This document shows, piece after piece, positions 1 to 64,000 of a stretch of DNA of 64,000 nt. The notes below the pieces were generated by a model that was given only the letters and a program-made list of their open reading frames with translations, had not been told where the DNA came from and searched no databases. How positions within the stretch are numbered: position 1 is the first letter of the stretch; each line of letters opens with the position of its first letter. Origin of the DNA: Pantoea ananatis LMG 2665 (GTDB lineage Bacteria > Pseudomonadota > Gammaproteobacteria > Enterobacterales > Enterobacteriaceae). The stretch covers positions 434,001-498,000 of the forward strand of contig NZ_JMJJ01000006.1 of assembly GCF_000710035.2 (NCBI RefSeq), read 5' to 3'. The translations under genes were made by a program, and so were the position numbers.

Positions 1-533
1 ACCTTGAAGCTGCTGTCTTCTGCCAATACGCGGTGATGTGTCAGATCGTCCAGCGGATCGTCGGTGGTCCCGACCATCTTAACGTTCATCTGCTGCATGA
101 TGCCGCGCGCGGTGAAAGCGTCCTGCGCCAGTAAATCGTTGCAACGCTGCCAGATCTCATCAGCCGTTTTTTCGGACAGCAGCACGCCGGTAATGCCGAA
201 GGGACGGCGCAGCTCCAGATGCGTCCAGTGGTAAAGCGGATTGCCAATGGTTTGCGGCACGGTGCGCGCCCAGGCATTGAATTTATCCCGATCGCTGGCG
301 TCGCCGGTGCACAGCGCCTCTGCCACACCGTTAGCCCGCATCGCCCGCCACTTATAGTGATCGCCTTTCAGCCAGATATCGTAAAGGTTGGCAAAACGAT
401 AGTTTTCAGCAATCTGCTGCGGCGGTAAATGGCAGTGATAATCGTAGACAGGCTGGTCTTTGGCGTAGTCGTGATAGAGACGACGGGCGAACTCAGTGTC
501 CAGCAAAAAATCCTCGGTCATGAAACGCGACAT
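1..533 (-). CDS. uxaC: Glucuronate (uronate) isomerase, N-terminal part
   Basis: This is the first 177 residues of UxaC; the rest runs off the left edge of the window. UxaC isomerises D-glucuronate to D-fructuronate and D-galacturonate to D-tagaturonate in the cytoplasm, the first step of hexuronate catabolism. The protein starts [12 protein letters not shown] and carries the metal-binding HCH motif in the phrase [11 protein letters not shown], as expected for this amidohydrolase-superfamily enzyme. The ATG at 533 is preceded by a strong AAGGAAG ribosome binding site. It is divergent from exuT, and the shared 400-bp region holds ExuR-like operators. The identification is by recognition of the UxaC N-terminus, and no disruption is visible in the part present. 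Confidence 0.96.
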
Positions 534-570
534 AAAAAGCTTCCTTATGGGATGACCCCTGAATGGCTCA

Positions 571-587
571 AAGTTATCATACCAATT
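571..587. promoter_or_regulatory. Candidate ExuR operator near uxaC
   Basis: The sequence AAGTTATCATACCAATT reads AATTGGTATGATAACTT on the other strand. It resembles the ExuR/UxuR family operator, which is centred on a TGGTATNNNAAC-like core. It lies about 40 bp upstream of the uxaC start codon, a position where a repressor would block transcription. The match is by eye to a known family motif. Confidence 0.55.
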
Positions 588-752
588 TTGGCTGACTGCA
601 GGTTTTTTTACGACTCAGGTCACATTTAAGCAAGATGATCACATCCCATATGGACCTTATTGTCGCCCGCAGCGCGCTAACTGGCTGTGTTCTCGTCTGT
701 TTACAGTATCCCACAAGCTATTGCGGGTTTTTGTGATGGCTTTCAACTTTTA

Positions 753-769
753 AAGTTGTATAACAAGTT
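753..769. promoter_or_regulatory. Candidate ExuR operator upstream of exuT
   Basis: AAGTTGTATAACAAGTT contains the symmetric core TTGT-ATA-ACAA. It shares its spacing and core with the sites at 571-587 and 2282-2298, all next to genes of the ExuR regulon. It sits about 165 bp before the exuT start. Confidence 0.6.
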
Positions 770-932
770 AGGCTCTCGCTTTACCGCAAGGTAACAACTT
801 TCTTACACAAGGCAAGGCAGATAACGGTCGCTGGTGCAGGGCCGGCGGGCGTGAGCAGAGCTGTATCACGAGATGTCCCGCTCCAGATAACAACAGCGGT
901 AAGACCGCGCAAACAACTGGAAGAGGTACAGA

Positions 933-2237
933 ATGCGTAAGATCAAAGGATTACGCTGGTATATGATTGGCCTGGTTACCCTGGGTACGGTACTCGGCTA
1001 TCTGACGCGTAACACGATTGCCGTGGCAGCCCCGACGCTACAAACCGAACTGCATATCACCACCCAGCAATACTCCTATATTGTGGCGGCATACTCTGCC
1101 TGCTACACCGTCATGCAGCCTGTCGCAGGTTACGTTCTTGACTTACTGGGCACCAAAGTGGGCTACGCGGTGTTTGCTGTGCTGTGGGCGATCTTTTGCG
1201 CCGCGACGGCGCTGGCGGGAAGCTGGGGCGGTCTGGCCCTGGCGCGCGGCGCAGTGGGTGCCGCAGAAGCCGCGATGATCCCTGCCGGGCTAAAAGCCAG
1301 TAGCGAATGGTTTCCGGCGAAAGAACGCTCGGTAGCGGTGGGCTATTTCAACGTCGGCTCCTCCATCGGCGCGATGCTGGCACCTCCCCTGGTGGTCTGG
1401 GCGATTGTTGCGCACAGCTGGCAGATGGCCTTTATTATCGCGGGCGTACTGAGCATGATTTGGGCGCTATGCTGGCTGGTGTTTTATAAGCATCCCAAGC
1501 AGCAGAAAAAGCTGAGTGACGAAGAGCGCCACTACATTATTTCGGGTCAGGAGCTGCAGCATCAAACCGGCAACACCACCAAAATGTCGGCCCTGCAGAT
1601 CCTGCGCAATCGCCAGTTCTGGGGCATCGCCCTGCCACGCTTTCTGGCTGAACCGGCATGGGGAACGTTCAACGCCTGGATTCCGCTGTTTATGTTTAAA
1701 GTTTACGGCTTTAACCTGAAAGAGATCGCGCTGTTCGCCTGGATGCCCATGCTGTTTGCCGACTTCGGTTGTATCCTGGGCGGTTACTTGCCCCCGCTGT
1801 TTCAGCGCTGGTTTGGGGTCAACCTGATTGTGTCACGTAAGATGGTGGTGACGATGGGCGCGATCTTAATGATCGGCCCGGGCACCATTGGTTTATTTAC
1901 CAGCCCTTATATTGCTATCGCGCTGCTGTGCGTAGGCGGCTTTGCCCACCAGGCGCTGTCTGGTGCGTTGATTACCCTCTCTTCCGATGTGTTTGGCCGT
2001 AACGAAGTTGCCACGGCGAACGGCTTAACCGGGATGGCAGCCTGGACAGCCAGCACCCTGTTTGCGCTGGTCGTCGGTGCGCTGGCCGATACATTAGGCT
2101 TTAGCCCACTGTTTGCCGCCCTGGCCGTGTTCGACTTGCTCGGTGCCGTGGTGATCTGGACAGTGTTAAAAAATAAACCCATTTCTGAACTGCAGACCGC
2201 CCCTTCCCCTTCTCAGGCTGCCCCAATACGTAGCTAA
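933..2237 (+). CDS. exuT: Hexuronate (galacturonate/glucuronate) transporter, MFS family
   Basis: ExuT is the inner-membrane proton symporter for D-galacturonate and D-glucuronate and feeds UxaC. The 434-residue length matches the E. coli protein (about 432). About twelve hydrophobic segments are visible, with the anion:cation symporter features of the family: a short cytoplasmic N-terminus, YLTRNTIAVAAPTL after the first helix, and a central charged loop near residues 190-210 (HPKQQKKLSDEERHY). The ATG at 933 follows a GGAAGAGG ribosome binding site. exuR lies immediately downstream after a strong terminator, the same arrangement as in E. coli. Regulation by ExuR is likely from the operators on both sides. 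Confidence 0.96.
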   Translation: MRKIKGLRWYMIGLVTLGTVLGYLTRNTIAVAAPTLQTELHITTQQYSYIVAAYSACYTVMQPVAGYVLDLLGTKVGYAVFAVLWAIFCAATALAGSWGGLALARGAVGAAEAAMIPAGLKASSEWFPAKERSVAVGYFNVGSSIGAMLAPPLVVWAIVAHSWQMAFIIAGVLSMIWALCWLVFYKHPKQQKKLSDEERHYIISGQELQHQTGNTTKMSALQILRNRQFWGIALPRFLAEPAWGTFNAWIPLFMFKVYGFNLKEIALFAWMPMLFADFGCILGGYLPPLFQRWFGVNLIVSRKMVVTMGAILMIGPGTIGLFTSPYIAIALLCVGGFAHQALSGALITLSSDVFGRNEVATANGLTGMAAWTASTLFALVVGALADTLGFSPLFAALAVFDLLGAVVIWTVLKNKPISELQTAPSPSQAAPIRS

Positions 2238-2243
2238 TCCTGC

Positions 2244-2272
2244 GGGCTGGCCCGTGCCAGCCCTTTTCTTCT
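2244..2272 (+). terminator. Rho-independent terminator after exuT
   Basis: A perfect 8-bp stem GGGCTGGC / GCCAGCCC with the 4-base loop CCGT is followed by TTTTCTTCTC. It lies 7 bp after the exuT stop, ahead of the exuR operator. Confidence 0.9.
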
Positions 2273-2281
2273 CTTGCCGCA

Positions 2282-2298
2282 AAGTGGTATAACAACTT
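2282..2298. promoter_or_regulatory. Candidate ExuR operator upstream of exuR
   Basis: AAGTGGTATAACAACTT is a near-palindrome sharing the GTATAACAA core with the site at 753-769. It lies 27 bp before the exuR start and suggests autoregulation. Confidence 0.6.
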
Positions 2299-2324
2299 AT
2301 CTGCTCGTTACTTTGGATTGCCTC

Positions 2325-3101
2325 ATGGACCTCACTGAATCTCGTCGACTTTATCAACAGCTGGCCAGCGAGTTAAAACGCCGCATTGAAAACGGGGTTT
2401 ACCAGGTGGGAGAGAAACTGCCCGCAGAGCGCCTGATCGCTGAAGAAATGGAAGTCAGCCGCACGGTGGTGCGCGAAGCCATCATCATGCTGGAGGTTGA
2501 AGGCTACGTTGAGGTGCGTAAAGGCTCGGGCATTCACGTGATTTCCAGCCAGCAGCAAAACCGGGTCACCGAAAGCAGCAGCCAGCTAGAGTTTGCCGCC
2601 TTTGGCCCGTTTGAACTGTTGCAGGCGCGCCAGCTTATTGAAAGTAACGTTGCCGAGTTCGCGGCAACCCAGGTGACACGTCAGGATATTGTCGATTTAA
2701 TGGCGATTCAGGAGAAAGCGCGACAGGAGGACCATTTCAGGGACTCTGAATGGGATATGAGGTTTCACGTTCGTATTGCTCAGTCGACGCAAAACAGCGC
2801 CCTGGCCGCGATTGTCGAGAAGATGTGGCTGCACCGTTTACACAACCCTTACTGGCTTAAGCTGCATGAGCATATCGATCAGCGCAGTATCGTAAGCTGG
2901 TGCGACGATCACGATCAGATTCTTAAAGCATTAATCCGCAAAGATCCCGCCGCCAGTAAGCTGGCAATGTGGCAACATCTCGAAAATACTAAGCAGATGT
3001 TATTTAACGCCACCGCCGACGATTTTGAGTTCAATGTTGACCGCTACATGTTCAGTGAAAATCCAGTTGTCCTTCCGGATGCAGATACGATTCAGCGTTA
3101 A
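2325..3101 (+). CDS. exuR: Hexuronate regulon repressor, GntR/FadR family
   Basis: ExuR represses exuT, uxaCA and uxaB until a hexuronate is present. The 258-residue protein has an N-terminal winged helix-turn-helix (about residues 8-75, with [20 protein letters not shown]) and a C-terminal FCD ligand-binding domain (about 90-240). The start at 2325 ([13 protein letters not shown]) was chosen because it matches the E. coli N-terminus and length exactly; an in-frame GTG/ATG extension back to 2274 would overlap the operator. A weak 6-bp hairpin (3104-3120) follows the stop. Confidence 0.96.
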
Positions 3102-3413
3102 TTTGACTGAAAAACAGTCAGTTAATCTGCAATAGTGTCAGGACATGTAAAACTCCTTTTTACATCGAGATACAGAGGGTAAAACTCCTGTTCGTTTAGG
3201 AGTAGTTCTGTCTCCGAAGCTTGATTTTTGTTACAGTTATCATCCTTTTCTTACCTTTTGCGATAAGGGCTTATCAAATCGCTGATTTAACAATCAGTTC
3301 TGGAAGGATCCAGAAACGCTTGCTCAGACTACGCTCTCAGAATCGATAAAAAATGTCAGTCTGCGCTGAGGTCCCTGTGGGACATGTTCAACGATGATGT
3401 TCGGGAATGATTG
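3102..3413 (+). other. Structured intergenic region upstream of yqjA
   Basis: No gene is visible in these 312 bp. The region is rich in small inverted repeats: TGACTG/CAGTCA at 3104-3120, ATGTAAAA/TTTTACAT at 3145-3165, ACTCCT/AGGAGT at 3184-3203 and GTCCC/GGGAC at 3371-3383. An 11-bp direct repeat, GTAAAACTCCT, occurs at 3147-3157 and 3179-3189. The first part may end exuR transcription and the rest presumably holds the yqjA promoter. In E. coli this operon responds to the Cpx envelope-stress system. The GTAAA-containing repeat is suggestive of CpxR but does not have its usual 5-bp spacing. Confidence 0.5.
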
Positions 3414-4088
3414 ATGGAAATTTTGCAAGCGCTGCTGCATGCCTTGTGGCAACAGGATTATGAAACGCTTTCCGATCCAACACTGGTGTGGGCAATTTAC
3501 GGCGTCTTATTCATGATCCTTTTTCTGGAAAACGGCTTATTGCCTGCCGCTTTCCTGCCCGGTGACAGCCTGCTGATTCTGGTGGGCGTGCTGATTGCCA
3601 AAGGAACCATGAGTTTTCCGCTGACCATTCTGGTCCTCACCACCGGCGCCAGCCTGGGTTGCTGGGTGAGCTATATTCAGGGCCGCTGGCTGGGGAACAC
3701 GCCGACGGTGCAAAACTGGCTATCACACCTTCCTGCCCGCTATCATCAGCGTGCACATAATCTGTTTCACCGTCACGGCTTATCGGCACTGCTCATTGGC
3801 CGTTTCATTGCTTTCGTGCGTACGCTGCTGCCCACAATTGCGGGCCTTTCCGGTTTAAGCAACGCCCGTTTCCAGTTTTTTAACTGGATGAGTGGCTTTC
3901 TGTGGGTCGTCATTCTCACGGTTCTGGGCTTTGCCTTAGGCAAAACGCCGATCTTCCGCCGCTACGAAGATGAACTGATGTTTTTCCTGATGATGCTGCC
4001 GCTGGTGTTGCTGGTGATTGGGCTGGTGGGCTCGCTGATTGTGCTGTGGCGTAAACGCCGCGCAAACCAGCGTGGTGAGGGCTCATGA
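3414..4088 (+). CDS. yqjA: DedA-family inner-membrane protein YqjA
   Basis: YqjA is a DedA-family (SNARE-associated, PF09335) membrane protein. In E. coli it is needed, redundantly with YghB, for envelope integrity, proton-motive-force maintenance and drug resistance. The 224-residue protein has the family hallmark phrase [18 protein letters not shown] near residues 40-57 and the re-entrant motif [19 protein letters not shown] near 128-146, plus four or five hydrophobic segments and a basic C-terminus (WRKRRANQR). The ATG at 3414 gives the E. coli-like N-terminus; a TTG immediately before it (3411) is the alternative. Its stop overlaps the mzrA start by four bases, so the two are cotranscribed. 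Confidence 0.94.
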
Positions 4089-4432
4089 AACCTTTACACG
4101 CTTTTCCTAAACGCTGGCTTCCCTGGTTAATTGGCGGGGCATTTGCGCTGGTAGCGGTCAGCATGATGCCCAGCCTAATGCGCCATGAAAACGTGGTGCA
4201 GATTCGCGTTTCGCACGCGGGTGCCCCGATGCCCGATGGCTTCTATCTCTATCAGCAGCTGAGCGCCCAGGGTATTCGAATCAAAAGCATCACGCCCTCA
4301 GGGGATGCGTTGATTATTCATTTTGACAACGAAGAGCAAAGCCTCGCCGCGCAGAAAGTTCTGCGTCGATTGCTGCCGGACGGGTTTATCGTCGCGCAAC
4401 ACGACCAGGCGGCTCACCTTTCACTTGCTTAA
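4085..4432 (+). CDS. mzrA: EnvZ/OmpR modulator MzrA
   Basis: MzrA is a small bitopic inner-membrane protein that interacts with the sensor kinase EnvZ and raises OmpR phosphorylation, linking the Cpx and EnvZ/OmpR stress systems. The 115-residue protein has a short basic N-terminus ([14 protein letters not shown]), one membrane segment (about residues 11-31) and a periplasmic domain ending in [15 protein letters not shown]. The ATGA overlap with yqjA matches the E. coli operon. It is slightly shorter than the E. coli protein (about 127 residues). Confidence 0.92.
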
Positions 4433-4447
4433 TTCGTCGCCCTTCTT

Positions 4448-4490
4448 AAACGCTTAGCGCACTTTCAGGCTGTGCTAAGCGTTTCTCTGT
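4448..4490 (+). terminator. Terminator after mzrA
   Basis: An 11-bp perfect inverted repeat, AAACGCTTAGC (4448-4458) and GCTAAGCGTTT (4474-4484), is followed by the pyrimidine-rich TCTCTGT. It lies 16 bp after mzrA and separates that operon from yqjC. Confidence 0.8.
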
Positions 4491-4619
4491 ATATCGGTGA
4501 TCTTTGGACTTTTTCCACCTGATGTCTATGCTTAAACTAAGGCGGGTTGTCAGCGCACTGCGCAGGGTTCTTGCAGTGCGCTGAATTAAGTCAGGCAACA
4601 ATGGAAGGTACAAAGCCGA

Positions 4620-4994
4620 ATGAAACATACGTTACTACTGGGAATCACGCTGTTTTCTCTTTCAGGCTCCCTGATGGCGGCACAGTCGCTGTGTCAGCAA
4701 AAAGAGCAGGACATTCAGCGTGAAATCGAGATGGCTCAGAAGCACAACAATCAGCGCCGTGTGAACGGTCTGGAGCGCGCCCTTACCGAGGTGCGCGCGG
4801 GATGTACTGATAAAAAGCTTAAAGCCTCGCATCTGGAAAAAATCAACGCTCAGAAAGAGAAAGTGGCTGAGCGTGAGCGCGAACTCAAGGAAGAGCGCGA
4901 CGAAGGTCATGACAAGGACAAGATTGCAAAACGCGAACGCAAGCTGGAAGAAGCACGCCAGGAGCTTAAGAAGTTACAGGCGGAGCCCTATTAA
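4620..4994 (+). CDS. yqjC: Periplasmic DUF1090 protein YqjC
   Basis: YqjC is a small secreted protein of the DUF1090 family with no established function. The 124 residues begin with a clear signal peptide (MKHTLLLGITLFSLSGSLMA, cleaved near residue 20). After two cysteines (C25 and about C59, a possible disulfide), the rest is highly charged and heptad-like, rich in K, E, R and Q, and predicted to form a long helical hairpin or coiled coil. It is followed after 35 bp by yqjD in what looks like one operon yqjC-D-E-K. Confidence 0.92.
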   Translation: MKHTLLLGITLFSLSGSLMAAQSLCQQKEQDIQREIEMAQKHNNQRRVNGLERALTEVRAGCTDKKLKASHLEKINAQKEKVAERERELKEERDEGHDKDKIAKRERKLEEARQELKKLQAEPY

Positions 4995-5029
4995 TCGGAT
5001 TCAATCTACTGATGTTAAAGGAGTATTTT

Positions 5030-5335
5030 ATGTCTAAAGACACATCATCGGAATATTTGCGTGCTGAATTGAAAAACCTGGCGGATACGCTGGAAGAAGT
5101 CCTGAGCAGCGGGACTGAAAAGTCCAAAGGTGAACTGGATAAGCTCCGTCACAAAGCGCGCGTTGCGCTGGACAGCTCTCGTGAGCGTTTAGGTGAATCG
5201 GGTGAGCGCCTGGCGGCGACTACGCGCGAAGCGGCGCAGAAAGCAGATGGTTATGTGCGTGATAATCCATGGCATGGCGTGGGTATCGGTGCCGCCATCG
5301 GCGTTGCCATCGGTATGCTGATCTCGCGTCGTTAA
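5030..5335 (+). CDS. yqjD: Ribosome-associated membrane protein YqjD (ElaB family)
   Basis: YqjD belongs to the ElaB/YqjD/YgaM (DUF883) family of tail-anchored inner-membrane proteins. In E. coli it binds 70S/100S ribosomes in stationary phase and is RpoS-dependent. The 101-residue protein has a long amphipathic helical N-terminal part and a single C-terminal membrane segment, GVGIGAAIGVAIGMLISRR. The start at 5030 was chosen because it follows an AAAGGAG ribosome binding site and gives MSKDTSSEYLRAEL like the E. coli protein. yqjE begins 3 bp after its stop. Confidence 0.94.
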   Translation: MSKDTSSEYLRAELKNLADTLEEVLSSGTEKSKGELDKLRHKARVALDSSRERLGESGERLAATTREAAQKADGYVRDNPWHGVGIGAAIGVAIGMLISRR

Positions 5336-5337
5336 TC

Positions 5338-5733
5338 ATGACGGATTCACAGCAGAACCACGGACCGGCCAAAGGGGTCATCAATATTGGTCAGCGTATC
5401 GTCACCACGCTGGTTGGTATGGTCGAAACACGCGTTCGTCTTGCAGTGGTAGAGCTGGAAGAAGAGAAGGCCAATATCATCCAGATGCTGTTGATGCTTG
5501 GCCTGACCATGCTCTTCACGGCTTTTGGCCTGATGAGCCTGATGGTGCTGATTATCTGGGCAGTTGATGCGCAGTATCGTTTAATGGCTATTGCCATCAC
5601 CACTGGCGTGCTGTTCTTGCTGGCGTTGATCTTTGGGCTATGGACACTGCGTAAATCACGTCAGTCAACCCTGCTGCGCCACACGCGCAAGGAACTGGCT
5701 AACGATCGTGATCTGCTTGAGGATAACCGGTAA
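5338..5733 (+). CDS. yqjE: Phage holin superfamily III-like membrane protein YqjE
   Basis: YqjE (DUF1469, actinobacterial holin-X-like) is an inner-membrane protein of unknown role that usually accompanies yqjD. The 131-residue protein has a soluble N-terminal stretch, a charged helix (VELEEEKANI) and two adjacent transmembrane helices at about residues 51-75 and 80-103, then a basic tail. The ATG at 5338 begins MTDSQQNHGPAKG. Its TAA overlaps the ATG of yqjK (TAATG), so translation is coupled. Confidence 0.92.
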   Translation: MTDSQQNHGPAKGVINIGQRIVTTLVGMVETRVRLAVVELEEEKANIIQMLLMLGLTMLFTAFGLMSLMVLIIWAVDAQYRLMAIAITTGVLFLLALIFGLWTLRKSRQSTLLRHTRKELANDRDLLEDNR

Positions 5734-6017
5734 TGAGCCGCCGCGAGCGTGAAGCGCGTATTGATGAACTGCTGAAACAGGTTCAGCAGCAGCGTCTGGA
5801 CCTGAGTGCCGCGCGGCGTAGCTGGCTGGAGATCACCGCGCCCTACGATCGTGGCTGGTTTACGTTTTTGAGTCTGAAACGCTATCTGGCCATTGGCAGT
5901 AGTGCATTAGCTATCTATTCCATTCGCAGTCCTAATCGCCTGCTACGCTGGGCGAAACGGGGCTTTGGCCTGTGGAGTACCTGGCGCATGATTAAATCAG
6001 CCCTTCCCCCGCGTTGA
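5733..6017 (+). CDS. yqjK: YqjK-like small membrane-associated protein
   Basis: The 94-residue protein matches the YqjK family of unknown function. It starts with a basic, glutamine-rich helix (MSRREREARIDELLKQVQQQ) and contains one moderately hydrophobic stretch near residues 45-62 (KRYLAIGSSALAIYSI) before a basic aromatic tail. It is the last gene of yqjC-D-E-K, overlapping yqjE by one base and followed by a strong terminator. Family functions are unknown. Confidence 0.9.
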   Translation: MSRREREARIDELLKQVQQQRLDLSAARRSWLEITAPYDRGWFTFLSLKRYLAIGSSALAIYSIRSPNRLLRWAKRGFGLWSTWRMIKSALPPR

Positions 6018-6024
6018 ATCCCCC

Positions 6025-6060
6025 AAAGCCAGTCCAGTGCGACTGGCTTTTTCTTTTTTC
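6025..6060 (+). terminator. Terminator after yqjK
   Basis: The perfect 10-bp stem AAAGCCAGTC / GACTGGCTTT with loop CAGTGC is followed by TTCTTTTTTC. This is a textbook rho-independent terminator 7 bp after the yqjK stop. Confidence 0.95.
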
Positions 6061-6220
6061 AGTTTTACTGAATAACATCGACAGTTTATATCGCTTACAA
6101 CTGTCACTTCTCGCGACTATCATCTCCAGCTATCAGCCCGGCCAATTGCAACCATGCAGTTAACGGGAATATTCACCGCGGGCATCGCTGCCTTGCAAAC
6201 TTTTAGCGTTGGAGTAGATG

Positions 6221-6631
6221 ATGAAAAAATTCGAAGACAGTGGTTTGTTAGCCGCCCGTATCCTGATGACTATCCTGTTTATTACTGCAGGCTGGGGCAA
6301 AATCACCGGTTACGCTGGCACTCAGCACTATATGGAAGCCATGGGCGTGCCCGGCTTCATGCTGCCGCTGGTTATTCTGCTGGAATTTGGCGGCGGCCTG
6401 GCCATCATGTTTGGCTTCCTGACCCGTTTTACCGCGCTGTTTACCGCTGGCTTTACGATTCTGACCGCGTTTCTGTTTCACAGTAACTTCGCCGAGGGCG
6501 TGAACCAGCTGATGTTCATGAAGAACCTGTCTATCGCTGGCGGTTTCCTGGTGTTAGGTCTGGTAGGTCCGGGTGCCTACAGTATCGATCGCCTGATCAG
6601 CAAAAAACCTCAGGGTGCTCTGGCGCGCTAA
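6221..6631 (+). CDS. yqjF: DoxX-family membrane protein YqjF
   Basis: YqjF is a four-helix DoxX-type integral membrane protein. Family members are often linked to quinone or thiosulfate redox processes, but the E. coli role is not settled. The 136-residue sequence contains the typical RILMTILFITAGWGKITGY segment near residues 12-30 and VPGFMLPLVILLEFGGGLAIMFGF near 44-67. Two adjacent ATGs (6218 and 6221) are possible; 6221 was chosen because GGAG at 6211-6214 is then 6 bases away and MKKFEDSG matches E. coli. It stands alone between two terminators. Confidence 0.93.
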   Translation: MKKFEDSGLLAARILMTILFITAGWGKITGYAGTQHYMEAMGVPGFMLPLVILLEFGGGLAIMFGFLTRFTALFTAGFTILTAFLFHSNFAEGVNQLMFMKNLSIAGGFLVLGLVGPGAYSIDRLISKKPQGALAR

Positions 6632-6658
6632 CTGACGCCTGACTACACCGCTTTTCTG

Positions 6659-6690
6659 ACGCACCGGTTGCTTTCTCCCGGTGCGTTTTG
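6659..6690 (+). terminator. Terminator after yqjF
   Basis: A 9-bp stem ACGCACCGG / CCGGTGCGT with a 10-base loop is followed by TTTGCTTTT. It lies 27 bp beyond the yqjF stop. Confidence 0.9.
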
Positions 6691-6835
6691 CTTTTATGAT
6701 CAAAATCCTTTGCCGGGCGGTTTGAAGCGATCATGCCCTCCCATCCCGCAGAGTCCCGGCCCACCTGGTGCTTAAGGTAAGCCTAATCTAGTCATGGAAA
6801 TATAGCGTTCCGTCCCTCTTCTTTTTGGCAACGCT

Positions 6836-7396
6836 ATGAAAGTATCTTATGGTCAGTGGCTTCCCCATCACGATGCACCCTTTTTTCGACGGCTTCATCT
6901 TTTGGTCGCCGTGCTGATCCTTTCGCAGATCATCAATTCCAATTTCACCGCACGTGAAGCGCTCGGCGAGCACAGCCTGGAGACGCTGATAACCTGGCTA
7001 CATATTCTCTCAGGACTGTTGCTGATCGCTGCGGGCGTTATCATGCTCATCTGGATGCTGGTTCAGCGAGGTTTTCGCTGGTACTTCGCCTGGCTCACGC
7101 TGGATTTTCGGGGTATTCGAAACGATGTCGTACAGCTGACCGGCCTGAAACTCCCACAGGCACATGGCGGTGGCATAGCCGCGACGGTGCAGGGCTTGGG
7201 GGTTATCGCGTTGATCGCCGTCGCCTGTTCTGGTGGGCTATGGTTTTTATTTAACAGTACGTCGCTCGCCACGCCTGATTTGACGCGTAGGGTATTGCAC
7301 TGGCATAAATTCCTGACCACCTTTGTAGAGATTTATTTTTACAGCCATGGCGCGATGGGCGTGCTTCATATCCTGCTATCCCGCTATGAAAAATAG
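6836..7396 (+). CDS. Cytochrome b561-like diheme membrane protein
   Basis: The 186-residue protein looks like a small b-type cytochrome of the prokaryotic b561 / Ni-Fe hydrogenase cytochrome subunit type. It would carry electrons between quinone and a partner in the inner membrane. Four hydrophobic segments are visible (about 20-36, 50-76, 116-142 and 158-180). Conserved-looking histidines sit inside or at the ends of helices: H21, H56, H155/H157, H171 and H178, enough for two hemes. I do not recognise an E. coli gene at this position; yqjG, its usual neighbour after yqjF, lies further right. The ATG at 6836 opens the longest frame, and no strong ribosome binding site is evident. Confidence 0.7.
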   Translation: MKVSYGQWLPHHDAPFFRRLHLLVAVLILSQIINSNFTAREALGEHSLETLITWLHILSGLLLIAAGVIMLIWMLVQRGFRWYFAWLTLDFRGIRNDVVQLTGLKLPQAHGGGIAATVQGLGVIALIAVACSGGLWFLFNSTSLATPDLTRRVLHWHKFLTTFVEIYFYSHGAMGVLHILLSRYEK

Positions 7397-7461
7397 CACA
7401 GGGCACGCATGCAGGCTGTCGCCCTCCTGATTAAACGAATCGCTTATCACTGGAAGACCCG

Positions 7462-8154
7462 ATGCTACATAGTGAATCGCATAAAATTGAACACGCCGGA
7501 TGGCTACGGGCTGCCGTATTGGGCGCGAATGATGGCATCGTTTCGACCGCCAGCCTGCTGGCCGGCGTCGTTTCTGCCAGCAGCAGTCATCACAATGTTT
7601 TGCTCGCCGGGCTGGCAGGTATTGTTGGAGGCGCAATGTCGATGGCGACGGGAGAATACGTCTCGGTGTCCTCGCAGTCAGATACTGAAAAAGCTTCTCT
7701 GCGGCAGGAGAAAGCTGAACTCGAGGCCGATTTTGCGGCTGAAACGGTGGAGCTGTCAGCCATATACAGGGCGCGTGGCCTGTCGCCCGAGCTGGCTCGT
7801 CAGGTCGCAGAACAGTTGATGGCCCATGATGCCTTAGCCGCTCATGCCAGAGATGAGCTGGGCATCACCGATTTCAGCAGTGCCAAACCCCTTCAGGCCG
7901 CTCTGTTTTCTGCGGTCAGTTTTGCCTCAGGCAGTATTTTACCCTTCGCCGTTGCCATGCTGATCACCGGCCCCTTCGCCTTGCCCGCCATTGCGGTCTC
8001 GGCGCTCCTGGCATTGACGCTTCTGGGCGCGACGGCGGCCAAAGCCGGTGATGCGCCGGTCAGGAAAAGCGTCACGCGCATTTGCTTCTGGAGCCTGCTG
8101 GCGATGACGCTGTCTGCATCAGTCGGCTATCTTTCAGGTATGGCGCTTGGCTGA
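7462..8154 (+). CDS. VIT/CCC1-family metal transporter
   Basis: The 230-residue protein is a VIT1/CCC1 family member (PF01988), a family that moves Fe2+ or Mn2+ out of the cytoplasm. The first segment, WLRAAVLGANDGIVSTASLLAGV (about 14-36), and the following GGAMSMATGEYVSVSSQ (about 56-72) are family signatures. They are followed by a glutamate-rich cytoplasmic metal-binding region (KASLRQEKAELEADF, about 77-91) and three more membrane segments ending in SASVGYLSGMALG. It is convergent with the formyltransferase gene. E. coli K-12 lacks it here. Iron or manganese detoxification is a family-based inference. Confidence 0.88.
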   Translation: MLHSESHKIEHAGWLRAAVLGANDGIVSTASLLAGVVSASSSHHNVLLAGLAGIVGGAMSMATGEYVSVSSQSDTEKASLRQEKAELEADFAAETVELSAIYRARGLSPELARQVAEQLMAHDALAAHARDELGITDFSSAKPLQAALFSAVSFASGSILPFAVAMLITGPFALPAIAVSALLALTLLGATAAKAGDAPVRKSVTRICFWSLLAMTLSASVGYLSGMALG

Positions 8155-8187
8155 CGCGCTTACTGGGTAAGGATGCATCTGCCGCCC

Positions 8188-9108
8188 TCAGCGCGCCAGA
8201 TGCTGCCCGACAATCAGCCCGAGCTGGCCTGCCAGCGTCGTGCCCGTGACAGATTCGCCGCCCGCAGACTGCCCCTGCAGAATTTCAAGTTGTCCCTGCC
8301 CACAGCCAATAACCAGCGGTGCAACTGAAACAACTTCACCCGGCTGGCTGGCTTTACGCGCATCAATAACGCGGGTTTGCCAGACGGTAAATCGCTGTGA
8401 GTCTGCCAATGTAAAAGCGCCGGGCCAGGGAAACGCCAGCGCCCGAACAAGGTTATGGATATCGCGGGCGGGCGCCTGCCAGTGAATTTGGCCATCTTCC
8501 GGCTTACGGCTGCCAAAACAGCTTGCTGCACGCTCGTCCTGAGGGGTTTCGGTAAGCTCGCCCGCCACCAGCGCATCAAGCCAGGTCGGTAGCATTTGCG
8601 CCGTGGTCGCAACCAGTCGGGTATGCAGTGCCAGGGCATTGTCCTGTGGATGAATTTCAACGGCCTTCTGCGCCAGAATCGGGCCGGCATCAGGACGTTT
8701 AATCATGCGGTGCAGGGTCACACCGGTTTGCGTCTCGCCTTTAATAATTACCCAATTGAGATGGGCACGGCCCCGATAAGCCGGCAGCAAGGCGGCATGC
8801 ACGTTATAGGCCCCTTTTTTAACAGAGGAGAGGATGGCTTCGCTGAGAACCTGACGGTAAGAGAAGCAGAACAGATAATCTGCCTCAAGGCTGGCTATGC
8901 GGGCTTGCCATTCGGCGGTATTGACATCCTCGGTGATAAAAACCGGGATGTTGTGGCGCTCAGCCAGGCGGGCGACGGAGCCGTAAAACTGCGCGCCGGA
9001 CGCGGGATCTGCATGGGTAAACAGGGCACTAACCGTGAATCCGGCATCCATTAACGCCTTCAGGCCGGTACAGGCCATTTCGTGATAACCAAAGAGTACC
9101 GCTTTCAT
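8188..9108 (-). CDS. Free-standing ArnA-type formyltransferase
   Basis: This 306-residue protein matches only the N-terminal 10-formyltetrahydrofolate-dependent formyltransferase domain of ArnA (about 305 of 660 residues); the C-terminal UDP-glucuronate decarboxylase half is absent. In ArnA this domain N-formylates UDP-4-amino-4-deoxy-L-arabinose during lipid A modification. The catalytic triad is intact at the ArnA positions: N102, H104 and D140, in YNVHAALLP and HRMIKRPDAG. The C-terminal OB-like subdomain begins near residue 205 (CFGSRKPEDG). The start at 9108 (MKAVLFGYHE) matches ArnA and has AAGGAAA before it; a longer frame to 9195 adds a non-homologous leader. No other arn gene is nearby, so the acceptor substrate is unknown. 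Confidence 0.85.
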   Translation of the reverse strand: MKAVLFGYHEMACTGLKALMDAGFTVSALFTHADPASGAQFYGSVARLAERHNIPVFITEDVNTAEWQARIASLEADYLFCFSYRQVLSEAILSSVKKGAYNVHAALLPAYRGRAHLNWVIIKGETQTGVTLHRMIKRPDAGPILAQKAVEIHPQDNALALHTRLVATTAQMLPTWLDALVAGELTETPQDERAASCFGSRKPEDGQIHWQAPARDIHNLVRALAFPWPGAFTLADSQRFTVWQTRVIDARKASQPGEVVSVAPLVIGCGQGQLEILQGQSAGGESVTGTTLAGQLGLIVGQHLAR

Positions 9109-9365
9109 TCCGCTTTCCTTCATCTTTTTTTCGCCTGATCCTGCGGGACGGGCGTGATGGACGGCTTGTTCGTTACAGGCCGTAGACAGCCCCATGATAA
9201 GGCATTCTTAGCCCGATTACGCCTCTGGCCCGTTCGCCGTATAGCGCGCATTTATGCGGGTGGGCGAAATGTTTGGCAACGCACGTGGTGCGCTGTCGAA
9301 GTTATCCATAACCGCCTATGGTTAAAGTCGGAAATATTCTTTTTATCGTTTGTACGGGAGACAAG

Positions 9366-10340
9366 ATGGGTCAGCTAATTGATGGTGTCTGGCATGACAC
9401 CTGGTATGACACGAAATCAACCGGTGGGCGCTTTAAGCGTTCGGAATCCGCATGGCGTAACTGGGTTACGCCCGACGGTAGCGCAGGACTGAGCGGCAAA
9501 GCCGGATTTACGGCGGAACGCGATCGCTATCACCTCTACGTGTCGCTTGCCTGCCCGTGGGCGCACCGCACCCTGCTGATGCGTCAGCTTAAAGGTCTGG
9601 ACAGCATGATTGATGTCTCGGTGGTGCATCCGCTGATGCTGGAAAACGGCTGGACGTTTGATGACAGTTTTCCGGATGCAACTGGCGATAAACTGCACCA
9701 AAATGAATTTCTTTATCAGCTCTATCTCCATGCGGATGCCGACTACAGCGGGCGTGTCACCGTGCCCGTGTTATGGGACAAACAGCAGAACACCATCGTC
9801 AGCAATGAGTCTGCCGATATTATTCGCATGTTTAACAGCGCGTTCGATGCAGTCGGGGCGCGGGCGGGGGATTACTATCCGGCTGACCTGCGAGAGAAGA
9901 TTGATGCGCTCAATGGCTGGATTTACGACACCATTAACAACGGCGTGTACAAAGCCGGTTTTGCCACCTCTCAGTCCGCTTACGATGAAGCCGTAACCGC
10001 CCTGTTCCACTCACTGTCGCGGGTAGAGCAGATCTTGGGTCAGCATCGCTATCTGGCTGGCGACAGGTTAACCGAGGCCGATTTACGCTTATGGACCACG
10101 CTGGTGCGTTTTGATCCGGTTTACGTCACCCATTTTAAATGCGATCGCCACCGTATCAGCGACTATCTGAACCTGAGCGGTTTCCTGCGCGACATTTATC
10201 AGATGCCGGGTATCGCCGACACAGTAAACCTGCCTCACATTCGTCATCACTACTACTGCAGCCATAAAACCATCAACCCGCACGGGGTGATCTCTGTCGG
10301 CCCGGCCTTTGACTGGGATGCGCCGCACGGCCGCGGTTAA
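9366..10340 (+). CDS. yqjG: Glutathionyl-hydroquinone reductase
   Basis: YqjG is an Xi-class glutathione transferase that reduces glutathionyl-(hydro)quinones to hydroquinones in the cytoplasm. The 324-residue protein (E. coli about 328) has the catalytic cysteine C63 in the Xi motif LACPWAHRTL, a thioredoxin-like N-terminal domain to about residue 160 and an all-helical GST C-terminal domain. The start at 9366 gives MGQLIDGVWHDTW as in E. coli; the upstream extension from 9318 is rejected. The GTACGGGAGACAAG leader supplies the ribosome binding site. It converges with tdcC across a shared inverted repeat. Confidence 0.95.
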   Translation: MGQLIDGVWHDTWYDTKSTGGRFKRSESAWRNWVTPDGSAGLSGKAGFTAERDRYHLYVSLACPWAHRTLLMRQLKGLDSMIDVSVVHPLMLENGWTFDDSFPDATGDKLHQNEFLYQLYLHADADYSGRVTVPVLWDKQQNTIVSNESADIIRMFNSAFDAVGARAGDYYPADLREKIDALNGWIYDTINNGVYKAGFATSQSAYDEAVTALFHSLSRVEQILGQHRYLAGDRLTEADLRLWTTLVRFDPVYVTHFKCDRHRISDYLNLSGFLRDIYQMPGIADTVNLPHIRHHYYCSHKTINPHGVISVGPAFDWDAPHGRG

Positions 10341-10373
10341 CAACAGAACACCGCATTGAATTGGATGTGAAAA

Positions 10374-10410
10374 GACCTGACGTGCGCTGGCTAACAGCAT
10401 ACGTCAGGTC
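10374..10410. terminator. Inverted repeat between yqjG and tdcC
   Basis: A perfect 10-bp stem, GACCTGACGT and ACGTCAGGTC, encloses a loop that itself contains GCTG/CAGC. On the minus strand it is followed by TTTTCAC, so it best serves tdcC; it may act in both directions between the convergent genes. Confidence 0.8.
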
Positions 10411-10429
10411 AAACAGGACTGAATGACGG

Positions 10430-11758
10430 TCAGAAAAACTTATAAGCGATATTTAAAATGGTGAGTAAGCCAATCGCGCTGACAAAAACGTTGTCAGCCC
10501 GGCCTTTGTATTTTGCCAGCGCAGGGACTTTGCTGATGGCATACATGGGTAACAGGCAGAGCAGCGAGGCGATAATCGGCGCGCCCATCGCCTCAATCAG
10601 GTCGAGAATATTGGGGTTAAGGTAAGCCACCAGCCAGGTCGAGCCCATAATAAAGACCATGCTCAGCGTATTCAGCTTACGGCTGGACACAGCGTCTTTA
10701 TCGCCCTTATAGCGAAATTTGATAATCAATCCGTTTAACCCTTCCAGCGTGCCCAGATAGTGCCCAAAGAAGGATTTGAAAATAGCGACCAGAGCAATCA
10801 CCGAGGCGCTGTATTCCAGTACCGTAGAGAAGGTGGACTTCTCACCCGACAGGGCGGAAAAGTGATTCGCCAGGTAGGAGAGCACAGGGATATTTTGAGC
10901 CTTCGCGTCCGCCATATCCTGCGGTGATAAGGTAAACAGACAGCTAAAGGCAAAGAACATCACTACCGCCACCATCAGTATGCTGGCGCGGGAGATGATC
11001 TGGCTGCACTTGTTTTCGGTATAGGTCCGGCCCATTTCCGGCTCGTATTCTTCCCGCTTTGACACCACAAAAGAAGAAACAATCGGCGAAAAATTGAATG
11101 AGAACACCATAATAGAAATGCCTAACCACACGGTAACCAGAATGCCATCGTGCCCGGTCAGGGCAATATCCCTCAGGTTGACCTGGTCGATTACAGCGGA
11201 ATTCCAGTAGGGGATTAACGACAGTGAAATCAGCACCAGGCTGGCGATAAACGGAAACACCAGCCAGCTCATCACCTTTACCATCAGGTCTTTACCAAAC
11301 CAGATCACAAAAGCCATCAACAGCAGCAGCAACAGCGCCACCACGCCGCGATTGAGGGCCGGCAGCAGTAGCTGATATTGCCAGAACGCCATGAAGGTAT
11401 TGGTGATGGTGACGCCATAAATCCATAGCAGCGGGCAAATCGCGAAAAAGTAGAGAAAAGTAATGACCACCCCGCCCGTTTTTCCGAAATGCTCTTCTAC
11501 CGTTTCGGTAATATTGCCCGATACGTTACTGCCGGACAGGCAAAGGCGAGCCAGCGCCCGATGACAGTAAAACGCGATGGGCCAGGCCAGCACCAGCATG
11601 ATCAAGATAGGGATCAGCCCACCGTAACCGGCCCGAATAGGAAAGAAAAGCACGCCGGCGCCAATGGCTGTGCCAAACAGTCCGAGTGTCCATGTGGTAT
11701 CGGACTTACGCCAGGTTGAGGTTTTTTCCTGGTCGAGAATATTTTCAGAATTACTCAT
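10430..11758 (-). CDS. tdcC: Threonine/serine:proton symporter
   Basis: TdcC takes up L-threonine and L-serine across the inner membrane for anaerobic degradation. The 442 residues match E. coli TdcC (443) almost throughout, including [19 protein letters not shown]-like N-terminal and [21 protein letters not shown]-like segments of the HAAAP family (about eleven helices). It follows tdcB by 10 bp with an AAGGATAAG ribosome binding site and is clearly cotranscribed. Unlike E. coli there is no tdcD, tdcE, tdcF or tdcG after it; the next element is a terminator and then yqjG. Confidence 0.95.
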
Positions 11759-11768
11759 AACTTATCCT

Positions 11769-12758
11769 TTATGCGTCAGCAAAACCCGTAATCTGGGAAA
11801 CCCGGGACAAATCAATATTACCGCCTGAGATAATGCACACCGTTTTCCGCCCCTGAATGTAGTGGTCGACTTTGCCGCTCAGTAACGCGGCGCATGCCAG
11901 CGCGCCGGCACCTTCTGTGACCACTTTGTTTCGCTGAATCAATGCAATCATACTTTTACGAATGTCGTCTTCACTCACTAGCACCATCTCATCGACCAAT
12001 TCTCTCACAATCGCGAAGGTGAGATCGCCCGGACAGGCGACATCGCAGCCGTCCGCAAGGGTGCCGGTAAGACGATGGCGCGTAATGGTATCAGCAAAAA
12101 AGGAGGCTGCCATACCGTGAACGTTTTCAGACTGCACGCCGATGACGGTAATCGTGGGATTAATGGACTTGATCGCCGTGGCAATCCCGGCAATGAGCCC
12201 GCCACCGCCTACGGGAACGATGACGTTATCGACATCAAAGAGATCCTCAAGAATTTCCAGACCGATGGTGCCCTGTCCGGCAATGATCTTCACATCATCA
12301 TAAGGCGGGATAAATATGCGGCCTTCGCTGGCCACAATGTCTTCCACTTTGGTTAGCGTGTCATTAAAGTTTTCACCATAAATGACCACCTCCGCGGAGT
12401 AATCGCGCGTCGCCGCTTCTTTGGATTTTGGCGCACCCGCAGGCATGACCACTTTGCCGTCAATATGCAGCATGGCGCACGACAGTGAAACGCCCTGCGC
12501 ATGGTTACCCGCTGAGCAGGCGACAACGCCCTGACGTTTTTCTTTCTCCGTCAGTGAGCTCATTTTATTGAATGCACCACGAATCTTAAAAGACCCCGTT
12601 CGCTGCATATTTTCAAATTTAAGGAATATTTCTCCGTCGCAGCGCTCGCTGAGATAGTTTGAGCGTGGCATGCCGGTTTTATAAACTTTCCCTGTTAGTC
12701 TCTCTCTGGCAGCATAAATTTCATCAAGGCTAACGGGAAGGTTTTTATTGATATTCAT
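11769..12758 (-). CDS. tdcB: Catabolic threonine dehydratase
   Basis: TdcB is the AMP-activated, PLP-dependent enzyme that deaminates L-threonine to 2-oxobutanoate (and serine to pyruvate) under anaerobic conditions. The 329-residue length equals that of E. coli TdcB, and the PLP lysine is K58 in [10 protein letters not shown]. The glycine-rich phosphate-binding loop is VGGGGLIAG. There is no C-terminal ACT regulatory domain, which distinguishes it from biosynthetic IlvA. It is the first intact gene of a short tdcBC operon. The upstream activator gene tdcA appears to survive only as a fragment. Confidence 0.95.
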
Positions 12759-13457
12759 ATCGACTCCTTTTTCAGGCAGGGTTTATTCAGCAAAATTCCC
12801 CGAAGAGAAATGCGATCGTATAAAAGCTGAAAAAAAGTAATAAACTTACCGTTTTCGCTTCGCAGCATGCTGTAACAGCATGAGCTTACGCAGTTGATTT
12901 AAAAAGAAACGGGCAGCGAGAGGATAGGAAAAGGATGGCGATAAAACAGCGTATTGTGTGGAAGAAACTGTATTACTGACAGAAGGGATAAAACATATTC
13001 TTGCAGAAGAGACGGGGTTAAAGCGATTCGTTAATAGGGGGCGAACAGTGCTCTGATACAGTGTTAGCCGGGGCGTTCGTCGTTGCGTATACCTGTGCAT
13101 GATGTCATTCCTTTACGTCGCCTTTATCCGCCACGAATCTTAATCATCATAAAAAAATGGGATTGTGCTGTTTCTCACACTTCACTCTTTTCTTATGAGA
13201 ACCAATGCTTTTATTTATACTGACGTTGTGCAGATCAATAAAATATCTTTTTTTCACTTAAGAATATTTCGCCGAAAAAAAAGCAGAGCGATGAAACAGC
13301 CGTTAACAGAACAAGGATAAGGGAAGACAATCACGCTATTTAAGACGGGCTTAGCCGGAAAAGGGGGAAGGTCATTATTATTCCTGAAACGCTGAAGATA
13401 ACGCATCCAATAACATTTCAATGCGCGACGTTTGCCGATGAGTCGCGTTAAAAGATT
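12759..13457 (-). other. Degenerate A/T-rich region upstream of tdcB
   Basis: About 700 bp without an intact gene separate tdcB from the terminator of the next gene. The part nearest tdcB holds a probable tdcA fragment (listed separately). The rest is markedly A/T-rich, especially 13140-13270, with several short open frames that resemble nothing I know. The tdcB promoter must lie in this region, but I could not place it confidently. Confidence 0.5.
12846..13100 (-). pseudogene. tdcA: Probable C-terminal remnant of LysR regulator tdcA
   Basis: An 84-residue open frame, directly upstream of tdcB and in the same orientation, ends in a segment resembling the C-terminus of TdcA. Aligned by eye, CFIPSVSNTVSSTQYAVLS corresponds to the TdcA region ITIPVEETLPVAQYAAVWS. 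It is followed by AARFFLNQLRKL, the usual last helix of a LysR effector domain. The N-terminal helix-turn-helix and most of the effector domain are missing, and an in-frame TAA lies five codons upstream of the ATG. Position and orientation match tdcA of E. coli. The similarity is modest, so this could be a chance match. Confidence 0.45.
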
Positions 13458-13482
13458 AACGCCCATCTGTTCAATGGGCGTT
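13458..13482 (-). terminator. Terminator of the opgD-like gene
   Basis: A perfect 9-bp stem, AACGCCCAT and ATGGGCGTT, with a 7-base loop lies 9 bp beyond the stop of the minus-strand gene. On that strand it is followed by AATCTTTTAA. Confidence 0.85.
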
Positions 13483-13491
13483 ATTTAAAAG

Positions 13492-15102
13492 TTACTTCGT
13501 TTCGCACGCGACGGGCCAGGGCTTCGCAGGGGAGTTGAACGGATGGTACTGGTAGCACCAGGTTTCCGACACCACCTTGTCTTGTGCTTTCAAATAGAGC
13601 TTAAGCTCTACCGGATCGCCTTCGCCGGCGACCAAATCAAACTGCGCCAGCCAGTTGCCTGAATCGTCCGGCAATTTAGACACGAGCACGTTCTCAAAAG
13701 TACCACGCGATGCAGAAAGCACGGCTTCGGGGGAAACGCCTGACGGCAGATGATTAAGCACATCGCCACGGAACTCGACGGCAAACTTACGGCTGTCATG
13801 CGGACGATCGGAACCCGGCACACCGCCCCGCCCCAGTCGTGTTGCCCCGCAACGCGCCAGAGGAGAGGGATAGGGCTCATCGGCCAGCCAGTGCAGACGA
13901 TAATGGAAATGATGCTGATCGCCCGCTTTCGCTGGCGCATCCGGTACCCACATGGCGACGATATTGTCGTAGATTTCATCGTCAGTCGGGATTTCCATCA
14001 GTTGAACTGAGCCTTTGCCCCATTCCCCTCGCGGTTCCACCCACAGATCGGGACGTTTCTCGTAGTGCGCAGCGTCCAGATAGCTGTCGAAATCCCGATC
14101 TTTCTGCAGTAAACCAAAGCCGCGCGGGTTCTCATCATGAAAACTGGACGTGACCACGCGTAATGGGTTGTTCAACGGCCGCCAAATATGTTCGCCGCTG
14201 CCGGTCCACATCGCCAGACCATCGGAGTCATGCACTTCCGGGCGCCAGTCTGTCGCCGCCCCTTTAACCGTTTTTGAGAACCAGTACATGGAGGTCAGAG
14301 GCGCGATACCGAAACGCTGAATGTCCTTGCGCAGGAAAAGCGTACATTCGACATCCTGTATAACCCCTTTACCGCGCTGCAGGATAAATTTGTAGGCGCC
14401 CGTGATACTCGGCCCGTTGAGTAGCGCATAGACCGTGAGATGTTTGCTGTCGTCTTTCGGCGCTTCAAACCAGAAATCCGTAAAGTCAGGGAACTCTTCA
14501 TCGACACCCGGCTGAACGGTATTCAGCGCAATACCACGCGCGGATAAACCAAACTGCCCCAGTTCGCCGATGGCGCGGAAATAAGACGCGCCCATAAAGG
14601 ATATCCAGTCATTTTGTGGATTGGTTTTTAGCGTGTCCTGGCTGGCCAGCACTCTGAAACCTGAGAATACGTTACCTTTCAGCGCCGGCAACGTAACGTT
14701 TTTATCCGTCGTGGTGAAGTAGTCAATATTTTGAATAATTTCACGCGCGGCGTTATTTTCCACGACGTGCATTTTCACCGGCATACGGTGTAAACCGTTT
14801 ACCATGAAAAAGGTAACAGGAAACCGTCCGGCATTTTTAAACAGCGCATAGTCCGGCTTGTAGACGGTTTTCATGTAGGCGTCATAGGTTATGTTGGATA
14901 ACAATGACGGGTCGAATGAGGTGGTTTTTTCATAGGGTTTGGCTGCCAGGGCTTTGGCCTGGGCAATCAAGGTTTCAAAGTTAAATGCTTCGCTGTTACC
15001 TAACTTGAGAACGCCTGCTGCGATAGCGCCGGGAGAAATGCCTAATGCAGATAAGGCAGCAAACGCCCCGGAATAAGTCAGTAAAGTCCTTCTTGTAACC
15101 AT
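13492..15102 (-). CDS. opgD: Periplasmic glucan biosynthesis protein, OpgD/OpgG family
   Basis: The 536-residue protein belongs to the MdoG/OpgG-OpgD family (PF04349), which shapes the backbone of osmoregulated periplasmic glucans. It begins with a twin-arginine signal (VTRRTLLTYSGAFAALSALG ending near IAA), which fits OpgD, a Tat substrate, rather than Sec-exported OpgG. Family motifs include SFMGASYFRAIGELGQFGLS, EEFPDFTDFWFE, ITGAYKF, DSDGLAMW and PRGFGLLQKDRDF. It stands alone, far from any opgGH operon, so it may be a paralogue with a specialised role. The OpgD assignment within the family is probable rather than certain. Confidence 0.85.
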   Translation of the reverse strand: MVTRRTLLTYSGAFAALSALGISPGAIAAGVLKLGNSEAFNFETLIAQAKALAAKPYEKTTSFDPSLLSNITYDAYMKTVYKPDYALFKNAGRFPVTFFMVNGLHRMPVKMHVVENNAAREIIQNIDYFTTTDKNVTLPALKGNVFSGFRVLASQDTLKTNPQNDWISFMGASYFRAIGELGQFGLSARGIALNTVQPGVDEEFPDFTDFWFEAPKDDSKHLTVYALLNGPSITGAYKFILQRGKGVIQDVECTLFLRKDIQRFGIAPLTSMYWFSKTVKGAATDWRPEVHDSDGLAMWTGSGEHIWRPLNNPLRVVTSSFHDENPRGFGLLQKDRDFDSYLDAAHYEKRPDLWVEPRGEWGKGSVQLMEIPTDDEIYDNIVAMWVPDAPAKAGDQHHFHYRLHWLADEPYPSPLARCGATRLGRGGVPGSDRPHDSRKFAVEFRGDVLNHLPSGVSPEAVLSASRGTFENVLVSKLPDDSGNWLAQFDLVAGEGDPVELKLYLKAQDKVVSETWCYQYHPFNSPAKPWPVACETK

Positions 15103-15573
15103 GATCCACCTGTTTTTTTAATCTTCATTCAATGAATTCGCGCCCAATGGGGCAAAACGTAAAATAATGACGTGTGGCAAGCTGCCTTCAACTATAGACG
15201 AGAGAAACCGTTGCCTCCCAAACAGATGGCAAGCCATCATCTGACACATCGGATGAGCCTATAGTGCATTGGAAAGAAAATGGATGGGATTTGCCTGAGA
15301 AACAAAGCCTCTGGCAACGCGGCCCATTTTTCTTGCCAGATCAGGAGAGTGAATCGCGTTTCCTCTCAGGGTCGCCAGCGCGGAAGCGCCCTGACCGGCT
15401 AACGCCACATTGTTTTACGACGGTATCGGGCAACGCCCTTCATCGCGCTGGCCAGCCCGCGTCAGCAAGGAGCCGTGGCCTGCTGCCGATATCCCCGCAT
15501 CTGGTGGCGGCAGCGACGCCTGCTTTGCCGCGCCATAAAGCAAAAACCCCGCTTGCGCGGGGTTTGCATTAAG
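15103..15573. other. Non-coding region between opgD and rnpB
   Basis: These 471 bp hold the opgD promoter side (A/T-rich near 15120-15180) and then a G/C-rich stretch (15360-15545) with many small inverted repeats. No frame on either strand resembles a known protein. In E. coli the gar genes adjoin rnpB, and I found no convincing garK remnant here. Confidence 0.5.
15545..15566 (-). terminator. rnpB terminator
   Basis: Read on the minus strand, AACCCCGC-GCAA-GCGGGGTTTTTGC is a strong G/C stem with a T run just downstream of the mature RNase P RNA end, as in E. coli. Confidence 0.93.
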
Positions 15574-15950
<377 letters not shown>

Positions 15951-15957
15951 GGCGCGC

Positions 15958-15986
15958 ATTATAGAGGGTTTAGCCCGCGCTGTCAC
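15958..15986 (-). promoter_or_regulatory. rnpB: rnpB promoter
   Basis: On the minus strand GTGACA (15986-15981) and a consensus TATAAT (15963-15958) are separated by 17 bp. The start lies about 8 bp further, at 15950. The discriminator GCGCGCC is G/C-rich, as in stringently controlled stable-RNA promoters. The E. coli rnpB promoter has the same layout. Confidence 0.85.
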
Positions 15987-16013
15987 GCCCGGCGCGCAGG
16001 CAACTCAACAGGC

Positions 16014-16874
16014 TCAGGCCTGCTGCTCAAGCGCATGTTTATAGAGCGCATTCTTTTTCACACCGTGTATCTCAGCCGTGAGCGCCGCCGCCTTTTTCAA
16101 CGGCAGTTCCTGCTGCAACAACGCCAGCGTGCGCAGTGCATCTGCGGGTAATGCCTCTTCGTCAGGATGATGGCCTTCAACGATGAGCACCATCTCACCT
16201 TTACGGCGATTTTCATCCTCTTTCACCCAGGCCAGGAGTTCCCCCACCGGTGCGCCATTCAGGTTTTCCCAGGTTTTGGTTAATTCGCGCGCCAGCACGA
16301 CGTAACGGCCAGCCCCCAGCTCCGTGACCATATCCTGCAGGCTGTCCAGCAAACGGTGCGTGGATTCGTAAAAAATTAAGGTACGCGGCTCCTCGGCCAG
16401 CGCCCGAAGCGCATCACACCGCGCCTTTGTTTTGGCGGGTAGAAATCCTTCGTAACAGAAACGATCAGACGGCAATCCCGCTGCGCTTAATGCTGTTATC
16501 GCTGCGCAGGCACCCGGTAAAGGAACGATGCGAATACCGGCCTCACGGCAGCGGCGAACCAGGTGATAACCCGGATCGTTGATCAATGGCGTGCCAGCAT
16601 CAGAAACCAGAGCTATGCTTTCTCCCTGTTGCAGCCTGGTTAGCAGGATTTCTGCTTTCTGCTGTTCGTTGTGGTCATGAAGTGCGAAGAGTCGCGCATT
16701 GATGGCGAAATGTTGTAGCAACAGTCCGGTATGACGTGTATCTTCCGCTGCGACCAGATCGACGCTGGAAAGTACCGCTAGCGCCCGCTGGGTAATGTCA
16801 GCCAAATTACCTATTGGGGTTGGCACGATGTAGAGCGTGCTGGCGGAAATGTCTGCCCGATCGAGTTGTTTCAT
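16014..16874 (-). CDS. rsmI: 16S rRNA 2'-O-ribose C1402 methyltransferase
   Basis: RsmI methylates the ribose of C1402 in the decoding centre of 16S rRNA, using S-adenosylmethionine. The 286 residues match E. coli RsmI (YraL) end to end. Visible family signatures are [40 protein letters not shown] and the C-terminal [14 protein letters not shown]. The ATG at 16874 gives the E. coli-like MKQ start. It is divergent from lpoA with only 62 bp between the start codons, as in E. coli. Confidence 0.97.
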
Positions 16875-16936
16875 TGTTTCATCCGAATTGCCGATTTAAT
16901 ATTGAGCATCTTGAAAAAAACATCACTGGATACAGT

Positions 16937-18970
16937 ATGCTTCCTTCAAAAATCGTTCGTCATAAAGCAGGACGCTTTGTGCCTGTCCTTCTTGCTGGTC
17001 TGATTTTAGCCGCGTGTAGTGGCCAGGGCCCGAAAAGCCAGTCCGTAGACATCCAGGCACCCGTTACTAATAATTCCGCCTACTATCTGCAGCAGGTGCA
17101 GCAAAGCAGCGATGATAGCAAGACCGACTGGCAATTACTCGCAATCCGCGCCCTGTTGAAAGAAGGAAAATATCCGCAGGCTGCTCAGGCGATCGGCGAA
17201 CTGCCTAATCAGCTTTCTGATAAACAGCAGCAAGAATTACTGCTGCTGAAAGCCCAGTCTCTGGTTGCTCAGCAAAAGATTGCCGATGCTCAACCAATAT
17301 TGAGTCAGGTGAAAACCAGCGAGCTGTCTCAGGATCAGCTGGCGCGCTACTACGGTTTACAGATTGCCAGCGCACAGGGTAAAACTTCGCTGGCCCTGCT
17401 CCGCGCCTATATTGCTCAGGAGCCGTTGCTGAAAGGCGATGAACGCCAGCAGAATATCGATGCCACCTGGCAGGCGCTGACCCAGCTGTCGCAGCAGGAT
17501 ATGAATTCGCTGGTGATCAATGCCGATGAAAACATTCTGCAGGGCTGGCTGGATCTGCTCACGGCGTGGCATGCCAATGCGCAGGATGCCAACATGCTGA
17601 AGTCAGCCATTAAAGACTGGCAGACGCGCTATCCCGATAACCCTGCTGCAAAAACCTTACCGACCCAGCTGAGCCAGGTGCAGAACTTTACCAAAGCGTC
17701 CACCAGCACTATCGCGCTGCTGCTGCCGCTGAACGGTCAGGCGCAGATGTTCGCCAGCGCTATCCAGAAAGGCTTTAACGACGCGAAGAACGGCACCCTC
17801 GCTACCGCGCCTCAGGCGACGCCGGGCAGCGCCCAGGATCCTATCGCGATAAATCAGCAGCAGCCTGCGGATGCGAATGCGGTCGTCAGCCCGTCAGCTA
17901 ACCCGGCGGCTGCGCAGCAGAGCGGCACGGCGCAGCAACCGGCAACGACGCAACAGCAGCCTCAGCAACAGCCGGCCGCCGAACCCGCCAGCAATGCGCA
18001 GGTGAAGGTTTACGACACCAGCAGTCAGCCCATCGCGCAGGTGATGCAGCAGGCCCAACAGGATGGTGCCACGCTCGTTGTTGGACCGCTGTTGAAAAAC
18101 AACGTTGAAACGGTCGCGAACAGCCAGACACCGCTGAATGTCCTGGCGCTGAACGAGCCAGAGCAAATCCAGAACCATCCGAATATGTGCTATTTTGCGC
18201 TGTCGCCTGAAGATGAAGCGCGCGATGCGGCGCATCATATCTGGGACCAGGGCAAACGCCAGCCGCTGCTGTTAGTACCTCGCAACGGCCTGGGCGATCG
18301 CGTAACGGCGGCCTTTACGAAAGAGTGGCAGTCACTGGGCGGCGGCACCGTGCTCCAGCAGCGCTTTGGTTCTGTTTCAGAACTCAAGCAGGGCATCAAT
18401 AGCGGTGCAGGCATCAGCATGAGCGGTACGCCCGTGGTTATGCCCTCGTCTTCTCAGCCGCAAAGCGTTTCCGTTGCGGGCCTGAACATTCCGGCACCGC
18501 AAACCAGCGCACCGGCCGCCAGCAGTGGCGGAGCCATTGATGCCGCTTATATCGTCTCGACTCAGGATGAACTGCAACTGATCAAACCGATGATCAGCAT
18601 GCGCACCGGTAGCCGCAGCAACGTTGCGCTCTACGCCAGTTCGCGCAGCGCGCAGGCGGGCGCAGGGCCGGATTTCCGTCTGGAAATGGAAGGGCTGCAG
18701 TTCAGCGATATCCCCCTGCTTTCCGGCGCAAATCCGGCGTTGATGCAGCAGGCCGCGAAGTCGTTCAATAACGATTACTCGCTGGTGCGTCTGTACGCGA
18801 TGGGGATTGATGCGTGGACGCTGGCTAACCACTTTAACCAGATGCGTCAGGTGCCGGGCTTCTCGCTCGACGGCAATACCGGCAAGCTGAGCGCCACCGC
18901 TGATTGTGTGATCAACAGGAAGTTGACATGGAACCAGTATCGCCAGGGCAACATCGTACCGGCCAGCTAA
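16937..18970 (+). CDS. lpoA: Outer-membrane activator of PBP1A
   Basis: LpoA is an outer-membrane lipoprotein that reaches through the periplasm to stimulate the peptidoglycan synthase PBP1A. The start at 16937 gives a short signal peptide with lipobox LAAC, modified at C27. An N-terminal TPR-like domain (to about residue 250) precedes a periplasmic-binding-protein-like C-terminal domain (PF04348), beginning near [13 protein letters not shown] and interrupted by a low-complexity Q/A/P linker near residues 290-355. The C-terminus [15 protein letters not shown] matches E. coli. The 3' end overlaps yraN by 43 bases. Confidence 0.96.
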
Positions 18971-19323
18971 ACCGCCGTCGTACGGGTGCCGAGCACGAAC
19001 AACTCGCCCGCCGCTATCTTGAGCGGGCGGGGTTAACATGGGTCGCCAGCAATGTTTATTATCGCGCAGGGGAACTAGACCTGATAATGCGAGACAACCA
19101 GTGTTGGGTGTTCGTCGAAGTGCGTTACCGGCGTAACGCACGCTTCGGCGGCAGTCTGGCCAGTATTACCCGACAGAAACAACACAAGCTGCTGCGTGCC
19201 GCCTCTCTGTGGCTGGCGCAACGCGGCGGCAGTTTTGAAACAGTGAATTGCCGTTTCGACATCATTGCCATTACCGGCACGGCGCTTGAATGGTTGCCGA
19301 ATGCCTTTAATGCAGACGTTTAG
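18928..19323 (+). CDS. yraN: UPF0102 nuclease-like protein YraN
   Basis: YraN belongs to UPF0102, a small restriction-endonuclease-fold family of unknown physiological role. The 131-residue protein contains the PD-(D/E)XK-like core [26 protein letters not shown] and VFVEVRYRR, so the E/D/E/V-K-like active-site residues are present apart from the usual final lysine, here arginine. The start at 18928 lies inside lpoA, follows AGGAAG and matches E. coli. It is followed 14 bp later by diaA, giving the conserved lpoA-yraN-diaA-dolP block. Confidence 0.93.
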
Positions 19324-19337
19324 AACCAGGTGGTCGT

Positions 19338-19925
19338 GTGCAGGAAAGAATTAAAGCGTGTTTTACCGAAAGTATTCAAACTCAAATCGCTGCTGCAGAG
19401 GCGTTACCCGATGCCATTTCGCGTGCAGCAATGACAATGGTGCAGTCACTTCTCAACGGTAACAAAATACTGAGCTGTGGTAATGGTGCGTCATCCGCCA
19501 ATGCTCAGCACTTTGCCGCCAGCATGATCAACCGCTTTGAAACCGAACGCCCCAGCCTGCCCGCGCTGGCCTTAAGTGCGGACAACGTCATGCTGACGGC
19601 GATCAGTAACGATCGTCTGCATGACGAGATTTACGCTAAGCAGGTGCGTGCACTGGGACAAACCGGTGACGTTCTGCTGGCAATCTCTACACGCGGGAAT
19701 ACACGGGACATCGTGAAGGCCGTCGAAGCCGCCGTCACGCGCGATATGACTATCGTTGCGCTTACCGGTTATGATGGGGGCGAATTAGCCGGATTGCTGG
19801 GACCGCAGGATGTGGAAATTCGTATTCCTTCACATCGTAGTGCTCGCATTCAGGAGATGCATATGTTAACACTCAACTGTTTGTGCGATCTGATTGATAA
19901 CACCTTGTTTCCCCACCAGGAATGA
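19338..19925 (+). CDS. diaA: DnaA initiator-associating protein DiaA
   Basis: DiaA is a homotetrameric SIS-domain (sugar isomerase-like) protein that binds DnaA and promotes its assembly at oriC for timely replication initiation. The 195 residues match E. coli DiaA nearly throughout, including [20 protein letters not shown] (SIS phosphate-binding-like loop), [11 protein letters not shown] and the last helix [19 protein letters not shown]. It starts with GTG at 19338, as in E. coli. dolP follows 14 bp later, very likely on the same transcript. Confidence 0.97.
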
Positions 19926-19939
19926 CGGAAGGAGCACCA

Positions 19940-20512
19940 ATGAAAGCATTGAACGCTATAGCCATTGTTTTAACCGCCATGCTGCTGCAGGGCTGTGTCG
20001 CGGTGGTTGCCGGTAGCGCCGCTGTGGCGACCAAAACCGCCACCGATCCCCGCTCTGTCGGAACGCAGGTCGATGACGGCACGCTGGAATTACGCGTCAG
20101 CAACGCGCTGGCAAAAGATCAGCAAATCAAAACCGATGCTCGCGTCATTGCTACCGCCTATCAGGGTAAAGTCCTGCTAACCGGTCAGGCCCCGAGTCAG
20201 GAGATTGCCAACCGCGCGAAACAGATCACCATGGGCGTTGATGGCGCAACCGAAGTCTATAACGAGATTCGGATTGGGCCGAAAGTCAGCCTTGGCACCT
20301 CGTCGTCTGATACCTGGATTACCACCAAGATTCGCTCGCAGCTGTTGGGCAGCGATCAGGTGAAATCATCAAGCGTCAAAGTCACCACGGAAAACGGTGA
20401 AGTGTTCCTGCTGGGCCTGGTGACGCCAGAAGAAGCCAAAGCCGCCGCGGACATTGCCAGCCGGGTCAGCGGCGTGAAACACGTCACCACCGCGTTTACC
20501 ATGGTGAAGTAA
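19940..20512 (+). CDS. dolP: Outer-membrane lipoprotein DolP, dual BON domain
   Basis: DolP (YraP) is an outer-membrane lipoprotein that supports envelope integrity, cell-division site function and the BAM complex. The 190-residue protein has a signal peptide with lipobox LLQGC (lipidated C19) and two BON domains: the first at about residues 48-113 and the second at about 126-190, which in E. coli binds anionic phospholipids. The start at 19940 follows a GGAG ribosome binding site. It ends the lpoA-yraN-diaA-dolP cluster at a strong terminator and is sigma-E-regulated in E. coli. Confidence 0.95.
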   Translation: MKALNAIAIVLTAMLLQGCVAVVAGSAAVATKTATDPRSVGTQVDDGTLELRVSNALAKDQQIKTDARVIATAYQGKVLLTGQAPSQEIANRAKQITMGVDGATEVYNEIRIGPKVSLGTSSSDTWITTKIRSQLLGSDQVKSSSVKVTTENGEVFLLGLVTPEEAKAAADIASRVSGVKHVTTAFTMVK

Positions 20513-20562
20513 TGCTGAGTTAACCCCAGGACAGCTGTCCGGGTTGTTACTGGCGCAGACAG

Positions 20563-20595
20563 AAAAGCCGCACCCTGTTGGGTTGCGGCTTTTTT
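20563..20595 (+). terminator. Terminator after dolP
   Basis: An AAAAGCCGCA...TGCGGCTTTTTT stem-loop with a T run lies 50 bp after dolP. Its symmetric flanks (AAAA and TTTTTT) could also stop minus-strand transcription from yhaK. Confidence 0.88.
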
Positions 20596-20711
20596 ATTGC
20601 GGGTTTAGCCGTGACCGGGTCAGAGCCAACAAACGTTTTCCGGCTTGCCGCCCAGCATTATCGCGCCGCCCGAGGTTGTCTCCGCTGGCGGCGGCGTAAC
20701 GAGAGAAGGCC

Positions 20712-21416
20712 TCAGACCGGAATATCGATCACCAGTGCGCGGGTCGGGGTTTTCGCTGACAGCCACAGCTGTTGCTCTTCCTGCAAAAATGCGCCATCGC
20801 CACAGCCCAGCTGTTCCTGATGAGCGCCCCCGGCCGAGGCCTCAAACGCGCCATGGATAGATTGCAGATAGGCGCGCGCGCCCTGAAGCGGCACCAGATG
20901 CTGCTCGCCTGCCGCCAGCTCAACCTGATGAATCCAGACCTGCTGACGCAACTGCAGGCTGCTGTCGCCGCCATCCGGTGAGGCCAGCAGTTGCGAACGC
21001 ATGCCGCCCGACAACGTCATTTTCTGCATACGGGGATTTTCACGTTCCGGGCAGGCCGCCAGCCAGAGCTGCATACGGGTTAACGGGCGATCTTTACTCG
21101 GATTAAGTTCGCTGTAGCTCACGCCAGGCTGAGCGGAGAGCAGCAACGCCTCACCTTCACGCACGCTGATGTGATTACCCTCGCTGTCCCGGTATTCCGC
21201 CTCACCCTGTAAAACGATATTCAGCACATCCACCTGAGGATAGGTGCGCGGCTGAAACGCCGCGCCAGGTGCCAGGACTTCCTGATTCAAAACGCGTAAG
21301 GAGGCATAACCCATTAATTTGGGATCGAAATAGTGGCCAAAAGAAAAGCTGTAGCGCGCCTGTAACCAACCGTAATCGGCCTGACCACAAGCGGATGCAC
21401 TGCGTGTCGTAATCAT
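20712..21416 (-). CDS. yhaK: Pirin-family bicupin YhaK
   Basis: YhaK is a redox-sensitive pirin-like bicupin of uncertain function. The 234-residue protein aligns with E. coli YhaK from MITTRSASACGQADYGWLQAR to ALVIDIPV. The N-terminal cupin includes SFSFGHYFDPKLMGYASLRVLN. E. coli YhaK is reported to lack the usual metal site. The start at 21416 is the conserved one. It is divergent from yhaJ with 129 bp between them. In E. coli, YhaJ controls yhaK and related genes, so the shared region probably contains a YhaJ site. Confidence 0.93.
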   Translation of the reverse strand: MITTRSASACGQADYGWLQARYSFSFGHYFDPKLMGYASLRVLNQEVLAPGAAFQPRTYPQVDVLNIVLQGEAEYRDSEGNHISVREGEALLLSAQPGVSYSELNPSKDRPLTRMQLWLAACPERENPRMQKMTLSGGMRSQLLASPDGGDSSLQLRQQVWIHQVELAAGEQHLVPLQGARAYLQSIHGAFEASAGGAHQEQLGCGDGAFLQEEQQLWLSAKTPTRALVIDIPV

Positions 21417-21545
21417 TATGTACCTCCAGCATCCGTCGGCAAGAATCGACGACGGGAAATATGCCTTTATGGTAAAAGTCTGGACGCCGGATTGTTAGCC
21501 AGTTAATCTGCCGTGCATATTCAAATTTCCTGACAGAGAACCGGG

Positions 21546-22469
21546 ATGGCCAAAGACCGTGCGTTAACCCTTGAAGCTTTACGTGTGATGGATGCTATCG
21601 ATCGCCGCGGCAGCTTTGCCGCCGCCGCCGATGAACTGGGCCGCGTGCCCTCAGCGCTTAGCTACACCATGCAGAAACTGGAAGAAGAGCTGGATGTGGT
21701 GCTGTTTGACCGTTCGGGCCATCGAACGAAGTTCACCAATGTCGGAAGAATGTTACTGGAGCGCGGTCGGGTGTTGCTGGAGGCCGCCGACAAGCTCACG
21801 ACCGATGCCGAGGCGCTGGCACGCGGCTGGGAAACCCAGCTGACTATCGTGACGGAAGCGTTAGTGCCCACCGACGCGCTGTTTCCGTTGGTCACGAAGC
21901 TGGCTGACAAAGCCAATACCCAGATCGCCATCATCACAGAAGTACTGGCTGGCGCCTGGGAGAGACTGGAACAGGGGCGGGCTGATATTGTCATTGCACC
22001 GGATATGCATTTTCGCGCCTCGACCGAAATAAACACCCGCAAACTTTACAGCATCATCAGCGTTTACGTTGCCAGCCCTGACCATCCAATACACAACGAA
22101 CCCGAGCCGCTTTCAGAAGTCACCCGGGTAAAATATCGCGGCATTGCCGTGGCAGATACGGCCCGCGAACGTCCGGTTCTGACCGTGCAACTGCTGGACA
22201 AGCAACAGCGCCTGACCGTCAGTACGATGGATGACAAACGTCGCGCGCTCCTGGCCGGTTTAGGGGTCGCCACCATGCCTTATAACATGGTGGAGCAGGA
22301 CATTGCAGAGGGCCGCTTGCGGGTGGTCAGCCCGGAGTATTCGCGTGAGGTCGATATCATCATGGCCTGGCGGCGTGACAGCATGGGTGAGGCAAAAGCC
22401 TGGTGCCTGCGCGAAATTCCTCGCCTGCTGGCCCGGAAAAACTCACCGACGCCGGGCGCCCATTCCTGA
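21546..22469 (+). CDS. yhaJ: LysR-family regulator YhaJ
   Basis: YhaJ is a LysR-type transcription factor. In E. coli it responds to aromatic compounds such as DNT metabolites and, in pathogens, controls virulence genes. The 307-residue protein has the helix-turn-helix at about residues 8-66 (ALTLEALRVMDAIDRRGSF...LGRVPSALSYTMQKLE), followed by a substrate-binding effector domain. Agreement with E. coli YhaJ is very high in the DNA-binding half. Its stop is separated by three bases from that of the convergent PRD regulator, so no independent terminator is present there. Confidence 0.95.
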   Translation: MAKDRALTLEALRVMDAIDRRGSFAAAADELGRVPSALSYTMQKLEEELDVVLFDRSGHRTKFTNVGRMLLERGRVLLEAADKLTTDAEALARGWETQLTIVTEALVPTDALFPLVTKLADKANTQIAIITEVLAGAWERLEQGRADIVIAPDMHFRASTEINTRKLYSIISVYVASPDHPIHNEPEPLSEVTRVKYRGIAVADTARERPVLTVQLLDKQQRLTVSTMDDKRRALLAGLGVATMPYNMVEQDIAEGRLRVVSPEYSREVDIIMAWRRDSMGEAKAWCLREIPRLLARKNSPTPGAHS

Positions 22470-22472
22470 AGA

Positions 22473-24383
22473 TTACAGCCGGCTCAGACAGTCCAGCGCG
22501 ACGCTTTTAAAGCAGGCAAAGTCACTGCTGTCGCGCAATCGCGTCATCGCCCGCTCGCGCATAAAGGTCACGAACAGGTCATAGATAGCCATCGCTTCCT
22601 CATACTCGTTTTTGCTGATTGCCAGCAGGAAAATCACGTAAGCCGTGTCCTCGCCCCAGGGGATACCCTGCGGGGCCAGCACGGTGTACACCACCGTTTT
22701 TTTCGCCATCAGCCCCAGCGAATGCGGAAGCGCAATCCCTTCGCCCAGCATAGTGCTGACAATGGCTTCACGCTCCTCAACGGAAGCATAAAACGCATTA
22801 TCCACCACGCCTTCTGCCTCCAGCCGATCGCATAACAGCCGAAACAGCGCAGACTGACTCATCGGCCGATCGATGATGCAGAAATGGCGGGCATCAAAAA
22901 ATTTCTCCAACATATAGGGCCGGGTGCGGTCCACCAGCACCAGCTTGCCTATCTGCTCCCGTTGAAATTCCGTCGGGAAAGGTGCGACCACGACAACCGG
23001 TTTCTCTTTTTCACTCAGCCGCGTGGTGGAAATCACAAAATCTTCTTCGATGCGTTGGCGGGCCTCATATTCACGCTGCGACAGGCACTGCGTCACCTGC
23101 AACTGGGGATAGTTGCGCATTAACATGGCTTCGATCATGCGGAGCGTCGACGTACCGCTGTCGCACACCAGCAGTACCTGAGGGCGACGCTGGTAACCCA
23201 CGTTATAATGGCGCTCCAGCCCGACGCCGATATGAAGCACCAGAAAGCCAATTTCATTTTCGCTAATCGTATAGGGCGAATATTTTCCCCAACTGGACAC
23301 CGCCGCCAGCGTCACATCATAGGCCATTGGATAGTGCTGCTTGATGTTGCTTAATAACGGGTTAGGAATATGGATCTGATAACGCACGCGCGTGATCATC
23401 GTTTTAATATGGGTAAGCAGATCGGCACGGAGTTGAGGATCGTTCTGCAGATCGTAATAGTAGTGAGTGTTAATAAAGCTGAGCAGGTAGTTAACCAGCG
23501 CCTCCGCATCGTCAGCATTAATGGCGCTGGGGGCAACGTCCTGAATGCGTCGGGCGGCGATATTCACCCGCAGCCAGCTCTCTTCCGCCGGAGAAACCGG
23601 TTTAACGGTAAGCGGCCGCAGCGCATGGATCAGCGTCTGCGCAGACTCGCGCACGTCCTCCCCGATCTCTTCCACCTGCGGATCGCTCAGCGGATAGCCT
23701 TCATTGATGCGACGTAGCGCCACCGCGCAGTAAAAACGCAAATAGCGTTCGCCTTCATCACTGAGGCGGATATTGTGCTGGGCAAGGCCGTTTTGCAGCA
23801 GCGGCTGAAGAGTTTCCAGCAGGCCGCTTTCCAGCGATTCGGGCACGATCAGCGGGCTGTCAGGCTGCTCCTGATCGATCTCAAACAGCAGATCGGTTAA
23901 GCAGGTGCGGATCGCCACTTCACTGCCAAACAGCTTCATGCCGTGATGGGGTTTGCTTTCGATACTCAACTGATAACGGCCGAGCCATTCGCGCACGTCG
24001 GCCATGTCATTCTGCAGCGTGGCACGGCTGACAAACCACTCCTCTGCCAGGGTTTCCAGCTTCAGGGAATAGGCGGCGGTGAGGAAACGCACCAGCAGGT
24101 AGCGGATTCGGTCGTGTGAGGTGCGCGGCACCCGCAGAGGCGCACGCGTCTGCTGCTGCAGCACGTTAAAGCGCAGCGCATCAATAATTTTAAGCTGGTA
24201 GCCCGCACCGCGATTCAGGACAAACTGCGCGCCGTGCTGCTGCAGCATGGCGTTGAGCGCGGTAATATCCGTGCGTACGGTGCGCGTGGACACCGCAAAC
24301 CGCCGTGCCAGTTCGTCCTGGGGGAGCGTTTCGTCTTTCAATGCGTCGAACAGTTGCGCAAGGCGCTGATTCGGGAATCTCAC
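22473..24383 (-). CDS. PRD-containing transcription activator with EIIB and EIIA domains
   Basis: This 636-residue regulator has the MtlR/LicR-type layout: a winged helix-turn-helix of the HTH_11 type (about residues 5-60), a second HTH-like region (about 90-165), two PTS regulation domains (about 185-270 and 290-395), a gat/lev-type EIIB domain with the phospho-cysteine candidate C407 in LLVCDSGTSTL, and a C-terminal mannitol/fructose-type EIIA domain with H554 in GIALPHSLG. PRD2 keeps H384 and H392. In PRD1 the expected histidine seems to be replaced by tyrosine (about Y218). It is the last gene of the cassette that follows, and presumably controls it in response to PTS phosphorylation state. 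The substrate is unknown. Confidence 0.88.
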   Translation of the reverse strand: MRFPNQRLAQLFDALKDETLPQDELARRFAVSTRTVRTDITALNAMLQQHGAQFVLNRGAGYQLKIIDALRFNVLQQQTRAPLRVPRTSHDRIRYLLVRFLTAAYSLKLETLAEEWFVSRATLQNDMADVREWLGRYQLSIESKPHHGMKLFGSEVAIRTCLTDLLFEIDQEQPDSPLIVPESLESGLLETLQPLLQNGLAQHNIRLSDEGERYLRFYCAVALRRINEGYPLSDPQVEEIGEDVRESAQTLIHALRPLTVKPVSPAEESWLRVNIAARRIQDVAPSAINADDAEALVNYLLSFINTHYYYDLQNDPQLRADLLTHIKTMITRVRYQIHIPNPLLSNIKQHYPMAYDVTLAAVSSWGKYSPYTISENEIGFLVLHIGVGLERHYNVGYQRRPQVLLVCDSGTSTLRMIEAMLMRNYPQLQVTQCLSQREYEARQRIEEDFVISTTRLSEKEKPVVVVAPFPTEFQREQIGKLVLVDRTRPYMLEKFFDARHFCIIDRPMSQSALFRLLCDRLEAEGVVDNAFYASVEEREAIVSTMLGEGIALPHSLGLMAKKTVVYTVLAPQGIPWGEDTAYVIFLLAISKNEYEEAMAIYDLFVTFMRERAMTRLRDSSDFACFKSVALDCLSRL

Positions 24384-24431
24384 GTCGGGTTACCTGCTTC
24401 AGCGGTTAACAAGAACAAAGTAAACGTCAGA

Positions 24432-24452
24432 CTGCCGGAAAACAGGCGGCAG
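24432..24452 (-). other. Small hairpin between dgaF-like gene and PRD regulator
   Basis: CTGCCG and CGGCAG form a perfect 6-bp stem with a 9-base loop in the 126-bp gap between the aldolase gene and the regulator gene. It could be a partial terminator or processing site that lowers expression of the regulator relative to the enzymes. There is no T run. Confidence 0.4.
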
Positions 24453-24509
24453 GTCTATTATGCCCTGCGCGCCCGTAATCTGTCCTTGAAGTGGCGCACA
24501 GGCCTGGGC

Positions 24510-25250
24510 TCAGTCCAGCAGACTTTTACAGATGGCCAGCAGTTGGCGCACGTCTTCCACGCGGGTTTCGCCACTGGCTTTGTCGATGATCGAACTGTAA
24601 ATGTGGGGAATGATCTTGCTCACGCCAGCGTCCAGCGCAATACGCAGGATCGGCCCAACGTTTTGCAGATCGATCCCGCCGGTCGGCTCCAGCCAGAAAT
24701 CCTGTTTCGCACAGGCTTCGGCCACCGCGCGGTACTCGTCCACCGTATCCAGACCGCCCATTGGAAAATACTTCACGGAACTGCCGCCCATGTCCTTCAG
24801 TAACGCAATCGCGGTATCAATGGGCACAATTCCGTCGCTGCTCTGTGAACTGAGGGGACCGGTGGAAATTTTCACCTTGCCCGGCGTGCCGGTTGGTGAA
24901 ATCAGCCCGTTGACTACCGTTTGTGACTGACCGAGCAGCGCACGGCTGGTGCCGACGCCGGTAAACACCTGATTAACATGTTGCGGCTGTAGCACGGCGG
25001 CCAGTTCGCTGACCATTCGCGACTGCCGGGGATCGCCCGCGCCCAGGCCGATGGACAGCGCGTTATCAATCAGCGCGGCGTACTCGCGCATATCCGCAAT
25101 AGCGGCCTCGTTGCTGGGGTAGTTTTTTGATAACACGCCGACCAGTACGTGGCCTTCTGCGGCCTGCCAGATGGCTCGCGCGTTCTCTTTTGAACCCGCC
25201 AGCACGTTAAGACACAGGCGATCCTGATAAAAATTGGGGGTTAGCGTCAT
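24510..25250 (-). CDS. dgaF: KDPG aldolase-like protein (DgaF type)
   Basis: The 246-residue protein matches the DgaF family, whose Salmonella member cleaves 2-keto-3-deoxygluconate 6-phosphate to pyruvate and glyceraldehyde 3-phosphate. The probable Schiff-base lysine is K160 in VKYFPMGG, corresponding to the KFFPA-type motif of KDPG aldolases. EPTGGIDLQNVGPIL near residue 200 supplies the C-terminal glycine-rich phosphate-binding loop. It follows the dgaE-like gene by one base, so the pair is translationally coupled. In Salmonella dgaE and dgaF sit beside a mannose-type PTS, whereas here they sit beside an uncharacterised membrane system. Confidence 0.85.
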   Translation of the reverse strand: MTLTPNFYQDRLCLNVLAGSKENARAIWQAAEGHVLVGVLSKNYPSNEAAIADMREYAALIDNALSIGLGAGDPRQSRMVSELAAVLQPQHVNQVFTGVGTSRALLGQSQTVVNGLISPTGTPGKVKISTGPLSSQSSDGIVPIDTAIALLKDMGGSSVKYFPMGGLDTVDEYRAVAEACAKQDFWLEPTGGIDLQNVGPILRIALDAGVSKIIPHIYSSIIDKASGETRVEDVRQLLAICKSLLD

Positions 25251-25251
25251 G

Positions 25252-26367
25252 CTATTTTTCTCCTGTTAACAGCGCCTGAATGCGGGTGAAAATAATCTGC
25301 AGCTGCTCAGCGCTGACGCTGCGCACGTCGGCTTCAATAACGCCCTCATTGGCTTTGTAGCCACGGAAGTAAATGGCGATATCACCGTTTTTTAGCGCCT
25401 GCACCAGATCGCCGGTCTGATGCCCGATTGTGGTCTCATCGAATTTGATCTCTGCCCGGGCAATGTCGCGCCCGGCGGCATCCCATACAACGCGCGCACT
25501 GACGCCATCCAGACCGTTAAGGTTGTTGATGAAAGGCGTCATTTTTTCCACCATCTGGGCGCCGGTGGTTTTCGGCAGGGTCAGGTAGGATTCAATGGCC
25601 TGGGTCAGTCCCAGAATCCCCTCTTTGCCCACTTTCATGGTGCGGCCAATGCCGTTGCTCTGGCGCTTCACCCACTCGACAAGCTGATGTTTCCCGATAA
25701 CCAGGCCGCTGGTGGGGCCTTCAATGGCTTTGGCCCCGCTGTAAATAACCAGATCGGCACCCGCCTGGTAATAGCACTGCAGATCTTCCTCAGCGGCGGC
25801 ATCCACGATAAGCGGCACGCCATGCTTACGTGCCACCTCGGCGGCCTGCGCCACGCTCAGGTGGCTCTTTTGTACACAGTGATGGGACTTCACATAGAGA
25901 ATGGCCGCCGTCTGGGCGGTGACTGCAGCGGAAAGCTGCTGTGGCGAGCACTCGTTACTGTAACCCGCCTCAACCGTCCGACCGCCGCCCAGCGCAATCA
26001 TGCTGCCAACGGGCGCGCCGTAATTCACGTTATGCCCTTTTGGCACCACGATGTCGTGCGGCACGGTCAGCGGTGCGCTATGTAAATTATCCAGCAGCCA
26101 GTCGTCATCTTTCACAATGACGGCAGCCACGCTTTGGGCGATGCCCGCAGAAGCACAGGACACCACCAGCGCATTTTCCACCTGCAGCAAATTAGCGATG
26201 TAAGCCCCGGTCTTATCAACCAGGTCCTTCACTTCAAAATAGTGCTCCAGGCCGTATTTAACCGTATCAACCACGTCGCTGGCCGGTGTAGACACGCCAA
26301 GAATGGTCATGCGGCCAGAGGCATTAATGACCTGCTTCAGGCCATATTTCTCATACAGTGAAGACAT
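25252..26367 (-). CDS. dgaE: PLP-dependent ammonia lyase (DgaE type)
   Basis: The 371-residue protein is a SelA-related PLP enzyme of the DgaE family. Salmonella DgaE converts D-glucosaminate 6-phosphate to 2-keto-3-deoxygluconate 6-phosphate and ammonia. The PLP-binding lysine is K213 in YSGAKAIEGP, with the cofactor-contact aspartate in LIVDAAAEEDL (about residue 189). A start at 26367 (MSSLYEKYGLKQVINASGRM) overlaps the end of the amidohydrolase gene by 17 bases, showing tight coupling. The exact substrate here may differ from glucosaminate 6-phosphate, because the transporter and the amidohydrolase are different. Confidence 0.86.
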   Translation of the reverse strand: MSSLYEKYGLKQVINASGRMTILGVSTPASDVVDTVKYGLEHYFEVKDLVDKTGAYIANLLQVENALVVSCASAGIAQSVAAVIVKDDDWLLDNLHSAPLTVPHDIVVPKGHNVNYGAPVGSMIALGGGRTVEAGYSNECSPQQLSAAVTAQTAAILYVKSHHCVQKSHLSVAQAAEVARKHGVPLIVDAAAEEDLQCYYQAGADLVIYSGAKAIEGPTSGLVIGKHQLVEWVKRQSNGIGRTMKVGKEGILGLTQAIESYLTLPKTTGAQMVEKMTPFINNLNGLDGVSARVVWDAAGRDIARAEIKFDETTIGHQTGDLVQALKNGDIAIYFRGYKANEGVIEADVRSVSAEQLQIIFTRIQALLTGEK

Positions 26368-27484
26368 TGTGTTTTTTCCCTTCTTCAGTCATCCAGCACT
26401 CACCGGCGACGATAGCCGCCAGAGGAATCAATTGGCGATCGCCCTGCTCCGCCAGCCCTTCCGCATCCACAAACGACACGGATTCGTGCGCCACGGTAAA
26501 CAGGGTAAAGTCGGCATCAAGTCCGGGCTCAATAGCACCTTTGCTGCGTAATCTCAGCCCGCTGGCCGCCTGATGCGTTACGCAGGCAATAATCTGTGGC
26601 AGCGTCATGCCTACATTGAAAAATTTCGACATCACGTGCGCCAGGGTATAAACCGGTCCGTTCAGACGATTGCGGCAGTAGATGTCTGAACTGATGGTGT
26701 CAGGCAGAATGCCTTGGGCAATCGCCGCGCGCGCCACCTCAAAGCTGAAGCTGGCACTGCCGTGGCCAACATCAAGCCGCAAGCCCCTTGCCAGTGCCTG
26801 TTTTACCGCTGCACGCAGTTGCCCTTCGGGCGTCAGGATGCGGTTTGGCTTGCCGTTGTAGCAGTGGGTGATGATGTCGCCGGAGGTCAGCAACGCGGCG
26901 ATTTCATCGAGGTTGGGGGGATTGTTACCAATATGCACCATCAGGGGCAGGTTGCCATTTTCCTGCTGAATCGCCTTCGCCAGCACCAGCGGCCGAATGC
27001 CGTTTTCGCCCACCACGCTGCTGCTCATCCGGGCTTTAAGCCCGACGATAAAATCGGGATGACGTCTTACCGCATCGGCAATCGCCGGGCGATCAATCTG
27101 GGTCATGTCCGCCAGTTCATTTTGGGTAACGATGCCGGTGCGGGCGATATTCAGCAGCGCAAAAACCTGGGTGGTGACCGCTTGCGTGCGCTGTCTGAAA
27201 TCATCAATGTCGTCTGCACCTGTACTGCCTGCATCGACAACACAGGTGACGCCGCTTTCCACGCCAATCCGGTCGGGATGATCGTGATAGATGGGCGATT
27301 TTTCATAGCAGTGTACGTGGGAGTCGATCCAGCCCGCACTGAGATAGCAATCCACCGCCAGGGTTTGTTCCACTTTTGCCCTGCCGGTTACCTCACCCAC
27401 GGCGGCTATTTTTCCGTCGAGTATGGCGATATCGATCAGACGTTCATCCGGCAGTCGCGCCCGACGCAGAATCAGATCGTACAT
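26351..27484 (-). CDS. Amidohydrolase/deacetylase family metallohydrolase
   Basis: The 377-residue protein is an amidohydrolase-superfamily enzyme with the dihydroorotase/N-acetylglucosamine-deacetylase-like layout. The binuclear metal site is visible: H56 and H58 in DSHVHCYE, the likely carbamylated lysine K150 in VGLKARMS, H184 in MVHIGN, H207 in THCYNG and the catalytic aspartate D267 in SSDIYC. I recall this family as part of a conserved but uncharacterised gene cassette together with DgaE- and DgaF-like enzymes. It probably hydrolyses an amide (acyl group or lactam) from the transported compound before the ammonia lyase acts. The start at 27484 has AGGAGA before it. Confidence 0.82.
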   Translation of the reverse strand: MYDLILRRARLPDERLIDIAILDGKIAAVGEVTGRAKVEQTLAVDCYLSAGWIDSHVHCYEKSPIYHDHPDRIGVESGVTCVVDAGSTGADDIDDFRQRTQAVTTQVFALLNIARTGIVTQNELADMTQIDRPAIADAVRRHPDFIVGLKARMSSSVVGENGIRPLVLAKAIQQENGNLPLMVHIGNNPPNLDEIAALLTSGDIITHCYNGKPNRILTPEGQLRAAVKQALARGLRLDVGHGSASFSFEVARAAIAQGILPDTISSDIYCRNRLNGPVYTLAHVMSKFFNVGMTLPQIIACVTHQAASGLRLRSKGAIEPGLDADFTLFTVAHESVSFVDAEGLAEQGDRQLIPLAAIVAGECWMTEEGKKHNVFTV

Positions 27485-27538
27485 AGGAATCTCCTTTGAC
27501 TGCCCCGATCGGCCTTCACCAATCGGGCATTAACGCGA

Positions 27539-28183
27539 TCAGATCGCGACCGGAAAAATCGCGCCGAGGATCATGGCACCGAGGATCGCCCCGCCGGTGA
27601 TCGGTTTGTTCCACAGATAGAACACCAGCGCACCCAACAGCGAACCGAGACCGATAGGAATGGAGGCGCCCATGGCGGCCAGGATAATCAATGGCCCCAG
27701 GAAGCGTCCTGATGCATTGCCCGCGCCCATCATCACGTCCGCACCATAGGTGCTGTTGCTTTGATTAATGGTGAACTTACGCGCCAGAATGATGACGTAG
27801 CCTATCGCCACACCGATAACCAGACCGGTGACCAGCGAAGCCGCAAAATTCGCCACCGGGAAGACAAAACCGGCGCCCAGCAGCAGCGCGGGCACGCCCA
27901 ACCCGACGCCGGTCTGGATGGCACCACCGATATCCAGAATCCCGACCAGCGATCCTTCAATGATGCGGGCGAACAGAAAGCTGGCACCGAAAGCGGCCAC
28001 CGCGCCGTAAACGCCGGTATCGATGCCCGCCCGTAACATCGAGACGAAGGCCACTTCGTTAAAAGCGCCGATACCGTACAGGTAGTACATATGGGTCCCG
28101 GCAAACACGCCGGAGGAGAGCAGACCGACAAAAATCGGGAATGACCAGTCGGCATACCAGAAACCTTTGTTTGATTCTTCCAT
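27539..28183 (-). CDS. DUF4310-type integral membrane protein
   Basis: This 214-residue hydrophobic protein has six or seven predicted membrane helices (about residues 13-36, 44-72, 77-100, 102-133, 160-190 and 195-214) and a short charged loop near 133-142. It matches the DUF4310 family as I know it. Function is not established. Always finding it with the next three genes and with sugar-acid enzymes suggests it is one half of a membrane permease. Glycine-rich helices (AIQTGVGLGVPALLLGAGF) resemble those of EIIC-type channels in composition only. Confidence 0.8.
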   Translation of the reverse strand: MEESNKGFWYADWSFPIFVGLLSSGVFAGTHMYYLYGIGAFNEVAFVSMLRAGIDTGVYGAVAAFGASFLFARIIEGSLVGILDIGGAIQTGVGLGVPALLLGAGFVFPVANFAASLVTGLVIGVAIGYVIILARKFTINQSNSTYGADVMMGAGNASGRFLGPLIILAAMGASIPIGLGSLLGALVFYLWNKPITGGAILGAMILGAIFPVAI

Positions 28184-28196
28184 TGCAGACGCTCCG

Positions 28197-28973
28197 TTAT
28201 TTGCCGCTCAGGCTGTTATGAATACTGTCGAGCCAGCCAGGAATGCCGAGCTGGAAGGATTGCAGCATCTTCATATCGAAACCGCGGAAGAAGGCGCTGA
28301 GAACAAACAGGGCGACGATGGCGGTCATCATGATTTTGGTCACTTTGTTCCAGCCGCTCTCTTCAACCCCTTTACCAATCAAAATGCCCAGCACCAGGCC
28401 CGGTACGGCATTGCCCATAATCAGCTGTGCCAGACCGCCGAAGATGGTGGCCCAAAAGCCCGATTTCTTACCGGCGTCAATTGCCGCCAGCCAGAAGATC
28501 ACCGGCATGACCGTGTTCACCAGCAAATTAGCGGCCGGTACCAGCACCTTTACCGCCGTGACCTGCAGAGCCGCCGGAACAGCAGAGGCGGTCGAGTTGA
28601 GAAAAGCCACCACCACCATGCCGATGATGCCGCAGGCGATAGCCATCTTTTTCGGGTCGTGTAGCGTCTCTGCCACATTGCGGTTTTTGATCATGATCGC
28701 CGCCGCGCCCCAGTTGGGGATGATGCGATGATCCACGTCCTGCGTGAACGCACCCGCCGCCACGGAGGAGGCCCAGGCGTTAAAGAAGAATCCCAACCCA
28801 AAAGAGAAGTGAGAGGCAGGATCGCCTTCACAGGAGTTAAGTTCACCCAGTGTGCGAAAGGCGCCCATACCTTGTGTCGTCGGGGCATGGAACATGCGGG
28901 CGGCACCGGCGCCCACACCGACGCCCACGAGGCCGCCGATAATTAACGACTTGAGCAAAATGATGAGAAACAT
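28197..28973 (-). CDS. DUF4311-type integral membrane protein
   Basis: This 258-residue membrane protein has about six helices: an N-terminal helix (residues 2-24), a hydrophobic region after a conserved-looking polar stretch (TLGELNSCEGDPASHFSFGLG, split across residues 41-61), and later helices near 110-135, 143-165, 172-198 and 212-230. The polar segment with cysteine and histidine, followed by DVDHRIIPNWGAAA, could be a substrate-binding loop. It ends 13 bp before the DUF4310 gene and probably forms a heteromeric permease with it. The family is uncharacterised as far as I know. Confidence 0.8.
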   Translation of the reverse strand: MFLIILLKSLIIGGLVGVGVGAGAARMFHAPTTQGMGAFRTLGELNSCEGDPASHFSFGLGFFFNAWASSVAAGAFTQDVDHRIIPNWGAAAIMIKNRNVAETLHDPKKMAIACGIIGMVVVAFLNSTASAVPAALQVTAVKVLVPAANLLVNTVMPVIFWLAAIDAGKKSGFWATIFGGLAQLIMGNAVPGLVLGILIGKGVEESGWNKVTKIMMTAIVALFVLSAFFRGFDMKMLQSFQLGIPGWLDSIHNSLSGK

Positions 28974-29006
28974 CCTCTTTCCTTATATGTGTTGTTTGAG
29001 GCTGAC

Positions 29007-29303
29007 TTACACGCGGGTGAACTCGACCTTATCGCCGTCCAGGCAGGTCACGTTAATGGTGACCTCCAGGTCGACGCTGAAGAGCCTGCGCTCGCGTGCC
29101 AGGAAAAAGAAAAGGAATTTTTCGGTTGTGACGCGTTCCCGCGCGCGCACCACCTTTACGTCCTGCGGTTCAATGCGCAGCAGAATCTTATTGGCGTTGC
29201 GCAGGACTTCGTGCTGTACACGACTCAGCGCATCTGCGAAGGCTTTCGCCTTGGTGTCGCCCTTACCGCTTACGGCAACCGAGGTTGTAAAGGTCTCTTT
29301 CAT
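29007..29303 (-). CDS. DUF4312-type small protein
   Basis: The 98-residue soluble protein matches the DUF4312 family of unknown function. It begins MKETFTTSVAVSGKGDTKAK and alternates short beta-like and helical stretches, with a basic cluster (VKVVRARERVTTEK) and FLFFFLARERR in the middle. It sits between the SFCGS gene and the DUF4311 gene with 3-bp and 33-bp gaps. Small size and position suggest a cytoplasmic partner of the membrane proteins. No catalytic motif is apparent. Confidence 0.78.
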   Translation of the reverse strand: MKETFTTSVAVSGKGDTKAKAFADALSRVQHEVLRNANKILLRIEPQDVKVVRARERVTTEKFLFFFLARERRLFSVDLEVTINVTCLDGDKVEFTRV

Positions 29304-29306
29304 TCC

Positions 29307-29663
29307 TTATCCACCGTGTTTTTTGTTCCAGGCCTGAACCAGACGTTCACCCAGCTCTTCTTTGTCCATAAAGCCGAAGCCCAGCACGTTCGCGCCTTCA
29401 TTAATGGCGGTTACGCCTTCATCCACAGAGCGCATACCATGTTTGGCCTTATAGCCGTATTTGTTTTGCGCCGTAATCGCGCCTGCCCCTCCGCTGCCGC
29501 AAAAGGAGATACCGAAATCGGCATTCTCTGCTTTCATGACGTCGCCCAGCTTCATGTCTGCCGCGACGCCCGGCACCACAACGGCACGGCCACCGGCTTT
29601 TTCTACGCCAGCCGCCACTTTTTGTCCTTTACCTAAACGATCGCCGATCACTACGGTTACCAT
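29307..29663 (-). CDS. Glycine-rich SFCGS-family protein
   Basis: The 118-residue protein carries the signature that names its family: a beta-strand followed by SFCGSGGAGAITAQ, with C55 at the start of a glycine-rich turn. It begins with a short strand and glycine turn (MVTVVIGDRLGKGQKVA). Its length and alpha/beta pattern resemble a small phosphate-binding or EIIB-like domain, and the C-G-S-G-G turn after a hydrophobic strand recalls the phospho-cysteine loop of PTS EIIB proteins. That functional reading is an inference; the family has no known activity that I can cite. Confidence 0.8.
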   Translation of the reverse strand: MVTVVIGDRLGKGQKVAAGVEKAGGRAVVVPGVAADMKLGDVMKAENADFGISFCGSGGAGAITAQNKYGYKAKHGMRSVDEGVTAINEGANVLGFGFMDKEELGERLVQAWNKKHGG

Positions 29664-29690
29664 ATGTCTGTTCCTCTCAGGGTTGGAAAA

Positions 29691-30035
29691 TTAGTCGTTC
29701 TTCGCCACTTCAAAGTGGACAGAAAGCAGCCAGGCTTCTTCTGGTGGCAAATTGCCAAACAGGTCCACCACCTGCTGTGCCAGCGCCATCGACTCTTTGG
29801 AAATTTCGTCAAACAGCTCAGCCTCAACCTCTGGCAGACTCTCGCCGGTGACGGATCGCAATGCCATTGCCCGCACGTGCGAAGCCAGCATTTGTATCTG
29901 CACGGCATTCGGCTGGATGGCCCGCTCGGCAAAAAGCACCTCAATCTGCGCCATCACGCGATCCGTCAGGGCCTGAATCCTTTGCTGTTCGTCTTGTGAC
30001 GCATTCATCGCTACCGCTCCCTTACCCGTACTCAT
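29691..30035 (-). CDS. Single PRD-domain protein
   Basis: This 114-residue protein is a lone PTS regulation domain without DNA- or RNA-binding domains. It has the typical helical pattern and a conserved-looking histidine pair: H68 in MLASHVRAMALR and H107 in LLSVHFEVA. It is the first gene of the cassette. Two starts are possible: 30035 (GGAAG six bases upstream) and 30008 (GGGAG eight bases upstream). It may sense PTS phosphorylation and act on the large PRD activator at the other end of the operon, or on the transporter. Confidence 0.78.
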   Translation of the reverse strand: MSTGKGAVAMNASQDEQQRIQALTDRVMAQIEVLFAERAIQPNAVQIQMLASHVRAMALRSVTGESLPEVEAELFDEISKESMALAQQVVDLFGNLPPEEAWLLSVHFEVAKND

Positions 30036-30264
30036 CGTCTGCTTCCCATTTCGCGCTTAGCGTGATCTCAAACTAACCAGAGGCGGCAGCGCTGTGGAGA
30101 ACGACTTTTTCCGTTTCGAAGTGGAAATCCGGCCCTTGTGAGTGATCCGGAACGCAAACTTGCGCGTTCGCTTAGGGGAAGAATTATTTTTAACAGATTA
30201 AACAGTGAGTTAAAAAAGGGATATCACACAGGAAAGGCGGCAGATGAGGAATAAACAGAAAACC
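30036..30264 (-). promoter_or_regulatory. Promoter region of the DUF4310-4312 cassette
   Basis: This non-coding stretch lies between the first cassette gene and the terminator of the sulfoglycolysis operon. It contains the 20-bp near-palindrome at 30108-30127 and an A/T-rich block at 30180-30215 that would suit a promoter. I saw no sigma-54 (GG-N10-GC) match on the minus strand at a sensible distance. Confidence 0.5.
30108..30127. promoter_or_regulatory. Candidate operator of the PRD activator
   Basis: TTTCC-GT-TTCGAA-GT-GGAAA is a 20-bp palindrome with 16 symmetric positions, centred about 80 bp upstream of the first cassette gene. Size, symmetry and position fit an activator or repressor site. 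Assignment to the cassette's own PRD regulator is an inference. Confidence 0.4.
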
Positions 30265-30306
30265 GGGTTGCTGGTCAGCCGTCACAAAACTGGCAAACAG
30301 CAACCC
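30265..30306 (-). terminator. Terminator of the sulfoglycolysis operon
   Basis: A perfect 9-bp stem, GGGTTGCTG and CAGCAACCC, with a 24-base loop is followed on the minus strand by GGTTTTCTGTTT. It lies 24 bp beyond the stop of the distal permease gene. Confidence 0.75.
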
Positions 30307-30329
30307 TGAGGGCAAGGTAACAGAGAAAC

Positions 30330-31766
30330 TTATGACTCAGCGTCAGTGGGCTGACGTAATGGCGTAACGCGGTTTTTGTCGTCAACGGGCTGGAGGCGAT
30401 GCGTTTTACGTCGGCTAATGGCGGCCACGATCAGGGCAAAACGCGCTTCATTCAGCTTGTAGCAGAAGCCCATGATCAACGCCGCCGCAATCGCCAGCGA
30501 ACAGGGCCAGATAAAGATCAGCTGCCTTAAACCTGCCAGCGTGCCATCGCTTTGTACGGCATTGGGCACGTAGCCTATTTGCGTCAGCATCAGACCGGGC
30601 AAAAATCCTGCCAGCGCGGCGGATATCTTGCGAAAGAAGGTGTAGCCCGTGTAACAGGCACCTTCTGCCCGAATGCCGGTTTTCCACTCCCCGTACTCTA
30701 CGGTATCCGGCACCAGCGCCCAGTTAAGGCTATTAACGAATGCCGTACCGAAAAACGCCACGCAGGAGAACATGACGAACAGCAGAGAGCTGCTTCCCCA
30801 GAGAAAGTTACCCAGATCGCCCAAGGCCCAGAGGATGAGTCCCCCCAGATAAACCTGTTTCTTACCAAACTGTTTTACCGCTGTGGGCACCAGCAGTACG
30901 CCCACCAGAATACAGCCCATGCTGAAGAAGCCCATCCAGGAGAGCAAATGAACATCGTTCAGCACGTACTGCGTGTAGTAGACCTGAATGGCCAGCTTGA
31001 TATTAAACGCCGCCAGGGTACAGAGGTTCGCGAGGCACAGAACCAGCAACGGCGGATTGTGAAAGATGGCGCGGAAGGCCGTTGCCACACCGGGTTTATG
31101 ATGCGTCGGGGTGAGCTCAACATAGCGCTCTTTAACCCCGCTGTAACAGAACCACATGCACAGCAGCCCGGCGACCACAAAGACGGCGGCGGCAACCTGA
31201 TAGCCCAGCGCACTTTTGCCAACAAACAGCGACTGAATGGGCATAAAGCACACGGTGCAAACCAGTAATCCCACCGTTGCCCCGCCCTGCCGCCAGGCGG
31301 CGAGGTGGGCGCGTTCGTGGGGATTTTTGGTTATGGCTGGCACCATTGCGCCATAGGAACAGTTCATCAGGCTGTAAAACAGACCAAACGTCATAAACAG
31401 GGCGGTCGCGATCGTTGTCTTTATCGTCAGGCTAAAGTCGTTAGCAACAAACTGTGCCGCAGCCACCAGCGCTACCGGCAGCGAGAAATAGAGAATAAAA
31501 GGTCTGAATTTTCCTCTCGTGCCAATATGGCGGCGTGAATCCAGCACAATGCCGGTGAACATATCGGTTAGGGCGGTAAAGAATTTCGCCACCAGGAAAA
31601 TCACCCCGCCGTACCAGGCTGGCATGCCCAGCTCATCGGTGTAGAACTTGAGTAAATAAAGCGTCCCGATAGTCAGCATCAGGTTGGAGCCAAAATCACC
31701 GACGCCGTAAGCCACCTTCTCACGCAGCGGGAGTTTCAGCGTTAATGGATCGGAGCCTGTCTTCAT
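30330..31766 (-). CDS. yihO: GPH-family permease of the sulfoquinovose cluster (YihO-like)
   Basis: The 478-residue protein is a glycoside-pentoside-hexuronide:cation symporter (MFS-related) with twelve membrane segments and the family start KLPLREKVAYGVGDFGSNLM. It is the last gene of the yih operon, the position of yihO in E. coli, where YihO is the presumed sulfoquinovose importer. The start at 31766 follows AAAGGA; a longer frame reaching 31802 is less likely. It is closely similar to the neighbouring permease, so the two arose by duplication. Which imports and which exports cannot be read from sequence. Confidence 0.82.
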   Translation of the reverse strand: MKTGSDPLTLKLPLREKVAYGVGDFGSNLMLTIGTLYLLKFYTDELGMPAWYGGVIFLVAKFFTALTDMFTGIVLDSRRHIGTRGKFRPFILYFSLPVALVAAAQFVANDFSLTIKTTIATALFMTFGLFYSLMNCSYGAMVPAITKNPHERAHLAAWRQGGATVGLLVCTVCFMPIQSLFVGKSALGYQVAAAVFVVAGLLCMWFCYSGVKERYVELTPTHHKPGVATAFRAIFHNPPLLVLCLANLCTLAAFNIKLAIQVYYTQYVLNDVHLLSWMGFFSMGCILVGVLLVPTAVKQFGKKQVYLGGLILWALGDLGNFLWGSSSLLFVMFSCVAFFGTAFVNSLNWALVPDTVEYGEWKTGIRAEGACYTGYTFFRKISAALAGFLPGLMLTQIGYVPNAVQSDGTLAGLRQLIFIWPCSLAIAAALIMGFCYKLNEARFALIVAAISRRKTHRLQPVDDKNRVTPLRQPTDAES

Positions 31767-31811
31767 AAGTGATCCTTTTAGCGCCGCGACCGGCGCAGTC
31801 ACAAAGCCAAA

Positions 31812-33206
31812 TTAGCGCTGACGCTTACGTGCATCGATCTCCTCAATGATACGGACATACATCTTCTCATTGAGATTGTAGAAGCACCCCATGGCCACGA
31901 TGGTGATCACGGCCAGCGCACCGGGATAGATGAACATCAGCTGCTTCAACCCTTCTACCGTTCCGGACGACTGAATCACGTTGGGCACGTAGCCGATTTG
32001 TGTCAGCATCCAGCCGGGGAAAAAGCCGGCCAGCGCCTGTGAGACCTTACGGAAAAAGGTAAAACCGGTATAAACCGTACCTTCAGAACGAACGCCCGTC
32101 CGCCATTCCCCGTACTCCACCGTATCGGAAACCAGCGCCCAGTTAAGGCTGTTGACAAAGGCTGAGCCAAAAAAAGCCAGACAGGAATACGCGACAAAAC
32201 TGACCGAACCGCCGCCGAAGAAATAGTTGAGCAGATCGCCCGCGACCCAAATCAGCAAACCGCCGATATACACTTTTTTCTTACCAAAGCGCCTGACCGC
32301 GCCGGGCATCATAAATACGCCAATAAAAATGCACCCCATGCTGAAGAATCCCATCCATGACAGCAGAATGGGATCGTTCAGCACGTACTGGGTGTAATAA
32401 ACCTGGATCGCCAGTTTGACGTTAAAGGCGCCCAGTGTGCATAAGTTGGCAATGCACAGGATAAACAGTGGACGGTTGCCCGCGATGGCACGGAACGACG
32501 CTAACAGTCCCGGTTTCTGCGTGGGGCTGCTGGCGGGTTGCTCGACATAACGCTCTTTTACGCCGGCATAACACCACCACATAAAAAATAAGCCAAACGC
32601 CGAGAACAGCGTGGCCGCAACGACATAACTCAGCTGCGGATTGCCTTCAATCAGGTTCATGACCGGTACAAAACCCACGGTACAGATCAGCAAGCCCAGC
32701 GTTGCGCCGCCCTGCCGCCACGCGGCCAGTGCGGCACGCTCGTCGGGGTTTTTCGTCATCGCGGGCACCATCGCACCGTAGGAACAGTTCATCATGCTGA
32801 AGAACAGGCCATACATCATAAACAGCACTGTGGCGACGATCGTTTTTCCGGTGACGTCAAACGGCGTACCCACAAAATTGGCGATAGCTAACAGGGTTAC
32901 CGGAAAGGCCGCGAACAGCACGAAGGGACGGAACTTGCCTTTCGGGCCAATCCGACGCCGCGAATCCAGCATGATGCCGGTGCCCATATCGGTAAAGGCG
33001 GTAAAAAACTTGGCCACCAGGAAAATGATGCCGCCGTAGGTTCCCGGCAGCTCCAGCACGTCGGTATAGAACTTCAGGAGGTAGAGCGTACCGATATCTA
33101 ATAAAATATTTGAACCCAGATCGCCGATGCCATAGGCGACTTTCTCTTTGAAGGGCAACCGTAACGTCGCCGGTTCACTGCCGGAAGCAAGATGGTGTTG
33201 GCTCAT
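31812..33206 (-). CDS. yihP: GPH-family permease of the sulfoquinovose cluster (YihP-like)
   Basis: The 464-residue permease is a second GPH-family member, beginning LRLPFKEKVAYGIGDLGSN and ending NLNEKMYVRIIEEIDARKR. It lies where yihP does in E. coli, between the distal permease and yihQ. Shared motifs with its neighbour include MNCSYGAMVPA.TKNP, AAWRQGGAT and NLCTLGAFNVKLAIQVYYTQ. UniProt-style annotation of YihP as a dihydroxypropanesulfonate exporter is tentative. The start at 33206 (MSQHHLASG) was preferred because the upstream extension runs into the neighbouring tauE/safE-like gene. Confidence 0.82.
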   Translation of the reverse strand: MSQHHLASGSEPATLRLPFKEKVAYGIGDLGSNILLDIGTLYLLKFYTDVLELPGTYGGIIFLVAKFFTAFTDMGTGIMLDSRRRIGPKGKFRPFVLFAAFPVTLLAIANFVGTPFDVTGKTIVATVLFMMYGLFFSMMNCSYGAMVPAMTKNPDERAALAAWRQGGATLGLLICTVGFVPVMNLIEGNPQLSYVVAATLFSAFGLFFMWWCYAGVKERYVEQPASSPTQKPGLLASFRAIAGNRPLFILCIANLCTLGAFNVKLAIQVYYTQYVLNDPILLSWMGFFSMGCIFIGVFMMPGAVRRFGKKKVYIGGLLIWVAGDLLNYFFGGGSVSFVAYSCLAFFGSAFVNSLNWALVSDTVEYGEWRTGVRSEGTVYTGFTFFRKVSQALAGFFPGWMLTQIGYVPNVIQSSGTVEGLKQLMFIYPGALAVITIVAMGCFYNLNEKMYVRIIEEIDARKRQR

Positions 33207-33252
33207 GATTTCTCTCCGCTGCCCCACTGAACCTGTCAGCAGGGCCGCTTTT

Positions 33253-34146
33253 TCAGGATGGTTTTGAAGCGTTTTGTTGCTCGATTTCAGCGCGAATAGC
33301 GGCCACTTTTTTACCAAACAGCAGCTGCATGACGGCCAGCAGGCCAAATGAGGGCACCAGTACCTGCCAGGCCGGGATATCCAGAGCGCCTTTGATCAGC
33401 ATGGAGCCCGAAGCAATCAGCAGGAGAAACACCATCAGTCGGAAAGCCCGCACGGAGATACGCTTGTGCACATACTGGCCCACTAACGATCCAAGGATCA
33501 TGGTAGGAATGCAGAACATCACCAGCTTGACCGTTGAGACCGTTAAAATGCCGCTGGTGGTCAGGCCGCCAATAATGGCGATGTTATTCGCGGTAAAAAA
33601 TGCATTGAGCGTGCCGCGAAAAGCAGCGGGTGCCAGATTCCTTAACATGCCGTAGATCACGACGGGCGGACCGTTGGTGGCAAACGCCGAGCCGAGCGCC
33701 CCGGCGATAATACCGGTGGGCATCACTATCCAGTTTTTGTCATAGACAGGCAGACGAGGAATAAACAGGCTGTAGAACGAATAAAGGATCAGGAAAACGC
33801 CCAGCCCGGTTTTCATCACGTCGTCCGGAAAATTGGACAGCGCGTAAATGCCCAAAGGGATACCGGCAAAGGAGAACAGGATCAGCACCAGGGCTGACTT
33901 CCAGTTGGTTTCCTTGCGAGACAGCCAGGTGGCATACAGCGCCGTTGCCGTCCCCACAATCACCGACATCGGTGCAGCCATTTTGACCGGCAGCAGCAAC
34001 GTCACCAGCGGCATCGTAACCAGCGCGCCACCAAATCCAGCACAGATGCCAATAAAGGTGTACAGAAACATAATGGCAATAATGATGCAGACGACCTCAG
34101 TGGTGATTTCCAGACCTTCAGGTGTAAGTAGCGTAAAGAAATCCAT
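33253..34146 (-). CDS. TauE/SafE-family sulfonate or sulfite exporter
   Basis: The 297-residue protein is a TauE/SafE (TSUP, PF01925) membrane protein with eight or nine helices. Family motifs are visible: GICAGFGGALVTMPLVTLLLP-like repeat 1 near residues 29-50 and GIIAGALGSAFATNGPPVVIYG-like repeat 2 near 150-172. TSUP proteins export organosulfonates or sulfite. Within a sulfoquinovose cluster the obvious cargo is 2,3-dihydroxypropane-1-sulfonate, the end product of the pathway. E. coli K-12 has no such gene in its yih cluster. The start at 34146 (MDFFTLLTPEGLEI) has AGAAAGGA upstream. Confidence 0.86.
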   Translation of the reverse strand: MDFFTLLTPEGLEITTEVVCIIIAIMFLYTFIGICAGFGGALVTMPLVTLLLPVKMAAPMSVIVGTATALYATWLSRKETNWKSALVLILFSFAGIPLGIYALSNFPDDVMKTGLGVFLILYSFYSLFIPRLPVYDKNWIVMPTGIIAGALGSAFATNGPPVVIYGMLRNLAPAAFRGTLNAFFTANNIAIIGGLTTSGILTVSTVKLVMFCIPTMILGSLVGQYVHKRISVRAFRLMVFLLLIASGSMLIKGALDIPAWQVLVPSFGLLAVMQLLFGKKVAAIRAEIEQQNASKPS

Positions 34147-34160
34147 AATCCTTTCTCCCG

Positions 34161-36218
34161 CTACTGTGGCAATATCTGACTGCCAGCAAGCCGTAATGAA
34201 GCAAACAATGACTGCCATTCGCTGTCTGCCCGATAAAATACCGGCGGCTGCCCCATCGGCGCGGCGACAGTGATATCCCCGCCGTTTAACGTTTCTCCGG
34301 TCCACATGTTGACCCAGCGGTCTTCAGGCAGATAGAGCGACCAGTCGCGGCGGCCCTCTTCATAAACCGGTGCCACCAGCAGGTCACGCCCCAGCAGATA
34401 TTGGTATTTGAGCGTGTAGGTGCGGGCATCCGCTTCATAGTGCAAAAACAAAGGGCGCATAACGGGTAAGCCCGAGTGGGCATTCTGCGCGACAGCCTGC
34501 TTGATATAAGGTTTTAAGGTGGTGAAGATCGTGGACATGCGGGCAAAGTGGGCAATGGTTTCTTCATCGCTGTCAAACTGCCAGTTATCGCCAGGACGGT
34601 TCCCTTCATGGGTGCGCATCATCGGGGTAAAAGCATTGAAGTCACACCAGCGAAGCAGCAGTTCTTTACTGCGTTTCATGCCGTACAGCGTGGTGTAGCC
34701 ACCGATGTCGCTGTGATGCAAACCGTGGCCGCTCATCGCCAGTGACAGCGCGGCGGGCACCACCGAGGCCAGGCCATCGTCCAGGCTCCAGTCAACATTT
34801 TGATCCCCGGCCCACATCATCACGGAGTATTTCTGACTGCCGGTGTAACCCGCACGCATAAAGAACAGCACGTCACCGAGTTTGCCGGTTTCTTCCAGCG
34901 CCTCGTAGTTACACTTCGCCCACAGCGCGGGCCAGGCATTGTGCATGATTTCGGCGCTGACGCCGTTGTGCAGATACGTGTCCGTTGGCAGGTACTCCCC
35001 AAAATCCGCCATCCAGCCGCGACAGCCCAGGGCAATCAGATTGTCTTTGATGACGCCTTTGAACCAGTGGTAAGCCTCCGGATTCGTGAGATCGACGACG
35101 CCCGCATAAAACTCACCAAATTCGACGTGGTAATCGTCCCCAGCCGCATTTTTGGTCAGATATCCTTTCCGGGCGGCCTCTTCGCACAGGTTACGGTCGC
35201 TGGCAACGTAAGGGTTGATATAAGACAGGAACTGTACGCCTTCCGCTTTCCACTGCTGAATGCGCGCGTCCAGTTGGGGATAAAGCTCGCTGTCCCACTG
35301 CCAGTTCCACATCACGCGTTTGCCGAAGGAGGTCATCCGGATGCCGGACCAGTCCTGCGCCCAGATGCCATTCACTTTCACGCCCGCCTGACGCATTTTG
35401 TCCAGCTTCTGCTGGCAGATGTCGGTGCCGCCCTGGATCCCCAGCGTGACGCCATCGTAAACCCAGTCCGGTAATACCGGCTGACGCCCCAACAGGGCAC
35501 TCATTTTTTCCAGCAGGGCGATGTAGGTATCGGCACATTCAAAACGTAACGTGGCGTTATTTTCCCAGAAAGCCAGTTCATGATAATCCGCTGCGCTGAA
35601 GTCAAAATTCATGTAGCCGCTGTTATCCACATGGCAGTAATACTTCTGGCTGCTGACAAAGGTCGGCTGTGGGAAAAAGGTCCAGTAGTAATCTCCGCCG
35701 GCATTCTCTGCACAGTCAGCCTGCCAGGTGACCACGCTTTTCTTATTGCGCCCGACGCCCTGTTCGCTGGTCCAGAGTGGAAAAGGTTTCCCGCGCAAAT
35801 CAAAACAGGAAAACTGCTCGCCACAGCCGTAGATATGATCGTCGTCCAAGGCTGACAGCCTCAGCCAGATACGGTTAAGCCTGTCGCTGTCGTTTGTCAG
35901 CGTAAGCAACAGGCGGCCGTTTTCATCTGTGCCGATGATCAGCGTGGCGCTAAATACCTCTCCGCGTGAGAAGCGCACCGTCCAGCCGGTGTCCTGCGCA
36001 GTCACAACGGCCGAGGTTAACGCCAGTTTTTCATTCAACCGGTCTTTAATACTGAAATTGCCGCGAAACATGTCGATATCGGCGTTGCCATTGCCTATCC
36101 ACAGACAGGGTTTTTCCTCGCTGTGGCTAAGAATTTGTCTGTTTTGATAAGTCAGTGAAAAGCCGTTACCGGCGGCAGTCAGCTTTACGCCTGCCGTCTC
36201 AGGATGTTGTAAATGCAT
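34161..36218 (-). CDS. yihQ: Sulfoquinovosidase (GH31)
   Basis: YihQ is a family-31 retaining alpha-glycosidase that releases sulfoquinovose from its glycerides, the breakdown products of plant sulfolipid. The catalytic nucleophile D405 (GWMADFGEYL) and acid/base D472 (WAGDQNVDW) occur at the residue numbers known for E. coli YihQ. So do the sulfonate-recognising residues R301 and W304 (GKRVMWNW) and Y508 (DIGGYTTL), which set sulfoquinovosidases apart from ordinary alpha-glucosidases. Length is 685 residues (E. coli 678). It lies 14 bp after the TauE-type gene start in the same operon. Confidence 0.97.
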   Translation of the reverse strand: MHLQHPETAGVKLTAAGNGFSLTYQNRQILSHSEEKPCLWIGNGNADIDMFRGNFSIKDRLNEKLALTSAVVTAQDTGWTVRFSRGEVFSATLIIGTDENGRLLLTLTNDSDRLNRIWLRLSALDDDHIYGCGEQFSCFDLRGKPFPLWTSEQGVGRNKKSVVTWQADCAENAGGDYYWTFFPQPTFVSSQKYYCHVDNSGYMNFDFSAADYHELAFWENNATLRFECADTYIALLEKMSALLGRQPVLPDWVYDGVTLGIQGGTDICQQKLDKMRQAGVKVNGIWAQDWSGIRMTSFGKRVMWNWQWDSELYPQLDARIQQWKAEGVQFLSYINPYVASDRNLCEEAARKGYLTKNAAGDDYHVEFGEFYAGVVDLTNPEAYHWFKGVIKDNLIALGCRGWMADFGEYLPTDTYLHNGVSAEIMHNAWPALWAKCNYEALEETGKLGDVLFFMRAGYTGSQKYSVMMWAGDQNVDWSLDDGLASVVPAALSLAMSGHGLHHSDIGGYTTLYGMKRSKELLLRWCDFNAFTPMMRTHEGNRPGDNWQFDSDEETIAHFARMSTIFTTLKPYIKQAVAQNAHSGLPVMRPLFLHYEADARTYTLKYQYLLGRDLLVAPVYEEGRRDWSLYLPEDRWVNMWTGETLNGGDITVAAPMGQPPVFYRADSEWQSLFASLRLAGSQILPQ

Positions 36219-36253
36219 TCTGACCTCTGCGTTGTAGGATAAAAAAATAAGGT

Positions 36254-37102
36254 TTAGCGTGATTCGTGCTGGTCACAGCCAATCGTGAACGTCATGAGAT
36301 GGCGCGCCTGTGGCGCAAGAAAAATCACATCAATGCCAGAATTGAACGCGTCAGGTGGACAACTCATCGGCTCGGCTGCCAATCCCGTGCGGCCAAGTTT
36401 TTCGCCGCTGTAAATTTGCAACCAGGGTTGATCGCTGCGTAAAAAAACCGAAAGTGCCTGCTGTGGACAAGTTAATCTCACCTCCCATTCGCGTCCGGCT
36501 GCGCGGGTGTTAACACTGCAGTCGATCTGCGTCGACGCCAACCGACGCGGGGTAAGAAAATCCCCTTCTGCAATCGCGGCCGGTAGCGTAAGCAGGCAGT
36601 GATCCACCAGGGTCATGTTGCAGGTCAGATAAGGATGCGAACCGACACCGTAGGGCGCGGGTTGATCGCCTACGTTCTGGCTGCTGATACTGACCTGCAG
36701 GCCCTGTGCGGCATCAAGCCGGTAAGTCACTGCCGATAGCAACGCAAACGGATAGCCGTAACTGGGCGGCAGGAAAACCGTTAAGGTCGCCTCGCTGTCG
36801 GTGTGTTTGGCGATCTGCCAGTCACGCCAGGCCAATAAGCCGTGAATGGCGGTAACGCCTTCGTGGTCATTGATGGGTAGCTGAAGCAGCTTGCCGTTAT
36901 GTTTCCAGGTTCCTTTCGAGACGCGATTCGGCCAGGGAATCAGGACTTTGCCCATATGCGCCAGCGGCATTGCCTCCGGAGGATGTGGGAGCACCAGATG
37001 GCGGCCCGCGTGCGTCAGCTCAGCCAGGCCAGCGCCTACGGTGACGATTTTTGCCTGATATTCTCCAGCGTGAAGAACAAGGGTTTGTCCGCTGCTGTGC
37101 AT
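36254..37102 (-). CDS. yihR: Aldose 1-epimerase-like protein YihR
   Basis: YihR is a galactose-mutarotase-like (aldose 1-epimerase) protein that probably interconverts the anomers of sulfoquinovose after its release by YihQ. The 282-residue protein (E. coli about 308) shows the mutarotase fold phrases IPWPNRVSKGTW, ITVIHGL-like INDHEGVTAIHGLL, GVGSHPYL (catalytic histidine) and EPMSCPPDAFNSG (catalytic glutamate). The role in the pathway is inferred from the family and from operon position between yihQ and yihS. Confidence 0.92.
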   Translation of the reverse strand: MHSSGQTLVLHAGEYQAKIVTVGAGLAELTHAGRHLVLPHPPEAMPLAHMGKVLIPWPNRVSKGTWKHNGKLLQLPINDHEGVTAIHGLLAWRDWQIAKHTDSEATLTVFLPPSYGYPFALLSAVTYRLDAAQGLQVSISSQNVGDQPAPYGVGSHPYLTCNMTLVDHCLLTLPAAIAEGDFLTPRRLASTQIDCSVNTRAAGREWEVRLTCPQQALSVFLRSDQPWLQIYSGEKLGRTGLAAEPMSCPPDAFNSGIDVIFLAPQARHLMTFTIGCDQHESR

Positions 37103-37135
37103 AGCTGGTACTCCCGTTAGTCTGTTTTTCAGGGG

Positions 37136-38377
37136 TTATTTCGCATTACAGTCCAGTAATCCTGCCGCTACGGCGGGTGCCAGCCCCGGTGCCAGAGGAA
37201 GGCGCGGGATCACCAGGCAATGCAGCAGGTGATAGATATCCTGTTTGCCGTCCCACACTTTGGTGGTCACCTTGTTTTCGCAATCCAGCTCTTGCCACCA
37301 TGAGCCATTCTCGAAATCCATCATGTAAGTGATGCAGTAATCCCACCATTTCTGGTACCAGGCTTCGTATTGCGCCTCGCCAGTGACCGCATACAGGGCG
37401 TAAGCCGTGCCCATTGCCTCAACCACGGGCCAGCGCACTCTTTCACTCACTACGGGCTTGCCATCCCAGTCCACGGTGTAAACAAACCCGTCTGCGCCAT
37501 CGGGCGCCCAGGCATCGCGGATAGTGGCGTCGAATAAGCCTTTCGCATCTTCAATAAGCCAGGCCGGCGGCGTTTCGAAGCGCGCTTCCAGCGCAGCATG
37601 CAGATGCAGCATCAGACGTCCCCATTCAATCCAGTGTCCGGGCGTGCCGCCATAAGCCCGGAAGCGGTGAGCGGGATTCTCTTTGTTGTAATCGCGTAAT
37701 GGGTTCCAGTCAGTGTCGAAGTGTTCATTGACGCGGTACTCACCGCTGCGCGCGACGTCGTGAATAATCACCGAGGTGACACGCAGCGCGCGATCCAGCC
37801 ATTTCTTGTCGTGCGTGACGTCATAGACAATCAGGAAGGCTTCAACGGCGTGCATATTGGCATTGCCGCCGCGGTAGTCTTCTGTCTTGCTAAAGGCTTC
37901 ATCCCAGGACTCCAGGCACATCTGTTCGTCTTCACTCCAGAAGTAGCGATCGATCACGTCGATCGCGTCATCCAGCAGTTGGCGGGCGGCAGGATGCCCC
38001 GTAGTGACCGCACTGGCAGCGCCCAGCAACACGAAAAAGTGCTGATAACCCTGTTTGGACGCATCAACGACGCCTTCATCGTTTACGCAGGCATACCAGC
38101 CGCCGTACTGTTTATCGCGCAGCGCACCATTCAGGGCGTTAATGCCGTGATCGACCAGTTGATAAGCTCCCGGCCGTCCCATCGAGGCCGCAACGGCATA
38201 GACATGCAGCATGCGTGCGGTAATCCACAGGTGCGTGCCCATCTCGGGTTTTACCTGCCCGGTATTCCCCAGCCAGCCAAATCCGGTGGCGACCGCTGCG
38301 TTTTTACCAAAGTCGAGAATCCTGTCCGTTTCCTGTTCGAGCCAGCGGTTATGACTCAGCGTGTTAAACCATTTCAT
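37136..38377 (-). CDS. yihS: Sulfoquinovose isomerase
   Basis: YihS isomerises sulfoquinovose to 6-deoxy-6-sulfofructose, the first committed step of the sulfo-Embden-Meyerhof-Parnas route. The 413-residue protein equals the E. coli length and belongs to the N-acylglucosamine 2-epimerase (AGE) family with an (alpha/alpha)6 barrel. The histidines and other residues reported as catalytic in E. coli YihS fall at identical numbers here: Y111, H176, H248, E251 and H383. It is followed by yihR after 33 bp and preceded by yihT. Confidence 0.97.
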
Positions 38378-38390
38378 TTGCGTTGCCCTC

Positions 38391-39266
38391 TTAGCGTTTA
38401 GCCATCATTTCATCTACGATCTCACCCAGCCGTTGCAGCCTGGGGACGGAGACATCCCGCAACATCAGGTCGGTATCCGGTAAGCCAATGACGGAAGACC
38501 AGACGGCTCGCCCGGCCAGGAAGCCCGATGCGCCCGCCTGCATCGCCACCCGCACGGCGCGCGGGAATAATTTTTCATCAATGCCGGACGAGAGAATGAC
38601 CCACGGCATCGCGATCCGATCGTTGAGCTTTTGCGCGGCCGCCAGCAGATCCGACTGTGTACCTTTGCCGTACAGGGGCATTTCCACCTTGTAGAGATCC
38701 GCGCCGCTGTTGCCCAATTCTGTGGCCGCGTCCAGGATCGCCTGCTCGCGATCAAAGCGATCGCCACGGCGCGGTGGCCTGACTACCGGTTCGATAATGC
38801 TGAGCAGGCCATGGCGGTGGCAGCGGGTGTTGAAGGCCTTAACCATGTCGAGACGTTGCTGCGGATCTTCATCGCTGCGCCACAGCACCAGCAGCTTCAG
38901 CGCCTTCGCGCCGTCACGCTTCATCGCCACCGGATCGACGTTGTTATCGATCGCCACGCTGTCCACCGGAATACCATTGCCCGGAATGAATTCATCCGCC
39001 GCGACGATAAGGCCGCAGCCGGGGGCAACCGCTTGCCGTTCGACGATGTGCGGGAAACAAAACTGTTGATCAATCAGGATCGCCGAGGCATAGGGCGATA
39101 ACACGCTGGCGGCATTGACTTTAAACTCGGTCAGCACGCGATCGCTGACGGGTAGTGACGCGCCAGCGGCCGCGAACATCAAACGCATGGCCTCACGCTG
39201 ATCGACTGCGAGCATGGCGAAACCACCTGAAGGTCGGGTGATGTCTTTAAGGGTGTAATGAGTCAT
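38391..39266 (-). CDS. yihT: Sulfofructosephosphate aldolase
   Basis: YihT cleaves 6-deoxy-6-sulfofructose 1-phosphate to dihydroxyacetone phosphate and sulfolactaldehyde. The 291-residue class I aldolase (E. coli 292) has its Schiff-base lysine K193 in [13 protein letters not shown], in the position known for YihT. The start at 39266 ([20 protein letters not shown]) was chosen over an upstream ATG at 39293, because it follows AGAGGAAAG and matches the homologue. It lies 23 bp downstream of yihU. Confidence 0.96.
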
Positions 39267-39289
39267 GCTTCTTTCCTCTGAATTAAGCG

Positions 39290-40186
39290 TCACACTGTGT
39301 GGGGAGAAATTAGGCCCGAGCTGGCGCGAACATGTTCAAGGATGGCGGTCCAGTCCTCGCGTCCGCGTCCGGCAGCGCGGGCCTGGTTGTAAACTTCACG
39401 TGAGGCAGCCCCGAGCGGCATCGGTACATGCAGCTGGTTGGCAACATCCAGCGCAATCCCCAGGTCCTTATGCGCCAGATCGATCATGAAGGCCGGTGAG
39501 CGATCCCCTTTCAGTACCTTGTCAGGCCAGGTCGTGGTGAAATGCCCTTTGCCCGCAGGCGTGCCGTTCATCACCTGCAACGCCACGTCAAACGACAGCC
39601 CCAGACCTTCACACAGCACCGCCGCTTCCGCCGAGAGGGCATTCAGGGCGATGCTCATGTAGTTGTTGATCAGCTTGACGCGAATCCCCATACCGGGGCC
39701 GCCTGCCACGACCAGCTCATTGCCCATCGCCATAAGCACGGGTTTTGCTCGTGCAACCTGTTGCGGCGTGCCGCCTGCCAGTAGCAGCAGTGAACCGGCT
39801 ATCGCATGGTCTGACGTGCGGCCGACGGGCACGTCCATCATGCTGAAACCGCGAGCGGCCATCTCACCGATCAGCCGATCGGTTTGCAGCGGATGGATCG
39901 TGGACATATCAATCACCAGCGCAGTGGATGCCAGCGTGCTACACACACCTTTGTCGCCAAGCAGTACGGAACGCACTAACTCGCCGTTGGGCAGCATGGT
40001 GATAACAAACTCGGCCCCGGTTGCCGCCTCCGCAGCAGAAACGCTCGCCCGGGCGCCCTTATCAACCAGACGCGCGACGGCCTGAGGATCCACATCAAAG
40101 ACGTTGAGCTGATGGCCCTGCTTCAGCAGATTGCTCGCCATCGGCGCGCCCATTTGTCCCAATCCAATAAACGCAATTACCGACAT
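39290..40186 (-). CDS. yihU: Sulfolactaldehyde 3-reductase
   Basis: YihU reduces sulfolactaldehyde with NADH to 2,3-dihydroxypropane-1-sulfonate, regenerating NAD+. The 298-residue beta-hydroxyacid dehydrogenase has the N-terminal Rossmann motif [15 protein letters not shown], the substrate loop [10 protein letters not shown] with R123 (sulfonate recognition in E. coli) and the catalytic lysine K171 in RVKLINNY. It is the first gene of the minus-strand operon and diverges from yihV. The 165-bp gap contains the candidate CsqR sites. Confidence 0.96.
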
Positions 40187-40351
40187 ACCGCTCTCCCAAC
40201 CCCGTTATTGTCATATTTTGTCATTAAAGACGACTTTTACTGTCTGTTTTAGATCATATTTGTAATTTATGGTCAAAAAATTGACAGGTGTCACTTTTAA
40301 AACATTTGATGAAATTAAAATGACAACACCAACAAAATGTGAGGAAGCGTT
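40187..40351. promoter_or_regulatory. Divergent yihU/yihV control region with candidate CsqR sites
   Basis: This A/T-rich divergent promoter region carries a cluster of related elements: TGTCAT at 40209-40214 and 40219-40224 (one helical turn apart), the palindrome TGACA-GG-TGTCA at 40282-40293, and ATGACA at 40320-40325. The repeated TGTCA/TGACA half-sites suggest binding by the DeoR-family regulator YihW (CsqR), which in E. coli represses both directions until sulfoquinovose is present. The assignment is by context. Confidence 0.55.
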
Positions 40352-41248
40352 ATGACGCGTATTGCTTGTGTAGGGATCACCGTATTAGATCGCATTTGGT
40401 ATCTGGATACCTTGCCGTCTCAGAGCGGAAAATATGTGGCAAACAACTATCGGGAAGTCGGCGGTGGTCCGGCTGCTACAGCGGCCGTTGCCGCAGCTAA
40501 ACTGGGTGCAGAGGTGGATTTTATTGGTCGGGTTGGTGACGATGACACAGGGAAGAGACTGCTGTCTGAGTTAAATGAGTACGGCGTAAAGACCCGATAT
40601 ACTAAGGTTTTCGAGGCCGCCCGCTCTTCACAATCCGCGATTCTGGTGGATGCCGAGGGGGAACGGATGATTGCCAACTACCCTAGCCCGGACTTAGCAG
40701 AATGCGCAGACTGGCTAACAGAGATCGACTTCTCACAATGGGATGCGGTGCTGGCAGATGTTCGCTGGCACCAGGGTGCCAAGTGCGCGTTTACCCTGGC
40801 CCGCCAACAGGGCGTTCCCACCATTCTGGATGGGGATGTGACCCCGCAGGACATTGGGGAGCTGGTGGCGTTAAGCGATCATGCGGCATTTTCAGCGCCG
40901 GGTTTACAGCGCTTAACCGGGCTGGAGGGGGAAACGGCGGCGTTAAAAAAAGCACAAATGCTCACAAATGGTCATGTCTATGTTACCCAGGGCGCTCAGG
41001 GCTGCGTCTGGCTGGACGCCGGCACGCTACAGCATCAGCCCGCCTTTGAGGTACAGGTCGTCGATACCACCGGCGCGGGCGACGTCTTCCACGGGGGGCT
41101 GGCCGTGAAACTGGCGCAGAAGGGCTCTGTCACAGAGGCCGTGCGCTTTGCCAGTGCGGTCGCGGCGCTAAAATGTACGCGACCGGGCGGGCGAGACGGG
41201 ATCCCTGATTATGATCAAACCTGTTCTTTTATGTCGGTAAATGTATAA
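40352..41248 (+). CDS. yihV: Sulfofructose kinase
   Basis: YihV phosphorylates 6-deoxy-6-sulfofructose at O1 with ATP, between YihS and YihT. The 298-residue protein is a PfkB-family carbohydrate kinase with the N-terminal signature GGGPAATAAVAAAKLGA (about residues 37-53) and the C-terminal catalytic signature VVDTTGAGDVFHGG, containing the general base aspartate. GTGAGGAAG precedes the ATG. yihW begins 34 bp after its stop, on the same strand, as in E. coli. Confidence 0.96.
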   Translation: MTRIACVGITVLDRIWYLDTLPSQSGKYVANNYREVGGGPAATAAVAAAKLGAEVDFIGRVGDDDTGKRLLSELNEYGVKTRYTKVFEAARSSQSAILVDAEGERMIANYPSPDLAECADWLTEIDFSQWDAVLADVRWHQGAKCAFTLARQQGVPTILDGDVTPQDIGELVALSDHAAFSAPGLQRLTGLEGETAALKKAQMLTNGHVYVTQGAQGCVWLDAGTLQHQPAFEVQVVDTTGAGDVFHGGLAVKLAQKGSVTEAVRFASAVAALKCTRPGGRDGIPDYDQTCSFMSVNV

Positions 41249-41282
41249 ACTGTGTGCCATGGTGGTATTCAGAGAACAATCC

Positions 41283-42080
41283 ATGATCCTCACGGACGTA
41301 ACCGGTAATCCTCGCCACGATCGTTTGCTCAGGCTGATCGCTGAACGTGGCTACATGAATATTGATGAACTCGCCTTGCTGCTCGACGTTTCCACACAAA
41401 CGGTCAGGCGCGATATTCGTAAACTCAGCGATCAGGGATTAATCACGCGTCATCATGGTGGTGCGGGCCGTGCATCCAGCGTAGTGAACACCGCTTTTGA
41501 ACAGCGCGAAGTCTCACAGACTGAAGAAAAACGTGCGATTGCGGAAGCCATTGCGGACTATATTCCCGATGGATCAACGGTATTTATCACTATTGGCACT
41601 ACGGTTGAACACGTCGCCCGGGCGCTGGCAAATCATAAACATCTGCGCGTTATCACCAACAGCCTTCGTGTCGCCCATATTCTGTATAAATGCCCACAGT
41701 TTGAAGTGATGGTGCCCGGCGGCACGCTGCGTCCCCACAACGGTGGCATTATTGGCCCGGTCACGTCCGCGTTTGTGGCCGGTTTTCGGGCAGATTATCT
41801 GGTTACCAGCATGGGCGCCATTGAGAGCGATGGTGCGCTACTGGAATTTGATGTTAACGAGGCCGCCGTGGCGCAAACCATGATGGCGCATGCGCGTCAT
41901 ATTTTGTTAGCGGCAGACCACACCAAGTTTCAGGCATCGGCAGCGGTAGAAATGGGCAGCGTTACCCAGGCGACCGCCCTGTTTACAGATCGGTTGCCGG
42001 CAACGGCGTTGCAGAACGTGCTTAAAGCACATCAGGTGGAAATCATTCAGGCGACGCCAGGCGGCGATGAAGAGCCCTGA
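41283..42080 (+). CDS. yihW: DeoR-family regulator of sulfoquinovose catabolism
   Basis: YihW (CsqR) is the DeoR-type repressor of the sulfoglycolysis genes. The 265-residue protein has an N-terminal winged helix-turn-helix (RLIAERGYMNIDELALLLDVSTQTVRRDIRKL, read in two parts across residues 14-45) and a C-terminal DeoRC sugar-phosphate-binding domain (TIGTTVEHVARAL, TNSLRVAHIL, VPGGTLRPHNGGIIGP). The start at 41283 matches E. coli; a frame opening at 41241 overlaps yihV and is less likely. A hairpin at 42086 follows the stop. Confidence 0.95.
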   Translation: MILTDVTGNPRHDRLLRLIAERGYMNIDELALLLDVSTQTVRRDIRKLSDQGLITRHHGGAGRASSVVNTAFEQREVSQTEEKRAIAEAIADYIPDGSTVFITIGTTVEHVARALANHKHLRVITNSLRVAHILYKCPQFEVMVPGGTLRPHNGGIIGPVTSAFVAGFRADYLVTSMGAIESDGALLEFDVNEAAVAQTMMAHARHILLAADHTKFQASAAVEMGSVTQATALFTDRLPATALQNVLKAHQVEIIQATPGGDEEP

Positions 42081-42085
42081 GCAAT

Positions 42086-42107
42086 TAACCCCGGCAAGCC
42101 GGGGTTA
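42086..42107. terminator. Hairpin between yihW and cybC
   Basis: TAACCCCGGC and GCCGGGGTTA form a perfect 10-bp inverted repeat separated by AA, between two convergent genes. There is no T run on either side, so it may act as a bidirectional RNA-stabilising hairpin as much as a terminator. Confidence 0.7.
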
Positions 42108-42116
42108 TCGGTAAAA

Positions 42117-42503
42117 TTAGCGGAACTTCTTGTGGTTTTCGTTACGGATAGCCGCCAGCTTCTGCGCTTCTGCTTTGGCTTCATCCAGTTTACCCTGCTT
42201 AGCCAGCGCATCCGCTTTATCAATCTGGGCGATCAGGTCATCCATACCTTTGTGAAAGTCTTTCATTTCCGGGCTGTCCGGGGCTTTGCCTTCCAGCTTG
42301 TCCGGCGTGCCTTTTTTGGCATCCTCTGCTTTAGCACGCAAATCACTTAACATCTTGTGCAACTGGTCGGCGCTTTTCGCCCCGTCCAGTGACTTATAGA
42401 TACCCGACATATCTTTCATATCGTGCTCAAGAGAGGCAGCACCGGCGGTCACGCTCACGGATAACACGGCTACAGCTAACAACGACATAAGCTCTTTACG
42501 CAT
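42117..42503 (-). CDS. cybC: Periplasmic cytochrome b562
   Basis: CybC is a small soluble four-helix-bundle electron carrier with non-covalent heme b in the periplasm. The 128-residue precursor has a signal peptide cleaved after residue 22 (VTAGA). In the mature protein the heme ligands M7 (in ASLEHDM) and H102 (in RNENHKKFR) are at the exact numbers of E. coli cytochrome b562. The central segment DSPEMKDFHKGMDDLIAQID is also conserved. It begins 95 bp after pmbA and may share its transcript. Many E. coli K-12 strains carry a defective copy; this one is intact. Confidence 0.95.
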   Translation of the reverse strand: MRKELMSLLAVAVLSVSVTAGAASLEHDMKDMSGIYKSLDGAKSADQLHKMLSDLRAKAEDAKKGTPDKLEGKAPDSPEMKDFHKGMDDLIAQIDKADALAKQGKLDEAKAEAQKLAAIRNENHKKFR

Positions 42504-42598
42504 GCTCAGCTTCCTTTTTATTGTGGGAATGCTTTTTATAAAAAAACGGAGGGTCGATGCCCTCCGCTTGCTATCGCATAAACAACTTAAAAGAGATT

Positions 42599-43939
42599 TT
42601 ACTGTCCGGCAATATACATTTCGGGGAGTAAGACCGAACCGCACTGAATATTGCTACGGGTTTCAATGTCATCGCCCACGGTGACAATGTTCCGCCACAT
42701 GTCACCTAAGTTACCGGCGATAGTAATTTCGCTTACCGGATACTGGATTTCACCGTTTTCTACCCAGAAACCGGCTGCGCCGCGTGAGTAGTCGCCCGTG
42801 ATCGCACTGACGCCCTGCCCCATCAGTTCTGTCACCACCAGGCCGGTGCCCATCTGCTTCAGCATAGCGTCGAAGCTGTGCCCCTGACCGGCGATGCGCC
42901 AGTTGTGGATACCGCCCGCGTGGCCGGTGCTGGTCAGGCCCAGCTTGCGCGCCGAATAGCTGGTCATCAGCCAGGTTTGCAGCACGCCATCTTTGATAAT
43001 GTCGCGAGCCTGGGTGCGAACGCCTTCGCTGTCAAACGGCGTTGACGCTAAACCTTTCAACAGGTGCGGCTGCTCCTGAATGGTCAGCCACTCAGGCAGA
43101 ATCTGTTTGCCCATGGCATCCAGCAAGAAGGTGGATTTCCGATACACGCTGCTACCGCTGATGGCGCCCACCAGGTGACCGAACAGACCCGTTGCCACTT
43201 CGGGGGCAAAGATCACCGGCGCTTTCATGGTGTCGAGCTTGCGTGGCGCAAGACGCGACAGCGTACGGCGCGCGCATTCTGCGCCGACCCAGTCCGGGCT
43301 TTTTAAATCGTCGATTGCCCGGCCGATGGTGTAAGCATAGTCACGCTCCATATTGCCGTCCTGCTCAGCAATTACGCAGCTGGAAAGCGAATGGCGGCTG
43401 GAGCAGTAGCTCTGTAACATGCCGTGGCTGTTACCGAAGACTTTAATCCCGATGTGGCTGTTAAAGCTGCCGCCTTCGGTGTTGGTGATGCGTTTGTCCG
43501 CCTGCAGCGCCGCCTGTTCTGCCTGGGCCGCCAGTTTGATGGCGTGATCGGCATCGATCTCCCACGGATGGTAAAGATCGAGATCCGGAGCCTCATAAGC
43601 CAGTAATTCTGCATCCGCCGGTCCGGCAAAAGGATCGGGTGACGTATAGCGTGCAATATCGATCGCCGCCTGCACAGTCCGTTTGATCGCATCCGGGCTG
43701 AGATCGGTCGATGAAGCACTGCCTTTACGGTTTTGATGATAAACGGTAATACCCAGTGCGCCGTCGCTGTTGAACTCAACGTTTTCTACCTCGCCGTAGC
43801 GGGTACTCACACCAATACCGGTCGTCTTGCTCACCGCGACTTCCGCGCCATCCGTACTTGCTTTTGCCAGTTCAAGCGCCTGCGCAATTGCCTGTTCCAG
43901 TGCTGTTCGCTGTTCTGCAACTTGAGTTGATACGTTCAT
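42599..43939 (-). CDS. pmbA: Metalloprotease PmbA/TldE
   Basis: PmbA (TldE) forms a heterodimer with TldD that matures microcin B17 and degrades the antitoxin CcdA; it has a wider peptide-processing role in many bacteria. TldD, not PmbA, carries the zinc site. The 446 residues (E. coli 450) match E. coli almost throughout, including [32 protein letters not shown] and [14 protein letters not shown]. It is divergent from darP with a short intergenic region, as in E. coli. The ATG at 43939 gives [10 protein letters not shown]. Confidence 0.96.
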
Positions 43940-44052
43940 CGACCTGCCGTCTAATCTTATGGTTGAATAATTTGAGTCTATCAGAGTCAGAGAACAATTT
44001 CGCAGTCACCCGATAAACTGGTAGGATTAGCCTCTTTTTTTTGGAGCCAGAT

Positions 44053-44598
44053 ATGACTAAGCAGCCTGATGAGTGGCTCGACAATGTACCCGATAATCAC
44101 GAAGAAGAAGATGAAGAGATTATTTGGGTTAGTAAGAGCGAAATAAAACGTGATGCTGAAGAGCTGAAACGCCTGGGTGCCGAGCTGGTCGATCTGGGTA
44201 AAAACTCTCTGGATAAAATTCCGCTGGACGAGCGTTTACGTAACGAGATTGAACTGGCACAGCGCATCAAGAAAGAAGGTCGCCGCCGTCAGTTACAGCT
44301 TATCGGTAAACTGTTGCGCAGTATGGATGTTGAGCCGATCCGCATCGCACTCGACAAACTCAAGAACCGTCACAACCAGCAGGTCGCCCTGTTCCATAAA
44401 CTGGAAATGCTGCGCGATCGTCTGATTGATGAGGGTGATGAGGCGATGGCGGACGTGATCGCCCTTTATCCGCAGGCCGATCGCCAGCAGCTGCGTAGCA
44501 TGATCCGTAATGCGCAGAAGGAAAAAGCCGGTAACAAACCGCCAAAATCTGCCCGTCAGATTTTTCAGTATCTGCGTGAGTTAGCCGAAACCGTCTGA
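44053..44598 (+). CDS. darP: Dual-action ribosomal maturation protein DarP
   Basis: DarP (YjgA) binds pre-50S ribosomal particles and promotes late assembly of the peptidyl-transferase centre. The 181-residue, highly charged, mostly helical protein begins [19 protein letters not shown] and has the conserved central segment [20 protein letters not shown]. The start at 44053 follows TTGGAG by six bases and matches E. coli; the in-frame TTG at 44041 lies within that ribosome binding site. It is followed by a clear terminator and then by the convergent mpl gene. Confidence 0.95.
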
Positions 44599-44613
44599 CC
44601 TTTCCGCTGATTT

Positions 44614-44648
44614 GCGGCTGAGCAGCGCCCAGCCGCAGGGTTTTCTTC
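44614..44648 (+). terminator. Terminator after darP
   Basis: A 7-bp stem, GCGGCTG and CAGCCGC, with a 9-base loop is followed by AGGGTTTTCTTCTC. It lies 15 bp after the darP stop. Confidence 0.8.
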
Positions 44649-44683
44649 TCCCGTCTGAGGGAGAGGAACGGGTCCGCTAGTGA

Positions 44684-46039
44684 TCAGCGCGCCAGACGAT
44701 CCAGCAGCTTCTGATGAATCCCACCAAAGCCCCCGTTACTCATGACCAGGATGGAATCGCCCGGCTGGGCCGTTTTCGCGATCGTCTCTACCAGCGTATC
44801 GATATCCGCGCTGCAGTGAGCGGGCTGCATGCAGGCTTCTGCGACGTCCGCGACCTGCCACGGAATATGGCTCGGCTGGAACAGGAACACTTCGTCTGCG
44901 CGCGCCAGCGACGGTGCCAGCTCATTTTTATTCACGCCCATTTTCATGGTGTTTGAACGCGGCTCCAGCACCGCCAGAATGCGCGCGGTGCCGCCCACTT
45001 TACTGCGCAGTGCGCTCAGCGTGGCCAGAATCGCCGTCGGGTGGTGGGCAAAATCATCATAGATCTTGATGCCGTTGACCTCACCGCGCAGCTCAAGACG
45101 GCGACGGGCATTAATAAAGCTGTCCAGCGCCTGGCTTGCGTCCTCAGGTTTTACGCCGACATGGCGCGCTGCCGCAATCGCCATCAGGCCATTGTGCATG
45201 TTGTGCTCGCCGACCAGTCCCCAGTTCACCTCGCCCACTTTTTCACCCGCCAGCAGCACTTCCCAGCGGGAGGCATCCGGCGTCAGCTTCTTCGCCTGCC
45301 AGTGACCGCCGTCGCCCACATGCTCCTGTTCGCTCCAGCAGCCCATTGCCATCACCTGCTTCAGGTTATGATCGTGCTCTGGCAGCAGGATCTTGCCCTG
45401 ACCCGGCACAATGCGTACCAGATGATGAAACTGTTTCTGGATGGCCCGCAGATCGTCAAAAATATCGGCATGATCGAATTCAAGATTATTCAGAATCAGC
45501 GTACGTGGGCAGTAATGGACGAATTTCGAGCGCTTGTCGAAAAACGCGCAGTCATATTCATCAGCCTCAATGACAAAGAATGGGCTTTTTCCTAATTTTG
45601 CAGAAACATCGAAGTTACCGGGTACGCCACCAATAATAAAGCCAGGTTCAAGGCCGCAGGCTTCCAGAATCCACGCTGCCATGCCTGCTGTGGTGGTTTT
45701 ACCGTGCGTGCCCGCCACGGCCAGCACCCAGCGATCGCGCAGCACAAAATCGTGCAGCCATTGGGGGCCAGAGAGGTAAGGAATGTTGCGTTCCAGTACC
45801 GCTTCCACGCAGGGGTTACCGCGCGTCATGGCGTTGCCAATAATGACCAGGTCCGGTACGGGCTCAAGCTGGCTCGCATCGTAACCCTCTGTTAATTCAA
45901 TGCCTTGCTGCTCAAGCAACGTGCTCATCGGTGGATAGACATTGGCGTCAGAGCCTGTCACCTGATGACCAAGGGAGCGGGCCAGCATAGCCAGTCCGCC
46001 CATAAAAGTGCCACATATCCCGAGGATGTGAATGCGCAT
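44684..46039 (-). CDS. mpl: Murein peptide ligase Mpl
   Basis: Mpl ligates recycled tripeptide (L-Ala-D-Glu-meso-A2pm) to UDP-MurNAc in peptidoglycan recycling. The 451-residue Mur ligase (E. coli 457) has the N-terminal UDP-binding domain (IHILGICGTFMGGLAMLA), the ATP-binding loop GTHGKTTT near residues 110-117, the central FVIEADEYDCAFFDKRSK and the C-terminal domain starting near DDFAHHPTAI. The start at 46039 (MRIHILGICG) was chosen; a frame extending four residues upstream is less conserved. It is divergent from fbp, as in E. coli. Confidence 0.96.
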   Translation of the reverse strand: MRIHILGICGTFMGGLAMLARSLGHQVTGSDANVYPPMSTLLEQQGIELTEGYDASQLEPVPDLVIIGNAMTRGNPCVEAVLERNIPYLSGPQWLHDFVLRDRWVLAVAGTHGKTTTAGMAAWILEACGLEPGFIIGGVPGNFDVSAKLGKSPFFVIEADEYDCAFFDKRSKFVHYCPRTLILNNLEFDHADIFDDLRAIQKQFHHLVRIVPGQGKILLPEHDHNLKQVMAMGCWSEQEHVGDGGHWQAKKLTPDASRWEVLLAGEKVGEVNWGLVGEHNMHNGLMAIAAARHVGVKPEDASQALDSFINARRRLELRGEVNGIKIYDDFAHHPTAILATLSALRSKVGGTARILAVLEPRSNTMKMGVNKNELAPSLARADEVFLFQPSHIPWQVADVAEACMQPAHCSADIDTLVETIAKTAQPGDSILVMSNGGFGGIHQKLLDRLAR

Positions 46040-46206
46040 AACGAGGTCCATAACTCAAAAGTTCGGCGCACAGTGTAACCTCGCTTGCACACGGAAGAAA
46101 CGGATTAGGACTATGGTTTTTAAAGTTCAATCGGCTAAACTGCGTACGCATCCACGGGCAGTTAAGTATGCCGCTGCCACTCCATCGATGATTCAGGGAA
46201 TGTGTT

Positions 46207-47214
46207 ATGAAAACGTTGGGCGAATTTATCGTCGAGAAGCAACACGACTTTCCGCACGCCACAGGTGAACTGACGGCACTTATCTCAGCCATTAAGCTGG
46301 GTGCTAAAATTATTCACCGTGATATCAACAAAGCCGGCTTAGTCGATATTCTTGGTGCCAGCGGCGTTGAGAATGTTCAGGGTGAACAGCAGATGAAACT
46401 GGATCTGTTCGCCAACGAAAAACTCAAAGCCGCACTGAAAGCACGCGGCATTGTTGCCGGTATCGCTTCTGAAGAAGAAGATGAGTTTGTTATCTTTGAA
46501 GGCGAGGAAAACGGAAAATACGTCGTATTGATGGACCCGCTCGACGGTTCGTCGAACATCGATGTTAACGTCTCCGTCGGCACCATTTTCTCCATCTATC
46601 GCCGCGTCAGCGAGCCAGGTACGCCAGTTGTCGAAGCCGACTTCATGCAGCCAGGCAACAAACAGGTTGCCGCCGGTTACGTCGTTTATGGCTCATCCAC
46701 CATGATGGTGTACACCACCGGCTGTGGCGTCCATGCGTTTACCTATGATCCCTCTCTGGGCGTGTTCTGCCTCAGCCATGAACGCATGACCTATCCGGAA
46801 GTGGGTTACACCTATTCCATTAACGAAGGTAACTACATTCGTTTCCCACAGGGCGTGAAAAAGTACCTGAAATTCTGTCAGGAAGAGGATGTGGCGACGC
46901 ACCGTCCTTACACATCACGCTATATCGGCTCTCTGGTCGCGGATTTTCACCGTAACCTGCTGAAGGGCGGTATTTATCTTTATCCCAGCACCGCCAGCCA
47001 TCCAAAAGGCAAGCTGCGCCTGCTGTATGAGTGCAACCCAATGGCTTTCCTGGCGGAGCAGGCCGGCGGTAAAGCCAGCGACGGTCAGAACCGTATCCTG
47101 GATATTCCCCCGGTCACGCTGCACCAACGCTGTCCGTTCTACTGCGGTAACACCGCCATGGTTGACGATGTAGAGCGTTTCCTGGCTGAATTCCCCGAGT
47201 GCCGTCAGGGCTAA
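46207..47214 (+). CDS. fbp: Fructose-1,6-bisphosphatase class I
   Basis: Fbp hydrolyses fructose 1,6-bisphosphate to fructose 6-phosphate, the committed step of gluconeogenesis; it is inhibited by AMP. The 335-residue enzyme (E. coli 332) has the metal-binding motifs EEEDE (about residues 92-96) and [15 protein letters not shown] (about 113-127), plus the substrate-binding segment [21 protein letters not shown] (in two parts near 240-260). AMP-site residues near the N-terminus ([28 protein letters not shown]) are conserved. A strong terminator follows 7 bp after the stop. Confidence 0.97.
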
Positions 47215-47220
47215 ACATCA

Positions 47221-47245
47221 AGGGCGCGCGTGACGCGCCCTTTTT
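47221..47245 (+). terminator. Terminator after fbp
   Basis: A 7-bp all-G/C stem, GGGCGCG and CGCGCCC, with the loop CGTGA is followed by TTTTTGC. It is only a few bases from the stop of the convergent MCP gene. Confidence 0.93.
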
Positions 47246-47248
47246 GCG

Positions 47249-48808
47249 TTACGACTGCTGCAGCCTGAACTGCGCCATCGCCGCCTGGAGCTGCTCGGAT
47301 TGCGACTCCAGTGAATGGGTCGCCGCCGTTGCCTGTTCTACCAGCGCCGCGTTCTGCTGCGCCGCTTCATCCATCTGCGTGACCGCGTGATTCACCTGAT
47401 CGATTCCCCGGCTCTGCTCTTCTGACGCCATGGAAATCTCTTTCATCAGGGCCGTAACCCGCATAACTTCAGCGGCAATCTCATCCATTGTTTCACCCGC
47501 ACGCGTCGCCATTTCACTGCCCTCTTTGACGCGCGTTTGTGAATCACCGATCAGCGTACGGATCTCTTTCGCCGCACTGGCACTGCGCTGTGCCAGCGTA
47601 CGAACCTCGTTGGCGACCACGGCAAATCCGCGCCCCTGCTCTCCGGCCCGTGCCGCTTCCACCGCCGCGTTCAGTGCCAGGATATTGGTCTGGAAAGCAA
47701 TGCCGTCAATGACGCTCAGGATATCGCCGATACGGTTAGCGCTGTCGGTGATTTCATGCATTTTTTCCATAACATAATTCACCACCTCTGCGCCGCGATC
47801 GGCACTGTCAGACACGGCGTTAGCCAGCTGATGGGCCTGCTGGGCATTGCTGGCGTTAAGACGGACCGTTGCGGTTAGCTGCTCCATGCTGGCCGCCGTT
47901 TGCTCCAGCGATGCCGCTGACTCTTCGGTTCGTTGGGAAAGATGGACATTGCCGGCGGCCAGTTCACGGCTACCGATATCAATTTTCAGGCCGGCTTCGC
48001 GCACCTGATTAACCGATTCGCGCAACGCATGCTGCATGCCCGCCAGCGCATTGTTCAGGCGCCCCAACTCATTATTGCCCGCCAGCGGCAACGTCTGGGA
48101 CAAATCGCCCGCCGCAATCTGCTCAAGATGGATGATCGCGTTGTTTAGCGGAATCAGCAGCATGCGGCGCAACAGCACCCAGGCCAGCACCAGCAGCAAC
48201 AACGAGAGTCCGACGGCCACGGCTATCAGCACTTTCATCATGATTTCATTGCGCTGGGCTTCAACTAATTGCGCCTGGGTAATCTCATCGGCTTTTTTAC
48301 CGAAGGTTTCTACCGCTTTGCTGTATTTCGCCGAAAGCGGCTCCAGCTTGCCTTCCAGCAGCTGGTAGTATTCATCGTTGTACTGTTTATCCAGCGCCTT
48401 CATCATTGGCAGGATGCCCTGATCGAGGTAGTCCTTATAGCTGGATGCGATGGCATCGGCCATAATTTTCCCTTCAGCGGTCACGGTACCGGCATCGACA
48501 AATCGCTTAAGATTCTGCTGCGATGCCGCGACATCAGCCTGCGCCGTTTTGGTGACCTGCGCGCCCTCATCCAGTAAACCAATCTCAATTTTACGCACCG
48601 CCAGCGCAGCACTGGCCCGTGCGCGCATTAAATCGGCATTACTTTGATACAAGCTGTTTAACTCGATTCCCTGAATGCGGTTGATCACATCCAAAGAACG
48701 GTTACCTTTATTAATGGCCACAATGCCCATCACACTCACCGCCAACAGCAGCAGTGTCATGAATGCCAGCAACGCCAGCAACCCCGTGCGTAGTGATAAC
48801 TGTTTCAT
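47249..48808 (-). CDS. Methyl-accepting chemotaxis protein
   Basis: The 519-residue inner-membrane chemoreceptor has a first membrane helix (about residues 8-30), a periplasmic four-helix-bundle ligand domain of the Tar/TarH type (about 31-187), a second helix (about 190-212), a HAMP domain (about 213-265) and a cytoplasmic signalling domain. The hairpin tip is highly conserved: FQTNILALNAAVEAARAGEQ followed by GRGFAVVANEVRTLAQRSA. Methylation helices containing QQNAAL and EESAASLEQTAA are visible. It lacks the C-terminal NWETF pentapeptide that tethers CheR/CheB in Tsr and Tar, ending in FRLQQS. The ligand is unknown. The start at 48808 was chosen over 48856, which only adds residues before the signal-anchor. 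Confidence 0.93.
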   Translation of the reverse strand: MKQLSLRTGLLALLAFMTLLLLAVSVMGIVAINKGNRSLDVINRIQGIELNSLYQSNADLMRARASAALAVRKIEIGLLDEGAQVTKTAQADVAASQQNLKRFVDAGTVTAEGKIMADAIASSYKDYLDQGILPMMKALDKQYNDEYYQLLEGKLEPLSAKYSKAVETFGKKADEITQAQLVEAQRNEIMMKVLIAVAVGLSLLLLVLAWVLLRRMLLIPLNNAIIHLEQIAAGDLSQTLPLAGNNELGRLNNALAGMQHALRESVNQVREAGLKIDIGSRELAAGNVHLSQRTEESAASLEQTAASMEQLTATVRLNASNAQQAHQLANAVSDSADRGAEVVNYVMEKMHEITDSANRIGDILSVIDGIAFQTNILALNAAVEAARAGEQGRGFAVVANEVRTLAQRSASAAKEIRTLIGDSQTRVKEGSEMATRAGETMDEIAAEVMRVTALMKEISMASEEQSRGIDQVNHAVTQMDEAAQQNAALVEQATAATHSLESQSEQLQAAMAQFRLQQS

Positions 48809-48987
48809 CTTGATCGTTTCCGTATGAGTAGTAAAAGGCGAAAAAAATTTCGACAACCCTTAAACGGAGAAAGTATCGGCACTGCGATTCGTAAACTTTA
48901 GCGCCAGTGAATGATTAACCCATTCATTACCGCTAATCTGTTAATGAATCTGAAGGTATTGTGTTAAAAAAACAAAAGGTGAAATCC

Positions 48988-49398
48988 ATGAAAAGAGGAT
49001 GGGTGTTGCTGTTACTCTTAAGCTGCAACGCAGCAGTTGCGGAGCAGTCCACTATTGATGTCACATTAAATCAATGCCTTAATCAAGCTGACACCACGCT
49101 GGCCTTGATGCAATGCCAGGATGCGGCGACCCAGGAGTGGGACAAGGAAATGAACACGCAGTACAGTGCATTGATGAAAAAATTAAGCGGACAGCCCAGA
49201 GAAAAACTGCGTGCCGCACAGCGCGCATGGATGAAATACCGTGAGGCATGGTTAGCGGCGAGCCGCAGCCAACTGAATACGCAGGGCACCCTTGGTCCCG
49301 TTGCGCTGGCGGCGCAGAGTACAGCCCTGGTACGCAATCAAACGTTACAACTGCAATCTTTGGCCAATGGCAGTTGCGCTAACCCCGATGATTGTTGA
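48988..49398 (+). CDS. Lysozyme inhibitor LprI-like periplasmic protein
   Basis: The 136-residue secreted protein belongs to the DUF1311/LprI-N family (PF07007); some members inhibit lysozyme. It has a signal peptide (MKRGWVLLLLLSCNAAVA) and the family core with paired cysteines, CLNQADTTLALMQC, then DAATQEWDKEMNTQYSALMKKL and AAQRAWMKYREAWL. Six cysteine positions are visible overall including the C-terminal CANPDDC. The start at 48988 is preceded by AAAGGTGA; a GTG at 48961 in the same frame is possible but would spoil the signal peptide. Its role here is inferred from the family only. Confidence 0.82.
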   Translation: MKRGWVLLLLLSCNAAVAEQSTIDVTLNQCLNQADTTLALMQCQDAATQEWDKEMNTQYSALMKKLSGQPREKLRAAQRAWMKYREAWLAASRSQLNTQGTLGPVALAAQSTALVRNQTLQLQSLANGSCANPDDC

Positions 49399-49458
49399 TT
49401 AATGTCAGTCCGTTGTTGGCTTTTTGCCAATGTTGTCTTTTACCTGCAGGGAAAAATC

Positions 49459-49908
49459 ATGGCTGCTTATGCCTCTACGCTGATATTAATCGGCCTTGCC
49501 ATACTGAGCTATTTTGTCCACAACACCGCCGTCACCCTTTCTATATTGATTCTGCTGGTCATCAAACTGACCCCGTTGGCGCAGTTCTTCCCTTACGTGG
49601 AAAAACAGGGCATTACGATAGGCATTATCATCCTTACGGTGGCGGTCATGGCCCCGCTCGCCAGCGGTTCGTTGCCCGCCTCCTCCCTGGTTAAGTCCTT
49701 TGCCAGTTGGCAATCCATTGTGGCGGTGCTGGTGGGTATTTTTGTCGCCTGGCTGGGCGGCCGTGGCGTCAGCTATATGAGCGTGCAACCTTCGGTCATT
49801 GGCGGGTTGTTGATGGGCACGGTGATTGGTGTAGCGTTTTTCCGCGGCGTCCCGGTAGGGCCATTGATTGCTGCGGGCATTGTTTCCCTGTTCATCACGG
49901 CCAAATAG
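49459..49908 (+). CDS. yeaL: DUF441-family membrane protein YeaL
   Basis: The 149-residue inner-membrane protein matches the DUF441/YeaL family (four or five hydrophobic segments) including the conserved phrases [44 protein letters not shown] and [14 protein letters not shown]. Function is unknown. In E. coli yeaL lies elsewhere on the chromosome; here it is inserted between the LprI-like gene and ppa, so this is a lineage-specific location or a paralogue. The start at 49459 (MAAYAST) was preferred over 49402 because of family length. Confidence 0.88.
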
Positions 49909-49958
49909 CGTTGAGGAGCATTCCGAAACGCCAAAAAGGGGGCGTACTTTCACAGTCA

Positions 49959-49977
49959 GTTGGCTATAATAGCCAAC
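49959..49977 (+). promoter_or_regulatory. ppa promoter -10 element inside a perfect palindrome
   Basis: GTTGGCTATAATAGCCAAC is a perfect 9-1-9 palindrome that contains a consensus TATAAT (49965-49970), 39 bp before the ppa start codon. A convincing -35 is not seen at 16-18 bp, so the promoter may depend on the extended -10 context or on a protein binding the palindrome. Confidence 0.65.
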
Positions 49978-50008
49978 ACTCAACACACGACGACTGAAGG
50001 AATTCCCG

Positions 50009-50539
50009 ATGAGTTTGAACCAGGTGCCAGCAGGTAAAGACCTGCCAGAAGATATCTACGTAATTATTGAGATCCCGGCCAATGCCGATCCGATCAAATA
50101 TGAAGTTGATAAAGATTCTGGAGCCCTGTTTGTAGATCGCTTCATGTCCACTGCGATGTTCTATCCGTGCAACTATGGTTACATCAACCATACCCTGTCA
50201 CTGGATGGCGATCCGGTAGACGTGCTGGTCCCTACCCAGTACCCACTGGAGCCAGGCTCAGTGATCCGTTGCCGCCCGGTTGGCGTATTAAAAATGACCG
50301 ACGAGTCAGGTGAAGATGCCAAGCTGGTTGCCGTTCCGCATACCAAGCTCACCAAAGAATACGATCACATTAAAGATGTGAACGACCTGCCAGAGCTGCT
50401 GCGTGCGCAGATCACCCATTTCTTTGAGCACTACAAAGATCTGGAAAAAGGCAAATGGGTTAAGGTTGACGGCTGGGATAACGCTGAAGCAGCGAAAGCT
50501 GAGATCATCTCTTCTTTCGAGCGTGCGGCGAAGAAATAA
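50009..50539 (+). CDS. ppa: Inorganic pyrophosphatase
   Basis: Ppa is the essential family I soluble pyrophosphatase that hydrolyses pyrophosphate to two phosphates, pulling biosynthetic reactions forward. The 176-residue protein matches the E. coli enzyme in length. It shows the family signature [20 protein letters not shown] with the three metal-binding aspartates (DGDPVD, about residues 66-71), plus [16 protein letters not shown] and [15 protein letters not shown] near the C-terminus. AAGGAATTC precedes the ATG. Confidence 0.98.
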
Positions 50540-50614
50540 ATCCCCTTGAGCTGAAACGCCCTACCGCTTTTCAGCACAGGACAAAAGGCAAACGACGTTT
50601 TCCTTTGTCATACA

Positions 50615-50647
50615 TACAGGCCCTGCTACGGGCCTGTATTTTTTTGT
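50615..50647 (+). terminator. Terminator after ppa
   Basis: The 9-bp stem TACAGGCCC / GGGCCTGTA with a 6-base loop is followed by eight T residues. It could also serve the convergent glucosyltransferase gene. Confidence 0.95.
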
Positions 50648-50683
50648 CGTTATTATGTTGCTTCGTTGCGGGCTGGCCGCCTG

Positions 50684-52165
50684 TTAGTGCTGGCATCCCT
50701 TTAATGTGAAATCGACGGTTAAACGATCGCGATACTTATACAGGTCATAGTCCTGATTATGCGCAATGCGTTCTCCATGGCACATCGACATGACCACATC
50801 CTCATGGCTTACCGTAATATCGTCCTGTATGGGATTGGACGCTTTAAAGCCTCTTATTGCCATATAGGGAAACGGAAACCACCAGTTGGCAAAATATTCA
50901 GGAATCAGCGCACTGAGCACAGGATAATTATTAAGAGAATTGAGATAGACAGGTGAACGAGGCGCGGTCCCGTTAAACTGCATATAGAGCGCTCCCACAG
51001 ACAATGCATTTGTGTCCCGTTTTAACTGATTCGTAATCCCGGCATTAATTACGTCCTGTTGATGAACCGCATTACCGTACACATATATGCCCGTAAATGC
51101 ATAGAGCAAAGGAATCGCGATAATGACGTTGACGAAGGCGCCTTTTCCCTTCATTGCCCATGCCAGTAATGTTGCACTGAACAGCATAAACCCACTCACT
51201 GCCAGCATCACCCGAGGAGCAAGAAGGGGATTCTGTAAAATAAGCAGACTCCCCGGAATAATCACGAAGGCAGCGAAGGGGAACAGCAGCGCCAGTATGG
51301 CAACCATAATACGGATGGGATTACGCTGTTGTTGTACATAGCGTAGGGCAATTATTGCTGCGGACACGACAGCCACGACCAGAACTGAAAGCAGCACTGC
51401 CATCCCTTTGCCATCTTTATAGAAGGTAGCATCAATAAAATGCCAGTAGGCCAGCGCATTGTTGCAGAGAGTTCCCCATAGCTGGTTACTGGCAATACCG
51501 GGATGATTGGCAGCATGCTCACCAGAGAAGGTTAGCGGTAACAGGATCTTAAGGTAGATAACAGACGCGACCAGAAACGCTGCACCTCGCTGAACAAGAT
51601 CGCGAATAATCTGTAACGGCGGCGTATTGTTCACCATCTGACCAAATGCCACAACAAAGACCATCATGACCGCAATATTGATGGCTATTTGATAAAGGCA
51701 ATAAATAGCGAGAAGAACAAAGACCGCTGTCAGGAACTGGATAATCGTTTTTTGTACCGGAAATAATACCCAGGCCAGGCTCAACACGAGCGCAGAACCG
51801 ATAGTGAGCACATCAAAACGATAGGAAAATATTTCAGCCAGATACGGATTAGCAAAAAAACTCAGCGTGGCTAACACGCCAACCCAGGTTTTCGACGCGG
51901 TGAAGTGGCGATGATGGTAGTGTGCCAACGTTACAGCGATAAGAACGGCAGTGATAATGAGCGGTAAAGGAAAAATATCTGAAACATGGGAACTGAGGAA
52001 CAGCGCTTTCATTAGCAGGTCAGCTAATGGCCTTCCGTCTCTCCCCCAGAGTGCATTGCCCGTTATTGCTCTGCCGTTGTCATCAATATAAAAAGTATTG
52101 GCAAGTAACAGCGGTAAAGAAAATATAAAAGCAGCGATAAGATAAATATTGATTGTTTTTTTCAT
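50684..52165 (-). CDS. GtrII-type membrane glucosyltransferase
   Basis: The 493-residue protein is a polytopic membrane protein (about nine to eleven helices) resembling the serotype-converting glucosyltransferases of the Glucos_trans_II family (PF14264). These add glucose from undecaprenyl-phosphate-glucose to O-antigen in the periplasm. An acidic pair in the first periplasmic loop, FYIDDNGRAITG, and a large C-terminal periplasmic domain (about residues 380-493) fit the family. The usual partners gtrA (flippase) and gtrB (bactoprenol glucosyltransferase) are absent beside it. Base composition is visibly more A/T-rich than its neighbours, and it is inserted between ppa and ytfP. It is probably acquired; the target glycan is unknown. 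Confidence 0.75.
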   Translation of the reverse strand: MKKTINIYLIAAFIFSLPLLLANTFYIDDNGRAITGNALWGRDGRPLADLLMKALFLSSHVSDIFPLPLIITAVLIAVTLAHYHHRHFTASKTWVGVLATLSFFANPYLAEIFSYRFDVLTIGSALVLSLAWVLFPVQKTIIQFLTAVFVLLAIYCLYQIAINIAVMMVFVVAFGQMVNNTPPLQIIRDLVQRGAAFLVASVIYLKILLPLTFSGEHAANHPGIASNQLWGTLCNNALAYWHFIDATFYKDGKGMAVLLSVLVVAVVSAAIIALRYVQQQRNPIRIMVAILALLFPFAAFVIIPGSLLILQNPLLAPRVMLAVSGFMLFSATLLAWAMKGKGAFVNVIIAIPLLYAFTGIYVYGNAVHQQDVINAGITNQLKRDTNALSVGALYMQFNGTAPRSPVYLNSLNNYPVLSALIPEYFANWWFPFPYMAIRGFKASNPIQDDITVSHEDVVMSMCHGERIAHNQDYDLYKYRDRLTVDFTLKGCQH

Positions 52166-52513
52166 TACTCTTCACTTTGATGATATCTGTACGGTCATTC
52201 GCTGAGTGAGTGATAACCGGGCGTTCATGCGACGCATTTACCCGCCCGTAAGCTTACCGGAAAAGGTTTTGTATCATTAACGACATTAACCGCCCTTTCC
52301 ACACTTTTTCATAAATTGCCCATGATTAAATCCTGTCTTGCTTACGGCCGCACGACACCGAAGACATTACGTCTCGTCTTAAAAGCCCTGAGAAGACACG
52401 ATAATGAGGCAGGCTGGAGAGTCGCCTGAAAACAGGAATAAAAGGGTTCATCAAGATCATGAACCCTTTTATCTGAATGGCATTCAGCTTAACTGGCTGG
52501 TGAGTCCAACGAA
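52166..52513. other. Intergenic region upstream of the GtrII-type gene
   Basis: No gene is visible. The region presumably contains the promoter of the minus-strand glucosyltransferase gene on its left, and at its right end the terminator of the ytfP operon (52438-52472) followed by the palindrome CTGAATG-G-CATTCAG at 52473-52487. Confidence 0.5.
52438..52472 (-). terminator. Terminator of the tamA-tamB-ytfP operon
   Basis: A perfect 14-bp inverted repeat, ATAAAAGGGTTCAT and ATGAACCCTTTTAT, with a 7-base loop has A-runs and T-runs built into both arms. It works as a terminator in either direction. It lies 41 bp after the ytfP stop on the minus strand. Confidence 0.9.
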
Positions 52514-52870
52514 CTAATCGCTTTCCTGCTCCTCTTCACGTTTCAGCCAGTCGCCGCTCATAATGCGCTGACGTCCTGAAACTGAACGTTGATAAACATA
52601 AAGCCACGCGCTCCCAAACGGCGTCTGAATCAGAAAACGTTTGTATTCTCCGCCTTTGGTGCGAAGCGCATCTAACTCGGCGAGGATGGAGGCATCAATT
52701 CGGTATACTTCGCAATATACCGTTCCTTCGCCAGTAATCACGCCGGGATAGTGACCCAGACTGTAAAGCTCATAGCCCTCAATCTGATGGTCACCCAACC
52801 ATTGCGCGTGTGTCATCCAGTGACTGTTTCCCTGTTTGCGCCGTAAACTGCCATAGACAATTATTCGCAT
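52514..52870 (-). CDS. ytfP: Gamma-glutamylcyclotransferase-like protein YtfP
   Basis: YtfP belongs to the AIG2/GGCT-fold family, some members of which act on gamma-glutamyl compounds; the E. coli protein's reaction is not established. The 118-residue protein starts MRIIVYGSLRRKQGNSHWM with the YGSL substrate-binding motif, and contains YEVYRIDASILAELD-like VYCEVYRIDASILAEL before the C-terminal part. It follows tamB by two bases as the last gene of the conserved tamA-tamB-ytfP operon. Confidence 0.93.
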   Translation of the reverse strand: MRIIVYGSLRRKQGNSHWMTHAQWLGDHQIEGYELYSLGHYPGVITGEGTVYCEVYRIDASILAELDALRTKGGEYKRFLIQTPFGSAWLYVYQRSVSGRQRIMSGDWLKREEEQESD

Positions 52871-52872
52871 TG

Positions 52873-55800
52873 CTAAAACTCAAACTGATAAAGCAAATCA
52901 AGAGCCTGATCCACACCGGACACGGCTTCCAAATAGAGTTTGGGCATCAGGCGGTAACGCAAGGTTAACGTTGCCAGTGAATCAAAAATGCCCACTCCGT
53001 ATTTTACTTGTAGACCCGGCAGTACATAGCCGCTGACCTGCACCTGTTGACTGTCGCCAACGCCGGTGGTGTCGAGAGCAAGGTTACTTACACCGAACGT
53101 CTCGCCGATTTTACCCACAACCTGCCCACTTTGTGCAACCCCTAAGCCGACTAACGCCGAAGTTAGTGCGTTACCGTCACCGTCGCTTTTCAGTCCCTGA
53201 CCCCGTAACAGGTATGAAAGGGCTTCCTGCTGTGACATCGCCGGATCGGAGAACACTTCTACTTTTGGCTCGTCTGCCAGCCCCGTGACGCGCAATCCTG
53301 CGGTTACGCCATCCTCTGTTGCATCCGGATTACGAATCGCCTCCAGGTTGAGATAAGGCTGGTCTGGCGGGCCTGCAAACTGCAGTTCACCTTTGCGTAC
53401 GATCAAGTCCTGGCCATAGGCATGGAAACGGCCGGATGGAATGTTGATCTGTCCATTAAGCCCCAGTCCGGATTTATCCTGCACCATTTTCAGATCGCCA
53501 TTGAGCCGGGCTTTTAGTCCAAAGGCCGACAGACGTACGTCGTTTCCGACGTGAATGGTCAGGTTACTGTTAATCGGTATTGAGGCGGTTTTAGGCTCAA
53601 TCGGTTTGAGGTTCTTATCCAGCATCACCTCGTCAGAGGAGACGCCCACGGCGCTCTCTGGCACCTCTTGTACCGTGATGCGCGCCCATGGGATATCAAC
53701 CCGGCCGTCAAGGTTAAAGGCGGCTGGCGTAGCCTCAAAGACCACATCCGGGGAAACGTCCATGCGCACCATGGGCGGCACGGTGACGCGAACCCGACTG
53801 CCTTTAGCGGCAACGCGCGCACGCCAGTTATCCAACTGACTCCAGTCCGCATCGCCACTCAGGTTAATGTTGCCCTGTGCGGTCTGGAGCAGGCCATTCA
53901 GCGTCGAACTCATGCCGTTAAACACCATATTCAGGCTGGCACTGGTCAGATCCACCGGCATGAAGTTGCCTTTTACGTTCACATCTTTGAGGCCGAGTTG
54001 ACCAAAAATCTGCGGCTGCTGTGCCGTTCCTCCCAGACGCAGATTACTGTTCAGATTGCCTTTGATGCTTTCGCCCTGCATCAACGCCGGGTTGATCATT
54101 GCCAGCGAGATGTTGCGGATATTCACGTTGCCGCCCAGCGTACGGCGCTGCTGCGGATCGGTAATCTGCACATTGCCGTCCAGCTGACCGTTATTCACGA
54201 TGCGAATCAGCCAGTCGAGCTGAGCCCGTCCGTCCCGCAGTGCCGCATTAACGTTAATCGTGTTAAAGGCGATGGGCAGCGTATTGCCCTGCACATCCTG
54301 CGCGACTTTCACGTTGTTACTCTTCAGCGCCAGCGTGCCGACGGGCAGTTTACCCTCCGCCGTCCAGTTGACGCGGGCATCGCCGCTGAACACGCCGCTC
54401 AGCTGCGTTTGATCGGTCAGGAAGGGTTTCAACATTGCCAGATCGAAGCGGTTTAACACCACGTGAGCATGACCACTGGGGCCGGCTTCAATGGGCTCTG
54501 GCACACAAAGCTGTGCATTGGGGTTTTGCCAGCAGTGGGGGCCGATCGTCGCGCTCTGTTTCTGATTAAAATAGTCAATGGTCATCGCACGCGTCAGGCG
54601 CCATTCACCCACCGGCGTGTCAAAACGCGTGTTATTAAGGCTGCCTTTCCACGTCTCTGTCTGACGGTCAAAGCTGCCGTTGAGCGCAAGCTGTCCTGAT
54701 ACCGGCTCACCCTGTACGTTGAGTTTGAGCTGGTGCTGCTTTTCATCACCCTCGGCATTGAGCGTCAGCAGGCTGATGTTGAGTGCATCCTGTTTTAGCT
54801 GTTCAACCCGCAATTGAAGTTTACCGGCGATCTGATCGCTGGAGCGCACGTCGCTTTTCAGGGTGATGCGGCGGACAAGCAGTTGCTGCCAGCGTAACCC
54901 CGTGGCGGTAAGATCGGCCAGCAACTGTGGCGCTTTCAGCGTACCGCGTGCTTTGATATCCCCTTTCACCACGCCGCCCAGGCCCGGAAGTGCATTATCA
55001 AGACGGGGCGCATCAACGTTGGCATCCAGGTTCAGGCTATCTGCCAGACTGCCTTTTATCTCCAGGTGATTGCGTCCCAGCGCTATTTTGATGCCGGGGA
55101 TATCCCATTGGTTGTAGCTGTTGCCCCTTAAGGTCCCCTCTGCGCTGACCGCATTCTGCTTAACGTTACCTTTTAGCATCAGTTGCGGTACGCTGACCTG
55201 CCAGCTGCCGCCATACAGGCTGCCGCGCGTGGTAATGTTGCCGTTCAGCTTTGCCGGCCAGTCAGGATACTGGCGTGCGGTATTGATGCCGTCCAGCGTC
55301 AACTCACTGCGCCAGCTGATCGCTTTGCTCCAGTCCACCAGCGCTGTCAGATCAACGTTGCCCTGCAACACCGCCACACGCAGCTTATCCAGACTGAACT
55401 GCTGAACGTTGCCTTTCCCCTCCAGGGCGACCGTCGCAGGCGGCACCGACTCCCCTTTGACCGACGTACGGAGCGACATGACATAGTCAGTCGCCTTGCC
55501 GTTGAACTGGTAGTGAAGATCGTCGGCCTGATACTGAACCGGCCCGGTCAGGGGCCAGCGTAACTGCGGACTGGTCAGGTTGAGCGCCAGCGGAAGCCCA
55601 ATAACGGCGGGCTGGGCGCTGGCATCGAGCTGCGCGCGCACCGGGCCTGAAAGCGTTAGCGCCAGTTTCAACTCGTCGCGCATCGCACCTTTTACTGTCA
55701 GATTTAGCTTTTCGCCTTTCACCGGATCAACGTTCACGTCACCGTTTAGCGTCAAATCAACGGGCCAGTTGTCGGCCAGCGTCGCCTGACCGCTGCCGTT

Positions 55801-56640
55801 CAGCTTGCCCAGGTTTGAATCCACCGCCAGCGTTTGCAACTGCATATGCCGGTCGAGGGTTTTTGCCTTCACCTGCAATCGGCTTACCGTAATATCGGTA
55901 TCCCCAGTAATCCGCAACTGCTCGCCCACAATGTCCTGTACATCAATGTCCAGCGGAAGCTGAAAGTCGGGCAGTTCAGGCAACAGCGGTTTGGCAAACA
56001 TCGCCTGTAAGGTTTCGCCCAGCGGCTTCTCGTCGGGCTTCGGCTGCTGTATTTTGGGCTGCACCACCTGCTCTTTTGCCACCTGCGCCGCTTTCGGCAG
56101 CGCAATCAGCAGGCTTTGAATATGGGTGGGATTGAGCGTCAGCGCACGATCCTGCCACTGCAGGCCGGTGGTAAAATCCACCAGCGAAATAGCGGTATCA
56201 TCCACTTTCACGTTTATATTGTGCAGGCCCACGTGGCGCAGGGCGATCGGATAGGGCGTGCTGAGGTTTGTCTTGCCGCTTTCTTCTTCCGGCGGCGCGG
56301 TGGAGGGCGTCATCTTTTTGCTGTCGACCACCACGCTGATATCCTTCAGCGTAAGATCGTTCACACAAACAGACGAGTGCAGCAGGCAGTTAAGATCCAC
56401 GGCCAGATGGATATTGCCCGCGTTCACGCTGACGCCAGGCATCTCATAGCGCAATCCACTGAGGGTAAGATTACGCCAGCCACCGTCCACTTTGTTGATG
56501 GATAGCCCCGGCACCCAGCGCGTAGCGCCCTTCAGCACCAGATATAATCCCGGCGTTGTACCAATCAAAAATGCCAGGCCGGCAAACAGCAGCACTAAAA
56601 AAATCAAAAAGCCAATCAGGACCTTTTTCCAGCGCGTCAT
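52873..56640 (-). CDS. tamB: Translocation and assembly module inner-membrane protein TamB
   Basis: TamB is a very long periplasm-spanning protein anchored in the inner membrane. With TamA it helps assemble some outer-membrane proteins and, in the AsmA-like family, moves phospholipids to the outer membrane. The 1255-residue protein (E. coli 1259) has an N-terminal signal-anchor (residues 6-27), a long beta-taco region of repeats, and the C-terminal DUF490 domain (about the last 350 residues), including [21 protein letters not shown] and ending in the aromatic YQFEF. Its start overlaps the tamA stop by four bases. Confidence 0.96.
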
Positions 56641-58376
56641 AATTCAGGCCCCAATCCTACGTAAAATTGCACACCATGCTCCTCGCTGTCGCCAATAGGG
56701 CGGGCAATATCAAACTTAATGGGCCCCACGGGTGATGCCCAGCGTACGCCGATACCGGCACCGGTTTTGATATTGCTTTGACTGATGTCATTAACGGCCT
56801 CACCGGAGTCAATAAACACCGCACCCCACCATTTGCCGCTGACGTTGTATTGATATTCCAGCGAACCGGTGGCCATTTTCGAGGCCCCGGTCAGTTTGCC
56901 GTCACTGTCACGGGGCGAAACGTTTTTGTATTTATAACCGCGAATGCTGCGATCCCCGCCGGCGAAGAAACGCAGGTCCGGCGGCACCCTGTCGAAGTCG
57001 TTGGTTTCAATCCATCCCACCGTGCCGCGCGCGATAAAGCGGTTCTTTTCGCCCAGTGTGCGGATCCAGACGTTTTGCGCCTGCAGGATCAAGAAATCGA
57101 CATCCGATCCCCAGGTGGTATCGGACACATCGGCGGAATAACGCTGCGAGTCGCCCCAGGTGGGCATTAAGCCCCCGCGCGAACGGGTGCGGTTGAGACT
57201 GACGCCGGGATAGAGCAGCATCGTGGTGTTAGTGACGTTACCCTGTGTAAAGTGGTCCAGGCTCCAGCGCAGATTAAGGGCTCTTTGCCAGCCGCTGCTG
57301 CTGTCCCAGTTACGTGATACCGCCAGCGTACTGGTGTCCGCCTTGGTATCGTTGAGGTCGGTGCGCTTCAGGCCGCCCGAGAACGTGTAGTACTGCTCCA
57401 GGGGGCTTTTCAGCAAGGGGACTTTATAACTGAGATCGACCTGCTGCTCGGGGGCAGAGATATAGGCACTGGCGACCATGCTGTGACCGCGATCGTTAAC
57501 CCAGGGCTTTCTCCACGTTCCTTTCAGGCGCGGTCCGACATCGGTTGAATAACCGACACCGGCTTCGATGGTGTTTTTAGCGCGGGGCGATACCACCGCA
57601 TTCAAAGGCAGGACTTTGGTTTTACGTCCCTGCTTAAACTCAGGCGCAACCACAACTGACTGGAACCAGCCGGTCGCAGAAAGACGGCGGTTAAGCTCAG
57701 CCAGATCGCGCGAGCTGTAGTAATCGCCCTCTTTAAAAGGGACTAAATTTTGCAAATAGGCTTCGCGAATCTGCGAACCTTCAAAGCTGACATTGCCAAA
57801 ACGATAGCGCGGGCCGCTGTTGTAATCGAGATCCCAAAAGGCTTCGTGGCGCGCAACGGAAACGCCCAGCTCGCTTTTCTCAAACTCACCGTCGAAATAG
57901 CCGTTACGGAGGGCAAGGTTAGTGAAGCCGCTTTTGAATTTGTCGTACTGCCCGTGATTCAGCACCGTTCCGACTTTGGGGCGCCCCTGCGCGATCCAGT
58001 TTTTATAGTCCGCATCGTTTTTAGCCTGGCCGGTGACGATAATCGTACTGCCCGCAATTTTTACCGGCTGACCGGGCGTGACGCGGGCGATTAACACCGG
58101 ACGGCCGCCCTGAGGTGGCGCGGGCCGCGATACGAAGTCGATATCCGGCTCATAATAGCCAAGCGCACGCAGCCCCTCTTTTATTGCCGCGGATACCCGG
58201 GAGCGAAAGCGGCCATCGTTGGTGACTTCATCGCTGCCAATAGTCGACAGGCGTGCCCTGACGTTTTTTTGCAGTTCTCCGGTTAGCCCTTCCAGCTGTA
58301 GTCGAACCGGCGCTGCCCCGAAGGCGGGCGCGACGAGTAGCAAACCCGCCATGCAATAAACATAAAATCGTGGCAC
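56637..58376 (-). CDS. tamA: Translocation and assembly module outer-membrane protein TamA
   Basis: TamA is an Omp85-family outer-membrane beta-barrel with three periplasmic POTRA domains that works with TamB. The 579-residue precursor (E. coli 577) has a signal peptide ([20 protein letters not shown]), POTRA domains to about residue 265, and a 16-stranded barrel with the Omp85 motif [16 protein letters not shown] (about residue 480) and a C-terminal strand ending [11 protein letters not shown]. It starts the tamA-tamB-ytfP operon. msrA, which is divergent from tamA in E. coli, is absent. Confidence 0.96.
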
Positions 58377-58865
58377 CTGTACTCCTGTCTGTCATGCCTG
58401 CCCCATTCCACAGGGCGCGTGTTAATCCTCGTTACCGATACGATCGCGACGGCAACTCACTCATCATAGCCGCACTTTTTGCTAACTGGCAGTGTACAAC
58501 GAGTTATAAGTCAAATTGAGCATTATTGTCGGCAAAACCCACTTACGTTACAACGATGTTGTTACGTCGCAGGCGCCATTGCCGTTTGTACGCCTGACCG
58601 GGCGGTTGATGACAGACTGCCCGATAGCCTCACAGGACGCCACCGATTGCCCTCTGGCGGCGGCATCGTCGCTGCTGCTATAATCACCCACCACAGGCAT
58701 CCCGCCTGTCTTCATTTCTGCCCCGACGCTCACGCATTGTGTTAAATGGGCGCAGACATTTTTGGCACGGATAGCTCCCCTTGCGTCACCAGCACAGGGA
58801 ATGACCGCCTAAACCGCACGCTGCCCAGGCCAAAAATGACAAGTGAATAACTCTTTGGATCTCAT
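58377..58865. other. Non-coding gap where msrA would be expected
   Basis: 489 bp separate tamA from ytfL. In E. coli msrA occupies this position. None of the reading frames here contains the MsrA catalytic phrase (GCFWG) or any other part I would recognise, so the gene is absent rather than frameshifted. The region must hold the divergent promoters for tamA and ytfL. I saw no RNA gene or repeat in it. Confidence 0.6.
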
Positions 58866-60185
58866 ATGCTTGATAGCTTACTTGTCATTCTGCTACTGAT
58901 CGTAATCAGTGCTTTTTTCTCTCTTTCGGAAATCTCGCTGGCCGCCGCCCGCAAGATTAAGCTGAAACTTCTGGCCGACGAAGGCAACATCAACGCTCAG
59001 CGCGTTTTGAAAATGCAGGAAACCCCCGGCATGTTCTTTACCGTGGTGCAAATCGGCCTGAATGCCGTGGCGATCCTCGGTGGTATCGTCGGTGATGCGG
59101 CGTTTTCGCCCGCGTTTTCCAGCCTGTTTAACCGCTTTATGTCGCATGAACTTGCCGAACAGCTTAGCTTTATCTGCTCGTTTACCATCGTGACCAGCCT
59201 GTTTATTCTGTTTGCCGACCTGACCCCGAAACGCGTCGGTATGATCGCGCCCGAAACCATCGCCCTGCGCATTATCAATCCCATGCGCTTCTGCTTGCTG
59301 GTGATGCGCCCGCTGGTGTGGCTGTTCAACGGTCTGGCCAACGTCTTCTTTCGCATTTTTAAACTGCCGATGGTGCGTAAAGACGATATTACCTCTGACG
59401 ATATTTATGCGGTTGTCGAAGCCGGTGCGCTGGCCGGTGTGCTGCGTAAGCAGGAGCACGAACTCATTGAGAACGTGTTTGAACTGGAGTCGCGTACCGT
59501 CCCTTCCTCCATGACCTCACGCGAAAACATTGTCTGGTTCGATCTGCACGAAGATGAAGTCAGCCTGAAAACCAAAATCGCTCAACATCCTCACTCTAAA
59601 TTCCTGGTCTGTAATGGCGATATTGACCACATTGTGGGCTATGTCGACTCTAAAGAGCTCCTGCTGCGCGTGCTGGGAAATCAGAGCATGGCGCTGAACA
59701 GCGGGGTTCAGATCCGATCGGCGCTTATTGTGCCCGATACGCTGACGTTATCTGAGGCGCTGGAAAGCTTTAAGACGGCGGGTGACGATTTTGCGGTCAT
59801 CATGAACGAGTACGCGCTGGTGGTGGGCATCATTACGCTTAACGACGTCATGACCACGCTGATGGGCGACCTGGTGGGCCAGGGCATGGAAGAGCAAATC
59901 GTCGCACGTGACGAAAACTCCTGGCTGGTGGAAGGCGGTACGCCGATAGATGATGTCATGCGCGTGCTGGATATCGATGATTTTCCGCAGTCAGGTAACT
60001 ACGAAACCATTGGCGGCTTTATGATGTATATGCTGCGCAAAATCCCGAAGCGCACAGACTTTGTGAAGTTTGCCGGTTACAAGTTCGAAGTTGTGGATAT
60101 CGACAGCTACCGAATTGACCAGCTACTTGTGACGCGGATTGATGAACGCCCGCCGATGCTGAATGTGGCAAAAACCGAAGAGTAG
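58866..60185 (+). CDS. ytfL: CNNM/CorC-family membrane protein YtfL (polyamine exporter-like)
   Basis: YtfL is a UPF0053 (CNNM/hemolysin C-like) membrane protein related to PaeA, which exports cadaverine and putrescine. The 439-residue protein (E. coli about 447) has a DUF21 transmembrane domain (about residues 1-190, starting MLDSLLVILLLIVISAFFSL, with EISLAAARKIKL), a pair of CBS domains (about 210-335) and a C-terminal CorC/HlyC domain (about 345-425). An unusual feature compared with E. coli is that it is transcribed towards ytfK across a shared terminator. Transport function is inferred from family. Confidence 0.93.
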   Translation: MLDSLLVILLLIVISAFFSLSEISLAAARKIKLKLLADEGNINAQRVLKMQETPGMFFTVVQIGLNAVAILGGIVGDAAFSPAFSSLFNRFMSHELAEQLSFICSFTIVTSLFILFADLTPKRVGMIAPETIALRIINPMRFCLLVMRPLVWLFNGLANVFFRIFKLPMVRKDDITSDDIYAVVEAGALAGVLRKQEHELIENVFELESRTVPSSMTSRENIVWFDLHEDEVSLKTKIAQHPHSKFLVCNGDIDHIVGYVDSKELLLRVLGNQSMALNSGVQIRSALIVPDTLTLSEALESFKTAGDDFAVIMNEYALVVGIITLNDVMTTLMGDLVGQGMEEQIVARDENSWLVEGGTPIDDVMRVLDIDDFPQSGNYETIGGFMMYMLRKIPKRTDFVKFAGYKFEVVDIDSYRIDQLLVTRIDERPPMLNVAKTEE

Positions 60186-60194
60186 AAACACTAA

Positions 60195-60211
60195 GGGCGC
60201 CAACGGCGCCC
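60195..60211. terminator. Bidirectional terminator between ytfL and ytfK
   Basis: A perfect 7-bp G/C stem, GGGCGCC and GGCGCCC, with the loop AAC is followed by TGTTATTT on the plus strand. It sits between convergent genes. Confidence 0.85.
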
Positions 60212-60217
60212 TGTTAT

Positions 60218-60424
60218 TTAGTTGAACTCTAGCTTGAGACGAACGACCTGGCGGTTAATTTCTGACATCACGCTCAGGTGCTGTTTGTCTTTGACCCGTG
60301 GGATCAGGACTTTACCTTTATCAAACTCGAATGCGCCAACATCCTTGATGTACAACCTTCCTTTAAACAGCGTCTTAACATATTTTGCTATCTGTAGTGG
60401 ATTATAGCGCTGGAAGATTTTCAT
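60218..60424 (-). CDS. ytfK: SpoT-interacting protein YtfK
   Basis: YtfK (DUF1107) is a 68-residue protein that in E. coli binds SpoT and tips it towards (p)ppGpp synthesis during phosphate or fatty-acid starvation. The sequence [20 protein letters not shown] and the C-terminal [10 protein letters not shown] match E. coli YtfK. The start at 60424 follows TAAGGAG; a longer frame to 60571 runs into the promoter region and is not conserved. Transcription is known to be phosphate-responsive in E. coli. Confidence 0.96.
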
Positions 60425-60731
60425 AGTGATTAACTCCTTAATTTTTAAGCACGCTTCACCGTTGCCAAATTCGGTACGGATCCATGAAGCGCGAATTCGA
60501 GATAAACTATAGAACACTCTGTTTGCTTCGCACGATAAGAAATAAATTTTTTTACCGTTCTGACACAACATTACAGAATACTCTGTTATTTACTTTTCAC
60601 TATTCAGTATAAACCTTCATTGGTTAAAGAATTGTGTTGTCGATAGCAAAGCTGACAGCTTTTTGAGACAGCCGCATCATCCCTACTTAATATGACAGTG
60701 GAATGACTAACTGGTCTGATCACTGGAGAGA
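60425..60731. promoter_or_regulatory. Divergent ytfK/ytfJ promoter region
   Basis: No gene is visible in these 307 A/T-rich bases. A 13-base imperfect direct repeat, AGAAYACTCTGTT, occurs at 60511-60523 and 60575-60587. The sequence CTGTAATGTTGTGTCA on the minus strand near 60562-60577 resembles half of a Pho box but with 10- rather than 11-bp spacing, so PhoB control is possible but not shown. Confidence 0.4.
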
Positions 60732-61295
60732 ATGATGATGCGTGCAACACTGGCAGCACTGGCTTTATCGTTGTTGATTCCCGTTAGCGCGCTGGCGCAT
60801 AACATTGAGCTGGGCAAACGTGTGCCAGCAGTGGGCGTCAACGACAAAGGCGAGCTGATTTTACAGCAGGAAAAATTCAGTTATAAAAACTGGAACAGCG
60901 CTCAGCTGAGCGGAAAAGTCCGCGTAGTACAGCATATTGCCGGGCGCTCATCCGCGAAAGAGATGAACGCGGCGCTGGTTGAAGCTATCAAGGCAGCGAA
61001 ATTGCCTCACGACCGCTATCAGACCACCACCATTGTTAATACCGATGATGCCATTCCTGGCACCAGCATGTTCGTACGCAGCAGTATTCACAGTAATAAG
61101 CAGCAGTATCCCTGGTCGCAGTTTATCGTCGACAGCAATGGCAATGTGCAGCACGCCTGGCAATTACAGCAGGGCGGCTCGGCTATTGTGGTACTGGATA
61201 AAACGGGTCAGGTTAAATACGTTAAAGACGGGGCGCTCTCTCAGCAGGAGGTGCAGCAGGTGATGAGCTTATTAAAATCGCTGTTGCAGGACTGA
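60732..61295 (+). CDS. ytfJ: Secreted YtfJ-family protein
   Basis: YtfJ is a periplasmic protein of a thioredoxin-fold-like family without known function. The 187-residue precursor has a signal peptide (MRATLAALALSLLIPVSALA) and the conserved body FSYKNWNSAQLSGKVRVVQHIAGRSSAKEMN (read in two parts near residues 49-80), IVNTDDAIPGTSMFVRSS and YPWSQFIVDSNG. Three consecutive methionine codons make the exact start uncertain by two residues (60732, 60735 or 60738); GAGAG precedes them. It is closely similar to E. coli YtfJ. Confidence 0.93.
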   Translation: MMMRATLAALALSLLIPVSALAHNIELGKRVPAVGVNDKGELILQQEKFSYKNWNSAQLSGKVRVVQHIAGRSSAKEMNAALVEAIKAAKLPHDRYQTTTIVNTDDAIPGTSMFVRSSIHSNKQQYPWSQFIVDSNGNVQHAWQLQQGGSAIVVLDKTGQVKYVKDGALSQQEVQQVMSLLKSLLQD

Positions 61296-61304
61296 AGGCG
61301 GAAA

Positions 61305-61326
61305 GCGGGAGGGCTGCGCCTCCCGC
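61305..61326. terminator. Terminator between ytfJ and cysQ
   Basis: A perfect 8-bp stem, GCGGGAGG and CCTCCCGC, with a 6-base loop lies between the convergent genes. T runs are short on both sides. Confidence 0.8.
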
Positions 61327-61332
61327 ACTGGG

Positions 61333-62076
61333 TTAAAACAGCGAGACGCGAAAGCCGGGATTAAGAAAAGATTCACGCGGTGCATAGTCCAGTGTTCTTC
61401 CCTGCCAGTCGTGAACGTGAGCACCCGCGGCCGCGGCAACGGCATGACCCGCTCCGGTATCCCAAATATTGGTTGGCCCAAAGCGCGGATAGAGCTGTGC
61501 TTTCCCTTCTGCCACCAGGCAAAACTTCAGTGATGACCCGGTTGCCACCGTCTGATGTTCCCCCAGTTGCTTGAGGTACTCTTTCATCTCGTCGTCGTCG
61601 TTGTGCGAACGGCTCACCACCACTAACGGTGGACGCGCATCAAGCACATGAATCTGTTGTCGCTCGCCGTTCTCTTCTTTCCAGGCTTTGCCCTCTGCGG
61701 CGGAATACATCACGCCCAGCGCGGGAGCATAAACCACGCCCATTACCGGTTTGCCCTGCTCAATCAGCGCAATATTCACGGTAAATTCGCCGTTACGTTT
61801 GATAAATTCTTTGGTGCCATCCAGCGGGTCAACCAGCCAGTAACGTTGCCAGTGCTGGCGAACCTCCCAGCCGGGCGGATCTTCCTCTGACAGCACCGGA
61901 ATATCCGGTGTCAGCTGTTTTAAGCCCGACACAATCACATCATGAGCGGCCAGGTCTGCCGCCGTGACAGGAGAATCATCCGCTTTGTGAGAAACGTCTG
62001 TCGGAACGGAACCGTTGTAGACCTGCATAATCGCGTCGCCTGCTTCACGCGCCAGTTGGCTTATTTGCTCTAACAT
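61333..62076 (-). CDS. cysQ: 3'(2'),5'-bisphosphate nucleotidase
   Basis: CysQ removes the 3'-phosphate from adenosine 3',5'-bisphosphate (PAP), a toxic by-product of sulfate assimilation and of ACP-related reactions. The 247-residue enzyme (E. coli 246) is a lithium-sensitive, magnesium-dependent inositol-monophosphatase-superfamily member, with the metal motifs LSEEDPP (about residue 66), [12 protein letters not shown] (about 85-96) and the C-terminal [15 protein letters not shown]. The start at 62076 gives [16 protein letters not shown] as in E. coli. It is divergent from cpdB, as in E. coli. Confidence 0.97.
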
Positions 62077-62370
62077 TTTCCACCTCATGTATGAGAATGC
62101 TACGCGTTAACTGTCATACCCGTTGGAATACAGTCTAGCAGCTTCACGTTCATCTCTGATTTCAGGCAAACATTCTGAATCATTTTTCAGGTATATCAAC
62201 ATAATAGAAAAAAATGGCAACGATATCCTTTTACAGAGCCTGCAACGCGTTTCGCCCGACCCCAGCGTGCGGCTGACTCAAAACGTTATCTTCATCACGA
62301 TTTAATCTGCCCTTTCATCAGAGTTTTACATTATTTTTGTAGCCTTGATCTATTAGCTTTGGGAGCGAGC

Positions 62371-64000
62371 ATGTTTAAGGCGGGAATGATGTTACTGGCG
62401 TTGAGCGTTTCAGTTGCAGCACAGGGAGCCACCGTGGATTTACGCGTGCTGGAAACGACCGATCTGCACAGCAATATAATGGACTTCGACTACTACAAAG
62501 ATACGCCCACGGAAAAATATGGTCTGGTGCGCACCGCCTCGTTAATCCATGCGGCGCGTCAGGAAGCCACCAACAGCGTTTTGGTAGACAATGGCGATCT
62601 TATTCAGGGCAGCCCGCTGGGCGACTATATGGCCGCAAAAGGGCTCAAACAGGGCGACATCCATCCTGTCTATAAAGCCATGAATACGCTTGATTACAGC
62701 GTCGGTACGTTGGGCAACCATGAGTTTAACTACGGCCTGCCGTACCTGCAAAAAGCGCTGGCTGGCGCGCGCTTCCCCTATGTGAATGCGAACGTTATCG
62801 ATCTGAAAAGCGGTAAGCCTCTGTTTACGCCCTACCTGATTAAACCGACCCGCGTGACCGATCGTGAGGGTAAAACACATACCCTGCAGGTGGGCTATAT
62901 CGGCTTTGTCCCGCCGCAAATTATGGTGTGGGATAAAGCCAACCTGCACGACAAGGTGCGGGTGGATGACATCACAGAAACCGCACGTCGCTATGTCCCA
63001 GAGATGCGCGCTAAAGGCGCGGATGTCGTTATTGCCCTTGCCCACTCCGGTCTGAGTAGCGAACCTTATCAGGCCATGGCTGAAAATTCTGTTTATTACC
63101 TCAGCGAGGTCGCAGGCATTGATGCCATTATGTTTGGCCATGCGCACGCCGTTTTCCCAGGCAAGGAGTTTGCACGGATTAAAGGTGCGGATATTGAGAA
63201 AGGAACCCTTAACGGTATTCCTGCGGTGATGCCGGGCATGTGGGGCGATCATCTGGGCGTGGTGGATCTGGCGCTGAGCAACGCAGGTGGCCGCTGGCAC
63301 GTTACTCAAGGCACCGCACAGGCGCGCCCTGTCTATGACACCGCAAACAAGACATCGCTGGCCGCAGAAGATCCGGCACTGGTTAACGTCCTGAAAGACG
63401 ATCACCATGCCACCCGCGAGTTTGTCGCTCAGCCCATCGGAAAATCCGCCGACGTGATGTACAGCTACCTGTCGCTGGTTCAGGACGATCCCACCGTTCA
63501 GATTGTGAATAACGCTCAGCGCGCCTACGTGGAGCATTTTATTCAGGGCGATCCCGATCTGGCGACGCTGCCGGTGCTGTCGGCCGCTGCGCCGTTTAAA
63601 GCCGGTGGACGTAAGAACGATCCTGCCAGCTACGTGGAAGTGGAGAAAGGTGACCTGACGTTCCGAAATGCGGCGGATCTTTATCTCTATCCCAATACGC
63701 TGGTGGTGATGAAAGTGAGCGGCGAGCAGGTAAAAGAGTGGCTGGAATGCTCCGCAGGCCAGTTTAATCAGATCGATCCGACCAGCACCCGTACGCAATC
63801 GTTAATTAACTGGAATTTCCGCACCTATAACTTCGACGTGATCGACGGTGTGAGTTACCAGATTGATGTGACACAGCCGGCCCGTTATGACGAAGAGTGC
63901 CAACTGATTCATCCTGATGCCTCACGTGTTAAGGATCTTCGCTGGCAGGGGCAACCCATCGATCCTAAAGCAACCTTCCTGGTGGCGACCAATAACTACC
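62371..64000 (+). CDS. cpdB: 2',3'-cyclic-nucleotide 2'-phosphodiesterase/3'-nucleotidase, 5' part
   Basis: CpdB is a periplasmic bifunctional enzyme that degrades 2',3'-cyclic nucleotides and 3'-nucleotides. The first 543 residues are present (E. coli about 647); the rest lies beyond the right edge. A signal peptide ([20 protein letters not shown]) precedes the calcineurin-like metallophosphatase domain, with metal motifs [26 protein letters not shown], and GHAHA. The 5'-nucleotidase C-terminal domain begins near residue 360 ([15 protein letters not shown]). The ATG at 62371 follows GGGAGCGAGC. Confidence 0.97.

Follow-up and report, generated by a model that had tools for sequence, protein, structure and literature searches.

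How might a cell take up, and perhaps phosphorylate, a sugar acid when the enzymes that would degrade it travel with no recurring known permease or kinase? The question is raised by nine genes at 22473-30035 of the window, the whole 64,000-nucleotide stretch of the Pantoea ananatis LMG 2665 genome that was analyzed. All nine open reading frames are intact and tightly packed on the - strand, as an earlier note on this DNA had described, and the families were assigned by scores above curated cut-offs. Read along the - strand, the genes are:

29691..30035, - strand, lone PRD protein, 114 aa (TIGR03582)
29307..29663, - strand, SFCGS protein, 118 aa, soluble (TIGR03577 and PF14272)
29007..29303, - strand, DUF4312 protein, 98 aa, soluble, without a hydrophobic segment (TIGR03578)
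28197..28973, - strand, DUF4311 membrane protein, 258 aa, about 6 TM segments (TIGR03580)
27539..28183, - strand, DUF4310 membrane protein, 214 aa, about 6 TM segments (TIGR03579)
26351..27484, - strand, amidohydrolase/deacetylase, cytoplasmic (TIGR03583)
25252..26367, - strand, DgaE-family PLP ammonia lyase (TIGR01437)
24510..25250, - strand, DgaF-type KDPG aldolase (TIGR03581 and NF047796)
22473..24383, - strand, transcriptional regulator with HTH, Mga, two PRD, EIIB-like and EIIA-2 domains (Pfam domains)

The gaps inside the cassette measure 3-54 bp, with the exception of 126 bp between the DgaF and regulator genes, and the amidohydrolase and DgaE genes overlap by 17 bp. Scans for CRP sites and promoters upstream of the PRD gene gave no excess over chance.

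Eight of the nine genes score above the cut-offs of the families that make up the NCBIfam/TIGRFAM cassette EF_0829-EF_0839/AHA_3910-3917 (TIGR03577-TIGR03583 and TIGR01437). Judged by these scores the Pantoea locus is that cassette, and the similar cassette which the earlier note had mentioned in Enterococcus and Aeromonas is the same one. Its proteins are catalogued by NCBI as TIGR03577-03583 with models that call most of them hypothetical and give no mechanism, and no functional study of DUF4310, SFCGS, STM444x or EF083x was found in the open-access literature. What is added here is the reading as a PTS permease, the parallel with the yhf operon, the HPr-EI gene of Bartonella and the lactonase insertions. 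The complete set of nine genes is present in 80 of 83 loci, so that their clustering is not a matter of chance; two shorter sets sit at loci cut by a contig end. Gene order is identical in Enterobacterales, in Aeromonas/Pasteurellaceae-like genomes and on Bartonella plasmids, and in Enterococcus faecalis it is kept except that the regulator gene has shifted to first place. Of the 83 loci, 31 carry an inserted gene for a lactonase with a signal-peptide-like leader. No relatives were found on viral contigs.

The earlier note had suggested a search of the neighborhoods for co-occurring kinases or PTS genes. Beside the cassette loci no kinase, known PTS permease or other transporter recurs, with the reservation that the E. 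faecalis cluster holds an additional PTS EIIC and a KDG-kinase-like PfkB. This supports the DUF proteins as the sole transport candidates traveling with the cassette enzymes. The earlier idea of a new transporter replacing the PTS is partly supported, and a more apt wording would be a PTS permease that may consist of unrecognized components.

What the cassette degrades may be read from its three enzymes, whose active-site residues, as named in the earlier note, hold up in family alignments. The binuclear metal site of the amidohydrolase is intact (H56, H58, K150, H207 and D267 in 94/94 sequences, H184 in 93/94), and its closely related solved structures are 8wzy and 2ics. K213 of the DgaE-type lyase is kept in 93/93 sequences and K160 of DgaF in 91/91. 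The catalytic His163 (likewise 93/93) and Lys213 of the lyase match DGL, and its phosphate-side arginines R304, R335 and R349, also kept in 93/93, align in DGL (7lc0) with the phosphate cluster Arg301/332/346 (PMC9529869). The same triad is found in 8t7j, a family member of unknown substrate, and so does not specifically prove that the substrate is phosphorylated. The label DgaE-type is secure at the level of the family, TIGR01437, whereas the protein falls below the cut-off of the D-glucosaminate-6-phosphate ammonia lyase equivalog NF047797 (379 vs 600 bits). DgaF lies above the cut-off of its KDPG aldolase equivalog NF047796 (383.7 bits vs 300), so the carbon skeleton that reaches it should be KDPG-like. 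An enzyme route from N-acyl-glucosaminate-6-phosphate through glucosaminate-6-phosphate and KDPG to pyruvate and glyceraldehyde-3-phosphate fits these assignments, and an N-acylated amino-sugar acid, as proposed before, appears a sensible substrate.

The substrate could nevertheless be a different one. Relatives in cog3964, such as Atu3266, hydrolyze esters of the acetyl-(R)-mandelate type. Import might proceed as we propose while the amidohydrolase cleaves another amide or an ester and the lyase uses another 2-amino-aldonate 6-phosphate; the equivalog score of the lyase leans this way, while the DgaF score and the match of His163, Lys213 and the arginines to DGL lean against it. We consider this unlikely, and it concerns the substrate only, being compatible with every reading of transport given below.

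The five remaining structural proteins were examined as parts of a transporter. The lone PRD protein is free of DNA- and RNA-binding domains. The two classical PRD phosphorylation positions are occupied by His53 (codon 29877-29879) and His107 (29715-29717), and both histidines, together with R60, are kept in 94/94 sequences, though only 12/114 positions are invariant. With these histidines the protein belongs to a PTS-phosphorylated type of fold and is not an EIIA; it is a candidate for an EIIA-like phosphocarrier. In the SFCGS protein Cys55 (codon 29499-29501) is invariant (95/95). The family is weakly similar to RpiB (PF02502, E=1e-3), with 19/24 members matching at E<=0.1 and a score below the Pfam gathering cut-off (19.2 vs 24.7 bits), and to Pfam DUF2620 (E=4e-3, in 6/24 members). 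In alignments inspected by eye the RpiB Cys motif is present, while the ring-opening His at the next RpiB motif is not kept. An RpiB-like fold carrying an invariant cysteine is probable for this protein and likewise for E. coli YhfU, and SFCGS is a candidate for an EIIB-like subunit. A relationship to known EIIB proteins was dropped, as hhalign gave no similarity to GatB, UlaB, ManX or SrlE.

No part of the cassette is more conserved than the membrane pair, with 116/258 invariant positions in DUF4311 (96 sequences), among them His29, His55 and His82, and 102/214 in DUF4310 (94 sequences). DUF4312 has no conserved His or Cys and an invariant Arg43-Ile44-x-Pro46. The earlier description of a four-protein membrane system is thus right for the two six-segment proteins and has to be revised for SFCGS and DUF4312, which are soluble. 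DUF4310 and DUF4311 are candidate permease subunits on the strength of their topology and conservation. Neither has a Pfam EIIC match, and hhalign comparisons with ManY, ManZ, SrlA, SrlE, UlaA and the E. faecalis EIIC were not significant, the profiles being shallow and of low power. PDB sequence searches with SFCGS, DUF4310, DUF4311 and DUF4312 gave no significant match. The structure prediction that the earlier note had advised yielded no usable model for the pair: AlphaFold, working from alignments of near-identical Enterobacterales sequences, reached pLDDT 51 for DUF4310 and 42 for DUF4311, and Foldseek with these low-confidence models found no match at E<=0.001. A weak match of DUF4311 to an E. 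coli 'ring' was taken as chance, since the similar match in two relatives is to a DjlA-like glycine-rich protein.

From gene content, conservation, residues, synteny and the Bartonella HPr-EI linkage we infer the following scheme of transport, phosphoryl relay, substrate and regulation. The operon would be self-contained, taking up an N-acylated 2-amino-2-deoxy-aldonic acid, for example N-acetyl-D-glucosaminate, by five proteins that together resemble no transporter described so far, and then degrading it; in some hosts a periplasmic lactonase would open the lactone. DUF4311 and DUF4310 would form the membrane channel, and SFCGS and DUF4312 its cytoplasmic subunits. Phosphate would pass from PEP through EI and HPr to His53/His107 of the PRD protein, on to Cys55 of SFCGS and then to the incoming sugar acid. 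Given such a relay, the assembly would work like a PTS Enzyme II, with PRD as EIIA, SFCGS as EIIB and DUF4310/4311 as EIIC. Inside the cell the amidohydrolase would remove the acyl group, the DgaE-type lyase would make KDPG, and DgaF would split it to pyruvate and glyceraldehyde-3-phosphate. The PRD/EIIB/EIIA regulator, in which H325, H384 and H554 (the last in EIIA-2) are kept in 91/91 sequences and the EIIB-like Cys407 in 86/91 (Ser in the remaining five), would respond to how far this relay is phosphorylated by activating the operon. The parts of this scheme are not equally secure. That the five proteins form a multi-subunit importer we regard as probable, and that it depends on the PTS as somewhat favored; that it phosphorylates its own cargo is close to an even question, leaning slightly to the negative.

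The source of the phosphate is where the alternatives divide. The four DUF and SFCGS proteins could instead form an importer, secondary or driven in another way, that adds no phosphate, with the PRD protein as a mere switch by which the PTS controls that importer or the regulator, as in inducer exclusion, and with an unlinked kinase (KdgK acting on KDG, or a sugar-acid kinase) phosphorylating before DgaF. PRD domains are classically regulatory, the membrane pair resembles no EIIC tested, KdgK is encoded in the genome of the window and in many others, and the PfkB of E. faecalis lies within the cluster. On the other side are six cassette genomes with HPr and one full-length DgaE that have neither a KdgK orthologue nor a mannose-family EIID, so that the cassette is probably what phosphorylates in these hosts; the same six genomes weaken the case for KdgK in that role, and the want of a recurring linked kinase and the invariant arginines of the lyase also speak against this alternative, which we hold to be possible but doubtful. 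That the substrate enters by a known permease, be it ManXYZ or some other unlinked PTS, is improbable. Such entry would leave DUF4310-4312 and SFCGS for sensing, by-product export or a membrane-bound enzyme step, with SFCGS as a sugar-phosphate isomerase-like protein, for which its resemblance to RpiB could be cited. Salmonella imports glucosaminate by the DgaABCD PTS (PMC9529869), and the genome of the window encodes ManXYZ, its sole EIID being ManZ-like and unlinked to the cassette. Yet among the 19 cassette-bearing genomes checked (genera g177 and g14), a mannose-family EIID is absent from 14, which weakens ManXYZ as the importer, and the missing RpiB histidine and the high conservation of the membrane pair also speak against this reading.

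A relay ending in the cassette itself receives some support from two Bartonella plasmids, on which a gene for an HPr-EI fusion with readable phosphorylation motifs follows the cassette after 64 bp. Its closest annotated relative drives PtsG and includes an EIIA domain, which is absent from the Bartonella fusion; the latter could also serve the regulator alone. The earlier suggestion that the transporter itself phosphorylates thus has the six genomes, this HPr-EI and the invariant His and Cys in its favor, and the EIIC and PfkB of E. faecalis and the KdgK and ManXYZ of the window's genome against it.

Compared with the Salmonella dga system, the cassette shares the DgaE-family lyase and DgaF-type aldolase with their catalytic and phosphate-side residues, but it has no linked mannose-type DgaABCD, five other proteins standing in the permease's place, and it has a PRD/EIIB/EIIA regulator and an extra amidohydrolase. 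With PTS Enzyme II of the mannose, glucitol, ascorbate and glucose types it would share the logic of a His carrier, a Cys carrier, membrane subunits and a PTS-type regulator, while its membrane proteins and SFCGS have no detectable homology to the EIIC, EIID and EIIB members tested. Is it then a PTS permease class of its own? We put forward only tentatively that the five proteins are an unrecognized class with a free-standing PRD as phosphohistidine carrier in the place of EIIA and an RpiB-like protein as phosphocysteine carrier in the place of EIIB, of which the E. coli yhf operon would be a second branch with a different membrane subunit. If so, the PRD domain, known as a regulatory module that becomes phosphorylated, would have a second role as a phosphate carrier in transport, and the new class would explain an orphan cassette of Enterobacterales, E. 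faecalis, Bartonella plasmids and relatives, and perhaps yhf. Even without the phosphorylation step, the cassette still provides a route for using N-acylated amino-sugar acids that can be put to the test.

The yhfSTUVWXYZ operon of E. coli parallels the cassette in having a PRD protein (YhfY), a small Cys-bearing, probably RpiB-like protein (YhfU/DUF2620) and, beside the latter, a polytopic membrane protein. It differs in its single membrane protein YhfT, the lack of DUF4312 and its different enzymes. By eye, DUF4311 plus DUF4310 could be taken for a split YhfT, but profile comparison detected no similarity: hhalign was not significant, a retry with a more diverse set likewise, and among class-preserving shuffles 121/240 and 36/240 reached the score of the real profile alignment, which is therefore no better than they are. 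SFCGS and YhfU are weakly similar (hhalign P=2.4e-3) with Cys aligned on Cys. YhfY is a homologue of the lone PRD protein (hhalign P=3.8e-9) and nearer to it than the regulator's own PRDs are; YhfY retains the first His only, whereas the cassette protein retains both. In Cetobacterium the yhf-type genes are ordered PRD-DUF2620-YhfT.

The cassette lies in a genome of 4.94 Mb and occupies the following stretch of the window:

22473-30035, minus strand, nine ORFs with family matches

The families that the earlier note had named were confirmed for all nine ORFs, which are separated mostly by gaps of 3-54 bp. The amidohydrolase metal site, DgaE Lys213 and DgaF Lys160, which it had also described, were all found and are essentially invariant across relatives. 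The cassette itself is known to databases without an assigned mechanism: NCBI models TIGR03577-03583 already cover it as EF_0829-EF_0839/AHA_3910-3917, most members having no stated function. No functional study was found in the open-access literature searched. Two tandem genes for GPH-family cation symporters (30330-31802 and 31812-33347, minus strand) lie just upstream on the same strand; such proteins did not recur next to the cassette in other loci.

The DUF4311 protein of the window is 98% identical to those of Pantoea stewartii and Pantoea allii. At least 498 relatives were found in about 85,000 species genomes scanned, and the best 80, all from Enterobacterales, were kept. The full nine genes are present in 80 of 83 loci, and two shorter gene sets both occur at loci ended early by the contig end. 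Loci in other families of the order also keep the gene arrangement as far as their contigs reach; these genomes resemble, by our inference, Pasteurellaceae, Aeromonas and a two-replicon genus. In E. faecalis the regulator is placed first. The chromosomal settings are several and different. The search of neighborhoods for co-occurring kinases proposed earlier recognized no recurrent kinase or other transporter within 4 kb (read by eye, with Pfam on part only). Conservation is highest in the two membrane proteins, where 45% and 48% of positions are invariant, versus 20-26% in the enzymes. In locus L150 (genome G334) the whole cassette is decaying, with partial matches for SFCGS, DUF4310, the amidohydrolase, DgaF and the regulator, as if its function were lost as one unit. 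An Aeromonas caviae record (L157, 9720-10268) has an apparent internal deletion from DUF4310 into DgaF, with the amidohydrolase and DgaE gone.

By hydropathy, DUF4311 and DUF4310 have six membrane segments apiece, SFCGS and DUF4312 none. The lone PRD protein is strongly divergent (29% identity to its E. faecalis homologue; only 12 invariant positions), yet 94/94 sequences retain the two histidines of the classical PRD sites, which coincide in alignment with the two conserved histidines of the regulator's own PRD2. SFCGS has weak but consistent links to DUF2620 and to RpiB (for the latter, E<=0.1 is reached by 19 of 24 members, and the best value is 1e-3); its Cys55, kept in 95/95, aligns with the cysteine of the RpiB CGTG motif. 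Structure prediction from a shallow alignment gave nothing usable.

A parallel is provided by YhfY (PRD), YhfU (DUF2620) and YhfT (membrane), which occur with enzymes including a PLP enzyme in E. coli and Cetobacterium. The lone PRD protein is homologous to YhfY (P=3.8e-9) and less similar to the regulator's PRDs (1.1e-5 and 1.7e-3). SFCGS matches YhfU with P=2.4e-3, and their cysteines share one column in an earlier alignment; DUF4310 and DUF4311, however, have no detectable relation to YhfT. The YhfU cysteine and the first YhfY histidine are themselves kept in 9/9, and the second histidine is lost. From these alignments we claim a recurrent module logic for the cassette and yhf, not a shared family. 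A divergent YhfT-like protein (31% identical; L107, 7878-9296) has no PRD or DUF2620 genes near it and neighbors genes of an apparent molybdopterin oxidoreductase complex.

On all the facts set out here, the account with the fewest extra assumptions is a PTS-powered phosphorylating importer, in which the PRD protein would be a histidine carrier, SFCGS a cysteine carrier, and DUF4311 and DUF4310 the membrane part. The proposed working is Enzyme II-like, although the proteins failed a test of membership in the known EII families. A possible alternative, and the chief rival, is a non-phosphorylating importer under PTS control together with a separate kinase. DgaF needs KDPG, as is established for the Salmonella enzyme, and the only kinase inside any cassette is a PfkB protein in E. 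faecalis, related to KDG kinases. Both a KdgK orthologue (68%) and ManXYZ are encoded in the window's genome, unlinked to the cassette, so that in this genome taken alone the phosphate may equally come from outside the cassette; this orthologue and the E. faecalis PfkB favor a separate kinase. Against it stands a survey of 19 cassette-bearing genomes from two other genera. Mannose-family EIID is absent in 14 of the 19 and a KdgK orthologue in eight, where PfkB matches reach at most 32% identity or are lacking. Six genomes (G349, G389, G478, G556, G630 and G593) have neither, yet their PRD-to-DgaF genes are complete, HPr is present, and the only full-length DgaE is the cassette copy. An unrecognized kinase in these six is possible, and some of the assemblies are fragmented, although all are 99-100% complete.

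DgaF scores above the KDPG-aldolase equivalog cut-off, and DgaE above its family cut-off only. His163 and Lys213 of DgaE, together with its counterparts of Arg301, Arg332 and Arg346 of the solved Salmonella enzyme (7lc0), are kept in 93/93 sequences, the numbering being taken from the printed alignment. Docking had set the three arginines around the substrate phosphate (PMC9529869). A more distant solved relative, 8t7j, has the same arginines, so the match counts as support, though not as specific support. By eye, the amidohydrolase has no signal peptide. In 31 of 83 loci (for example, L013:13504-14658), but not in the window or most Pantoea, DgaF is separated from the regulator by a seven-bladed lactonase (PF10282). 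Its hydrophobic leader, in the loci inspected, ends in AxA-like motifs and was read by eye as a signal peptide; a putatively periplasmic lactonase would be consistent with import of a sugar acid. The E. faecalis cassette (L011, 10548-13283) includes an additional PTS EIIC, a hydrophobic protein of 99 aa and a MupG-type 6-phospho-muramidase, which suggests a cell-wall-derived substrate there.

In two Bartonella plasmids of roughly 56 kb, the complete cassette has an HPr-EI fusion 64 bp downstream on the same strand. This fusion scores above both the EI and HPr models, and its HPr GLHARP and EI GGATSHVAILAR motifs are readable. Within the plasmid collection, the proteins closest to it, at about 55% identity, are from Caballeronia and Paraburkholderia; that of Caballeronia grimmiae is an EIIA-HPr-EI protein adjoining glucose IIBC. 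The Bartonella fusion has no EIIA domain, and its phosphate must therefore pass to other proteins. The cassette offers two candidate acceptors, the lone PRD protein and the EIIA domain of the regulator, and the annotation of the HY406 plasmid shows no further PTS permease. The fusion could also be restricted to regulatory service. On HY406 (L112) the replication, toxin and partition genes are doubled as an inverted repeat (274-3218 and 4310-7254) beside a type VI secretion cluster. Elsewhere, in a locus of genus g177 (L147), the cassette regulator and an HPr-family gene (about 2626-2923) meet tail-to-tail and an RpoN-like ORF stands farther off, and RapZ-like neighbors occur in about 10 Enterobacterales loci; because of these genes the cassette looks to be often beside an apparent nitrogen-PTS cluster.

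Follow-up and report, generated by a model that had tools for sequence, protein, structure and literature searches.

A transporter of the TSUP (TauE/SafE) family may have been recruited as a dedicated exporter in the sulfo-EMP operon of a Pantoea-like bacterium. The best reading of its role, and one that we regard as reasonably probable, is that TauE carries out of the cell the C3-sulfonate formed at the end of sulfoglycolysis, which here would be dihydroxypropanesulfonate (DHPS). Under this proposal, sulfoquinovose (SQ) or its glycosides would be brought in by YihO and perhaps also by YihP, SQ would be released by YihQ and mutarotated by YihR, and YihS, YihV and YihT would convert it to dihydroxyacetone phosphate and sulfolactaldehyde. 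YihU would then turn sulfolactaldehyde into DHPS, which would leave the cell through TauE. We infer that DHPS is the substrate of TauE, that transport is outward and that the operon is jointly expressed. SQ is a plant sugar, and the host bacterium is plant-associated.

The window, by which we mean the whole 64-kb stretch of DNA that was analysed, holds a complete sulfo-EMP cluster of ten genes (Table 1). Eight of these lie on the minus strand in the transcription order yihU, yihT, yihS, yihR, yihQ, tauE, yihP and yihO, and yihV and yihW are divergent from them on the plus strand. Pfam and NCBIfam assign every one of the ten products to a family, and YihQ, YihR and YihU score above the curated cut-offs of NCBIfam equivalog models. 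The sulfoquinovosidase, SQ isomerase, sulfofructose kinase, sulfofructose-1-phosphate aldolase and sulfolactaldehyde reductase are therefore all encoded together. The listed reading frame of yihO begins with GTG, and homology to the K-12 protein runs from near position 31760.

Table 1. Genes of the sulfo-EMP cluster in the window, with global identity (%) to the proteins of E. coli K-12 MG1655 (NC_000913.3).
Gene	Position	Strand	Product	Family match	Identity to K-12
yihO	30330..31802	-	GPH-family (MFS_2) sulfoquinovose permease		73.7
yihP	31812..33206	-	GPH-family (MFS_2) permease		87.0
tauE	33253..34146	-	tauE-like TSUP transporter, 297 aa; proposed C3-sulfonate (DHPS) exporter	PF01925, E = 7.8e-34	
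yihQ	34161..36218	-	GH31 sulfoquinovosidase	NF007746, 1171 bits	78.9
yihR	36254..37102	-	sulfoquinovose mutarotase	NF011719, 475 bits	60.6
yihS	37136..38377	-	sulfoquinovose isomerase	PF07221	86.2
yihT	38391..39269	-	sulfofructose-1-phosphate aldolase	PF01791	78.0
yihU	39290..40186	-	sulfolactaldehyde reductase	NF012005, 557 bits	76.2
yihV	40352..41248	+	sulfofructose kinase	PF00294	74.2
yihW/csqR	41283..42080	+	DeoR-family regulator	PF00455, PF08220	80.5

An earlier note on this DNA had claimed a full sulfo-EMP enzyme set with named catalytic residues, and this is borne out: all ten genes lie at the positions given there, and alignment to the MG1655 proteins shows every named residue to be conserved. 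In K-12 numbering, R301, W304, D405, D472 and Y508 of YihQ are conserved together with Q288, as are H176, H248 and H383 of YihS, R123 and K171 of YihU, and the catalytic K193 of YihT, which is residue 194 of the window protein. We take these positions to be catalytic from the list in that note.

The pathway genes, their order, the divergent yihV-yihW pair and the tested residues are the same as in the ompL-yihOPQRSTUVW cluster of E. coli K-12 (NC_000913.3). However, the K-12 cluster carries no tauE, as the earlier note had correctly said, and the window cluster has no ompL. Neither the OmpL gene nor yihX and bipA, which flank the enteric yih locus, occur in the 64-kb window, and thus the cluster lies at another genomic site. 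The window also lacks a sulfo-ED cluster. A promoter and terminator scan gave no more matches than shuffled sequence. Overall, this is a known operon type in a variant with tauE between yihQ and yihP.

The placement of a TSUP-family gene between yihP and yihQ was likewise borne out, although its start required correction. The listed open reading frame of 350 aa begins too early, because homologues begin at M[DE]FF; the real gene spans 33253-34146 and encodes 297 aa, with a Shine-Dalgarno sequence, GGAGAAAGG, just upstream of the corrected start. Membership of the TSUP (TauE/SafE) family is given by a PF01925 match of 117.8 bits (gathering score 32.6) over model positions 1-235 of 237. The gene is tightly packed in the operon, with 14 bp separating it from the yihQ stop codon and 46 bp from yihP, whose start was also corrected. 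An AlphaFold model of TauE is mostly helical but weak (mean pLDDT 66.7); it gave no match in the PDB at E <= 0.001 (best E 0.11), and no solved relative was found by sequence. Within Pantoea, tauE is under purifying selection, with dN/dS of 0.073-0.080 that is similar to that of yihQ (0.069-0.085), some gene pairs giving no value owing to a stop codon in the matched stretch or saturated dS.

A reading of tauE as a peculiarity of this cluster does not hold. Its nearest relatives in named genomes are in Pantoea allii (93%) and P. stewartii (88%). A yihQ orthologue is present in 4 of 60 genomes of the window's genus, three of which carry tauE; the fourth has a yih cluster without tauE and without yihR. 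Furthermore, among 5,426 complete E. coli genomes, the window tauE finds a match in 1,269 and yihQ is present in 3,859. The tauE orthologue lies beside yihQ in 1,257 (about 23%), as counted with a two-gene tauE-yihQ query from one TauE-bearing strain at a coverage of at least 80%. TauE of yih operons is not rare, even if the majority of E. coli genomes, K-12 among them, are without it.

In two fetched E. coli loci and one Salmonella record (L089, L090 and L022), the pathway genes are those of the window and the TauE orthologue is 73-78% identical, but tauE occupies the interval from yihR to yihQ, at distances of 60-123 bp from its neighbours, rather than the one from yihQ to yihP. The corresponding yihR-yihQ interval of MG1655 is 198 bp long. 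We considered whether it holds a relic of tauE and rejected this, as the ends of the interval match the TauE-bearing strain and the middle (about 160 bp) has no match. Comparison of K-12 with one TauE-bearing strain suggests that the E. coli yih operon exists as two haplotypes, because dS is low in yihU (0.005) and high in yihS (0.165), yihQ (0.139) and yihP (0.222). A long and a short form of the E. coli yih cassette have been described (PMC12608037), and a search of the available text of that paper found no mention of TauE or export. Similarly, in the freely available article passages that our literature search covered, TauE was not mentioned as a member of enterobacterial yih clusters.

The genomic settings of the orthologues bear on what the transporter serves, and its association with sulfoglycolysis is strict. 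A scan of named genomes recovered 28 tauE loci, one of them a partial match. All 27 full-length orthologues (71-93% identity) lie beside yihQ (17) or beside the SQ dehydrogenase of a sulfo-ED cluster (10), with 12 in the yihQ/permease interval, five in the yihR/yihQ interval and ten at the end of the sulfo-ED operon. In a family sample, 24 of 392 genomes have a tauE orthologue at a threshold of at least 74%. Here too, all 23 full-length copies, the window included, adjoin yihQ or the sulfoquinovose dehydrogenase (10, 5 and 8 at the same three sites), and what is left of tauE in the 24th genome lies between yihX and bipA. The subfamily is narrow, to judge from a phylum sample of 299 genomes, because strong TauE matches were found only in the window and in one genome of the same order, a third match being far weaker. 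An apparent third sulfo-EMP site, upstream of yihW (L032, L033 and L035), was rejected, as its flanks proved to hold a complete sulfo-ED operon, with tauE as the last gene, next to the yih cluster. We also observed that yihR is present in 14 of 14 intact-core clusters with tauE adjacent to yihQ versus 17 of 30 that lack tauE (Fisher p = 0.003), but we base nothing on this association because it takes no account of kinship.

The second operon that ends in tauE is, judged by its genes, a sulfo-ED cluster. In L038 it comprises nine genes, encoding a LacI regulator, a sodium:solute symporter (SSF), an IlvD/Edd dehydratase, an HpcH/HpaI aldolase, an aldose epimerase, an SMP-30 lactonase, a beta-hydroxyacid dehydrogenase, a short-chain dehydrogenase and TauE. 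The short-chain dehydrogenase matches the solved sulfoquinovose 1-dehydrogenase of P. putida at 2.7e-96 (next match 2.3e-58), so that the dehydrogenase, lactonase, dehydratase and aldolase of the pathway stand in one operon. TauE of such gammaproteobacterial operons (Mixta, Buttiauxella, Edwardsiella and Vibrio) is orthologous to the window protein and 71-78% identical to it, whereas the enzymes are of the Entner-Doudoroff type, and the operon has no GH31 enzyme, YihS, YihT or YihV.

In the sulfo-ED literature available to us, sulfolactaldehyde is oxidised to sulfolactate. Among the nine genes of this operon there is no aldehyde dehydrogenase, and a YihU-family enzyme stands in its place, so that DHPS is a plausible product of the tauE-bearing form as well. 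This beta-hydroxyacid dehydrogenase, encoded at 7902-8765 of L038, keeps Lys171 of YihU, but Arg123 is replaced by Lys in 12 of 12 sequences, so its product need not be DHPS. Its best solved match is a tartronate semialdehyde reductase, not YihU. In one genome (L037/L133), the sulfo-ED operon lacks the beta-hydroxyacid dehydrogenase and yihU lies next door.

The two pathways differ in their enzymes and in their importers, GPH permeases in sulfo-EMP and an SSF symporter in sulfo-ED, and have in common a sulfosugar at the start and a sulfolactaldehyde-derived C3-sulfonate at the end. Since tauE is common to both and each has an importer of its own, export of the end product is the simplest reading. 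The shared sulfosugar does allow that TauE is instead an importer of SQ, SQ-glycerol or another sulfonated substrate, and the TSUP family is described as poorly characterised in the available text of PMC8873060. We nevertheless consider import improbable, given the importers already in place and a sulfo-ED cluster (L115) that has GPH-like permeases plus TauE. More improbable still is that TauE exports sulfite and so guards the cell against it, as the name of PF01925 and the title of work on C. necator TauE might suggest. The encoded steps do not break the C-S bond, and the ten families of the window cluster include no sulfite-releasing or desulfonating enzyme; the same is true of the nine-gene sulfo-ED cluster.

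A more serious question for the proposal of DHPS export by TauE is the role of YihP, which in K-12 is annotated as a putative DHPS export protein (NC_000913.3). In the available text of PMC6278857, export by YihP is described as most likely only, and K-12 grows on SQ without TauE, and thus TauE is not essential. DHPS might leave through YihP, with TauE as a second route that matters solely when flux is high or when certain redox or pH conditions prevail. E. coli is indeed found both with and without TauE. Moreover, among 66 fetched loci of the family sample, of which 19 were excluded for want of an intact core, both GPH permeases are kept in all 47 remaining clusters (14 with tauE beside yihQ, three with tauE in a neighbouring sulfo-ED operon and 30 without tauE), and hence in 17 of 17 that combine TauE with an intact sulfo-EMP core. 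YihP is under purifying selection in TauE-bearing Pantoea, with constraint as strong as that on YihQ; between the window and P. stewartii its dN/dS is 0.074 and that of TauE 0.080, and this measure revealed no relaxed selection on YihP in Pantoea. Against such redundancy, window YihP shares 64.8% identity with the importer YihO, and one TauE-bearing lineage manages without YihP. In L093 and L096, yihP is gone, tauE is kept and is directly followed by yihO, and no further match above 30% besides yihO was found in the rest of either genome, an absence that is weaker for L093, a metagenome bin. In the TauE tree they form a sister pair (99/97), and therefore reflect one loss event. TauE without YihP seems to be enough in this lineage. 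A further locus, L085, has neither yihP nor tauE, and four of its genes are split. We hold redundant export to be a possible but minority explanation.

The earlier note had proposed that TauE takes over DHPS export and leaves both GPH permeases free for import. Its first half gains from genomic context, namely the sulfoglycolysis-only association, the two pathway types and the loss of yihP in L093/L096. The second half is unsupported so far, as YihP is kept in every TauE-bearing intact cluster and constrained like YihQ, and that both permeases import once TauE exports DHPS strikes us as rather doubtful.

TauE has also been proposed as an exporter in other sulfoglycolytic systems, as seen in the available text of two papers. 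In a modified sulfo-EMP pathway of Arthrobacter, the cluster of strain AK04 includes a TauE permease proposed to export organosulfonate (PMC8873060). Unlike the window, however, this pathway has a sulfolactaldehyde dehydrogenase, a sulfolactate product, an ABC importer and no identifiable YihQ. In the sulfo-TAL pathway of Enterococcus gilvus, TauE is likewise the proposed exporter of the C3-sulfonate end product (PMC11489063), but the pathway relies on a transaldolase and the proposed substrate is 3-sulfopropionate.

The history of tauE can be partly traced in a tree of 40 TauE sequences. The yihQ-tauE-yihP type forms one clade (14 rows, 99/93), as does the yihR-tauE-yihQ type (10 rows, 100/99), and sulfo-ED rows fall in two places, one group at the midpoint root and another beside the yihQ-tauE-yihP clade (93/84). 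Because of this arrangement, the tree favours two recruitments of tauE out of sulfo-ED operons, each to a different site in the sulfo-EMP operon. A single recruitment followed by a move inside the operon is a less favoured alternative, and a constraint that unites all sulfo-ED rows survives the AU test (p = 0.092). The gammaproteobacterial sulfo-ED cluster would be the probable source of tauE in sulfo-EMP operons, which it perhaps entered twice.

DHPS that E. coli releases can serve as food for sulfite-reducing bacteria, which produce hydrogen sulfide, and the route by which DHPS leaves the cell is only inferred. The new points that bear on this route are the presence of tauE in about 23% of complete E. 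coli genomes, its shared use with the sulfo-ED operon and a natural loss of yihP. Taken to its furthest extent, the evidence might mean that TauE, not YihP, is the DHPS exporter of enterobacterial sulfoglycolysis, that YihP, a close paralogue of YihO, is a second sulfosugar importer, that a redox-balanced sulfo-ED operon with a reductase as its final step supplied the exporter gene, perhaps on two occasions, and that K-12, the basis of the pathway model, belongs to the TauE-less majority. We offer this combined picture as a speculation that is unlikely to hold in all its parts. Even so, an overlooked transporter gene that roughly one in four E. coli genomes carries and that a second sulfoglycolysis pathway shares provides a handle on the cargo of YihP, YihO and TauE.

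The yih operons of E. coli K-12 and of a TauE-bearing E. coli differ at synonymous sites by very unequal amounts, with dS at 0.005 for yihU and at 0.14-0.22 for yihS, yihQ and yihP, and this distribution suggests that the operon exists as two haplotypes, separated by recombination at a boundary that lies between yihU and yihS. At L149, a comparison locus, tauE is intact and only a short remnant of the adjoining yihR is left.

Clusters of yih-like genes at four further loci (L076, L080, L081 and L086) carry yihV, yihW, yihU, yihQ and yihP-type genes, and no match to yihS or yihT was found in them. About 3 kb of other sequence fills their yihU-yihQ interval, and these clusters perhaps represent another type of sulfoglycolysis.

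The Aeromonas cavernicola sulfo-ED cluster includes TauE, an OmpL-like porin and two GPH permeases (51-53% identity to YihP and YihO). Beside the sulfo-EMP operon in the window, the cluster of DgaE/DgaF-like enzymes also encodes an amidohydrolase and membrane proteins of the EF_0832/EF_0833 families, together with a regulator that carries a PTS IIA-like domain.

Coordinates of the features discussed
Feature	Locus	Position	Remark
Sulfo-ED cluster, Aeromonas cavernicola	L115	215-10924	
DgaE/DgaF-like enzyme cluster	window	22473-28973	neighbour of sulfo-EMP operon
Short yihR remnant with intact tauE beside it	L149	10045-11118	R-E-Q arrangement (tauE between yihR and yihQ)
Sulfo-ED operon with YihU-family oxidoreductase	L038	610-10453	
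Further such operons (L037 with yihU alongside instead)	L036, L037, L040, L041, L104, L106-L109, L111, L116, L117		

In L106, L036 and L037/L133, from Citrobacter amalonaticus and one other genome, the sulfo-ED operon is adjoined by a short yihTUVW cassette; L036 additionally has a zinc dehydrogenase and more ORFs of transporter size. This neighbourhood may hint at the role of the short yihTUVW cassette of E. coli.

In the tabulated sulfo-ED operons, which come from enterics and Vibrio, a YihU-family oxidoreductase replaces the aldehyde dehydrogenase; the L037 operon itself is without this gene, and yihU adjoins it instead. If the product is DHPS, a sulfo-ED pathway with the YihU-family enzyme would be redox-balanced and suited to fermentation.
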